Positions 1-45,896 of a DNA stretch of 45,896 nucleotides are shown here, in pieces (position 1 is the stretch's first letter; each line of letters opens with the position of its first letter). The notes below the pieces were generated by a model. The model did not search any database. It saw only the letters and a list, made by a program, of their open reading frames with translations, and was not told where the DNA came from. Position numbers and translations under genes: made by a program. Location: positions 1,070,107 through 1,116,002 of the forward strand of contig CP070824.1 of the NCBI GenBank assembly GCA_020344395.1, read 5' to 3'. Origin of the DNA: Candidatus Zixiibacteriota bacterium (GTDB lineage Bacteria > Zixibacteria > MSB-5A5 > GN15 > FEB-12).

Positions 1-1
1 T

Positions 2-244
2 CGTGTTCGCCGGATTCATTTCGGTGGTTTGCCTCCCAGGTGTACAATTCGGATTTACACGCTGGATGGTGACCTGGTGCGGGAGATAGATCACGATTTT
101 GATCCGGGAGATCCCCTGGCCTCGCATGATTCCTGGGATATGATAACCCGTAATACCCAGTTGGCTGTTTCCGGTCTGTATTACTGGACGGTTGAAGCTG
201 ACGGCTTCAAGACACAGATAGGAAAACTCGTTATTATTTTATAG
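2..244 (+). CDS. C-terminal fragment of a large secreted protein (sorting-like domain), cut by the window edge
   Basis: The frame is open from base 2 with no start inside the window, so this is the 3' end of a longer gene. The 80 visible residues match the last 80 residues of the next two genes: an R-R-I-H-F strand, then I-R-I-Y-T-L-D-G-D-L-V, then W-D, then N-T-Q-L-A-V-S-G-L-Y-Y-W, ending in G-K-L-V-I. This order (short beta strands, a G-x-Y-Y step and a terminal GKLV strand) resembles the C-terminal sorting domain of type IX secretion substrates and FlgD-like Ig modules. It is therefore the first of at least three tandem paralogues, 26 bases ahead of the next start. Function beyond export or surface attachment is unknown. 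The start and N-terminal domains lie outside the window. Confidence 0.85.
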   Translation, partial: RVRRIHFGGLPPRCTIRIYTLDGDLVREIDHDFDPGDPLASHDSWDMITRNTQLAVSGLYYWTVEADGFKTQIGKLVIIL

Positions 245-270
245 ACTGAACCTTGTCCTCCGGTTCACGA

Positions 271-2898
271 ATGAAACTGACGTCAGTGTTGCCGGACCAC
301 CCTTTGATCATACTCGGGGTGGTCCTTTATATTGCGTTGATTCCTCGCTCTGCAAGGGCACGTTACGAACGCCCCCCGTCGAAGGACGTAGCGACGGCTG
401 CACAGGAGAATCGGATCGCAACGGCTCTGCCACAAGTGCAGTATACCGCACACAATCGAGGAAATATCCAGCTTGCAGTCGCCAACAACGGGACCTTCGG
501 AACCTTCGGCGATGCGTTCATTGATCCCTTCACGGGCGATGTGATCTCATCGTGCTTTTATCCAAGGAACACGGACCTGGTCTATCTCTGGGTGGGCGCG
601 TTCTGGATCGGTGCCGTGGTGGGACGTGATACCGTGGTGTCATGCGGGTCGGATGATTACTATCAGACCAGCGAATTCTGGCCCGAGGAGCCACCTCTCG
701 GAGAGTTCCAGTATAATTCTATCGATGTCAACAGCAAATTCTACAATCCGAGTTCCAGGCTGCAAGCTCATTCGGAGCAGGATGTTTATGCGGAGTATTA
801 TGACACCGTTACCGATCCGGGATTGACCGGCCTGGACCCGATCGACGGACGGCCCCATCGACCTCTGGGTATCAAGGTGTCCCAGCGATCGATGTCCTGG
901 AGTTACGAGTATGCAGACGACTTCATTCTGTTCGACTACCAGGTTCAGAATATCGGCAAGGAACGTCTGAAAAAGGTGTATATGGGCATCTGGGTAGACG
1001 GTGATGTATGGCACCTGCTCCGCCGGGGCGGTGGTGAAGGTGGCTGGGACGATGACGTGGTCGGGTTTCTTGAAACCTTCCCGGCACCGGAGGGTTGTGA
1101 ATTCATTGACACCGTCACAGTCGCCTACCACATGGACAATAATGGTGACCCCGTTGGTGGCCAGTGGAATCATATGTCACCGAGGAGCGCGGTGGGCGTC
1201 AGGCTTGTGCGGACACCCGGCGACACCCTGAAGTACTCCTTCAACTGGTGGATTGTGGGCTACGACAATGTCTGGCTCGATTTCGGCCCGAGAATGCGCG
1301 GGCGGGCGGGCGATCCCTTCAGGGATATGGGTCGCCTGGGAACACCGGAAGGCGACCGAAACAAATACTATCTTCTGAGCCACGTGGAATTCGACTACGA
1401 CACCTATTTCACAGCCGTGGATCATTCCTTGGACGGATGGCTGCCGCCACCCTCAAACGCCTCGGATTTCGCCGATGGATATGACAGTCGCTATTTGCTT
1501 TCGTTCGGTCCTTTCGACATAGAGCCGGGGCAAACTCTCCCTGTTTCATTCGCCTGGGTGGGCGGTGAAACCGTTCATACCCGGGCTTCGAATTTCGAAA
1601 CCTTGTTCGACCCCAACCACCCGGAGGAGTTTTACCGAACGCTGGATTTCTCCGGGCTGGCCCTGAATGCGAGGTGGGCAGACTGGGTCTATGACAATCC
1701 GGGAGTCGACACTGATGGGGATGGTTTTGCCGGCCATGGACGCATCTGCGATATTGACTCCGCCGGTAAACCGCTGGGAAACAACGACAGCATCCCTCCT
1801 GGCATTGACAGCGATAACATATACTGGTATCGAGGAGACGGTGTCCCCGATTTCAGGGGTGCCGGTCCCCCCCCTGCCCCTATGCTGAGGGTTATCCCGA
1901 GCCAGGGCAGAATGACACTGCGATGGAATGGCTTCCACTCGGAGACGACCCCCGACGTCTTCCTGCACATGCCTGACTTCGAGGGTTATCGGGTGTACGC
2001 CGGCCTCGACGAACGAGATGAGAGCTTCACCTTACTGGCTTCTTATGACAACGAGAACTACAATCGCTTCAGATGGAACGATGATCCGGAGGAGGAGTCT
2101 TCCTGGCTCCTCGAAGAGATTCCCTTCACCAAGGATTCACTGAGGAATCTGTTCGGTGACCCCGATCTTGAGCCGCTGGATCATCCCAGGTATAACCCCT
2201 ACCACTTTGGAGACCAACTGTACTATTTTGAGGCGCAGGATTTCAACGCCTCCCGCCTGAACCTGCCCGTGGGTATACGCAAGGCATATCCTGAATATTC
2301 GGTCAGGCCGTCCACGGACTCGAGTCTCTGGACAGAAGACGAGGTTACCTACGAGCACGGCAGTCGGCTACCCAAGTATTATGAATATGAATACGACATA
2401 ATAGATCTCCTTGCGACCGTCCCGTATTATGTGTCGGTTACTGCTTTTGATTTTGGATCACCGGTGGTGGGCCTTCCGGCCCTGGAATCACAGCCAATCA
2501 ACAATCATATAGCCGAATTCGCACAGACACCGGTGGATACCGTGGAAGCTCACCATCTCGACGTGTATGTCTACCCACAGCCGTATCGTGTTGACGCTCA
2601 GTATCGTAGCCGTGGTCTTGAGGGTCGGCTCCTTCATGAGAGAGACCGCCCTGATGACCGGGTCAGGAGAATACATTTTGCCAACTTGCCAAACGTCTGC
2701 AAAATACGTATTTATACAATAGACGGTGACCTGGTTAGAGTGCTGGAACACGACTATCCGGATGGCGGTCCCGGCTCGATGCATGACAGCTGGGATCTAA
2801 TAACGAGAAACACCCAGCTGGCCGTTTCCGGCCTGTATTACTGGGTGGTTGAGTCAGATAAGCGCACACAAATTGGAAAACTGGTCATACTCCAGTAG
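271..2898 (+). CDS. Large secreted protein with FnIII-like region and C-terminal sorting-like domain
   Basis: About 875 residues. I chose ATG 271 because it gives a compact signal peptide (MKLTSVLPDHPLIIL, then a hydrophobic run ending near ARA). A TTG at 253 is an alternative, and neither has a clear ribosome site. The body is rich in aromatic residues and Gly, as in extracellular beta proteins. Near residue 480 there is an Asp-rich D-T-D-G-D-G loop that could bind calcium, followed by an L-R-V-I-P...L-R-W-N-G stretch resembling the start of a fibronectin type III fold. The last ~110 residues begin with a V-Y-P-x-P motif and end in IGKLVILQ, as in the type IX secretion C-terminal domain. It is paralogous over its whole length to the next gene and lies 15 bases ahead of it, so the two are probably co-transcribed. 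Its substrate or partner cannot be told from sequence. Confidence 0.85.
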   Translation: MKLTSVLPDHPLIILGVVLYIALIPRSARARYERPPSKDVATAAQENRIATALPQVQYTAHNRGNIQLAVANNGTFGTFGDAFIDPFTGDVISSCFYPRNTDLVYLWVGAFWIGAVVGRDTVVSCGSDDYYQTSEFWPEEPPLGEFQYNSIDVNSKFYNPSSRLQAHSEQDVYAEYYDTVTDPGLTGLDPIDGRPHRPLGIKVSQRSMSWSYEYADDFILFDYQVQNIGKERLKKVYMGIWVDGDVWHLLRRGGGEGGWDDDVVGFLETFPAPEGCEFIDTVTVAYHMDNNGDPVGGQWNHMSPRSAVGVRLVRTPGDTLKYSFNWWIVGYDNVWLDFGPRMRGRAGDPFRDMGRLGTPEGDRNKYYLLSHVEFDYDTYFTAVDHSLDGWLPPPSNASDFADGYDSRYLLSFGPFDIEPGQTLPVSFAWVGGETVHTRASNFETLFDPNHPEEFYRTLDFSGLALNARWADWVYDNPGVDTDGDGFAGHGRICDIDSAGKPLGNNDSIPPGIDSDNIYWYRGDGVPDFRGAGPPPAPMLRVIPSQGRMTLRWNGFHSETTPDVFLHMPDFEGYRVYAGLDERDESFTLLASYDNENYNRFRWNDDPEEESSWLLEEIPFTKDSLRNLFGDPDLEPLDHPRYNPYHFGDQLYYFEAQDFNASRLNLPVGIRKAYPEYSVRPSTDSSLWTEDEVTYEHGSRLPKYYEYEYDIIDLLATVPYYVSVTAFDFGSPVVGLPALESQPINNHIAEFAQTPVDTVEAHHLDVYVYPQPYRVDAQYRSRGLEGRLLHERDRPDDRVRRIHFANLPNVCKIRIYTIDGDLVRVLEHDYPDGGPGSMHDSWDLITRNTQLAVSGLYYWVVESDKRTQIGKLVILQ

Positions 2899-2913
2899 AA
2901 AAGCAGGATCAAC

Positions 2914-5379
2914 TTGGTACTTTCAGCAAGAACTTGCAACCTGGCGATCACTTTCCTCACAGCATCCCTGGTTCTCGGAACAGTACTGCATAATGGCGAA
3001 GCGGTAGCCCAGCCGCGCACCAAGTTTACGGTCCAAAACCGTAACAATATGCAGATGACACTCACCAACAATGGTGGGTTTGCCTATGCCACCTGGTATT
3101 GGAGCACCCGGACCACCGACCCTTTCACCGGAGACAGGTTTGCAACGCTTCACTACCCGAGGGGCAGCGACATACGGTACCAGATGAATGGAACCCTGGT
3201 TCTTGGTGCCGTCATAGAAGGCGACACTGTGGTGACTACAGGGTTTAGCGAGGCGCATTCTGAAGAAGGCGTTCTGGGGGACTTCGTTTACCGGTCGGTC
3301 GACCACAACCACCCCAGGTACGATCCCGAAGCCAAGTCACAGCTCGATATTATCTGTCAGTATGCCGACACCTTCGGTGTCTATACAACGCCGGATCTGC
3401 GAGGTCATTCTTCGCTGGGGATCAAGGTAACTCAGACTTCGATGGCCTGGACCGGCGACAACATCGACGATTTTATAATCTTCGACTATGAAATACAAAA
3501 TATCGGCGACCACCACCTGGAGGATATGTATGTAGGCTTCCTGGCCCACGGCGGGGTCAACTATGTGGGTGAGTTTGATTTGACGATGACCCAGCTTGAC
3601 GACGTGATCGGTTTCCTCCACACTCACCCGGCACAGGATGGCTGCCGCATCATGGACACCTTGAATATCGCCTATTCTATGGACGCAGACGGTGATCCAA
3701 GTGGAGCGTACTGGACAAAGTACTCACCTCGAGCGGCCGTAGGCATTCATATCCTGGGCTTGCCTTCTGAACACTGGAGAGTGAACTTCAATTGGGGTGC
3801 CGGGTTGGGGCTTTTCGGCGGACCGCGCTGGGGACCTATGCGGGCACCTGCCCCGAATGTCGACTACCGGCCCAACCTGCCCGCTCCGGGTGGGTTCTTG
3901 AACGACGTTGAGCTGTACTATTATCTTCGGAACCCGGAAATCGACTACGATCAGCTTCTTGTAACTCTGAATTTCACTTATTCAGGGTGGCTCCCGCCGC
4001 CTCCATCAGCTTCCGATTTCGCGCTCAAGGCGACCCCTGACTATATTATCTCGGCGGGGCCCTTCGACATACAGCCGGGGCAAACAGAGTCGGTCGCCAT
4101 GGCCGTGGTGGGGGGCGAGAACGTGCATGTAAACCCCTGGGATTTCGGATTGAAATACAAGACCTATTCGCCGTGGCCGTACAGATATATTGAGACGCTT
4201 GACTTCTCCGAGCTGGCCAAGAATGCCCGCTGGGCTGAATATGTCTATGACATCCCTGGTGTTGACACCGATAGCGATGGTTATGCCGGTGAATATATGG
4301 TCTGCGATGATGAGATATATTACTACAAAGGAGACGGAATTCCTGATATGAGGGCGGACGGTCCTCCCCAGACGCCCATGCTGCGTGTTATTCCGAGCAC
4401 CGGCAAGCTTATCATCAGGTGGAATGGTTATTACAGCGAGACGGTTCCGGACATATTCACCGGCCTGATGGACTTTGAGGGTTATCGTGTCTGGGTGGGA
4501 TTGGATGACCGCAGGTCCAGCCTGTCTCTGCTGAGCGTCTATGACGGCGAGAACTACGATCGATTTCGACTTCATCAAAAACGAGACTCCACATGGGAAT
4601 GGGTCAATGAGGATGTACCGTTTACACTTGATGAACTCCTGACCATGTACGGACAAACCTTCAGACCCCTCAAGTACACTCGTCTTAACCCGTTCCACGC
4701 GGGAGATACCCTGTACGCGTTCGAGGCTCACAGTTACAATGCTTCGTCCCTGTGCTGCAATGATAGAATACACAAGGTATATCCTAATGCGCCTGATCCC
4801 GGGACTGATCCCAGTCTCTGGACAGAAGATGACCTGACGTATGATTACAGCGAACCTCTGCCAAAATACTACGAATACGAGTATATTCACGACAGTCTGC
4901 TCACAACGGTTCCCTACTGGATTGCCGTCACAGCGTACGATTTCGGGTTTTCGGGCGGGAATATCCCATCCAAAGAGAGCGATCCCCTTGCCAACCTGAC
5001 CACCGAGTTGGCGCAGACACCTGTCGATACGGTTGCCCTGTACGACCTTGATGTATTCGTCTACCCCAACCCGTGGAGATGGGATGGTCGGTACTCTCAG
5101 CGAGGCTACGAGAACCGCGACGGGACTGAAATTCCGGCTCGTTCTCGCCGCATACATTTCAGTAATCTACCAAAGGTGTGCAAGATATCTATATATTCTC
5201 TCGACGGCGACCTGGTGAGAGAGCTGCATCACAACTACCCCGACGGAGGCCCTGGTTCGATGCACGCAACCTGGGACATGATAACCAGAAATACACAGGC
5301 TGCTGTGAGCGGCCTCTATTACTGGGTAGTGGAATCTGCGAGTCGGACGCAGATTGGAAAACTTGTAATACTGAAGTGA
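2914..5379 (+). CDS. Large secreted protein, tandem paralogue of the preceding gene
   Basis: 821 residues. The TTG start is supported by an AGGA at 2905-2908, five bases upstream, and by a hydrophobic segment ending near Ala residues typical of a signal peptide. The order of motifs copies the previous gene: a Q-N-R-N-N-M-Q-M-T-L start, D-P-F-T-G-D, a G-W-L-P-P-P segment, a D-T-D-S-D-G loop near residue 451, a V-I-P-S...R-W-N-G-Y segment, and a C-terminal V-Y-P-N-P...GKLVILK domain. V-Y-P-N-P is the usual opening of type IX sorting domains. The sequences have diverged a good deal, so this is an old duplication. No catalytic motif is visible. It could be a structural surface protein or an adhesin; I cannot choose between them. 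Confidence 0.85.
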   Translation: MVLSARTCNLAITFLTASLVLGTVLHNGEAVAQPRTKFTVQNRNNMQMTLTNNGGFAYATWYWSTRTTDPFTGDRFATLHYPRGSDIRYQMNGTLVLGAVIEGDTVVTTGFSEAHSEEGVLGDFVYRSVDHNHPRYDPEAKSQLDIICQYADTFGVYTTPDLRGHSSLGIKVTQTSMAWTGDNIDDFIIFDYEIQNIGDHHLEDMYVGFLAHGGVNYVGEFDLTMTQLDDVIGFLHTHPAQDGCRIMDTLNIAYSMDADGDPSGAYWTKYSPRAAVGIHILGLPSEHWRVNFNWGAGLGLFGGPRWGPMRAPAPNVDYRPNLPAPGGFLNDVELYYYLRNPEIDYDQLLVTLNFTYSGWLPPPPSASDFALKATPDYIISAGPFDIQPGQTESVAMAVVGGENVHVNPWDFGLKYKTYSPWPYRYIETLDFSELAKNARWAEYVYDIPGVDTDSDGYAGEYMVCDDEIYYYKGDGIPDMRADGPPQTPMLRVIPSTGKLIIRWNGYYSETVPDIFTGLMDFEGYRVWVGLDDRRSSLSLLSVYDGENYDRFRLHQKRDSTWEWVNEDVPFTLDELLTMYGQTFRPLKYTRLNPFHAGDTLYAFEAHSYNASSLCCNDRIHKVYPNAPDPGTDPSLWTEDDLTYDYSEPLPKYYEYEYIHDSLLTTVPYWIAVTAYDFGFSGGNIPSKESDPLANLTTELAQTPVDTVALYDLDVFVYPNPWRWDGRYSQRGYENRDGTEIPARSRRIHFSNLPKVCKISIYSLDGDLVRELHHNYPDGGPGSMHATWDMITRNTQAAVSGLYYWVVESASRTQIGKLVILK

Positions 5380-5400
5380 GACGCCAAGGAGTGTTTTGAA

Positions 5401-6456
5401 ATGGCTCGGCTGCGGTTAATCGCATTCTTGACGACGGTTTGTGCCGTCTTTGCTATCCTGGGTTCGTGCTCAAGCGACAAGGAGTCGTTGCGTACACTGG
5501 AAAGTGTCATACCGCCCGACACGATCGGACCACACATCATATATTCCAGCCCTCCTGACGGTGATACATGGGTTTCAATCACGGAACCGATTGTAGCCCG
5601 GTTCTCAGAGGACATAGACCCGGCCACGGTCAACCCGGAGACCTTCCTTATTACTCCCGATATCTTAACCGGACGGGATGTTTGCCGCACCGAGGTGGCT
5701 TGCACAGCCTCCTCATTTCTTGAGTACAATACGACCTACGAAGTGAGGATTACGACCGACCTGACCGATACGGTTGGTAATAGAATCACGGAGGAAGCTT
5801 CGTGGTCGTTCACCACACGCACGCGTCCTCCGGCTCCTCAGATTGACAGTCTGGTGCCGCCAGCGGGTGTTATTAACCAGCCCGTGACTATCCACGGAAG
5901 CGGGTTCGACACCATCACATACAACAATACAGTGTGGTTTGGCGGTGCAACCGCCCTGGTTGCGGTTGCGACGGATTCTGTTATAAAGACCGCAGTACCT
6001 GTAACGGCCACGACCGGCTTCATCCTGATACGGAACCTGGCGGGTGCCGATATATCTAACGAGAGCTTTGTCGTACTGCCGGCCCCGGCACCTTTTGCAG
6101 GCGACTTCAGAGGCACCTTTACAATCATAGAACGTTTCAACACCAACATGCCGGATACACTGCAACAGTATATCACCATGCATTATCTCCCCAGCATGAT
6201 TTACCTGATGTACCTCGATGAATCGCTTCAACCGGAACCTCAGCGGGTGTTCTGCGACGTCGGCGGTAGTTACTCCTTTGTTGACCGTGGTGTGCTCCTG
6301 GATACCGACGATCCTAATTTCACCGGCAAGGACTGCGACACCACCCTCCATCCGGCGGGATTCTATGGGTCAACCATGCTGGGAGATACTGTTTACATGG
6401 TCGAGTATAACGCTCGCGAGCGCATATTGAAAGAGTTCCGCCTGGTCCCCTTTTAA
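5401..6456 (+). CDS. Lipoprotein with Ig-like (Big_5-type) and IPT/TIG domains
   Basis: 351 residues with an AAGGAG ribosome site nine bases before ATG 5401. The N-terminus has a short hydrophobic signal ending in L-G-S-C, so the mature protein should carry lipid on Cys23. Residues ~40-140 match a bacterial Ig-like domain (I-I-Y-S-S-P-P-D-G-D, then F-S-E-D-I-D-P-A-T-V, then W-S-F-T-T). Residues ~145-220 match an IPT/TIG domain (P-x-I-D-S-L-V-P-P-A-G, then I-H-G-S-G-F). The last third has no recognisable family. It follows the large secreted paralogues by 21 bases and is likely the last gene of their operon, so it may anchor or assist them at the outer membrane (inference). Confidence 0.85.
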   Translation: MARLRLIAFLTTVCAVFAILGSCSSDKESLRTLESVIPPDTIGPHIIYSSPPDGDTWVSITEPIVARFSEDIDPATVNPETFLITPDILTGRDVCRTEVACTASSFLEYNTTYEVRITTDLTDTVGNRITEEASWSFTTRTRPPAPQIDSLVPPAGVINQPVTIHGSGFDTITYNNTVWFGGATALVAVATDSVIKTAVPVTATTGFILIRNLAGADISNESFVVLPAPAPFAGDFRGTFTIIERFNTNMPDTLQQYITMHYLPSMIYLMYLDESLQPEPQRVFCDVGGSYSFVDRGVLLDTDDPNFTGKDCDTTLHPAGFYGSTMLGDTVYMVEYNARERILKEFRLVPF

Positions 6457-6503
6457 TTGCGGGACGGGATTGCCTGCTGTGGCGTTATCACTCCGGAACC
6501 GGG

Positions 6504-7724
6504 TTAATCAGATAGGTTGAGCTTTCGAGGTAAACTCAAACCAAACCAGAAGTAGCTGACGCACCCGGCCAGGGCGAGAGACGCAATCATCACCCAGGCC
6601 AGTACCGTACTGCCTGAGAAGGCGTCCAGGAAGAAGCCGCCCCAGAGCGGTCCGAGCGACCAGCCCGCGGTCACGAAGAAACCATGTATCCCCATGTATC
6701 TGCCCATTTGCCCTTCCGGTGCCAGACGAGAGACGAGGGTGAGCGTTGGGGGCGACATGAACATCTCTGCTGTCGTGACCATGATAATGACTCCAAGAAA
6801 AGGCCAGAACGAGCCAAAAAACCCCAGGGAGCCGTAGCCAACAAAATAGATAAGCCCGGCCACGGCAATCTGAGTTGTGAAGCGGAACGGGGCTAGCAGG
6901 CGAGTCACCGGAATCTGAGCCACAGCCACGAGAATGCCGTTCACTGTATTCAGCCAACCGTACTCAGCCTTTGATATTCCCGCAATCTCGACCGTATAGA
7001 TTGAAAACGGCACCAGTAATTGAGCATGCACAAGGTAAATCACGAAACAGAACATCATGTGCCGGGCAAGATTCTTATCGTGCCGGACCGCGGCCAGATC
7101 AGTGAGTCTGAACCGGTCTTCGCGAGCCTTGATTGACGGGGCCCTGAGGAAAAGCCAAAAAACTAGCGCTGATAAGAGCGTGATCGCCGCGGAGATATGA
7201 AACAGAATGGCGTAAGAGTGCATGGCCAGAAACCCGCCCAAAGCGGGACCCGCACCCCATCCAAGATTTCCTGCGGCGCGGGACACAGCATACCCGTCCA
7301 GTCGTTTGCCGGCCGGCAGGATGTCCGAGACCATGGCGTTTACAACAGGGAAGAACGTGGAGCCGACCATCGAATTAAGGGTCAGGAGTCCGGCGACCCA
7401 CCAGAACCCGAGATCGCGATCAATGGCCAGTGCCAGTCCGAAGAGAGCTGCCGCACGTAATGACTGCGAGTGAATTAGAATCGGTAGTCGCCCGATCCGA
7501 TCGGATACTTCGCCGCCGATGGCTTGAAAAACTGCCCGCACCACTGCCTGAACACCGAAGAATATTCCTATCTGCAAAGTGGTGAGACCCAGTACTTCGT
7601 GGAAGTAGATGGCTACAAACGGCATAGAGGCGGCAAACCCCAGGGCAGCTACAAACCAGCCCGCGGCCAATATCCACAGGTTTCTGTCAAACTGAGTGAC
7701 GAATGCCGTGATTCGGGCGATCAT
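6504..7724 (-). CDS. Major facilitator superfamily (MFS) transporter
   Basis: 406 residues, within the normal MFS range, with about twelve hydrophobic segments. The loop between membrane segments 2 and 3 carries the MFS signature G-E-V-S-D-R-I-G-R-L-P. An N-terminal W-I-L-A-A-G-W-F-V segment starts the first helix. The gene lies 30 bases downstream of a glycosyltransferase-like gene on the same strand, so they may share a transcript. MFS proteins move small solutes using an ion gradient; the general look is of the drug-efflux type, but the substrate cannot be assigned from sequence alone. Confidence 0.9.
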   Translation of the reverse strand: MIARITAFVTQFDRNLWILAAGWFVAALGFAASMPFVAIYFHEVLGLTTLQIGIFFGVQAVVRAVFQAIGGEVSDRIGRLPILIHSQSLRAAALFGLALAIDRDLGFWWVAGLLTLNSMVGSTFFPVVNAMVSDILPAGKRLDGYAVSRAAGNLGWGAGPALGGFLAMHSYAILFHISAAITLLSALVFWLFLRAPSIKAREDRFRLTDLAAVRHDKNLARHMMFCFVIYLVHAQLLVPFSIYTVEIAGISKAEYGWLNTVNGILVAVAQIPVTRLLAPFRFTTQIAVAGLIYFVGYGSLGFFGSFWPFLGVIIMVTTAEMFMSPPTLTLVSRLAPEGQMGRYMGIHGFFVTAGWSLGPLWGGFFLDAFSGSTVLAWVMIASLALAGCVSYFWFGLSLPRKLNLSD

Positions 7725-7754
7725 TGCAGGGGTTCCGAACGTTATCCTGAAGTC

Positions 7755-8939
7755 TTACTGCTGGTAGGTTTCACAAATGTGCTGAACAATGCGCTCAAAT
7801 CCATCAATGGAGTACTTACCCCATCCGGCTGAGGCCATTCCGGCGAGGGAACCGTCACGGGCAAACTCTATTATCATCTCGCCGAAAGATCGGGCGCTGT
7901 CATCTGAGTCGATTATCTCTGCCACCCCCTTGTCCCGCAGTAGCCTGCAATTCAGCGGCGCAAAGGGACCGATCGTGGGCATCAGAATGAACATGGGCAT
8001 ACCCAGGCCGAGCGCCCAGTTGCTGCGTTCATGAGACGGCGCCACACAGAAATCAAGATTAGCAAACAGCCTGGAGCAGAATTGCTCCTCTACTCTACGT
8101 GAATCATAGTCTACCAGTGCCGCCTCCGGTGGCTCACTCGGGATTTCAGATAGAGAATTCAGAATTACCAGATCTTCACCTTCTCCCCTGTATCGCCGGC
8201 GGACAGCCGCGTCCAGCCGACCACCCCGGCCGGCAAAAATCACCACCTTACCTCGACATCTCAAGTGAGATAGTGAAGCCGTCACCAGACGCTCGACGTG
8301 CATGGCTGGTTCGGCCCCGGAAGAGAAGAAAGCACCGGTCAAGCCCTGCCCTTTGCTGTAGCGTTCCATGCGTAACCGGTACGCGTCGTCGGCCTGCCCG
8401 ATCAGTGCCGGTTCGATGCACAGGCCGCTGACGAGAATCGCATCCCGGTCATACCCGGCCTCGCCGAAGACACTTGCCACTTCGGAGGTCGGGACTATCA
8501 CTGTCGCTGCACCCTTCACAATCGACTCCCGGGGCGCCACCAGTTCACCATGCTGATAGATCAGGTTGGGCCGACCGGCCAGCATCCCCACCAGGCTTGG
8601 ATGGGCCACCAACAGCGGATCAGCCAGGTCGCGATATTTGCTGACAATGTCGCGACCCATTATTCGAAGCATCAAGGATGGACGGTTGTAATCAGTGTTC
8701 GACCGTACCAGCCCATACACTGATCCTGTCAGGCCTCCTGATGACCCACGGTGGTACAGCCAATGGGCTAGTCTCCAGCCCGCCGCGGCCGGCCCCCGGG
8801 AAACCGCGAAAACGTCGGTCTTGTCCATGACGAAACCGCCTTCGCCGCTGCGCGCCATAGTCTCCACGATGCCGTCAAGATAGAATGGATGGCCCCGTCC
8901 AATGTTGGTATAGAGAATTGAGATCGTCGGCTTTGTCAT
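7755..8939 (-). CDS. Glycosyltransferase-like protein (GT-B fold)
   Basis: 394 residues from ATG 8939. A TTG at 8987 would add 16 residues but lacks a ribosome site and adds no conserved sequence. The N-terminal strand I-S-I-L-Y-T-N-I-G-R-G-H-P-F-Y-L-D-G corresponds to the Gly-rich first loop of MurG/MGDG-synthase-type GT-B enzymes. The C-terminal half has a V-A-P-S-H-E-R-S-N-W-A-L-G-L-G-M-P-M-F stretch at the place where GT-B enzymes bind the nucleotide-sugar donor, followed by N-C-R-L-L-R-D-K-G-V-A, also typical. No membrane segment is seen, so it should act in the cytoplasm or at the inner leaflet. Donor and acceptor are unknown. An MFS gene follows directly. Confidence 0.65.
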   Translation of the reverse strand: MTKPTISILYTNIGRGHPFYLDGIVETMARSGEGGFVMDKTDVFAVSRGPAAAGWRLAHWLYHRGSSGGLTGSVYGLVRSNTDYNRPSLMLRIMGRDIVSKYRDLADPLLVAHPSLVGMLAGRPNLIYQHGELVAPRESIVKGAATVIVPTSEVASVFGEAGYDRDAILVSGLCIEPALIGQADDAYRLRMERYSKGQGLTGAFFSSGAEPAMHVERLVTASLSHLRCRGKVVIFAGRGGRLDAAVRRRYRGEGEDLVILNSLSEIPSEPPEAALVDYDSRRVEEQFCSRLFANLDFCVAPSHERSNWALGLGMPMFILMPTIGPFAPLNCRLLRDKGVAEIIDSDDSARSFGEMIIEFARDGSLAGMASAGWGKYSIDGFERIVQHICETYQQ

Positions 8940-9095
8940 ACGGCGGATCCAGCGTAGAAAACAAACATACTCCTTGACCAGGTCCAAGTCAATCGCTGGC
9001 GACCGCTCTTGGACTGGGCCGAAGCCCCGTCTGTGATCTCAGGTCAGCCCCTGGCGATTCTTGCGAACGTCTTCGATCCGTGCCCCGATCCGAGC

Positions 9096-9125
9096 AAAAA
9101 AAAGGACCGACATCGCTGCCGATCC
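9096..9125 (-). terminator. Rho-independent terminator of cheW
   Basis: Read on the minus strand, GGATCGGCA pairs with TGTCGGTCC (9 bp including two G-U pairs) around a GCGA loop, followed at once by eight T. It lies 29 bases past the cheW stop codon, so it should end that transcript before the glycosyltransferase gene. Confidence 0.85.
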
Positions 9126-9153
9126 TCCGGCTCTCAGAATAGTTCCCGGGGCC

Positions 9154-9648
9154 TTACTGTCCGACGTCCACCATTTCGTCTACGTCGATGACTTTTGAAA
9201 GGTCCAGGAAGATTAACAATCTATCCTCTAGTTTGGCGACACCCTTGATGTATTCCGCGTTAATACCCGTAACAATCTCGGGAGGCGGTTCAATCGTGCC
9301 TGCTGTGAGGCGTAACACCTCGGATACAGCATCGACGATCATCCCCATAATGGTCCCCCCAATGTCGACTACGATGATCCTCGTGTTCTTGTCGTGTTCC
9401 TGCACTTCAAGATTGAAACGCTTGCGCAGATCTACGACCGGTATCACCTTGCCCCGGAGGTTGATAACTCCCTGCACGTAATGAGGTGCTTGCGGTACCC
9501 TTGTTATGTCAACCATCCGGTTGATCTCCTGGACCTTGAGAATATCCACCCCGAATTCTTCAGAACCGATCTTGAACGAAACCAGCTGCAGCTCGTTGTC
9601 ATCCGCCGCCGAGGTGCTCTCATTTTTAGCTGCAGTTTCGATTTCCAT
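9154..9648 (-). CDS. cheW: Chemotaxis coupling protein CheW
   Basis: 164 residues from ATG 9648, which has GAAGGG nine bases upstream; a TTG at 9687 and an ATG at 9657 lie in frame but are less well placed. The protein is a single CheW domain: L-Q-L-V-S-F-K-I-G-S-E-E-F-G at the start, then E-I-N-R, then the highly conserved G-V-I-N-L-R-G-K-V-I-P-V-V-D-L-R-K-R-F, and a closing L-I-F-L-D-L-S-K-V. CheW links chemoreceptors to the CheA kinase in arrays under the inner membrane. No other chemotaxis or flagellar gene lies nearby, and a terminator follows, so it seems to be a single-gene unit. A short acidic, Ser-rich N-terminal extension (about 18 residues) precedes the domain. Confidence 0.95.
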   Translation of the reverse strand: MEIETAAKNESTSAADDNELQLVSFKIGSEEFGVDILKVQEINRMVDITRVPQAPHYVQGVINLRGKVIPVVDLRKRFNLEVQEHDKNTRIIVVDIGGTIMGMIVDAVSEVLRLTAGTIEPPPEIVTGINAEYIKGVAKLEDRLLIFLDLSKVIDVDEMVDVGQ

Positions 9649-9833
9649 CTGCCACATCCCTTCTCTTTTGTTCCGGTCTTTGTCCAATCATTATTTCGGC
9701 ATAAAGTCGACCCCTCAGAACCTACTAGTTGCATAATTAAATCGGGCGTTATCGGCAGTCACGCAGGGCGCAGTAGTCTTGCCACAGGCAGCTCCGGTCC
9801 GGCGATCTTTTCGGACGAGTGTCTCGCAATCTA

Positions 9834-9862
9834 TTGCGTCGAACGGGGCTACTTCTTATCTT
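9834..9862 (+). promoter_or_regulatory. Candidate sigma70-type promoter of the M29 aminopeptidase
   Basis: TTGCGT at 9834-9839, a 17-base spacer and TATCTT at 9857-9862. The expected start near 9869 leaves a leader of about 30 bases that includes the GAGGAGG ribosome site. Predicted by pattern only. Confidence 0.4.
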
Positions 9863-9901
9863 GGGAAGTCCTGAGAGGAAACCTTGATTTGAGGAGGATC
9901 G

Positions 9902-11044
9902 ATGAAGGATCCGCGAAACGAAGTCCTGGCGCGTCAGCTATTGGATTATTCCGTCGAATTGAAGGCCGGTGAGACCATTTACGTGGAAATCAAGGGCAAA
10001 GAAACGCTGGAACTCGGCCAGCAGGTGGTTCGCCTGGCCACGGAGCGGGGTGCTACGCCGTTCTGGTTTTACAACGACGAGTCGGTTCTTCGCCAGTTTC
10101 TCGGTTCCGCCGGCGACGATCAGTTCAAGCGTCAGGCCGAACTTCATATGGAACTCATGAAGCGTTCGGACGCCTACATCGGCCTGCGCGGTTCGGATAA
10201 TCCCTTCGACCTGGCCGACATCGACAAAAACCAGATAGAAAAGCACAATTCCATCTTTTACCGCCCGGTACATCTGGAACAAAGAGTAAAACACACGCGC
10301 TGGGTGGTGCTGCGCTATCCGAACAATGCCATGGCTCAGTTGGCTGAAACATCGCAAGAGGCGTTTGCCGATTTCTATTATGACGTCTGCTGTGCCGACT
10401 ATGCCAGAATGTCCGCGGCGCAGGATGCGCTGTACGACCTGATGATGGCTACCGACAAAGTCCAGCTTAAGGGGCCTGGAACAGATCTGACTTTCTCGAT
10501 CAAAGATATCCTGTGCGAAAAGTGTGACGGCAAACGCAATATCCCGGACGGCGAAGTATACACCGCGCCCGTGCGCGATTCGGTTGACGGGACCATCACG
10601 TACAACACTCCTTCGCTGTACCAGGGGGTTGTCTATGACAACATCTCTCTTACTTTTGAGAATGGAAAGATCATCAAAGCGACCTGCGCCGGCGACGATG
10701 CCGGCCTGAACAAGGCTCTGGATACCGATGAAGGAGCCCGGTATGTCGGCGAGTTTGCCGTTGGCGTCAATCCGTTCATACTTCATCCCATGAAGGACAC
10801 CCTTTTCGACGAGAAGATCGCGGGTTCGATACACTTCACGCCAGGCCAGTGTTACGACGAAGCACCGAATGGCAACCAGTCTGCCATTCACTGGGATCTC
10901 GTGCTGATCCAGCGGCCAGACTACGGAGGTGGCGAGATCTATTTTGACGGGAAACTCGTTCGGAAAGACGGCGTGTTTACAGACAGGGCGTTGGAAGACG
11001 CATTTTCAAAAGAGAACCTCAAGGCCAAAGGGCTTAAGAGATAG
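9902..11044 (+). CDS. Aminopeptidase, peptidase family M29 (aminopeptidase T type)
   Basis: 380 residues, slightly shorter than the usual ~410. An AGGAGG four bases before ATG 9902 fixes the start. The family pattern is clear: an N-terminal L-L-D-Y-S-V-E-L-K-A-G-E-T segment, and in the second half the metal-ligand region with G-E-F-A-V-G, L-F-D-E-K-I-A-G-S-I-H-F, and S-A-I-H-W-D-L-V. These supply the Glu, Glu, His, His and Asp that bind the two-metal centre in M29 enzymes. No signal peptide, so it is cytoplasmic. It removes N-terminal residues from peptides. The next gene, ferritin-like, begins 32 bases later. The organism also has M20 and M17 enzymes in this window. Confidence 0.93.
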   Translation: MKDPRNEVLARQLLDYSVELKAGETIYVEIKGKETLELGQQVVRLATERGATPFWFYNDESVLRQFLGSAGDDQFKRQAELHMELMKRSDAYIGLRGSDNPFDLADIDKNQIEKHNSIFYRPVHLEQRVKHTRWVVLRYPNNAMAQLAETSQEAFADFYYDVCCADYARMSAAQDALYDLMMATDKVQLKGPGTDLTFSIKDILCEKCDGKRNIPDGEVYTAPVRDSVDGTITYNTPSLYQGVVYDNISLTFENGKIIKATCAGDDAGLNKALDTDEGARYVGEFAVGVNPFILHPMKDTLFDEKIAGSIHFTPGQCYDEAPNGNQSAIHWDLVLIQRPDYGGGEIYFDGKLVRKDGVFTDRALEDAFSKENLKAKGLKR

Positions 11045-11076
11045 TCCGAGGCCAACACAGCAGTTTGGGAACGGCA

Positions 11077-11586
11077 ATGAATATCGTCAAATTCGCAATG
11101 CAGATGGAGCTGGACGGCAAGGCGTTTTATCAGCAGGCGGCTGCCGCAGCGGTCCAACCGGAGCTCAGGGACATCCTGCTGTATCTTGCTGATGAAGAGC
11201 AGCGTCACTTCATGTTCTTCAAAAAACTCAGCGAGGGGGATACATCAGCAGCCCAGGAAGAACTCACCAACAAGGACGCATCGCTGAAGGATACTAAGAA
11301 TGTCTTTGTCCAATTGACTGAAAACGGGACAGAGACAAGTTTCGGTGATGATGCCCGGTCAACCTGGGAAGAGGCTCTGAGAATCGAGGAAAAAGCAGTC
11401 AAGATGTATTCGGAGGAGGCCCTCAAGGAGAGTGATCCTCATCGGCGAGCCCTTCTTGAAAGAATCGCCGACGAAGAGCGCAACCATGTCTATCTGATTG
11501 ACAGCGTGCTATCATTCATGACTGATCCCGAGTCGTTTGCAGACTCAAAGAAGTATTCCGATTTCCAGAGTTGGGAGGGGCACTGA
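11077..11586 (+). CDS. Ferritin-like/rubrerythrin-type di-iron protein
   Basis: 169 residues from ATG 11077, which has a GGGA six bases upstream; a TTG at 11065 is possible. The protein is all alpha-helical with two repeats of the di-iron helix-pair pattern: M-E-L-D-G-K-A-F-Y with D-E-E-Q-R-H, and I-E-E-K-A-V-K-M-Y with D-E-E-R-N-H. Both E-x-x-H motifs and both partner Glu are present, so a di-iron centre should form. There is no rubredoxin-like C-x-x-C tail, so it is not a classical rubrerythrin. Such proteins deal with iron or peroxide, often in anaerobes. It is probably co-transcribed with the aminopeptidase; a functional link is not evident. Confidence 0.88.
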   Translation: MNIVKFAMQMELDGKAFYQQAAAAAVQPELRDILLYLADEEQRHFMFFKKLSEGDTSAAQEELTNKDASLKDTKNVFVQLTENGTETSFGDDARSTWEEALRIEEKAVKMYSEEALKESDPHRRALLERIADEERNHVYLIDSVLSFMTDPESFADSKKYSDFQSWEGH

Positions 11587-11616
11587 TCGGGTTAGAATCC
11601 CCGCTGAACTGCCGGT

Positions 11617-12471
11617 TCACACCTCCGTGACCAGCACCCCGGCGATTACCGCCGTGCCACCAACCACATACCAGAGACTCAGGGTCTCCCCTAGAAAGCT
11701 GACCGCCACGGCTGTGGCTATGATAGGCTGAATATTGTGATAGACAGCCATGCGGGAGGCATCCATGTACTTCAGCAGCCAGTACCATAACACATAGACG
11801 ACGACTGACAAACCGATGGCCATGTACACCACTGATCCCCAGGCTGCCAATGTGGACCGGCTGTAATCGAACTGGATGGCGTGATACAATCCGAAGGGAA
11901 AATAGATCGCCGAGCCGATTGACAGAGCATAGGCCGTCATTCTCAATGCACCATACTTGCGTACCAGGTCCTTGCCCACAACTGTGTAATAGGCCCAGGC
12001 TATAACAGACACCATTATGATCAGGTCCCCGATCAAGTACTCTTGACCGATCTGGACCGCGCCCGACATCATTATCGCCATGACACCTGCTGTTGCAATC
12101 ACAAAGCCAAACAGTCGCCGCAGTTTCATGCGCTCCCCGAGATGAATGAAGGCCAGCAAGAATATCCAGATTGGCGTAGTAGAGAAGATGAAAGCACCGT
12201 GGCCTGCACCGGTCAGAGCCTGCCCCACAAGAAACAGGGTCTGATTGAGCGGAATGATCAGCACCGCCAGTAAAACGATCCGGGGCCAGTCATGGCGCTC
12301 CACCGGACGGTCGTTCTTTTTCAAGCGCGTCAGGACCAGCAGAAACACCGAAGCAAGGATAAACCGGTAGAAGGCGAAGGTGAACGGTTCAATATGCCCC
12401 AGCCCATACTTGGCGATGGGGTAACATATCCCAGCCACCAACTGCAGGATTGCCATTGCCCCGATGAGCAC
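11617..12471 (-). CDS. DMT-superfamily (EamA-type) inner-membrane transporter
   Basis: 284 residues from GTG 12471, with about ten membrane helices in two EamA repeats of five. Each repeat shows the family pattern near its end: L-G-E-R-M-K-L-R-R-L-F-G in the first, F-L-G-E-T-L-S-L-W-Y in the second. The start is uncertain. The frame stays open upstream to a stop at 12526-12528, the GTG has no ribosome site, and the only good one (GAGGAG at 12502-12507) faces a GTC codon rather than ATG, GTG or TTG. EamA proteins usually export metabolites such as amino acids, but the substrate cannot be read from this sequence. It ends 31 bases from the convergent ferritin-like gene. Confidence 0.88.
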   Translation of the reverse strand: MLIGAMAILQLVAGICYPIAKYGLGHIEPFTFAFYRFILASVFLLVLTRLKKNDRPVERHDWPRIVLLAVLIIPLNQTLFLVGQALTGAGHGAFIFSTTPIWIFLLAFIHLGERMKLRRLFGFVIATAGVMAIMMSGAVQIGQEYLIGDLIIMVSVIAWAYYTVVGKDLVRKYGALRMTAYALSIGSAIYFPFGLYHAIQFDYSRSTLAAWGSVVYMAIGLSVVVYVLWYWLLKYMDASRMAVYHNIQPIIATAVAVSFLGETLSLWYVVGGTAVIAGVLVTEV

Positions 12472-12501
12472 TGTCAGGGGAGGGTTTGTCTTGACTGTCA
12501 G

Positions 12502-12507
12502 CTCCTC
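12502..12507 (-). promoter_or_regulatory. Orphan ribosome-binding site upstream of the DMT transporter
   Basis: GAGGAG on the minus strand, followed after six bases by GTC in the transporter frame. It is too far (about 30 bases) from the first standard start, GTG 12471. Either translation begins at a non-standard codon or the motif is unused. Confidence 0.3.
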
Positions 12508-12573
12508 GATGCAAAATGCCCGACGTTAACCGTTACATTCATTTATCGCCGTAACTCGTTTCTGTTCATGTTG

Positions 12574-13359
12574 TTACAGTAAGGCCTTGTAGGCTCCGCC
12601 GTCAACCGGGATGGAACATCCGGTAACATAGCCCGCCCTCTCACTGGCCAGAAAAGCAATCAACGCAGCCAGTTCTTCCGGCTGACCGATACGCCGGGCA
12701 GCCGTCGCAGATGCGAAACCGTCCATGATATCATCACGAGTTTTCCCCTGAGCCGAGGCCAACTCATCAGCTAACTCCGTAAGCCGCTCGGTAGCGGTAT
12801 AGCCCGGACAGACGCAGTTAGCTGTGATCCCGTACTGGGCATAGTTGTTGGAGATGGTCTTGCAGAAGCCGGTGATTCCTGCGCGATAGGTATTCGATAA
12901 AATTAGACTGTCCACCGGCTGCAGAACTGCGATGGAGGTGATATAGATCAGTCGGCCAAATTTACGCTCAATCATTCCGTCTACAACGGCCCGCGTCAGC
13001 TCAACGGCCGGACGGAGCAGCAGGTTTGAAGCCTCTGCGAAACCGGTGGCGTCATGATCCCTGAAGTCACCCGGCGGAGGTCCTCCGGTATTAGAGACAA
13101 GTATGTCGAAGCCTCCCGTCTTCGCGGCCGCACACACCTTCTTGAGTCCGCCGGCATCGGAGAGGTCACCCACCAGAAGCTTCGGTTCGTTTCCGGTAGC
13201 GGCTTCAATAGCCTCGGCAGCTTCAGAGAGATTGTCCTTGCTTCGGGAGTTGATCGTGACCACAGCACCTTCGGCCGCCAGTTCCATCGCGGCAGCCGCT
13301 CCGAGTCCGGCCGAGGCCCCCGTTATTAGAGCTTTCTTCCCTTTAAGTTCGAGTTCCAT
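12574..13359 (-). CDS. Short-chain dehydrogenase/reductase with non-canonical active site
   Basis: 261 residues. The N-terminal T-G-A-S-A-G-L-G-A-A nucleotide-binding loop and the N-T-G-G motif mark a Rossmann-fold SDR. The catalytic Ser is present in I-T-S-I-A-V, but the usual Tyr-x-x-x-Lys is replaced: aligned on the conserved A-G after Lys, the sequence is L-S-N-T-Y-R-A-G, giving Ser at the Tyr site and Arg at the Lys site. A known subgroup of SDRs resembling 3-oxoacyl-ACP reductase departs from the classical tetrad in this way. The C-terminal V-D-G-G-A is normal. Its ATG overlaps the stop of the upstream dipeptidase by one base (TGATG), so the two are translationally coupled. Substrate unknown. 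Confidence 0.9.
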   Translation of the reverse strand: MELELKGKKALITGASAGLGAAAAMELAAEGAVVTINSRSKDNLSEAAEAIEAATGNEPKLLVGDLSDAGGLKKVCAAAKTGGFDILVSNTGGPPPGDFRDHDATGFAEASNLLLRPAVELTRAVVDGMIERKFGRLIYITSIAVLQPVDSLILSNTYRAGITGFCKTISNNYAQYGITANCVCPGYTATERLTELADELASAQGKTRDDIMDGFASATAARRIGQPEELAALIAFLASERAGYVTGCSIPVDGGAYKALL

Positions 13360-14726
13360 CAGCGACCTGCCTTTGCCAGCTCATCCGGCAGAGCTGCGGC
13401 TGTGCGGCATCCCCGTTCGAAATCCATAACCCGGAACCGTTCGTTAGGAGAGTGGACATTATCATCGGCCTGGCCGAATCCGATCAGGAGTGTGTCCAGA
13501 CCGAGAATTTTCTTGAAATCAGCCACCACCGGAATGGAGCCGCCTTCCTTCATGAACACCGGATCCTTGCCAAAGCCGGCCTTTATCGCCCTGGCCGCAG
13601 CGGCCAGCCAGGGACCTTCGGTAGGCACAACCACCCCGCTGGCGCCGCCGTGCTTGTCCACCTTCACGCGAACTGTTTTCGGGGCGATTTTCTTGAGATA
13701 TTTCTCCAGCAGATTCAAGGCCTCGCCCGGCTCCATATCGGGAACAAGGCGCATGGTTATTTTGCAGGAGGCCATCGAAGGGATGATAGTCTTGGCACCT
13801 TCCCCCTGATATCCACCCTTTATGCCGTTCACATCCAGGGTAGGACGGCACCACGCCCTCTCAAGAGTGCTGTAACCTTTCTCACCCTGCAGACGGGAGA
13901 CGCCGAGTGACTTCTTGAAGGCGGCCTCGTCGAACGGCAGCTTTCGAAACTGCGTTCTCTCCCACTTACTGACGGGCTTGGTTCTCTTGTAGAACCCCGG
14001 GATAGCCACTCTTCCGTTCTTGTCGTGCAATTGTCCGACCATCCAGCAGAGCGTGTTCACCGGATTGGCGATAGTGCCCCCGAATGTCCCGGAGTGAACA
14101 TCGTGGTCGGGCCCGTAGACAAAGACTTCGGATGAAGCGATTCCCCGGAGGCCGTAGGTCACAGCCGGCGTTTTCTTATTGAACTGCCCGGTGTCCGAGA
14201 CGATGCATATGTCGGCTTTGAGAAGCTTCTTGTTTTTCTTCATCCAGCCCGGCAGGTGAGCCGAGGCGACTTCTTCTTCCCCCTCAATCATGAACTTCAC
14301 GTTAATCGGCAGGGTGCCGGTAGCTTTGATGACAGCCTCCACACCCTTGACCTGCGCAAGAGTCTGGCCCTTGTCATCGGTGGCACCGCGGGCATAAATG
14401 TATCCACTCCGTACCACGGGATCAAACGGCCCGGTCTTCCACAGCTCCAGCGGCTCGGGTGGCTGTACATCATAGTGACCATAGTAGAGCGCCGTAGGCA
14501 GTCGCGGGTCAACCAGATACTCAGCATAAACGACCGGGTGTCCACCGGTCGGATAGATGCGTGCCTTGAAGCCGATTCTCTTCAGATGATCAGCCAGCCA
14601 GCGGGCACAGGCGGCACAGTCTTTTTTGTGTTCGGACTTGGCTGATACTGAAGGAATGCGCAGGAGTTCGAACAACTCTTTCATACGCTGCTTTTCTGTC
14701 TTTTTCAGGAAGTCACGGGCAGACAT
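13359..14726 (-). CDS. M20-family dipeptidase
   Basis: 455 residues, normal for M20 dipeptidases. AAGGAG seven bases before the ATG fixes the start. Metal ligands and catalytic residues are all in place: G-H-Y-D-V-Q-P (His84, with Asp86), A-T-D-D-K-G (Asp117), E-G-E-E-E (about 148-152), S-D-T-G (Asp178), and a C-terminal N-V-H-S-P-N-E His. A dimerisation domain lies between, with D-H-D-V-H-S-G-T-F-G-G. There is no signal peptide, so it acts on di- and short peptides in the cytoplasm. The downstream SDR overlaps it by one base. A good promoter lies upstream. Confidence 0.95.
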   Translation of the reverse strand: MSARDFLKKTEKQRMKELFELLRIPSVSAKSEHKKDCAACARWLADHLKRIGFKARIYPTGGHPVVYAEYLVDPRLPTALYYGHYDVQPPEPLELWKTGPFDPVVRSGYIYARGATDDKGQTLAQVKGVEAVIKATGTLPINVKFMIEGEEEVASAHLPGWMKKNKKLLKADICIVSDTGQFNKKTPAVTYGLRGIASSEVFVYGPDHDVHSGTFGGTIANPVNTLCWMVGQLHDKNGRVAIPGFYKRTKPVSKWERTQFRKLPFDEAAFKKSLGVSRLQGEKGYSTLERAWCRPTLDVNGIKGGYQGEGAKTIIPSMASCKITMRLVPDMEPGEALNLLEKYLKKIAPKTVRVKVDKHGGASGVVVPTEGPWLAAAARAIKAGFGKDPVFMKEGGSIPVVADFKKILGLDTLLIGFGQADDNVHSPNERFRVMDFERGCRTAAALPDELAKAGR

Positions 14727-14762
14727 TGAGATTCTCCTTTTTCAATTACGAAAAGTCCGGTG

Positions 14763-14791
14763 AATATAATCAGAACCTGCCCCCAAGTAAA
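14763..14791 (-). promoter_or_regulatory. Candidate promoter of the dipeptidase-SDR operon
   Basis: On the minus strand TTTACT (14791-14786), a 17-base spacer, and TATATT (14768-14763). The expected start near 14756 gives a leader of about 30 bases containing the AAGGAG site. Predicted by pattern only. Confidence 0.45.
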
Positions 14792-14822
14792 CAGCCCATG
14801 TATCACAAGATGTGACGACGCC

Positions 14823-15620
14823 TCAGAAATCCTGGCGTTTGATAATCATCGTTGAAAGATAGAAGAGTACGAACGCAGCCGCCAAGGTAGTCCAGACCGG
14901 TTGCCAGTCCCACACCGTACGATCCGAGGCGATCCTCAGGAATATATCTGACACCTCGTCGGGTTTTGGGAAAATGAAATACACGGTATCGATGATGGCG
15001 TTTCCTACGCTGGAATCGGTCAGAGATTTGAAGAATTCGCGGTAGGACAGAACCCATTCTACAACCCATACCAGCAGAACAGCCATGAGCGAGGCCACCG
15101 TGGAACGGCTGAGGACGCCGAAGAGAATGGAGACAGACAGCCAGATAAGCAGCGAGACCAGCGCAAGGAGTTGCAGCACCAGGATTGACCCGTCGAAGGC
15201 GCCGTGAAACAGCCCGGCCGCGAGGTACACAAGGAAGCCGCTAACCAGCACAAGGCCTCCATAAACCACCCAGATTGCAAACACCTTTCGCCTCAGCAGG
15301 GACGCTCGTGAGATCGGTTTTGACATATAGAACTCTGTGCGTCCGCGCTGAAGCATGCCGGGGAAGATCCCGGCACTGGCGACCACAGCCAGGAACACCA
15401 GAAAAGCCATAAACAGGTCAAATCCTCTCAGGATGGGATTTCCGAGAACCTCGTTTAGCTGCCCCAGATCCATTTCGCCTGAGCCGCCTACTCCGAACCT
15501 GAAACCTATATCGTCGGTGACCAACAGGATCAGCACGGCGAGGACAACAATGACCGCGAAAACCCAGATGATCTTCCGATCAAGCAGTTCGATTACGGTA
15601 TCACGCAGAATCCCACGCAT
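14823..15620 (-). CDS. ABC transporter permease (ABC-2-like)
   Basis: 265 residues with about six hydrophobic segments, beginning with a helix near residues 18-36 (I-I-W-V-F-A-V-I-V-V-L-A). A cytoplasmic piece F-Y-M-S-K-P-I-S-R-A-S-L-L-R-R-K is typical of ABC-2 type permeases, where 'skP.sR...l..K' precedes the next helix. The ATG overlaps the stop of the ATPase gene by one base, so it is the partner of that ATPase. The pair would export an unknown compound or affect membrane composition. No third subunit is seen. Confidence 0.85.
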   Translation of the reverse strand: MRGILRDTVIELLDRKIIWVFAVIVVLAVLILLVTDDIGFRFGVGGSGEMDLGQLNEVLGNPILRGFDLFMAFLVFLAVVASAGIFPGMLQRGRTEFYMSKPISRASLLRRKVFAIWVVYGGLVLVSGFLVYLAAGLFHGAFDGSILVLQLLALVSLLIWLSVSILFGVLSRSTVASLMAVLLVWVVEWVLSYREFFKSLTDSSVGNAIIDTVYFIFPKPDEVSDIFLRIASDRTVWDWQPVWTTLAAAFVLFYLSTMIIKRQDF

Positions 15621-16549
15621 CAGATTCGTTCCTCGCCATCGCTGAGCGTTTCCATAAACGATTGCTCCAGTGAGATCCTGGCCGGCTGTACCGATTTTAT
15701 GGAAATTCGCTTCATACGCAGTTGATCGATGACCGCGTTAACGCCGTCAATATGTTCGAGTTCGACAACCAGTAGCTTGGTGGTTACCCTTATCACTTTG
15801 CCGACATTCTCGGGTATCTCAAGGCGTTCCTCCCTGATGTCAGCCTCTATTTCATAACGCAGACCCCTGGTCGTAAACTCGTCCACAGTACCGACACGGA
15901 CAACCTTTCCTCTGTTCAGTATGGCCACCCGGTCAGCGATGGTCTCAACTTCCGACAGCAGATGAGAATTCAGCAGCACCGTCTTGCCTTCCGACTTGAC
16001 ACGCTTGAGGACTTCCTTGATTTCGTTCTTTCCCACCGGATCAACCCCGTCGGTGGGTTCATCAAGAAGCAGAAGGTCAGGATCGGAGATCAGGGCCTGA
16101 GCAAGGCCGATGCGCTGAGCCATACCCTTGGAGTATCTGCTGATTTTGGTGGTTCCCCATCTCTCCATACCAACGAGCCTCAGCAGATGGGTTGATCGTT
16201 CTTTGATCGTGGTTTCCGGCAGGTGGTGAAGCTGTCCGGCAAACAATAGCAGACCTGATCCGGTAAGATGAGGCGGAAACCTGTGGTTTTCCGGAAGGAA
16301 ACCGACTCGCTCCCTGGAATTCGAATCCTCGGGCGGAAGTCCGTTAATCAGCACGGAGCCGGATGTCAGACGAGTTATTCCCAGAAGCACCTTGACGAAA
16401 GTCGTCTTGCCTGCCCCGTTAGGACCCAGCAGGCCGAAGATCTCCCCTTGCTCGATTCTCAGCCCGACACTGTCCAGAGCAATGATGTTGCCTTTCTTCA
16501 GGCCGGTCTGGTAGATCTTGGTAAGGTTTTCTGTCTCAACAATCTGCAT
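15620..16549 (-). CDS. ABC transporter ATP-binding protein
   Basis: 309 residues. Walker A is G-P-N-G-A-G-K-T-T, the signature is Y-S-K-G-M-A-Q-R-I-G-L (a K-G-M variant common in exporters of the CcmA/NatA class), and Walker B is L-L-L-L-D-E-P-T-D-G-V-D-P. A C-terminal extension of about 90 residues follows the nucleotide-binding domain, as usual for ABC-2 exporters. It overlaps the permease gene by one base (TGATG). It powers the permease; substrate unknown. Confidence 0.94.
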   Translation of the reverse strand: MQIVETENLTKIYQTGLKKGNIIALDSVGLRIEQGEIFGLLGPNGAGKTTFVKVLLGITRLTSGSVLINGLPPEDSNSRERVGFLPENHRFPPHLTGSGLLLFAGQLHHLPETTIKERSTHLLRLVGMERWGTTKISRYSKGMAQRIGLAQALISDPDLLLLDEPTDGVDPVGKNEIKEVLKRVKSEGKTVLLNSHLLSEVETIADRVAILNRGKVVRVGTVDEFTTRGLRYEIEADIREERLEIPENVGKVIRVTTKLLVVELEHIDGVNAVIDQLRMKRISIKSVQPARISLEQSFMETLSDGEERI

Positions 16550-16633
16550 GTGTCATTTCCGCTCTAATCAGTCTTACGTCGGTAACAGTATTCAGTTGCA
16601 GGCTTGGTAACAAGCAAAAAACTCTCGAACTGC

Positions 16634-16662
16634 TTGACGAGTTTCGGGTTAGAGGATATGTT
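16634..16662 (+). promoter_or_regulatory. Candidate promoter of the DUF1573 gene pair
   Basis: TTGACG at 16634-16639, a 17-base spacer, and TATGTT at 16657-16662. The expected start near 16669 leaves a leader of about 40 bases. Together with the terminator at 18253 it would define a two-gene transcript holding the cysteine and the selenocysteine versions. Confidence 0.45.
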
Positions 16663-16707
16663 GAGACTCGCGGAACCGGGGACGCGGAACCGTTTATAAG
16701 AAAAAGA

Positions 16708-17439
16708 ATGAAGTTCAGGATATTCTATATCACGATTATAATGGCCCTAACCGGCCAGGTACCAGCCCAGACCAGACTTGTTTTACACAATCCGGAGATT
16801 GATTTTGGCCGGGTCCCTGCAGCCTCTATTGTCGGCAGTACGATCGCATGCTCCGGCCCCGGATCAGATACACTCAGTATCACCGGGATCAAGACGGGCT
16901 GTGGATGCATCGCGGCATATCCTGAAAGCACGGTCATATCCCCGGGGGATACGGTGGAGATACGGTTCTTCTGGGACACACGGACCGACAGTGGAATCCT
17001 CAGCCAGACCGCGTATATATTTACCGACGCCGGTCCCGATCCTCATCGCGTGAGTTTTACCGCCAATGTCGCCCCGGTGACTGATTCTGCAGGAATGATT
17101 TCCTGTTACCCTTCACAGACCGTGACCCTCCCGGAACCACCCGGCACCGGGTCGACCAGGGGAACGGTCAGGGTAAAGAACGTGTCGGGTGAGGTCATCA
17201 CTGTACGGCTGGTATCCGGGGCTTCCGAGTCTCTGGCAATCGAGTATCCGGAGACACTTGAGGCCGAAGCCTCCGGCCAGTTTAATTTTAGGCTGGCGGC
17301 AGGCTCATGGCGATCAGCGTATGCATCTTCTGCCACCTTCGAGCTGGAATCGGGTGGCGGCCTGGTGCAGAGGATCACTTTCCCGGTTTCCGGAGGTAAC
17401 TCAAGATTAGGAACGGTATTGACGACTGAAAGAGAATGA
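16708..17439 (+). CDS. Secreted DUF1573 protein, cysteine form (Cys-Gly-Cys)
   Basis: 243 residues with a signal peptide of about 20 residues (F-Y-I-T-I-I-M-A-L-T-G, cleavage near A-Q). The following ~100 residues match DUF1573: N-P-E-I-D-F-G-R-V, then the G-C-G-C motif (Cys65, Cys67), then V-I-S-P-G-D-T-V-E-I-R-F. DUF1573 is an Ig-like beta-sandwich of unknown role, common in secreted proteins of FCB bacteria, with the Cys-Gly-Cys strongly conserved. The C-terminal half (from about residue 125) looks like a second beta-sandwich without cysteines. The next gene is its paralogue, 39 bases away, with the first Cys replaced by a TGA codon. Function unknown; the paired thiols suggest redox or metal chemistry in the periplasm (inference). 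Confidence 0.88.
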   Translation: MKFRIFYITIIMALTGQVPAQTRLVLHNPEIDFGRVPAASIVGSTIACSGPGSDTLSITGIKTGCGCIAAYPESTVISPGDTVEIRFFWDTRTDSGILSQTAYIFTDAGPDPHRVSFTANVAPVTDSAGMISCYPSQTVTLPEPPGTGSTRGTVRVKNVSGEVITVRLVSGASESLAIEYPETLEAEASGQFNFRLAAGSWRSAYASSATFELESGGGLVQRITFPVSGGNSRLGTVLTTERE

Positions 17440-17478
17440 CTATATTCACATGATGGCTATTAGGAGATGAGATTGCAT

Positions 17479-18219
17479 ATGAAGAAGTTCACACAAATCC
17501 TCGGCCTGACATTATGCTGGCTGGTTCTGTCGGCTGCGGCTCAGGGTGCACCCCGACTGATTATTGACTCCGCCGATTTTAATTTCGGCTTTGTACCGCA
17601 GAACTCGAAGATTTCTCACATCTTCTGGCTCAAATCGGCCGGAGATGATTCGTTGAAGATTCTGAAAGTGGTGCCTGGCTGAGGCTGCACCAAGGCTCCG
17701 CTCGAAAAGACGGAGCTTGCTGTCGGTGACAGCACTCGGCTGGAAATAGTTTTCAGTTCAAAGCGATACCGCAACAAGATCACAAAACGCCCGCGCATCG
17801 AGACCAACGAAGGGCCGCCTCACAAATCTGTCCAGATTACTACCCGTATTGTGCTCAGACCGGATTCGACCTTTCCAATTGTGATCAAGCCCTACAAACT
17901 GGACATTTCTCAGTTCAGCCCGACCAAGATCCGGGACGAGATGAAATTCAACATCACCAACGTCTCGGACGAGGATCTGAAGGTGGCTTTGATCTCGAAG
18001 CCGGAAGGTCTATTCGACCTCAAGTTACCGGATAAGGTTGAGGCCGGGAAAAGTGCACAGGGGACCCTCAAGCTTCAGCCCGAGGCTATCGAGACTTCGT
18101 TTGAGAAGTCGTTCACCATCGAGTTGAGCGATTCCAAGGCAACTCGCTTCACTGTACCGGTGAAACGCAAGATGCAGAACCCCGGGCAAGCGGACGCCAA
18201 GACGACGGGAGGAAAGTGA
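17479..18219 (+). CDS. Probable selenoprotein: DUF1573 protein with Sec-Gly-Cys, in-frame TGA at 17680-17682
   Basis: Read through one TGA, this gives 246 residues from ATG 17479, a start with a Lys-rich then hydrophobic signal peptide (M-K-K-F-T-Q-I-L-G-L). AGGAG at 17462-17466 lies 12 bases before it; TTG 17473 and ATG 17467 are also in frame. The TGA is codon 68, in V-V-P-G-[TGA]-G-C-T-K. The upstream paralogue reads I-K-T-G-C-G-C at the same place, so the TGA replaces the first conserved Cys and Cys70 remains. Downstream the frame is open to 18219 with DUF1573-like sequence right after the TGA (L-A-V-G-D-S-T-R-L-E-I-V-F matching S-P-G-D-T-V-E-I-R-F). A hairpin structure starts one base after the TGA. 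Standard gene callers would split it into 17467-17682 and a GTG-started 17851-18219. A sequencing error or nonsense mutation is the alternative, but either would have to fall on that one Cys codon by chance. Confidence 0.8.
17684..17733 (+). promoter_or_regulatory. Candidate bacterial SECIS element after the in-frame TGA
   Basis: Lower helix: GCTGCACC (17684-17691) pairs with GGTGACAGC (17725-17733), 8 bp with one bulged A. Upper helix: AGGCTCCG (17693-17700) pairs with CGGAGCTT (17711-17718), 8 bp with one G-U pair, closing a 10-base loop CTCGAAAAGA. The loop starts 18 bases after the TGA, within the 16-37 base range known for bacterial SECIS. The loop does not have G in its first two bases unless the closing G-C pair opens, which is a departure from the usual rule. 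A rival hairpin at 17718-17734 (TGCTGTC, GGT loop, GACAGCA) uses some of the same bases and has a G-G-T loop, but it lies 42 bases from the TGA. Confidence 0.5.
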
Positions 18220-18252
18220 TCCAAGCCTGATCTGGCGCGTCAGACAATTATG

Positions 18253-18279
18253 AAAAGCCGCCCACCCGGGCGGCTTTTT
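18253..18279. terminator. Bidirectional rho-independent terminator between DUF1573 and GWxTD genes
   Basis: AAAAGCCGCCC, loop ACCC, GGGCGGCTTTTT: a 7-bp GC stem extended by A-T pairs, with a T run on the plus strand and, because of the A run, one on the minus strand too. It lies 33 bases after the selenoprotein stop and 25 bases before the end of the convergent GWxTD gene. Confidence 0.9.
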
Positions 18280-18304
18280 CTTGCCTCTTACTATGAACCC
18301 CGCG

Positions 18305-19723
18305 CTATCTCATCCTGAAGTCGTCGGTTTTCAGACGTTCGTCCCATTCCCGACTGAACCTTTCGCCTTCCATGTTCGAATGAACTAACCGGTAATCCTG
18401 AAATCCCTCCCGGTCCTCAAACACAAATAGGATTTCTCTACGCTTCGAATGATAGTACCAGACCACGTACGGATTGCCGATTGTAGGTGCCTGTACATCG
18501 ACCCGCTCTTCCCAGGGGCCATGGGTCATATAGATCCGTCCCCGATCAGTTGACCAGCCATCAGCTTCTTCGCTGGTGATTGAAAAATACCGGTTGGCGA
18601 AATTGAACCGGTCGATCATTTCAAGCCGGTTTTCGATGATTGGTGTCAACGGATCATCGTCATTCTCACGCCAATACTGCTCCAGGAAATTCTCTTTCCC
18701 TTCAGGCGTGAGACGAGACAACAACAGCTTCTGACCGGGTTCAAGGTGGTAAGCCACCAACTGTTCTTTGGACTCCAGCGACAGTGTGTCATATGGGTCA
18801 GTGGCCTGACCTGTCGATCTGGCGATGCGGGTCGCTGCCTCCGAAATGATCACGAGATCATACAGCGCCGTATCCCCCTGTCCCGTTTCCATGTCATCGG
18901 CGATGAGTCGAACCTGGTATTTGCCGGGGACCCGGTCCTCAATATCAATCTGCTGAGCAATGACTGCCGATTCCCCGGGCTTGGTGCGCATCTTGTAGCC
19001 GAGGTCACGGACCATGCCTCCCTCATCATCCAGTATGGCATAAGCCAGTCGATAGCTGGAGGAGTCAGTGTCGCTGAAAGTGAGATTGTGGAGCTCGGCA
19101 TAGAGATAGACCGCCGAATCCGTGGCAGCGAAAGCACCGAGTGGACTCACCAGCACCCGGAGTCCATTTCTCACATTGCGATCAGACGTCGTTTCATCAC
19201 CAACGTAGGTCAGTCGGTAAGCCAGGCAGCCACCGCCGATGTTCAGTCGGTCACTCACCGAAGGCCCGACGACTATCTCCGGAATAAACCGCTCACCGGT
19301 GGCCTTGCTGACAACATCCACAACACTCACTCGCGCACTGTAGACGCCTGGCTCGACCATCAGCCATAGTCGATTGAATAACATTGTCGGTTCTGCTTCG
19401 CTCTCAGGAGAGGAACTTGCGCGCGATGAAAAGTAGGTGTTGGATGAGTCTATGGGCAGCCCGTCAGTCCCATAAAGAGTTACCTGAACGAATATTCGGC
19501 TGTAGGAAGCTTCATCGGTACTGTCGGCTCGATAAAGTTCAAACTGTTGATGGTTGAGCACAAAAGGGAATTCGAGCAGAACCCGGGGATCGAGGGTGGG
19601 ATCGTTGTAAACGACAGCATTCGTGTAAACGGCGAGTTCTGAAGAGCTCTCCTGGCCGACGACTTGAAATGCCAATAGCCATACCGGCAGAGCCACCGCC
19701 AAAAACAGCACTCGCAGAAACAT
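18305..19723 (-). CDS. Secreted GWxTD domain protein
   Basis: 472 residues with a signal peptide (V-L-F-L-A-V-A-L-P-V-W-L-L-A-F, about 23 residues). The C-terminal ~140 residues hold the domain: a W-R-E-N-D-D-D-P-L-T-P stretch, then G-W-S-T-D-R-G-R-I-Y, then V-V-W-Y-Y and F-V-F-E-D. The N-terminal part has beta-rich repeats. GWxTD proteins are found in FCB and Acidobacteria-like phyla and their function is unknown. A paralogous gene lies 13 bases upstream on the same strand, so the two form an operon. Presumed periplasmic. Confidence 0.9.
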   Translation of the reverse strand: MFLRVLFLAVALPVWLLAFQVVGQESSSELAVYTNAVVYNDPTLDPRVLLEFPFVLNHQQFELYRADSTDEASYSRIFVQVTLYGTDGLPIDSSNTYFSSRASSSPESEAEPTMLFNRLWLMVEPGVYSARVSVVDVVSKATGERFIPEIVVGPSVSDRLNIGGGCLAYRLTYVGDETTSDRNVRNGLRVLVSPLGAFAATDSAVYLYAELHNLTFSDTDSSSYRLAYAILDDEGGMVRDLGYKMRTKPGESAVIAQQIDIEDRVPGKYQVRLIADDMETGQGDTALYDLVIISEAATRIARSTGQATDPYDTLSLESKEQLVAYHLEPGQKLLLSRLTPEGKENFLEQYWRENDDDPLTPIIENRLEMIDRFNFANRYFSITSEEADGWSTDRGRIYMTHGPWEERVDVQAPTIGNPYVVWYYHSKRREILFVFEDREGFQDYRLVHSNMEGERFSREWDERLKTDDFRMR

Positions 19724-19736
19724 GCTTCAAACAACC

Positions 19737-21074
19737 TCAAAAGTCGGGCTGCTGGTGCAGACCGTCATACGGGTATTGCAGCCTGTAATCACCGTCCTCC
19801 TGCTCATCGACAAAGGTAAAGCGTCGATACCGGCCTTGAGTATAGTAATGCCAGACCTGATATGCTACTGTGTGTGCCGCATAGGGAAAATCATCGACGG
19901 AATCAGGCGCCCCGTAAATGATGTATATTCTGCCGCGATCTGACCGCCAGCCGTCGTACATCAAGCTGGAGAATCTCCGGTTCGCTATGGATATCCTTCG
20001 GTAAAACTCATCCTTGGCTTCGTTCTCTACAGATCCTACCGTAGGATCGCGTCTCAGCCAGAACTCGTCAAAGGCGGCCTGGCGTGCTTCAAATGAAGTG
20101 AGTTGCTTCATGTTGTCGGCTTCACCGGGATCAGCAATATAACTAAGCTGGCCCGTGACCTGATCCCAGTCGGCTCGAATGAGAGCCTCCTGGGACAGCA
20201 GCAGTTCGAACGGCTCTTTGAGTTCAGCCAATTTCTTATTGCGGCGGCCTCTGAGATATACTTCCAGCTCATATCCGCCGGCGGGATAATCACTGACGCT
20301 CATTTGGCGGAGATGTCTGGTTACGGGCTCGTTCAGATCGACATGCAATGTGTCCCTGTATACCATCCCCTTGCGCTCGTGTCGCAGTCTGGTCTCAACA
20401 ACAACGCGGTCGGCGTTATCGCTGCCCGTGTACACTTCCATGTAAAAGAGCAGTCGGCTGTCCTCGGTTCCGCCAAAGACCCTGGACACCGAGGGGACCA
20501 CCTGCAGGTTCCCCTTTCTGAACACGCTGGAGGAATCGGTGAGCTGGTTTACCGACTGGGCGAACTCGATTCCGGACATTGATGGTTGCCGTCTGTCGCG
20601 CAACTCAGCCTTGAAATCGAATTCGCGTCGAGTGCTCTCTCTGCTCTTTACGTCCAGAAGCGTGAACTCGACTTTGTACTTCCCGGGGTCCAGATCGAAA
20701 TTGATCTGGCTCGATCGATAGTCATATCGCGACCTGGTCTTGCCTTCATTATCGACAGTGACGGACCGATCCTTGGAGCTAGCAACCACCTGCCGACCAT
20801 CATCATCTCTGACCACGGCGCTTACTTCGTAATGAGCTCGCCAGACACCATCGGTCTCGACAAACTTAAGACCGACGTTATAAACCTTGTAGTAAATCTC
20901 GAGCTTTACCTTGCCTTCACTTTCGGAGTTGAAGTCGGCCCTGTCAACATGGACGCTCAGCGATGGTTCCTGATTCGGAGATTCCCACAGCGGCGGCTGA
21001 GCAGTCGCAGGACCACAGATCAGCAGCACCAGAAAGGACATCACGGCTGTATCGCGAATGATAGAACTGTTCAT
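19737..21074 (-). CDS. Secreted GWxTD domain protein, variant motif
   Basis: 445 residues with a signal peptide ending near A-T-A-Q. The C-terminal domain begins with W-L-R-R-D-P-T-V-G-S and has the core motif as G-W-R-S-D-R-G-R-I-Y, with Ser in place of the usual Thr, followed by Y-G-A-P-D-S-V and a terminal Y-Q-V-W-H-Y-Y...F-T-F-V-D. The N-terminal ~300 residues are beta-rich and diverged from the downstream GWxTD protein. It is the first gene of a two-gene operon. The promoter is not obvious. Function unknown. Confidence 0.88.
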   Translation of the reverse strand: MNSSIIRDTAVMSFLVLLICGPATAQPPLWESPNQEPSLSVHVDRADFNSESEGKVKLEIYYKVYNVGLKFVETDGVWRAHYEVSAVVRDDDGRQVVASSKDRSVTVDNEGKTRSRYDYRSSQINFDLDPGKYKVEFTLLDVKSRESTRREFDFKAELRDRRQPSMSGIEFAQSVNQLTDSSSVFRKGNLQVVPSVSRVFGGTEDSRLLFYMEVYTGSDNADRVVVETRLRHERKGMVYRDTLHVDLNEPVTRHLRQMSVSDYPAGGYELEVYLRGRRNKKLAELKEPFELLLSQEALIRADWDQVTGQLSYIADPGEADNMKQLTSFEARQAAFDEFWLRRDPTVGSVENEAKDEFYRRISIANRRFSSLMYDGWRSDRGRIYIIYGAPDSVDDFPYAAHTVAYQVWHYYTQGRYRRFTFVDEQEDGDYRLQYPYDGLHQQPDF

Positions 21075-21190
21075 ATCTTCATGTAATTAGACGTTTGATT
21101 GCCATATCTGATTAATTTATTGGTCGGCACGGCTTTTGGCAATCAAAAAGCCCACAGAATGGGAGCACCCGGAGCTATGCGAGACTGAGG

Positions 21191-22444
21191 CTATTCGTAG
21201 CGCAATGCCTCAATGGGGTCAAGGCGAGCTGCCTTAATAGCTGGATATACACCGGATACCAGGCCGACCGATACTGCCACAATGAAGCCAATCGTCATCC
21301 AGAAAAACGACACCGCCAGCGGGAATCCGAATAGAGAATTGATCACAACTCCCAGACCGATTCCCCCCACTACCCCTATAACACCTCCCGTGCCCGACAG
21401 AGTCATGGCTTCGGTGAGAAACTGCAGGACTATGTTGGATTTCTTGGCCCCGATGGCCTTGCGCACACCTATTTCGCGCGTCCGCTCGGTAACCGAAACC
21501 AGCATGATATTCATCACGCCGATACCGCCTACCATCAGTCCCACCGAGGTGATGACAAAAGCTGCTATATAGAGAATATTCGTGATGTCGTTTATCATCT
21601 CCCTGAAGGTTTCCTCAGTCGAAATGGCAAAGTTGTTGGGCTTGTTAAACGGTACTTTTCGGTAAATCCGCAGGGCACTTATTACTTCCTCCTCGGCCCG
21701 TTCGACCTTGTCTCGGGAAACGGCCTTAACATCGAGACCCAGCGCTTTCTCCCACGGCACGAGTTTCTGATAGGTCGATAAGGGAATAATGATCAGACGA
21801 TCATCAAAATCGTTTCCGAAATTTGACTCTACGTTCTCAAAAACGCCGATCACTGTGAACTTATCATCATTGACTCGTATTTCCTGACCGATTGGTTGTT
21901 CTCCACCCTCGAACAGAGCGTCGGCTACTGCCGCTCCCAGAACACAGACCATAAGCCGGAACTGCTCATCGGCGTCACTGATGAACCGACCGGCCCTTAT
22001 CTCCTTGTCCCAGACAGCGATATAATCCGGCCAGGTCCCCATGAGGGTAGGGCGTTCGGTCTTGCGGTTCTTGTACTTCGCCTCGTTTCCGCCTGATCGG
22101 AAATAATGATTGCGCGGGACGACATAGGCCACCGAGGGACAGTTCTCGCGGATTGCAAGAGCCTCACCAACCGTGATATGAGGGCGGTTTCTCTCTTCCT
22201 CACTCAATTCCGAATAGTCGGTGTTGGGGGCAAATCGGCTGATGTTCATGACGTTGGTGCCGCGCCGGCTGACTTCCTCCTCAGCGGCCCGCTGCAGACC
22301 ATCGACGATCGAGGCCATCGCAATAACCGAGCCAACGCCCACCATTACGCCCAGGATGGTCAGGAATGAACGCAGTTTGTTGGCCCACAGGGACGACAGA
22401 GCCATCAGGGCTGCATCTCTTATTTCTACCGGCGTTAAGGTCAT
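21191..22444 (-). CDS. MacB-like ABC transporter permease (second copy)
   Basis: 417 residues with the MacB/FtsX layout: one N-terminal helix (W-A-N-K-L-R-S-F-L-T-I-L-G), a periplasmic domain of about 230 residues, then three C-terminal helices with the E-R-T-R-E-I-G-V-R-K-A-I-G-A cytoplasmic motif and the Y-P-A-I-K-A-A-R-L-D-P-I-E-A-L-R-Y-E tail typical of MacB. The ATPase is separate in this operon. It begins nine bases after the first permease, so the functional unit may be a heterodimer of the two permeases. It is the last gene of the efflux operon. Confidence 0.93.
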   Translation of the reverse strand: MTLTPVEIRDAALMALSSLWANKLRSFLTILGVMVGVGSVIAMASIVDGLQRAAEEEVSRRGTNVMNISRFAPNTDYSELSEEERNRPHITVGEALAIRENCPSVAYVVPRNHYFRSGGNEAKYKNRKTERPTLMGTWPDYIAVWDKEIRAGRFISDADEQFRLMVCVLGAAVADALFEGGEQPIGQEIRVNDDKFTVIGVFENVESNFGNDFDDRLIIIPLSTYQKLVPWEKALGLDVKAVSRDKVERAEEEVISALRIYRKVPFNKPNNFAISTEETFREMINDITNILYIAAFVITSVGLMVGGIGVMNIMLVSVTERTREIGVRKAIGAKKSNIVLQFLTEAMTLSGTGGVIGVVGGIGLGVVINSLFGFPLAVSFFWMTIGFIVAVSVGLVSGVYPAIKAARLDPIEALRYE

Positions 22445-22453
22445 CGCGAATCC

Positions 22454-23677
22454 TTACTCATAACTGAGGGCCTTGACGGGATCGAGGCGGGCCGCCCGCA
22501 TGGCCGGGTAAATGCCAAAAATCAACCCGATACCCACCGATATTACCAGGCCCGCGGTAATAGCCACAGCCGACGGATCAATGGCCATGTCAATCATAGC
22601 TACCAATGTCCGCGCCGCTATGAAGCCTAAAATAATGCCTATGATACCGCCTGACAGGGTCACCATAACCGACTCAAATAGAAACTGCAGCAGCACGTGC
22701 TTCTGCTTAGCCCCGATGGATTTTCGGATACCGATTTCGCGCGTCCGCTCCGTTACCGATACCATCATGATATTCATCACCACTATACCGCCCACCACCA
22801 GAGATATCGACGAGATACCGACCAGAACCAGTCGGAACATCATGGTAAACTGATTCAGCATGTCAAGAATTGCGTCGGCCGTCATGAGATCGAAATCATC
22901 AGGTTTGTCATAAGGGACTTTGCGCTTGGCCCGAAGAATCATGCGGGTCTGGTCCATGGCCTCGTCAAGCTTGTCGACAGAGACCGCCTTTATCGTCAGA
23001 TAGACACCTCCGCGCCGCGATTGCCCGTAATGAGATACGTACGTTGACAGCGGAATAACTATGAAATCGTCCTGACTTTCACCAAACATGCTCCCGCGCT
23101 TCCTCGCAACTCCCGTCACCCTGAACTTCCGCCCGTCAACTTTGATCGTCTTGCCGATCGGGTCAAGCCCTTCAAAAAACTCTTCCCGAATCATATCGCC
23201 GATCAGCACCACGTGGCTCTTGTGTAGATCCTCTTCCGCAGAGTGGAATCGACCCTGGGCCACCTCGAAATCAACGATGTCAATGAAGTTGGCCGTGCCC
23301 CCCATAACGTCGACGCGGCGGAGTGTCTGGTTTCCGTATTTAAGGTTGGAGCGACGGAAAAGGCGCGGGGAAACCTTCTCACAAAGAGTCCAGGATTCTT
23401 CAACCAACTCGGCGTCCTCGAGCATGATCGGCTTACGCTTGACCTTCTCGAAGAATTCTTCATCAGACATGACCGTCATCATCTTGCCGACCATGAATGT
23501 CGACGGGCCCATCGAGGCAAAGACCTCCTCAAGCTGGTCCTGCATGCCCTCCAGAGCAGAGATGATGGTCATAACGGACGTAACCCCGAACACAATACCG
23601 ATAAAGGTCAGTCCCGATCGCAGTTTATTGGCCCGGAGGGCGTTGAACGCGACACCAAAAAGAGCACCGGCTATCAA
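22454..23677 (-). CDS. MacB-like ABC transporter permease (first copy)
   Basis: 407 residues with the same MacB/FtsX layout as the next gene: A-N-K-L-R-S-G-L-T-F-I-G-I in the first helix, a long periplasmic domain, E-R-T-R-E-I-G-I-R-K-S-I-G-A before the last helices, and a Y-P-A-M-R-A-A-R-L-D-P-V-K-A-L-S-Y-E end. The two permeases are clearly paralogous but differ in the periplasmic part, fitting a heterodimer. MacB permeases transmit ATP-driven movement to a periplasmic adaptor and TolC rather than carrying substrate through the membrane themselves. The ATPase gene ends ten bases before its start. Confidence 0.93.
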   Translation of the reverse strand: MIAGALFGVAFNALRANKLRSGLTFIGIVFGVTSVMTIISALEGMQDQLEEVFASMGPSTFMVGKMMTVMSDEEFFEKVKRKPIMLEDAELVEESWTLCEKVSPRLFRRSNLKYGNQTLRRVDVMGGTANFIDIVDFEVAQGRFHSAEEDLHKSHVVLIGDMIREEFFEGLDPIGKTIKVDGRKFRVTGVARKRGSMFGESQDDFIVIPLSTYVSHYGQSRRGGVYLTIKAVSVDKLDEAMDQTRMILRAKRKVPYDKPDDFDLMTADAILDMLNQFTMMFRLVLVGISSISLVVGGIVVMNIMMVSVTERTREIGIRKSIGAKQKHVLLQFLFESVMVTLSGGIIGIILGFIAARTLVAMIDMAIDPSAVAITAGLVISVGIGLIFGIYPAMRAARLDPVKALSYE

Positions 23678-23687
23678 GATCTACCTC

Positions 23688-24395
23688 CTACCTCGTACCG
23701 TTGCGCTGGTCCTCGGGGATGGACTCATCACTGGCTATCTTCCCGTCAAGGATCGAAAGAACCCGGTGGGCATGACGTGCAATATCCCGCTCATGAGTAA
23801 CAGTAATTATCGTGTTACCCTGACTGTGCAGGTCGTCAAAAACCCTCATTATTTCTTCCGATGTTTTGCTGTCCAAATTCCCGGTAGGCTCATCAGCCAG
23901 TATGATGGAAGGGTTATTCACGAGGGCGCGGGCGATAGCCACGCGCTGCCTCTGCCCCCCCGAGAGTTCACTCGGCTTGTGCATCATGCGGTCGGCCAGG
24001 GAAACCCTGTCCATAGCGGCCTCGGCTGCCTTGCGCCTGACCGCGGCCGACGAACCATTATATATCAGCGGGAGTTCCACATTGTGCAGCGAGGTGGCCC
24101 TGGGCAAAAGATTGAATGTCTGGAAAACAAAGCCGATCTCCCGGTTGCGGATGTTGGCCAACTCGTTGTCGTTCAGTGAGCCGACCTCATGATCGTTCAG
24201 GTAGTACTGTCCGCGGGACGGCGTGTCCAGACATCCGATCAGGTTCATAAGGGTTGACTTGCCGGACCCTGATGGACCCATGATTGCAACATACTCGCCG
24301 CGTTCAATAGACAGGGTCACACCTCGCAGGGCATGTACCTCCTCCGAACCCATTTTGTAGGTCTTCCACAGATCATCAGTCCGTATCATCGACAT
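23688..24395 (-). CDS. MacB-type ABC transporter ATP-binding protein
   Basis: 235 residues from ATG 24395, one base after the stop of the adaptor gene; a longer in-frame start at 24443 would overlap that gene and is less likely. Walker [10 protein letters not shown], signature L-S-G-G-Q-R-Q-R-V, Walker [13 protein letters not shown], and the switch His in T-V-T-H-E are all present. The A-D-E-P-T-G-N-L-D form is the hallmark of the LolD/MacB/FtsE group. It drives the two downstream permeases. Confidence 0.95.
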
Positions 24396-24396
24396 G

Positions 24397-25716
24397 CTAC
24401 GAGTTCCCCTGTTCTTCGTCGAGCTCGGCCTTGACCTGGTCACCGTCCTTGACTGTGCGGAGCATCCGATACGGTCCAGAAATCACGGTGTCGCCTTCTT
24501 CAAGGCCTTCAATAACCTCTATGTTCTTTTGATCCGCTATACCGGTTTTCACCTCAACGAACCGGGCTACTCCCTCTCTTATCACAAAGACGCCTTTAAG
24601 TTCTTCGCGTTCAATTTCTTTTCGCACCGAATCCTCAGTGGATTCTTCTTCTGAGGCTTCGGCAGCCTGAACATTTGTGGCCAAGACGCCGGTTGATTCC
24701 TCCGCTTCGGCCGCCCGGGCCGCCTCCAGAGAATCCAGATCAAAACTGCGCATGACCACCGAGCTGAACGGCACGGCCAGAACCTGGTCGCGGAAGGCGG
24801 TGGTAATGTCAACCGTTGCTGACATCCCCGGACGTATTTTGACATCAGTATCTTTGAAGACCACTTTCACCCGGAAATTGGTAGTCTGATCCTGGGTACC
24901 GACGCCCTGAGTGATGGCCGTATTGCCTATCTCCACCACCTCACCGGCGAATGTTGTATCGGGAAAAGCGTCCACCTCAATCTCGGTATCCTGGGCCAGT
25001 TCAACCTTGTTGATCTCGGTCTCGTCGACCTCGACTTCTACCTCAAACACGCTCAGGTCGGAGATGGTCATGAGAGTCTTGGCCTGAGTGAAGGCAGTCT
25101 GGGCTGCCGCTATCTCGCCAACCTCGGCATCCAGATAGGTGATAACTCCGGCCATAGGCGATATGATCTTGGCCTTGCTGAGGTTGTCAAGCTGCTTCTC
25201 ATACCGTGATTTGGCCTGAGCCGCCGACGCCTCGGCAGCGTCATAAGCTGATTTCGCATTCAGATAGGCATACTTGGCGTTCTTGTATTCAGTCTCGGAA
25301 GTGAGGTTCTGTTCGAACAGGCGCTCCTGACGCTGGTACTCCTCCTCATTTTGGTCGAGAGTCGTCCGCGCACCGGTCAACCTGGCCCGGGTCTCGTTTT
25401 CGAAAAACCGCGCCTGGTCCACATCCGACCTTAGCTGCACTGTGTCAAGTACAACCAGCAGGTCGCCCGGTTCCACGAGCTGACCCTCCTCGACCAGCAA
25501 CGCAATGATTTCGCCGTTCACCTCCGAGGTGATATCGACTTTTGTCGCGGGTTGAATCCTTCCCGATGCCGACACAATCTCCTTGAGATCATGTTTCTCC
25601 ACCGCTGCGGCGTTCACATCTCTACCTCCGTTGGAGCCGGAAGTAATGTTCAGCACTACGATTGCCCCGACCACAATAACGCCGAGGGCAATAAGGATCA
25701 CTTTCTTCTTTTTCAT
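24397..25716 (-). CDS. MacA-like periplasmic adaptor (HlyD family)
   Basis: 439 residues with an N-terminal membrane anchor ([17 protein letters not shown]). Next come the first half of a lipoyl-like domain (S-A-S-G-R-I-Q-P), a long coiled-coil hairpin near residues 95-185 rich in Ala, Gln, Glu and Arg, and the second half of the lipoyl domain ([11 protein letters not shown]). Beta-barrel domains follow. MacA bridges inner-membrane permease and TolC. The C-terminal part has an acidic insert ([12 protein letters not shown]), which is unusual. The TolC gene lies upstream and the ATPase gene downstream. Confidence 0.93.
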
Positions 25717-25742
25717 CGCGTTACCTGTCAGTCCTCCCCGAT

Positions 25743-27158
25743 CTACATTTTGCCCATGGCGTTTTCGAGTTTCGCGATAGCCAGATTCAGGTCGAAATCG
25801 ACCCGGATCAAGGACCTCTGCGCATCTTTCATTGAAACCTGGGCATCCAGCAGATCAAGTATAGTCGCCGCCCCGAGGTTGTATTTCTCCTGAGTGATTC
25901 TCAGGTCTTCTTCGGCTGCGTTGACGTTCTCCTGTGATACAGTTTTCTGCTCTCTAAGTTGCTCTATATCGAGGTAGGCCGTCTTTATATCACTGACGGC
26001 CAGGTTCTTGGCATCAGTGAGCTCGGCTCTACTATTGTTATACGCAATCTTTGCCCGCGAAATGCCGGCCTCGCGAGAGAATCCATTGAATATGTTCCAG
26101 TTCAGCTGAACACCAAACGATTGAGATCGGGATGACTGGTCAAAAGTGACTGTGTCTCCACGGGTCCCCTCAGAATACGACATCGATGCCCAGCCTGTGA
26201 TCGTCGGAAAGTATTCGGCCATGGCGGCCTTCTTCCAACGGCCGGCCGCCCTCGTGCCAGCCTCTGCGGCAAGCAGGCTCGGTTTGTGCGTGAGACCGAA
26301 CTCGATGGCTTCATCAAGCGTCCCGGTGTACTCTCGGCCGCCAAAGCTGGTCTCAAACTCCCAGTTCTGCCTGGGATCAAGTCCGATGGTGTAGGCTAGA
26401 TAGGCCCGGTTGTTGGTCACCGCATTCTCTGCTCTCAGCAGTTCGAGTCGGTCATTCCCATACTGGACCTTTTGCTTCAGAACATCGGACTTTGAGGCCG
26501 ACCCAAGTTCAAAACGGGACTCGATAAGTTTGAGTTGCTCATCAGCACGCCTGACCGCCTCCTGCTGAACACCCAGATTCTCATGCGTCAAAAGAAACGC
26601 TGAATATGCCACTTTAACGGAGTATATGAGGTCCTGCTCGGAGGCCAGCACATTCAGGCGGGCCGATTCATGATTGGCCCGAGCTGCCGCATAGTTAAAC
26701 CAGGTTGGGATATTGAAGAGGTTCATCTGGGCGCTCAGTGACATGCTCTTACTTGTACGATCCTGGTCCGGGGCGGTGAACTCCTGTATTCCCAAGTCGC
26801 GGAATTGCGGATCCGGAAATATAAGCGTAAGGGGATTGCCCCCGGTATCAGTTGCCGAAACAAAGAAACTGTCCACACTAACCAGCTCACGAGCTTCCTG
26901 CTCGAACTTGATGTCAGTGTCCTTTCCCTCGGAATACGAAGCGCTGCCGCTGATCCGGGGCATGAAGGCACCCAGAGCGGCCCATTTTTCTGCGGAGGCA
27001 ATCTTCTCATTGCCCAACGCTCGGATAATTGAGGCCCGGTTCTTCAAGGCCAGCTCGATGCAATCATCAAGGGTCAGTTCTTCGGCCCCGACGATTGGGG
27101 CGAAGGCGAGAGTTGCAATGAAAGTGATTACCCAGCAAGACCTTACGATGGATTTCAT
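25743..27158 (-). CDS. TolC-family outer-membrane efflux protein
   Basis: 471 residues with a signal peptide (C-W-V-I-T-F-I-A-T-L-A-F-A). Two TolC repeats are visible: long helical stretches around residues 40-60, 150-260 and 350-470 with the pattern of heptads, and two G-x-N/x-W barrel regions (S-L-S-A-Q-M-N-L-F-N-I-P and S-F-G-V-Q-L-N-W-N-I-F-N-G-F). The end, I-A-K-L-E-N-A-M-G, matches TolC proteins. It forms the outer-membrane duct for the adaptor and permeases encoded next. The gene sits 11 bases after the Yip1-like gene. Confidence 0.93.
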   Translation of the reverse strand: MKSIVRSCWVITFIATLAFAPIVGAEELTLDDCIELALKNRASIIRALGNEKIASAEKWAALGAFMPRISGSASYSEGKDTDIKFEQEARELVSVDSFFVSATDTGGNPLTLIFPDPQFRDLGIQEFTAPDQDRTSKSMSLSAQMNLFNIPTWFNYAAARANHESARLNVLASEQDLIYSVKVAYSAFLLTHENLGVQQEAVRRADEQLKLIESRFELGSASKSDVLKQKVQYGNDRLELLRAENAVTNNRAYLAYTIGLDPRQNWEFETSFGGREYTGTLDEAIEFGLTHKPSLLAAEAGTRAAGRWKKAAMAEYFPTITGWASMSYSEGTRGDTVTFDQSSRSQSFGVQLNWNIFNGFSREAGISRAKIAYNNSRAELTDAKNLAVSDIKTAYLDIEQLREQKTVSQENVNAAEEDLRITQEKYNLGAATILDLLDAQVSMKDAQRSLIRVDFDLNLAIAKLENAMGKM

Positions 27159-27169
27159 CCAAAACTCCT

Positions 27170-27877
27170 TTAATTAAACGCTGCCTGAACAGCGGTGAGG
27201 GCAACATGAACGGCTGCAAGTCCTCCGATAGTAATGACCGATAAAACATATCCTTTGTTGCGGGTAAAGTCGTAGACCGCTGAAAATCCGATGCCGGTCA
27301 CAATTATCTCCCAGATGTGAAAGACACTTATTTTTGACAGACCTACCCAGGCCAGGCTCTGCGGCTCCGGATTCTGCAGAATGGCGGCGAGGGAATACGA
27401 CACCATTATGCTGTCCTTGGCCAGAATCAACGGCAAGTGCAGTAGCATTCCCACGCTGAACAGGATTTCACCGTAGAGCATGACCGAAAGCAGTTTCTTA
27501 TATCGGGTTTCTCCACCGAGAACGAAATTGCCGATAAACATGGCAACGGCAGCGTAAATGAGAGGTGCGATAAGAAAGAATACGGCCCCAATGTACATAA
27601 AGGGCTTCAGAGAATCAGCAGTGAAGCCCGGTGGTACGGGCCGGCCGCTCTCGATCGTAGCCTCGTACTGCAGTTGCGCCAAGTAGTCCACCGCGAAATG
27701 AAAAAACACAGCGGTAGTCAGAGCCAATACAATGTACGGCACCAGAATCTTCGGCTCGTTCTTCAGTTTGCCATAGAACTCCGTCGGCTTACTGAAGACC
27801 TCAATGAGCCCCTTAAATGACAGCCCGGCGCTCTTTGTCGGCTCCCCCACCGGGGAGGCCGGTTCCATCTGAGTCAT
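27170..27877 (-). CDS. Yip1-family membrane protein heading the efflux operon
   Basis: 235 residues, with a GGAGTG ribosome site just before ATG. Five hydrophobic segments are spread over residues 45-235. The N-terminal ~25 residues are polar, then F-S-K-P-T-E-F-Y-G-K-L-K-N-E-P, the usual opening of bacterial Yip1-domain proteins, leads into the first helix. Such proteins are of unknown role, and some sit beside ABC or secretion genes. As the first gene of the operon it may help assemble or regulate the transporter in the inner membrane (inference). No good promoter could be assigned. Confidence 0.75.
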   Translation of the reverse strand: MTQMEPASPVGEPTKSAGLSFKGLIEVFSKPTEFYGKLKNEPKILVPYIVLALTTAVFFHFAVDYLAQLQYEATIESGRPVPPGFTADSLKPFMYIGAVFFLIAPLIYAAVAMFIGNFVLGGETRYKKLLSVMLYGEILFSVGMLLHLPLILAKDSIMVSYSLAAILQNPEPQSLAWVGLSKISVFHIWEIIVTGIGFSAVYDFTRNKGYVLSVITIGGLAAVHVALTAVQAAFN

Positions 27878-27982
27878 CTCACACTCCTATCGTAGAATTA
27901 ACGAACTGATCTGTTAAAAGTTTCACAACATGGACCCTTCGACTCTGTCTACGCATGGTACTAAGACAAGATAGCAATATTC

Positions 27983-28013
27983 AAAAAAAAAGGGCCGATC
28001 ATCTGACCGACCC
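27983..28013 (-). terminator. Rho-independent terminator of hppA
   Basis: On the minus strand GGGTCGGTC, loop AGAT, GATCGGCCC (9 bp with two G-U pairs) followed by nine T. It lies 25 bases after the pyrophosphatase stop codon. The stem design closely resembles the terminator at 9096-9125. Confidence 0.88.
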
Positions 28014-28038
28014 AAGATATATCAATACCTGTTACTTG

Positions 28039-30045
28039 TCACGGGGTAACACCAAACAGCGCACCGCCGACAACCAGCGAGACGATTGCCATCAATTTTA
28101 TCAATATATTCATAGAGGGGCCGGAGGTGTCCTTGAACGGATCACCAACCGTGTCTCCAACCACGGCGGCCTTGTGGGCATCGGAACCCTTGCCGCCGTG
28201 AGCACCTGCCTCGATGAACTTCTTGGCATTATCCCAGGCGCCACCGGCGTTGGCCATCATCAGGGCCAGCATCACACCGGCCATGGTGGCTCCGGCAAGC
28301 ATGCCGCCGAGGGCCTCCTTGCCGAGCAGAACACCGATGATAATCGGCGCCAGAATCGCTGTCAGTCCCGGGGCCACCATCTGGGCCAGAGCGCCGGTAG
28401 TGGCAATGTCCACGCACCGAGCCGTGTCCGGTTTGGCCTTGCCTTCCATCAGACCCTTTATTTCACGAAACTGTCGGCGCACTTCCTCAACCATCTTTGA
28501 GGCCGCCTTACCAACCGCCGTCATGGTCAGAGCAGCCACCAGAAACGGCAGTGAACCGCCGATCAGGAAGCCGATCACGACCCTGACCTTGAGAATATTG
28601 ATGCCTTCAAGCCCTACTGTAGATGAATAAGCCGAGAACAGAGCGAGCGCCGTCAAGGCGGCAGAACCGATGGCGAATCCTTTTCCGATGGCCGCCGTGG
28701 TATTGCCCAGCGAATCCAGTCGATCGGTGATCTTCCGGACTTCCGGACCCAGACCGGACATCTCTGATATACCACCTGCATTGTCGGCCACGGGACCATA
28801 AGCGTCGACAGACATTGTCACGCCGATGGTGGCAAGCATTCCCACGCCCGCGATGCCGATACCGTACAGGCCGGCAAAAGTAAAGCCGGTATAGATGGCA
28901 ATAGCGATGACTATGACCGGGAAAACAACAGACTGCATTCCGACCGATAACCCATTAATAATGTTGGTCGCCGCACCGGTCAGTGACGATTGGGCAATAT
29001 CTCTGATCGGCTTCGCGGCCGTGTAGTACTCGGTCAGCAATCCCAGGACTATGCCGGCCACATTGCCGGCCAGAATCGCCCAGAATACATTCTGATCAAG
29101 GCCCAGACGATCGATAACAAACCAGGATACCACTAACATCACTATCGCACCCACGTACGTCACCAGCCGGAGTGTGGCCGCCGGGTTCATCCCTGAAAAG
29201 AGACGAACTGACAGCACACCCAGTATCGAGGCTATCGCGCCAAAAGCAACGATAAAGAGAGGCAGCTCCATGTACTTCAGCCGGATCGCCGCGTCGGCGA
29301 AAAGGGCCGCCGAAGAGGTGGCGGCGATAGCGATCGTGGCAATCACCGACCCGACATATGATTCAAACAGATCGGCCCCCATGCCGGCCACGTCGCCGAC
29401 GTTATCACCGACATTATCCGCAATCACGGCCGGGTTCCGCGGATCGTCTTCCGGGATACCTGCCTCTACCTTGCCGACCAGATCCGCGCCGACATCCGCG
29501 GCCTTCGTAAATATCCCGCCGCCGACACGTGCAAATAGCGCAATCGACGACGCGCCCATGGCAAACCCGTTTATCGTCTTTGCTGTGGCCGGGTCGCCTC
29601 CAAACAGCCAGAAGACGATGCCAACGCCAATCAGACCCAGCGAGGCAACCGTCATTCCCATGACCGCTCCACCTGAAAAGGCTAAAGAGAGAGCCAGAGG
29701 CTGACCGGATTCCTTGGCTGCCGCGGTTGTACGCACGTTTGTTCTGGTGGCGGCTTTCATGCCGATAAAGCCGGCCAGCATCGAACAGCAGGCACCGCCC
29801 AAAAACGCCAGCCCTGTGTTCAGTTGAATCCTCCACGATAGCAGTGCAAATACGATTACAACAAATACGGCAAGTATGGAATACTCGCGCCTGAGGAACA
29901 CCATGGCCCCGGCATGAATGACCTCAGCGATTTCCGACATCAGGTCCGTGCCGGTCGATTTCCTTTTAATCCAGGCAAACAGGCCCAGGGCAAAAAGGAG
30001 CCCCACCAAACCGATGACAGCCGCCATAATTCCGACGTTGTCCAT
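28039..30045 (-). CDS. hppA: Ion-translocating membrane pyrophosphatase, K+-dependent type
   Basis: 668 residues, about 15-16 membrane helices. Pyrophosphate-binding motifs are intact: [20 protein letters not shown] and the C-terminal [14 protein letters not shown]. The segment [11 protein letters not shown] near residue 450 has Ala at the position where K+-independent enzymes have Lys, so this is the K+-dependent class. That class contains both H+ and Na+ pumps, and I cannot decide between them. The enzyme splits PPi and pumps ions out of the cytoplasm, saving energy in energy-limited bacteria. An AGGAGAAAGG site precedes the ATG. Confidence 0.95.
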
Positions 30046-30232
30046 TCACCTTTCTCCTGTGCAAGCTAAGTCAAGTTTGTTACTAATTTCACGAACTATC
30101 CGAAAAATCAGGGCGGAATATAGCCCCTACCTCTTTGGGATGCAAGCGAAAAGGGGACAGATCGCCGACATCAGAGCATCTGGTTTAATACGCCAAAAAC
30201 CGAGTCCTAAAGCCGAAAAGCAGGGTGGACAA

Positions 30233-31186
30233 TTAAGCCCGCTGAGCTGCTTTGTCCTCGAGTTCTTCCATATATTTCTCAGCCGCCACGGCGGCAGTAG
30301 TACCGTCACCCACTGCATTCGTGATCTGCCGGACAAGCTGTGCGCGTACGTCGCCACAGGCATAGACGCCCTTTATCGATGTCTCCATATTTTGATCTGT
30401 CAGGATATAGCCGCCCTGGTCTTTCTTGATTGCTTCCCGGGTAATATCCGACCGTGGACGGAATCCCAGATAAGGGAAAACAGCTCCCACCTCCAGAGTC
30501 GAGGTTTCGCCTGTCTTGACATTTTTCAGGGCAAGATCCGTGACTCTCTGATCATCACCGTTTATCGATTCGACCACCGTGTCCCAGACGAACTCTATCT
30601 TGTCATTATCAAAGGCCCGCTGCTGGATGATCTTCTGCGCCCGCAACTGATCCCGACGGTGGATGATTATCACCCTGGAAGCGAATTTAGTGAGAAACGC
30701 CCCCTCTTCCACCGCTGCATCCCCCCCACCAATTACAGCTATAACCCGATCCTTGAAAAAGGCGCCATCACAGATGGCACAATAAGACACGCCTTTGCCT
30801 GAATATTCCTCTTCTCCCGGCACCCCCAGCTTGACAGGTGATCCGCCCGTTGAAAGAATAATTGCCTTCGCCCGGTAGATGTTGCCTGAAGCACACCGGA
30901 CCACGCGGTCGTCGCCATCACAGTAGACTTCCTCGACCTGCTCCATTTCTATTTCCAGACCGAACTTCCTGGCATGTTCCGCAAATTTCATGGCCAGCTC
31001 CGAGCCTGAAATCTGCTCGAAACCCGGATAATCCTCCACATCGCCGGTCAAGGCAATCTGACCGCCCGGAAGATACATCTCCAGACAGACCACTTTGCGG
31101 TTGGCGCGGGCCGTGTACAAGCCGGCACACAGTCCACCCGGTCCTCCCCCGACAATAACAACATCGTATTTCTTTTCGTCTGCCAT
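30233..31186 (-). CDS. trxB: Thioredoxin reductase
   Basis: 317 residues. FAD site G-G-G-P-G-G (13-18), redox pair Cys136-Ala-Ile-Cys139 followed by Asp, NADPH site G-G-G-D-A-A-V-E-E (153-161) with H-R-R-D-x-x-R-A (176-182), and the C-terminal Y-A-C-G-D-V FAD motif. Arginines in H-R-R-D fit NADPH preference. It transfers electrons to thioredoxin and thus to cytoplasmic thiols, and could indirectly supply reducing power to periplasmic thiol proteins (inference). No thioredoxin gene is adjacent. It is followed by hppA on the same strand, 187 bases away. Confidence 0.95.
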   Translation of the reverse strand: MADEKKYDVVIVGGGPGGLCAGLYTARANRKVVCLEMYLPGGQIALTGDVEDYPGFEQISGSELAMKFAEHARKFGLEIEMEQVEEVYCDGDDRVVRCASGNIYRAKAIILSTGGSPVKLGVPGEEEYSGKGVSYCAICDGAFFKDRVIAVIGGGDAAVEEGAFLTKFASRVIIIHRRDQLRAQKIIQQRAFDNDKIEFVWDTVVESINGDDQRVTDLALKNVKTGETSTLEVGAVFPYLGFRPRSDITREAIKKDQGGYILTDQNMETSIKGVYACGDVRAQLVRQITNAVGDGTTAAVAAEKYMEELEDKAAQRA

Positions 31187-31215
31187 ATTCTCAATCCTGG
31201 TCCTTCCTTTTTCAG

Positions 31216-31244
31216 AGAATAATCATTTGGCTAGATACTTCCAA
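31216..31244 (-). promoter_or_regulatory. Candidate promoter of trxB
   Basis: On the minus strand TTGGAA (31244-31239), a 17-base spacer, and TATTCT (31221-31216). The expected start near 31209 gives a leader of about 23 bases before ATG 31186. Confidence 0.4.
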
Positions 31245-31316
31245 CACCGGCAATCGAAAAAATGTTCGCCATCCCCTGCACGGGGACTGAAATTGGCCAT
31301 TACGAAATATGCCACC

Positions 31317-31862
31317 CTAGAAGTCAATACCTTTCTTGGCAGAAATCCCCTTTTGATATGGGTGCTTGACTTCCCTCATCTCAGTCACCAGATCCGCTCT
31401 CTCGATCAGCCACTCAGGCGCACCTCGACCGGTAATCAGTAGATTCTGAGTCTCGTCCCCGGCTGCGAGGATTTTTTCCATCTCTTCCCGCGTTACCAGC
31501 CCGAGGGTCTGGGCTACGTTCAATTCGTCGAGAATGACCAGCTGGAATTCCCCGGATTCGATTTTCTTAATGCTCAATTGAACCCCTTCCTGAGCCGCTT
31601 TGCGGTGCTCCTCGAAATCTTTGGTGTCGTCCTCGATTCCGACAAAGCCTTCGCCGACTACGTGCAGTTCCACGTTTGGCTTAAGCCGCTTGAGACCTTC
31701 AAGCTCCCCGTATTTCCAACTCCCCTTGATAAACTGAATCAAACAGATCGACCAGTTGTACCCGACAGCGCGAACACACATGCCCAGAGCGGCGGTGGTT
31801 TTCCCCTTTCCACCTCCGGTGTAGACCAAAAGCAGGCCGATTCGCTCCTGTTTACGTGCCAC
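31317..31862 (-). CDS. cobO: Cob(I)yrinic acid a,c-diamide adenosyltransferase (CobO/BtuR type)
   Basis: 181 residues from GTG 31862, chosen because AGGAG (31870-31874) lies seven bases upstream; a GTG at 31877 lacks a site. The P-loop is unusual in the way typical of this family: T-G-G-G-K-G-K-T-T near residues 15-23, with the inverted order used to bind ATP. V-I-L-D-E-L-N and L-I-T-G-R-G-A-P are also family motifs. It adds the adenosyl group to cobalt in vitamin B12 synthesis or salvage. No other cobalamin gene is in the window, so salvage is as likely as synthesis. Confidence 0.93.
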   Translation of the reverse strand: MARKQERIGLLLVYTGGGKGKTTAALGMCVRAVGYNWSICLIQFIKGSWKYGELEGLKRLKPNVELHVVGEGFVGIEDDTKDFEEHRKAAQEGVQLSIKKIESGEFQLVILDELNVAQTLGLVTREEMEKILAAGDETQNLLITGRGAPEWLIERADLVTEMREVKHPYQKGISAKKGIDF

Positions 31863-32008
31863 GAGCAATCTCCTCACTCACTTAGTATCATTCTATAACT
31901 AATCGGGCGCTCAAAGAAAAGCCAAAAATCGCGAACTTGTCGTAAGTTAGGGCCGTAAGAGAACATTGAAGAAGAGAGCTGTTTGTGAAAAAAATAACCA
32001 AATAGCAG

Positions 32009-32037
32009 TTGACAAGTGCATCGAATTATGCTATATT
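32009..32037 (+). promoter_or_regulatory. Strong candidate promoter of the Rrf2-family regulator
   Basis: TTGACA at 32009-32014, an exact 17-base spacer, and TATATT at 32032-32037 preceded by TGC (extended -10). The expected start near 32044 gives a leader of about 75 bases. This is the best promoter match in the window. Rrf2 proteins often repress their own promoters, so an operator may overlap it (inference). Confidence 0.7.
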
Positions 32038-32119
32038 AGACCGGAAAGTCGATGCTATTGAAGTTAAATGACTTTGCTCAGCCTCAAATGAGCCGGGCAT
32101 CAATTGTTGGAGGCTGTGT

Positions 32120-32560
32120 ATGCAGTTTACGAAAGCCGAGGAGTACGGTGTCTTTGGAGTTCTGTACTTAGCTGATAAGGACAGAACAACGATTACACCA
32201 CTATCAGAGATATCCGAGGCCCAGGGCATTCCGGAGAAGTTCCTGGCGAAGATATTTCAATCTTTGTCGAAAGCCGGTATAATTCGCTCCTACCGGGGAG
32301 TGAGAGGCGGCTTTTCCTTATCCAGAAGACCCGATGAAATCAGCGTGAAGGAAGTCTTGGAGACCATCCAGGGCCCTTACCACTTAATGAGGTGTGTTGA
32401 GGATCCGAAATCCTGCGTTTCACGACAGAAGACCAATGGATTCTGTGCCCTGAGAGAACTGGTGGTGGCGGCCGAGGAACAATTGGTATCAGTGTTCGAG
32501 CGTCACACCCTGGCCGATCTGCTGCAGTGGCAGAATGATCATGCAGGCAGGGTAAGCTAG
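32120..32560 (+). CDS. Rrf2-family transcriptional regulator with three cysteines
   Basis: 146 residues with GGAGG six bases before ATG. The winged-helix domain (residues 1-85) shows the family pattern: Y-G-V-F-G-V-L-Y-L-A, L-S-E-I-S-E-A-Q-G-I-P-E-K-F-L-A-K-I-F-Q-S-L, and a R-G-V-R-G-G-F-S-L-S-R wing. Cys92, Cys99 and Cys109 are spaced C-x6-C-x9-C, slightly wider than in IscR (C-x5-C-x5-C) but in the same loop, so an iron-sulfur cluster sensing redox, iron or NO is likely. A strong promoter precedes the gene. No isc or suf genes follow, so it is not clearly IscR. Confidence 0.92.
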   Translation: MQFTKAEEYGVFGVLYLADKDRTTITPLSEISEAQGIPEKFLAKIFQSLSKAGIIRSYRGVRGGFSLSRRPDEISVKEVLETIQGPYHLMRCVEDPKSCVSRQKTNGFCALRELVVAAEEQLVSVFERHTLADLLQWQNDHAGRVS

Positions 32561-32591
32561 TCCGATCGCACATCACAAGGCCGTAATTCTA

Positions 32592-32620
32592 TTTACATAT
32601 CTCCGCTGAAGTATTATCTT
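32592..32620 (+). promoter_or_regulatory. Candidate promoter of the dCTP deaminase gene
   Basis: TTTACA at 32592-32597, a 17-base spacer, and TATCTT at 32615-32620. The expected start near 32627 leaves a leader of about 29 bases that includes AAGGAG (32648-32653). Confidence 0.45.
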
Positions 32621-32655
32621 GATGGGCTTGTTTGTTATTTGGGACTTAAGGAGCC

Positions 32656-33210
32656 ATGAGCGTTAAATCCGATCGCTGGATCATTGACATATCCCGTCGC
32701 AATAAGATGATCGCGCCCTTTTCATCAGAGCAGGTGCGCGAGGGTATCAGTTACGGCGTCTCCTCGTACGGTTATGACATCAGCCTCGCCGATGAATTCA
32801 AGATCTTCGAGCCATCGAATATTCGCGAGATAGACCCGAAGAAACACAACGCCGCTTGCTTTCGGGACATCAAAGCCGACTCAGTGTTGATACCGGCCAA
32901 CTCTTACATCCTTGGTCGGAGCCGGGAGTATTTCAGGATACCCCGTGATGTCATCACTATTTGCACCGGCAAATCGACCTATGCCCGGTCCGGCGTCATC
33001 GTCAATGTCACTCCCTTTGAGCCAGAATGGGAAGGATTTGCCACCATCTCGCTTTCTAATACGGCGCCGGTACCCGTGCGTATCTACGCTCATGAAGGAG
33101 TGGCCCAACTGATTTTTCTGGAGGCCTCCGAGGTTTGCGAAATCTCGTATCGGGATAAGAAAGGTAAATATCAGGCACAGAAGAAAATCACTCTGTCAAA
33201 GTCGGAATAG
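32656..33210 (+). CDS. dcd: dCTP deaminase
   Basis: 184 residues, typical length. AAGGAG lies two bases before ATG, rather close. Family motifs: S-Y-G-V-S-S-Y-G-Y-D-I near residues 32-42, F-R-I-P-R-D-V, G-K-S-T-Y-A-R-S-G, and V-T-P-F-E-P-E-W-E-G-F, which carries the catalytic Glu, then G-V-A-Q-L-I-F-L. The enzyme deaminates dCTP to dUTP for thymidine nucleotide synthesis. Some relatives also hydrolyse dUTP (bifunctional form), which I cannot exclude. Cytoplasmic. Confidence 0.94.
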   Translation: MSVKSDRWIIDISRRNKMIAPFSSEQVREGISYGVSSYGYDISLADEFKIFEPSNIREIDPKKHNAACFRDIKADSVLIPANSYILGRSREYFRIPRDVITICTGKSTYARSGVIVNVTPFEPEWEGFATISLSNTAPVPVRIYAHEGVAQLIFLEASEVCEISYRDKKGKYQAQKKITLSKSE

Positions 33211-33264
33211 AGTGCCGATATTCTGTTAATATAAGCAGCCATATCGTTCTCAGGGAGTTCAATC

Positions 33265-36879
<3,615 letters not shown>

Positions 36880-36903
36880 GCCTATCTCTTCCAAGTCGAC
36901 CTG

Positions 36904-36926
36904 AAGGCGGGGTCCTGCCCCGCCTT
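36904..36926 (+). terminator. Terminator of the pyruvate:ferredoxin oxidoreductase gene
   Basis: AAGGCGGGG, loop TCCTG, CCCCGCCTT: a perfect 9-bp stem, followed by CTTCTTATATC, a modest T-rich tail. It starts 24 bases after the stop codon. Confidence 0.75.
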
Positions 36927-37029
36927 CTTCTTATATCTCCACATTCTGCGATGGAGGCTCTCTGTCAAGAAAACGGGCGCATTTCCGATAATTAGTGAAA
37001 ACCGTAAGTTCATCGGAATAGGAGGAATG

Positions 37030-37881
37030 ATGCGTTTGTGGAAAGTGCTGGCGGCCGTGCTTATCCTGGCCCTGTCGGCGGGAAGCCTGACCGTTGCTCA
37101 GGATACTGAAGAAGATTTCATCGCCCGCTACCTGCAGGACAAGCCAAACAAGGCCGTAAAGGAAAAGCAGAAGGTTGGCTGGGCATCCGTCTCATTCGGA
37201 ATGAACCGTATCAACCGGGAAAATGATTATAACACCTTTGCCACCCTCGAATCCGAATGGATTACCGGCGGCAGCCTGTCGTGGCTTGACCGGGCCCTGT
37301 TCTTCGGTGGCGAGGCGGGAACAGTTTTCGCAAAGAAATTCTACGTGTCCCTTGGCGGAGAATACTGGTTGAAACTCGGAGAGGAATTGACCGGTACCTT
37401 TTTCTACACGCGTACGGGCGTCCCGCTTACAAACCCTGCCTCTGAAATAAAGGTGATGGGCGCTTATCTGGGCGCTGGATGGTATCTGTACAATCCGCCT
37501 GCTGTCAAGGAGCACGTGACAAGGCTGACTGTTAGGATAGGCGGGACGGCCGGTCTTTACGTGGCCAACTGGGACCTTTGGCCGGAATACCGGAATCTCA
37601 ACCTGGCTACCAACACACCAGTCAACGCCAATACGACATTCCGCGGAACGGCACCGGGACTCACCTTCAACCTGGGTGCTGAGTACCCGGTCGGATGGGC
37701 CGGGCTGGTCGCGGCTCTCGACGTGAATTACCTTTATCTGAACTTCAAGAACGTGGCCTGGTATAATGCTTCGGATGAAGAAGTAGTTGTCACTTTTGAC
37801 GGCACCGCTGATGGCAGGGTTGATCTTGCCCTCTCGGGTGTCCGCGGCAAGTTCGAGATCAAGAGATACTTCAACTGGTAG
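37030..37881 (+). CDS. Probable outer-membrane beta-barrel protein
   Basis: 283 residues from the second of two adjacent ATG codons (37027 and 37030); the second is better spaced from GGAGG at 37021. A signal peptide is clear (V-L-A-A-V-L-I-L-A-L-S-A-G, cleavage near V-A-Q). A polar linker follows, and from about residue 50 alternating polar and aromatic strands such as V-G-W-A-S-V-S-F-G, F-Y-V-S-L-G-G-E-Y-W, M-G-A-Y-L-G-A-G-W-Y-L-Y suggest a small barrel of about eight to ten strands. The chain ends R-Y-F-N-W, an aromatic C-terminus recognised by the Bam machinery. No family can be named. Confidence 0.75.
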   Translation: MRLWKVLAAVLILALSAGSLTVAQDTEEDFIARYLQDKPNKAVKEKQKVGWASVSFGMNRINRENDYNTFATLESEWITGGSLSWLDRALFFGGEAGTVFAKKFYVSLGGEYWLKLGEELTGTFFYTRTGVPLTNPASEIKVMGAYLGAGWYLYNPPAVKEHVTRLTVRIGGTAGLYVANWDLWPEYRNLNLATNTPVNANTTFRGTAPGLTFNLGAEYPVGWAGLVAALDVNYLYLNFKNVAWYNASDEEVVVTFDGTADGRVDLALSGVRGKFEIKRYFNW

Positions 37882-37905
37882 ACCTCGAGACTTTCCCACC
37901 CCTGG

Positions 37906-37933
37906 TTGACAGCGGTGCTCCAGCGAGTATCTT
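37906..37933 (+). promoter_or_regulatory. Candidate promoter of the TolB-like gene
   Basis: TTGACA at 37906-37911, a 16-base spacer, and TATCTT at 37928-37933. The expected start near 37940 lies 41 bases before GTG 37981, which supports that start over longer forms whose coding would overlap the promoter. Confidence 0.4.
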
Positions 37934-37980
37934 GGATTGATTTAACCAAAGAACCAGCCCGGATGGGAGAGAACTCTGAA

Positions 37981-39018
37981 GTGAAACAACCAGTTTATTT
38001 GCACTGCCTGACCTTGTTCTTGCTGGCATTGCTTATACTGTCCGGTGTGCACCTGCATGCTATGGACAAAATGTCACCCGTCAAGGCGGGCCAGATCGAG
38101 CAGCCAACCGGTCGGATTGCATTCATTCGAGACAAGAATGTCTGGGTGATGGACCACCAGGGCCAGAACCAGCGGATGGTTTGTGAGGTCGGCAACGCCA
38201 ATGGCAGGCTCAGTTGGGCTCCTGACGGCCGCAGGATAGTCTTCACCCGGTCCGGACAGGTCAATTTCCGCAGCCCGGACAACACCGGTGGAATGCACAA
38301 GGTTTATGATCTGTTTATCGCCTACCTCGATTCGGCCGACGCCGGCAAGACCTATTGGTGGTACAGACTGACCGACGAGTTGGGAGGGCGGTTTCCTGAA
38401 TGGCTGCCCAACGGGAAGATCATCTTCACCAAGGACATGCACGCCCAAGAGGTGGCCGCCATGTTACCCAATTACCAGCTTTGCATTATCGATCCTTCCT
38501 CCGGTGAGATTGAGATCCTCCGCAAAGACTGGCAACACATGACCGAGTACCTGACCAGGCCGTCCATGAATCAGAACGGCGACATTGCCTTCGTGCACTT
38601 CTATGACGTCTCGGGGCGTGGTCCGGGTCAGCCCCAGGGAATCGCAGTATTGAACCGTGATCAGATCATGATGCCCCTGGACTCGATACGCGTTTTGTCA
38701 TCCCGACTCAAGGGTATGATCGGCCCGGCATGGTCTCCGGACGGGAACTGGATTGCCTACGTAAGCAACAGCATGACAATCCCGGGGCTATTCATAAGCT
38801 CGGCCGATCTGACCGAGACTTATCTGGTCTTTGAGCCACCGCCCGGAACTGGCGTCAGCATCGTCGCGCCGTCTTTTTCGCCTGATTCCAAGTGGCTGAC
38901 GTTCGCTACCACAGACGGATCGATCTGGACCTGTGATATTACCGGGAACAATGCCAGGCGAATTACTCAGCCGGGCCTCGACCGGGCCCCCGCCTGGTGG
39001 AAGGGCGGCGGAAACTAA
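37981..39018 (+). CDS. TolB-like WD40/beta-propeller secreted protein
   Basis: 345 residues from GTG 37981. This start gives a signal peptide (L-H-C-L-T-L-F-L-L-A-L-L-I-L-S-G, cleavage near L-H-A) and lies after the candidate promoter; ATG 37963 is an alternative. Repeated TolB-type blades are seen: S-W-A-P-D-G-R-R-I-V-F, W-L-P-N-G-K-I-I-F, A-W-S-P-D-G-N-W-I-A-Y-V-S, S-F-S-P-D-S-K-W-L-T-F, with intervening D-x-x-G-x-N-x-R-R-I-T. TolB of the Tol-Pal system has this fold, but no tol or pal genes are nearby, so the protein is only TolB-like. It should be periplasmic or surface-associated. Confidence 0.82.
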   Translation: MKQPVYLHCLTLFLLALLILSGVHLHAMDKMSPVKAGQIEQPTGRIAFIRDKNVWVMDHQGQNQRMVCEVGNANGRLSWAPDGRRIVFTRSGQVNFRSPDNTGGMHKVYDLFIAYLDSADAGKTYWWYRLTDELGGRFPEWLPNGKIIFTKDMHAQEVAAMLPNYQLCIIDPSSGEIEILRKDWQHMTEYLTRPSMNQNGDIAFVHFYDVSGRGPGQPQGIAVLNRDQIMMPLDSIRVLSSRLKGMIGPAWSPDGNWIAYVSNSMTIPGLFISSADLTETYLVFEPPPGTGVSIVAPSFSPDSKWLTFATTDGSIWTCDITGNNARRITQPGLDRAPAWWKGGGN

Positions 39019-39044
39019 TCCGCACTCAAATCATACAGCATGCT

Positions 39045-39074
39045 AAGGCCGAACAGTAGCCTGCTCGGCCTTTT
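39045..39074. terminator. Terminator between convergent genes
   Basis: AAGGCCGA pairs with TCGGCCTT, and inside it CAG pairs with CTG around a TAGC loop. T runs follow on the plus strand and A runs precede it, so it can act in both directions: after the TolB-like gene (+) and after leucyl aminopeptidase (-). Confidence 0.8.
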
Positions 39075-39104
39075 CTAATAGTCCGTAGCAGAAACCGAAA
39101 TCGC

Positions 39105-40598
39105 TCAGACCTTTCTCCATCTGGCCAGAAGTTCAGTCAACAGCCTCACACCAAAACCGGTGGCTCCTTTCGGCACGTAGGGTGTCCCCTTTGGCTCGAG
39201 ATCAACGTAGGCGATATCAATGTGAGCCCAGGGCCAGTCCCCTATGAAGTTCTCGAGAAACGCTGCCGCTGCGGCCGTGCCTGCGACCTTGCCTCCTGAA
39301 TTTGTGAGATCGGCAATGGACGACTTCATTTGATCGCGAAAATCGTCCCAGATCGGCAGCTCCCAGACCCTCTCGGACGTAGCTTTGGACGCTTCCCGGA
39401 TCTGGTCGGCCAGTTTCTCATTGTTGCCCAGAATAGGAGCCCCGGCATAGCCGAGTATGAACTTGGTCGCCCCGGTTAAGGTAGCAATATCGATCACCGC
39501 CTGAGGTGTAAACTTGTTCGCATAATCCAGAGCATCGGCCAGAAGCAATCGCCCTTCGGCGTCCGTGTTGATTATCTCAACTGTCTTGCCCTTGCGCGAT
39601 TTGATTATGTCACCGGGACGGGTGGCATGACCGGAGGGAAGATTCTCGGCGGTCGGTGCCAGCCCCACAATGTTCCGATTTATTCTCAGGCGGGAAGCTG
39701 TTATGACAGTGGCCACGACAACAGCCGACCCGGCCATGTCCTGTTTCATCTCGTGCATGTCCAGAGAAGGCTTCAACGATATACCCCCGGAATCAAATGT
39801 CACTCCCTTGCCGACAAGCACAATCGGCTTTTGGCCGGCCGGTCCGCCCTTGTACTGAAGCACGATAAACCTCGGTGGTGCTTCGGATCCGCGAGCTACC
39901 GACAGAAACGCACCCATTTTCTCTCGCTCGATAGCCTTTTGATCCAGAACCCGACACTGAATCTTATTTTCCTTCGCCAGTCGCTCCACCTTGTCGGCAT
40001 ATAACTCCGGAGTCAGCAGATTGGAGGGGGTCAGGGTGAGCTCCCGGGCCAGCATTTGACCTTCGGCGATGATAGCGCCCCGCCTCACGGATTTTTCAAG
40101 TCGCCGCAGATTCGCTTTGCCTGCCAGCACGAACTGCAACTCGTTAAGTCGGTGTTTGGCCCTTTTGTTTTCCCCGGTCTTGTAGTCAAGGATTCGGAAA
40201 GCTCCCAGCAGGTATCCTTCAACGGCAGCCTGATAAACGGATTCAGATCGTTGAGTCCCGAAGTAAACTGCCGCTGACCCGGAGCTCATGATGCTGGTCA
40301 TGCGAGAGGCGGTTCCCATCGCTTTACGGTAGCTGTCGGCGGTCTTTTTCTTTCGGTCGCCCAATCCCAGCAAGACAACTCGACGACAACGGAATCCGGA
40401 CGGCCGGTATAGAGTTACGGCTTCACCTGCTCGACCGGTAAACTCCTTTGCCTTCAACAGGGTTGCGACCGCTCCCGCCGTCGCGCCGTCGATTTCGACG
40501 AGAGTCTTGTCTGCTATTTTGTCAAACTGCTCCGCGAAACAGATTACTGTCTCGGAGGGAATCTCTGCCATGGCCTGAGCCGAGAAAACATACTTCAT
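39105..40598 (-). CDS. pepA: Leucyl aminopeptidase (M17)
   Basis: 497 residues. All metal and catalytic residues of the family are in place: Lys264 and Asp269 in V-G-K-G-V-T-F-D-S-G-G, Lys276, Asp287 in M-K-Q-D-M-A-G, and Asp346, Glu348, Arg350 in N-T-D-A-E-G-R-L. The N-terminal domain (residues 1-160) is of the usual macro-like type and more divergent. No signal peptide. It releases N-terminal Leu and other residues from peptides, and in some bacteria also binds DNA. It ends in a shared terminator region; the next gene upstream (chorismate synthase) ends 97 bases away. Confidence 0.96.
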   Translation of the reverse strand: MKYVFSAQAMAEIPSETVICFAEQFDKIADKTLVEIDGATAGAVATLLKAKEFTGRAGEAVTLYRPSGFRCRRVVLLGLGDRKKKTADSYRKAMGTASRMTSIMSSGSAAVYFGTQRSESVYQAAVEGYLLGAFRILDYKTGENKRAKHRLNELQFVLAGKANLRRLEKSVRRGAIIAEGQMLARELTLTPSNLLTPELYADKVERLAKENKIQCRVLDQKAIEREKMGAFLSVARGSEAPPRFIVLQYKGGPAGQKPIVLVGKGVTFDSGGISLKPSLDMHEMKQDMAGSAVVVATVITASRLRINRNIVGLAPTAENLPSGHATRPGDIIKSRKGKTVEIINTDAEGRLLLADALDYANKFTPQAVIDIATLTGATKFILGYAGAPILGNNEKLADQIREASKATSERVWELPIWDDFRDQMKSSIADLTNSGGKVAGTAAAAAFLENFIGDWPWAHIDIAYVDLEPKGTPYVPKGATGFGVRLLTELLARWRKV

Positions 40599-40695
40599 GG
40601 TGTCTCCTGAGGTTTCCCCAAGATTACATAATGCAGAACGGGTTGCGCAAGAGGTTTAATCGAACATCCAGGATGGGCAGCGAGATCGAGAGACC

Positions 40696-41895
40696 CTAAT
40701 AAGGTTGTGCCAGGAATGAGTCGTAATTGCGTCTTGTTTCCGTCAGGTTATCCGAACCGAACTTCTGCAGAAAAGCCTCAGTCAGAACCAGTGAGGCCAC
40801 CGCCTCGGCCACTACAGCCAACGCCGGAATGGCGCAATGGTCGCTGCGTTCAACTGTTGCCTTCGCCTCCTCTTTGGTACGCACATCCACCGAATCCAGC
40901 GGCCTCTGAAGTGTCGAAAGTGGCTTGCCGGCGACACAAATCACTATATCTTCGCCGTTGGTGATGCCTCCCTCCAGTCCGCCGGCGTTGTTGGTCTTCC
41001 GATAAAAACCTTTTCGCGGGGAAGCGCTGTCATCCCTGTAATAGATGCTGTCATGTACCTGCGAGCCTCGGCGAGAGGCTCCTTCGAACCCGAGGCCGAT
41101 CTCGACTCCCTTAGCGGAAGGAATGGACATCATCGCTGCCGCCAGCCGGCCGTCAAGCCTCTGGTCCCACTGAGAGTATCCACCCAATCCGGCCGGCAAG
41201 CCCCGTGCGATGACTTCAACGGTTCCGCCTACCGAATCCCGGTCGTCGCGAGCCGCAGAAATCTCGTTCATCATCGCCTGTGCGATCTGTTTGTCAATAC
41301 ACCTCACCTCGGAATCTTCGCTCAGTCTTTCAATCCGATCGATATCGTCGGTCCTCTTGTCCCGCGGCAGAACAGCTTGACCGATGCGAATGACATGAGA
41401 CACAATCCGGACACCGAATAACTCGAGTAACTGTCTGGAAATGGCACCGACCGCTACTCGGGCGGCGGTCTCCCTCGCTGAGGCTCGCTCCAGGACGTTG
41501 CGTAGATCGTGATGATGGTACTTGATCCCTCCAGCCAGATCTGCGTGCCCCGGCCGAGGGCACGTGACAGCGCCGGCCCACGGATCATCAGCCGGGCCGG
41601 GCCTGTCAGCGGATGCCTTGAAGGGTTCCATGATCTCTATCCAGTTTTCCCAGTCCCGGTTAGATATGACGACAGTTATCGGGCTACCCAGCGTTACACC
41701 GCCCCTGATCCCGGAGACGATTTGCACTTTGTCTCTCTCAATCTTCATTCTCCCGCCGCGACCAGAGCCCTTCTGGCGCCGAGCCAGTTGATAGTCTATT
41801 CCGGCTTTGTCAACCGTCAGTCCAGCCGGAAGCCCGTCGACAATGGCCGTCAACTGAGGCCCATGCGATTCTCCGGAGGTCAGATATCTTAACAT
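40696..41895 (-). CDS. aroC: Chorismate synthase
   Basis: 399 residues, slightly longer than the common ~360. Motifs: G-E-S-H-G-P-Q-L near the start, R-R-Q-K-G-S-G-R-G-G-R-M, C-P-R-P-G-H-A-D-L-A-G, R-A-S-A-R-E-T-A-A-R-V-A-V-G-A, and D-S-V-G-G. The enzyme removes phosphate from EPSP using reduced FMN, the last shared step to aromatic amino acids. There is no ribosome site before the ATG, only CCCTCC, and a candidate -10 element lies six bases upstream, so the message may be leaderless. Confidence 0.96.
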   Translation of the reverse strand: MLRYLTSGESHGPQLTAIVDGLPAGLTVDKAGIDYQLARRQKGSGRGGRMKIERDKVQIVSGIRGGVTLGSPITVVISNRDWENWIEIMEPFKASADRPGPADDPWAGAVTCPRPGHADLAGGIKYHHHDLRNVLERASARETAARVAVGAISRQLLELFGVRIVSHVIRIGQAVLPRDKRTDDIDRIERLSEDSEVRCIDKQIAQAMMNEISAARDDRDSVGGTVEVIARGLPAGLGGYSQWDQRLDGRLAAAMMSIPSAKGVEIGLGFEGASRRGSQVHDSIYYRDDSASPRKGFYRKTNNAGGLEGGITNGEDIVICVAGKPLSTLQRPLDSVDVRTKEEAKATVERSDHCAIPALAVVAEAVASLVLTEAFLQKFGSDNLTETRRNYDSFLAQPY

Positions 41896-41901
41896 GGAGG
41901 G

Positions 41902-41930
41902 ATATTACAATCCTGGAAGGCTCCGGTCAA
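41902..41930 (-). promoter_or_regulatory. Candidate promoter of aroC, implying a leaderless transcript
   Basis: On the minus strand TTGACC (41930-41925), a 17-base spacer, and TAATAT (41907-41902). The -10 ends six bases before ATG 41895, so transcription should begin at or next to the A of the start codon. Confidence 0.5.
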
Positions 41931-41985
41931 CTACCGAGTGAACCGAGACAACCTCGTCTCTCTCCCAATCGAACCTGGAGCCTGA

Positions 41986-43314
41986 CTAGTCCCCGGCATA
42001 CTCCTCGGCTTCAGCCGGCATAACAAGCCCGGATGAATCCTCCATCCGGACCAGACGCTTCGCTATTCTGGCGTCGAGGTCCATGGCTTTTGAGGAGTTC
42101 AAGTACTGGACTTCATCCATCGGCGAGATGTCTTTGATTTCGTGAAGCACCGCTACAATTTTCTTGATGGACGAATCGATCACATCCAGGGCAGCCGGCA
42201 GGTCCTCGGTTACCCTCTTGGTCTCACCTCGACCCAGGCTGATCCGCATCAATTGTGAGCGACCGTAGATAGCCATGGCAGCGTTGTTCAGATAATGCGA
42301 TAAGGTGGAGAGGGCGACATTTTTCGATTCGACCGCCCCTCTCGTTCTCTCTTCGTCCAGAAGGCGCCTGTTGAGTTCTTGCCGTTCCCTGAACAGGTTT
42401 TCAACCATCAGGTAGGCCTGCCAGATCTGCTGATTGGCCCGGATCAAAATCTCTTCATGACCGCCGATATCGATCCCGAGATAATCTGCCACCGAAGCGG
42501 TCCATGAGAGCAGCGAGCCGGAAATGGTGTCAATATCATCCTTGCTCAGCGACAGGCAACTGGCCATGTGCATTACTTCAGCCAGCCATTGATCTATGTC
42601 GGAACTGTTGGACCCGCACGAATCGGGAGAGATTATTGAGGCCAGTCGAATGATGTTCGTTATCTGCTTATCCTTCGGATCACCCACAGTGTGATGATCG
42701 CGCACCGCCGCACAAATAAACTCCGGCAGACGCCATTTGGTCGCAAGATGGTAACCGGCATCGCAGTGATCAACACCGAAGACATCAACTTCGGCCTCGA
42801 GAATATCCCGTCCCTGCTCGATCTTCTTGACTACTTTGCTGTACTTATCGGGATAGTGATACAGGAACAACATCGTTCCCACGTCGTGTAACAGTCCGGC
42901 AATAAAAGCCTCTTCGGTAGCCTCAGGCTCGACCCTGGCAGCAATCTTCTCGGCGGCTGCCGCCACAGTCAGAACCTTCATGAAATACTCGTTGGGCTCA
43001 ACACCGGATTCCGCCCTTATCTTTTCCGGATGCAGTATCGAAGACGACAGCGCCAGGCACTTGACGGTGGTAACGCCCAGCATTTGAACGGCACCGTGTA
43101 CCGTCGTGATCTCTGACAGGCGATTATAAAACGACGAGTTGGCCATCCGCAGAATTCGCCCGGTAAGAGCCGGGTCTTTCAGAATGATGTTGGCCAGTTG
43201 GTCGGCCGAGAAGTCCGGCTTATCCATCTCCCTCAAAAGCTCGCTGAGGGCCTGGGGTAAAGCCAGTAGATCACTGCTGTTACGAATTTGGTCTATCATG
43301 CTGGGTCCGCTCAC
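41986..43314 (-). CDS. HDOD domain protein with a histidine-kinase-like dimerisation tail
   Basis: 442 residues from GTG 43314, with GGGAG six bases upstream. Residues ~10-210 are an HDOD domain (L-P-A/Q-A-L-S-E-L-L, I-I-L-K-D-P-A-L-T-G-R-I-L-R-M-A-N-S, A-V-Q-M-L-G), with L-L-H-D-V-G-T and D-H-C-D-A-G-Y retained from HD proteins. From about residue 300 a coiled coil leads to a DHp-like helix with a candidate phospho-acceptor His340 in L-S-H-Y-L-N-N-A-A-M-A-I. No ATPase domain follows. HDOD proteins act in signalling and gene control. It lies 85 bases after the sensor gene on the same strand, so the two are probably partners. Confidence 0.9.
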   Translation of the reverse strand: MSGPSMIDQIRNSSDLLALPQALSELLREMDKPDFSADQLANIILKDPALTGRILRMANSSFYNRLSEITTVHGAVQMLGVTTVKCLALSSSILHPEKIRAESGVEPNEYFMKVLTVAAAAEKIAARVEPEATEEAFIAGLLHDVGTMLFLYHYPDKYSKVVKKIEQGRDILEAEVDVFGVDHCDAGYHLATKWRLPEFICAAVRDHHTVGDPKDKQITNIIRLASIISPDSCGSNSSDIDQWLAEVMHMASCLSLSKDDIDTISGSLLSWTASVADYLGIDIGGHEEILIRANQQIWQAYLMVENLFRERQELNRRLLDEERTRGAVESKNVALSTLSHYLNNAAMAIYGRSQLMRISLGRGETKRVTEDLPAALDVIDSSIKKIVAVLHEIKDISPMDEVQYLNSSKAMDLDARIAKRLVRMEDSSGLVMPAEAEEYAGD

Positions 43315-43399
43315 TGGTCACTCCCTGACTGCGTTCGTGCTACTACGTAAGTATCGGCATGGACAGACCGGGGGTTTACAGATCGCCCCCGCCAGCAAG

Positions 43400-45895
43400 T
43401 TAGGACCGCCTAAGCGCAAGAGCCTGAACGAGATCAGTCAGTTGCTCAATACGGAATGGCTTGTAGAGAATTTCCCTGATCCCGTGCGCGCTCAGCTTGT
43501 CAGATTCGATGTTAGCATCCCAGCCGGTCACCAGGATGATCGGTACCTCGGGGTCTTGAAAATGGATTCGGCGGGCTACTTCCAGGCCGGATATCTCCGG
43601 CATGGCCAGATCAGTCAGAACCAGATCATAGGTACTGACAGCAGCCATACGGATTCCATCATGTCCCCGCCGCGCCGTATCAACCTGATACCCCATTGAC
43701 TGCCCCATGGATGCAACCAGATCCAGAATCACGTCGTGGTCGTCTATGACGAGCATCCGAACCACCGGGGTTTTGCCGGACGCTACCGCCTGCGGACCGG
43801 CTCGTTGAACAGGAAACCTGAATGACATGTAGGCAGGTGCCGGACTCTCGCGGTCAACTGCATAGTGGCACTCGATATTCGCAACATGCCTTAGAAACAC
43901 ATCCGAAGGACGGTCCCTGAGCGCCTGCCCGGCCGGCTGATACTTGCCGAATCCGACCACTCGCTGCACCGGCGGGAAGTTCTTTCTATGGCGTGACAGA
44001 TCAAGGTAGTTGGCGCCATCCTGATGATAGGTCACAACTGACAGCACATCATCGTTTTGAAAAACGGAGCCAAACCTGTCGAGCACGCCTTCAAACAGTG
44101 CTCGCACAATTTGAGTCGAGCATACCAGGGGTGGCACGTTACCCAGATCCACGTCTACTTCGCGCGCCCGTCCGCCAATCATGTATAAGTCCCCCGAGAT
44201 ATGAAACCGCCCGAGCACGGACCTGATGCTGGAAACAAGGCTGGTACCTGATGTTCCTGACTCATCAGGTTCATCATTTGGTGCCCGCTTCGGCCGCACT
44301 TTTCGAAGTCGCCCGGCTGCTCTCTCCGCTTCGGATACGATCGACTCCAGGGGACCCCGGATAGTCCGTGGTAGATCATTCTGGCGGTTCACAAGTTCAG
44401 CACTTCCCACAATAGCCGACAGGTGGTTGTTCAAGTGGTTTATCAACGCTCCGGGAACAGAACCGGTCGAAGGATCAGCGGAGGCTGCCGACCTGGCCGT
44501 GGATGACGCCAAACTCAGTCTCAGAGAATACAGACCGGTAGCAAGAGTGAGAAGCCGCTCCCATTCGCTTCGCTGCTTCTCCTCCATATCATACAGCATA
44601 ACCAGCACCATACCATATGCTTTTGACAGCGATCGGGCAGGGCAGATCGCCATAAAAACCGGCAAGCCCACGTCCTCGATCATTCGCTGCAATCTCTCGC
44701 GGGTTTGCGACTCATGCCCCTTCATAAGGTCATTCACCCCGTCCTGGCCAAATATGAACGATGGTTCATGGCTGGTCGGTGCCCGACCTAATTCCCCGTC
44801 GCCCGGTGCAATCCGAATGCCGGCCACCAGGTCGAAGGGAACCCTATAAGTGTCACTTACTCCAAGCCAGCCGTCATCCCCCAATCTGAACGTCAGGGCC
44901 CGGGCATTCCCGGGCATAGCTTCCATTATCTGCCGTTGAAACAGCCCGGTATCATCCGAAAACGAACTCGCCGCGATATCGGCTTGGAGGAGTCCAAGGA
45001 CGGCCTCGAAACCTTTGCGCCGAGTGATGTCAAGTCGGTGGCTCTGTCTCTGTCTCAGGGCCACTCGAGCCAGAAGCCCGAAAGTATCAAGCGCCTTCAG
45101 TTCACTATCGTCAATCTTGAATGCCGTTAGCGATTTCCTCAGCAAGAGCGCCCCGCTGCTATCTTCGCCGGAGGCCGGGATTACCAGACTGGAATGGCTG
45201 ATTTCAGAGTGACCGGATTCGGTCGTGATTTCCTGGTTGATGATCAGCGGTTTAGGTCGATCGAGCGCATTAATCAGTGCCGTCCTGTAGTTCTCCGATA
45301 AATCCGTCAACGGCTCGCTACCACCGTGAACCGTCAGCTCACCATGCCGCAGCGCGACCAGGTGAACAGATTCCGAGTCAGCCAGGCCGACCAGACCCCG
45401 ACACAGTCCACCTACGGCGTCCGTCGAACGTAACGCTCGGACGGCTGAGCCCACGCGGGCCGAAAACGAGGCGTGATCGGAGGCCTGCCTGTCAAGCTGC
45501 GTTCTCAGAAGGGATAGTTCTCGATCCAGGCGGGCGCCCCTGATTTTTTCCCCCAGCCACTCGGCCACCGGGCCGAGGTATCTGATCTCCGTCCTGCCGA
45601 ACACACGTTTCTCTTCAGCGAGAAGAATCATAACGCCGATCTTTTCAGACGTCGATACCAGGGGCAGTATCAGTGATGAATTGAAGCGTGACCGAACAGG
45701 TCCTCCGTCGCGGCCGACAAAATCAAAGCTCCCGCCCAACAGCGGATCACCAAGCTCGACCGCCTGGCTGGCCGGGTTGCGCCCATATGGATAGTTTTCC
45801 AGTTGAGCAATCTCCTCTTTGGCCAGCCCCGACGCGGTGGCCAGGACAAACTGTCTGCGAGCCCGGTTCAGCAGGAAAACCACTCCACTACATCC
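43400..45895 (-). CDS. GAF/histidine-kinase-like/receiver protein, 5' end cut by the window
   Basis: 831 visible residues. The frame remains open to the right edge (G-C-S-G-V-V-F-L-L before GTG 45883), so the true start lies outside. Order: a GAF domain (A-T-A-S-G-L-A-K-E), two further GAF-like regions (about residues 150-275 and 290-450), a DHp helix with candidate His in L-I-N-H-L-N-N-H-L-S-A-I, then a region at the place of the ATPase domain without clear D-x-G-x-G boxes, and a C-terminal receiver (V-I-D-D-H-D, L-T-D-L-A-M-P, V-T-G, Y-K-P-F). The receiver is intact, the kinase domain seems degenerate. It may act as a phosphorelay or scaffold with the HDOD protein encoded next. No membrane segment is seen. 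Confidence 0.88.
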   Translation of the reverse strand, partial: GCSGVVFLLNRARRQFVLATASGLAKEEIAQLENYPYGRNPASQAVELGDPLLGGSFDFVGRDGGPVRSRFNSSLILPLVSTSEKIGVMILLAEEKRVFGRTEIRYLGPVAEWLGEKIRGARLDRELSLLRTQLDRQASDHASFSARVGSAVRALRSTDAVGGLCRGLVGLADSESVHLVALRHGELTVHGGSEPLTDLSENYRTALINALDRPKPLIINQEITTESGHSEISHSSLVIPASGEDSSGALLLRKSLTAFKIDDSELKALDTFGLLARVALRQRQSHRLDITRRKGFEAVLGLLQADIAASSFSDDTGLFQRQIMEAMPGNARALTFRLGDDGWLGVSDTYRVPFDLVAGIRIAPGDGELGRAPTSHEPSFIFGQDGVNDLMKGHESQTRERLQRMIEDVGLPVFMAICPARSLSKAYGMVLVMLYDMEEKQRSEWERLLTLATGLYSLRLSLASSTARSAASADPSTGSVPGALINHLNNHLSAIVGSAELVNRQNDLPRTIRGPLESIVSEAERAAGRLRKVRPKRAPNDEPDESGTSGTSLVSSIRSVLGRFHISGDLYMIGGRAREVDVDLGNVPPLVCSTQIVRALFEGVLDRFGSVFQNDDVLSVVTYHQDGANYLDLSRHRKNFPPVQRVVGFGKYQPAGQALRDRPSDVFLRHVANIECHYAVDRESPAPAYMSFRFPVQRAGPQAVASGKTPVVRMLVIDDHDVILDLVASMGQSMGYQVDTARRGHDGIRMAAVSTYDLVLTDLAMPEISGLEVARRIHFQDPEVPIILVTGWDANIESDKLSAHGIREILYKPFRIEQLTDLVQALALRRS

Positions 45896-45896
45896 C

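Follow-up and report, generated by a model that had tools for sequence, protein, structure and literature searches.

The question raised by this locus is whether a TGA lying within a gene of the DUF1573 family is read as selenocysteine (Sec) and, if so, which RNA structure directs that reading. The window, meaning the whole stretch of 45,896 nucleotides analysed here from a Candidatus Zixiibacteriota genome, carries the gene just downstream of a Cys-containing paralogue (Table 1), and an earlier note on this DNA had proposed a secreted Sec-Gly-Cys protein of the DUF1573 family. This proposal is supported by conservation of the TGA, by the presence of selA, selB and selD and by a SECIS-like RNA after the codon, and judged from such comparative evidence the gene very probably encodes a true selenoprotein.

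Table 1. Coordinates of the features discussed, numbered from the first letter of the window.
Feature	Position	Strand	Remarks
Partner Cys-DUF1573 paralogue (Gly-Cys-Gly-Cys)	16708..17439	+	PF07610 family, 1.6e-12; 39 nt upstream of the Sec gene
Sec-containing DUF1573 gene	17479..18219	+	246 residues; in-frame alternative start at 17467
UGA codon read as selenocysteine (probable)	17680..17682	+	32/32 similarity-retrieved sequences; 99/101 class-wide pattern matches
Candidate SECIS hairpin H1	17693..17718	+	loop GAAAA starts 21 nt after the UGA; -13.5 kcal/mol
Hairpin H2, GCTGTC-GGT-GACAGC	17719..17733	+	apical loop 42 nt after the UGA; 6-bp stem
G+C-rich inverted repeat then T run (probable terminator)	18253..18279	+	3' of the Sec gene; found by eye
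Two GWxTD-domain genes	18305..21074	-	transcribed towards the Sec gene; synteny kept at nearly every related locus
Two MacB-type permeases, ABC ATPase, HlyD-type adaptor, TolC-type outer-membrane protein	21191..27158	-	conserved neighbours

When translated through, the frame contains only the TGA at codon 68 (U68) and its terminal TGA, with 67 codons before U68 and the 178 open codons after it that the earlier note had counted. Around the codon it reads Pro-Gly-[TGA]-Gly-Cys against Gly-Cys-Gly-Cys in the adjacent paralogue, and the contrast of G-[TGA]-G-C with G-C-G-C drawn in that note holds, the paralogue having T-G-C-G-C there. Residues 29-122 of the product match Pfam DUF1573 (PF07610) at 9.8e-20, with 70.8 bits against a gathering threshold of 26.1, and so both flanks of the TGA form one domain, in keeping with the single protein read earlier. 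A signal peptide is predicted at about residues 1-23, by which the product is taken to be exported. The motif is Sec68-Gly-Cys70; in the mature protein Cys70 is the sole Cys and Sec68 the sole selenol, and Cys70 is invariant. Long read-through frames are common in the window, where 20 in-frame TGAs are each flanked by some 60 open codons or more in either direction, and so the case for the Sec gene must rest on conservation.

Homologues of DUF1573 were sought in 146 genomes, 129 of which gave matches at E<=1e-20. Among the relatives retrieved by protein similarity TGA occupies codon 68 in 32/32 distinct Sec sequences, down to 47% identity; the earlier note had suggested looking there for TGA or for TGC/TGT. 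Random stops elsewhere in the gene, which it had thought would speak against a selenoprotein, are absent from the aligned segment of these 32 sequences, and two rows of the 146-genome search have one further stop each, outside that segment. In the paralogues of the Sec loci the Sec position is occupied by Cys. Chance read-through would not be expected to leave the TGA at one and the same codon, in an aligned segment free of further stops, in every Sec relative examined. That the TGA is an ordinary stop or a base error, the gene being a decaying or truncated DUF1573 pseudogene or the assembly having one base wrong, could be argued from the 20 comparable frames in the window and from the draft state of the genome, but it is extremely improbable given the recurrence of the TGA in 32 distinct sequences with the aligned segment otherwise open, the presence of another TGA-containing paralogue elsewhere in this genome and the link between the TGA and a structured RNA element; sequencing error and pseudogene are regarded as ruled out by the TGA conservation. 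Genome-wide reassignment of TGA is likewise ruled out, because the Sec gene itself terminates at TGA.

The genome holds five further DUF1573 homologues, of which one (L003, at genome positions 3426116-3426790, minus strand) has TGA at the same codon. This second Sec-DUF1573 gene is 48% identical to that of the window, has a longer N-terminus and an exact copy of H2, and has no Cys partner beside it. On a tree of 41 proteins, several rows of which are long, the Sec label requires four to five changes, and the nesting of Cys members among Sec members (for example L002, L043 and L111) suggests losses of Sec to Cys rather than many gains. At two loci, L111 (G030) and G123:C275:3629-3682, TGC replaces TGA and H2 is retained; the change from Sec to Cys at both is apparently recent, the RNA element having yet to decay. 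Elsewhere four tandem DUF1573 genes, one Sec and three Cys, occur together (L080, G014:C26, about 7794-11162). Sec-DUF1573 genes also occur in two public records, L025 and L026, whose titles, perhaps out of date or mistaken, name Calditrichaeota and Ignavibacterium; the genomes matched by these genes are placed in the family (G047) and the order (G059) to which the window belongs.

The machinery for selenocysteine, a search for which the earlier note had also suggested, is largely evident. In the same genome selA (498.7 bits) adjoins selB (300.5 bits) and selD scores 390.4 bits, all over the curated cut-offs. The selD gene has a TGA-Sec in the position typical of Sec-containing SelD (Cys-Ala-Gly-[TGA]; L015 1531-1533), making it a selenoprotein gene itself, and it folds a single hairpin with the loop GUU 20 nt from the TGA. 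No tRNA-Sec was found in this draft, a single scaffold with 100-N gaps and 84.8% completeness, by the Rfam model, by two patterns or with a relative's tRNA-Sec gene. The three best Rfam candidates fall below the cut-off and are tRNA-Ser or tRNA-Leu, and the one 15-base match lies inside coding sequence and looks like chance. A tRNA-Sec over the cut-off is present in 63 of the 79 genomes searched, the same genus included, where ARAGORN calls tRNA-SeC with anticodon TCA (G001), and its apparent absence here is treated as a presumed gap in the draft. SelA, SelB and SelD of this genome, together with tRNA-Sec, would then insert Sec at the UGA, under the direction of an RNA structure that lies within the coding sequence immediately 3' of it.

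What that structure is can be asked against the published description of the bacterial SECIS (bSECIS), which sets four constraints, on the loop, a G, the spacing of 16-37 nt from UGA to apical loop, and the energy (PMC13188914). Two hairpins follow the codon. H1 of the window passes all four constraints, its 21 nt falling within the spacing rule, and H1 does so in 59 of 99 TGA sequences; H2, at 42 nt, falls outside the rule and so constitutes a concrete and testable departure from it. The region after the TGA is more stable than its synonymous shuffles (mean z -1.49), with flanks near zero. Across the 32 sequences H1 shows double-sided changes in 18 cells, where shuffling gives 8.4 +/- 1.8, and on column-wise permutation of codons the mean energy of the H1 region is -9.74 against -6.25 +/- 0.25 kcal/mol permuted; both tests are inflated by relatedness, and slid controls drop from 88% to <=64% paired. 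RNAalifold alone did not select H1, which is supported by these pair counts and permutation tests. An outer helix between UGA-proximal bases and H2, seen on folding a single sequence, was rejected for want of covariation in its variable columns, and an Rfam search of the window gave no match.

H2 is conserved quite differently. Its RNA consensus, GCUGUC-GGY-GACAGC, hardly varies among Sec genes and is missing from close Cys paralogues; in the 32 similarity-retrieved sequences it varies only at the third bases of Gly (T/C) and Ser (C/T), and otherwise synonymous third positions are frozen (GCT 32/32, GTC 32/32, GAC 32/32, AGC 30/32). Val is fixed within H2 of the Sec genes, at a position that most close paralogues with Cys fill with Pro or Ser. 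A class-wide pattern of H2 with the Sec codon left as TGN finds 101 cases in 92/132 genomes, of which 99 are TGA and two TGC, with no TGG and no TGT; the pattern itself imposes the H2 sequence, and so the informative part is the link to TGA. Reversed, the pattern gives zero matches. Within this genome the two Sec-DUF1573 genes alone contain an exact copy of H2.

How the two hairpins share the work bears on whether a new kind of element is present. Both share features with the canonical type of the bSECISearch model (PMC13188914), that of E. coli formate dehydrogenase: the signal is in frame and directly 3' of the UGA, H1 shares loop, G, spacing and energy with it, and H2 shares the G-G-N loop and a 6-bp stem. 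In contrast to that type there are two adjacent hairpins, and the most conserved of them is 42 nt from the UGA. The near-invariance of H2 and its G-G-Y loop, set against the variability of H1, favour H2 as the SelB contact, and it is on balance somewhat favoured that SelB would grip H2 while H1 compacts the extra spacing. The wider proposal, of a two-part SECIS throughout the class with a variable, covarying H1 followed by a nearly invariant 15-nt H2 recognised by SelB, is tentative and stands at a little under an even chance; were it true, the bacterial SECIS would gain a further, distinct class, and its RNA constraint would be strong enough to fix Val where most of the close Cys paralogues have Pro or Ser. 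It is also possible, if short of probable, that H1 by itself is the SECIS and H2 something separate, such as an efficiency enhancer, a pausing structure or a protein-binding site. This agrees with the passage of the window's H1 through every published constraint and with the single hairpin of selD at a similar distance, but sits poorly with a variable H1 that fails at least one constraint in 40/99 genes and whose loop in the window reads G-A-A, and with a nearly invariant H2 whose loop is of the G-G-N kind usual in bSECIS. What may be new is a SECIS of two hairpins, with the SelB-type loop of H2 as its distal part.

The earlier note doubted that DUF1573 had been described as a selenoprotein family, and in this it was wrong. 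Two reviews that cite Zhang & Gladyshev 2007 (PMC9312934, PMC13188914) include DUF1573, with the motif UGC, in their tables of selenoproteins, and by these tables the family was first described in that year from an Olavius symbiont; NCBIfam also has an OS_HP2 family (seleno)protein (NF041425). The neighbouring names OS_HP3-5 in the review tables, together with the profile match, suggest that OS_HP2 corresponds to the DUF1573 entry of 2007. PF07610 and the U-G-C motif are common to these proteins and the present one, and NF041425 is matched at E<=0.001 by 40/40 of the members tested, Sec and Cys alike. However the window's protein reaches 62.6 bits where the cut-off is 100, outside the curated subfamily, and by that measure it is a relative and not a member. 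The Sec-DUF1573 genes here are then, as far as the alignments and profiles go, a new branch within a selenoprotein family already known, real and well supported. Among the papers searched, none links Zixibacteria to DUF1573 selenoproteins. The branch adds an uncultured Zixibacteria-like class in most of whose genomes the gene is indicated by the pattern, and the class-wide set provides deep data for a selenoprotein family without known function. Gene calling that takes TGA as a stop truncates every such gene.

The product is modelled by AlphaFold with a mean pLDDT of 94.1 as two beta-sandwich domains, and is predicted to fold as two tandem Ig-like domains of the ASH/MSP type. Sec68 and Cys70 are placed directly after a strand of the first domain. 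Foldseek matches the model to Ig-like domains of the central apparatus and of CEP192, the best being axonemal central-apparatus proteins; full-length TM-scores to PDB entries are low (0.3-0.4), the likeness being at the level of domains. The fold is shared with HYDIN, CFA65 and CEP192, and PF22544 covers the same stretch, but here it occurs in a bacterial protein that is secreted and conserves a U/C-x-C motif, and no cilia link is implied. A search of PDB by sequence gave no match. Among solved structures of similar length, 2qsv from Porphyromonas gingivalis, of unknown function, is matched by Foldseek at E 2.0e-9, although identity is 13%.

As to function, Sec68 and Cys70 could form a reversible selenenyl-sulfide, so providing an extracytoplasmic thiol/selenol redox site alongside the Cys-Gly-Cys paralogue, a reading to which we give slightly better than even odds. 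CxC pairs are also potential metal ligands. The Sec-Gly-Cys pair might accordingly bind or deliver a metal rather than act in redox chemistry, and synteny with a tripartite export system of the MacB/HlyD/TolC type would fit either export or metal handling. Metal binding nevertheless seems unlikely, since the mature protein offers just two thiol/selenol candidates as ligands, few for one site, and since Sec in place of Cys is typical of redox-active Cys (PMC9312934, PMC13188914).

At 31/34 Sec loci the gene immediately upstream, in the same orientation, is a Cys-DUF1573 gene, with gaps of 18-120 nt, the 34 including duplicate records of two genomes. The partner in the window is probably an operon mate, co-transcribed with the Sec gene. 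In many related genomes the DUF1573 pair is joined to the set seen at 18305-27877, comprising GWxTD, MacB, ABC, HlyD and TolC genes and a Yip1-domain protein. Further off, at 253-5379, the window encodes two large proteins of 881 and 821 aa that match no Pfam family, and the pyruvate:ferredoxin oxidoreductase at 33265-36879 and membrane pyrophosphatase at 28039-30045 are consistent with an anaerobic lifestyle.
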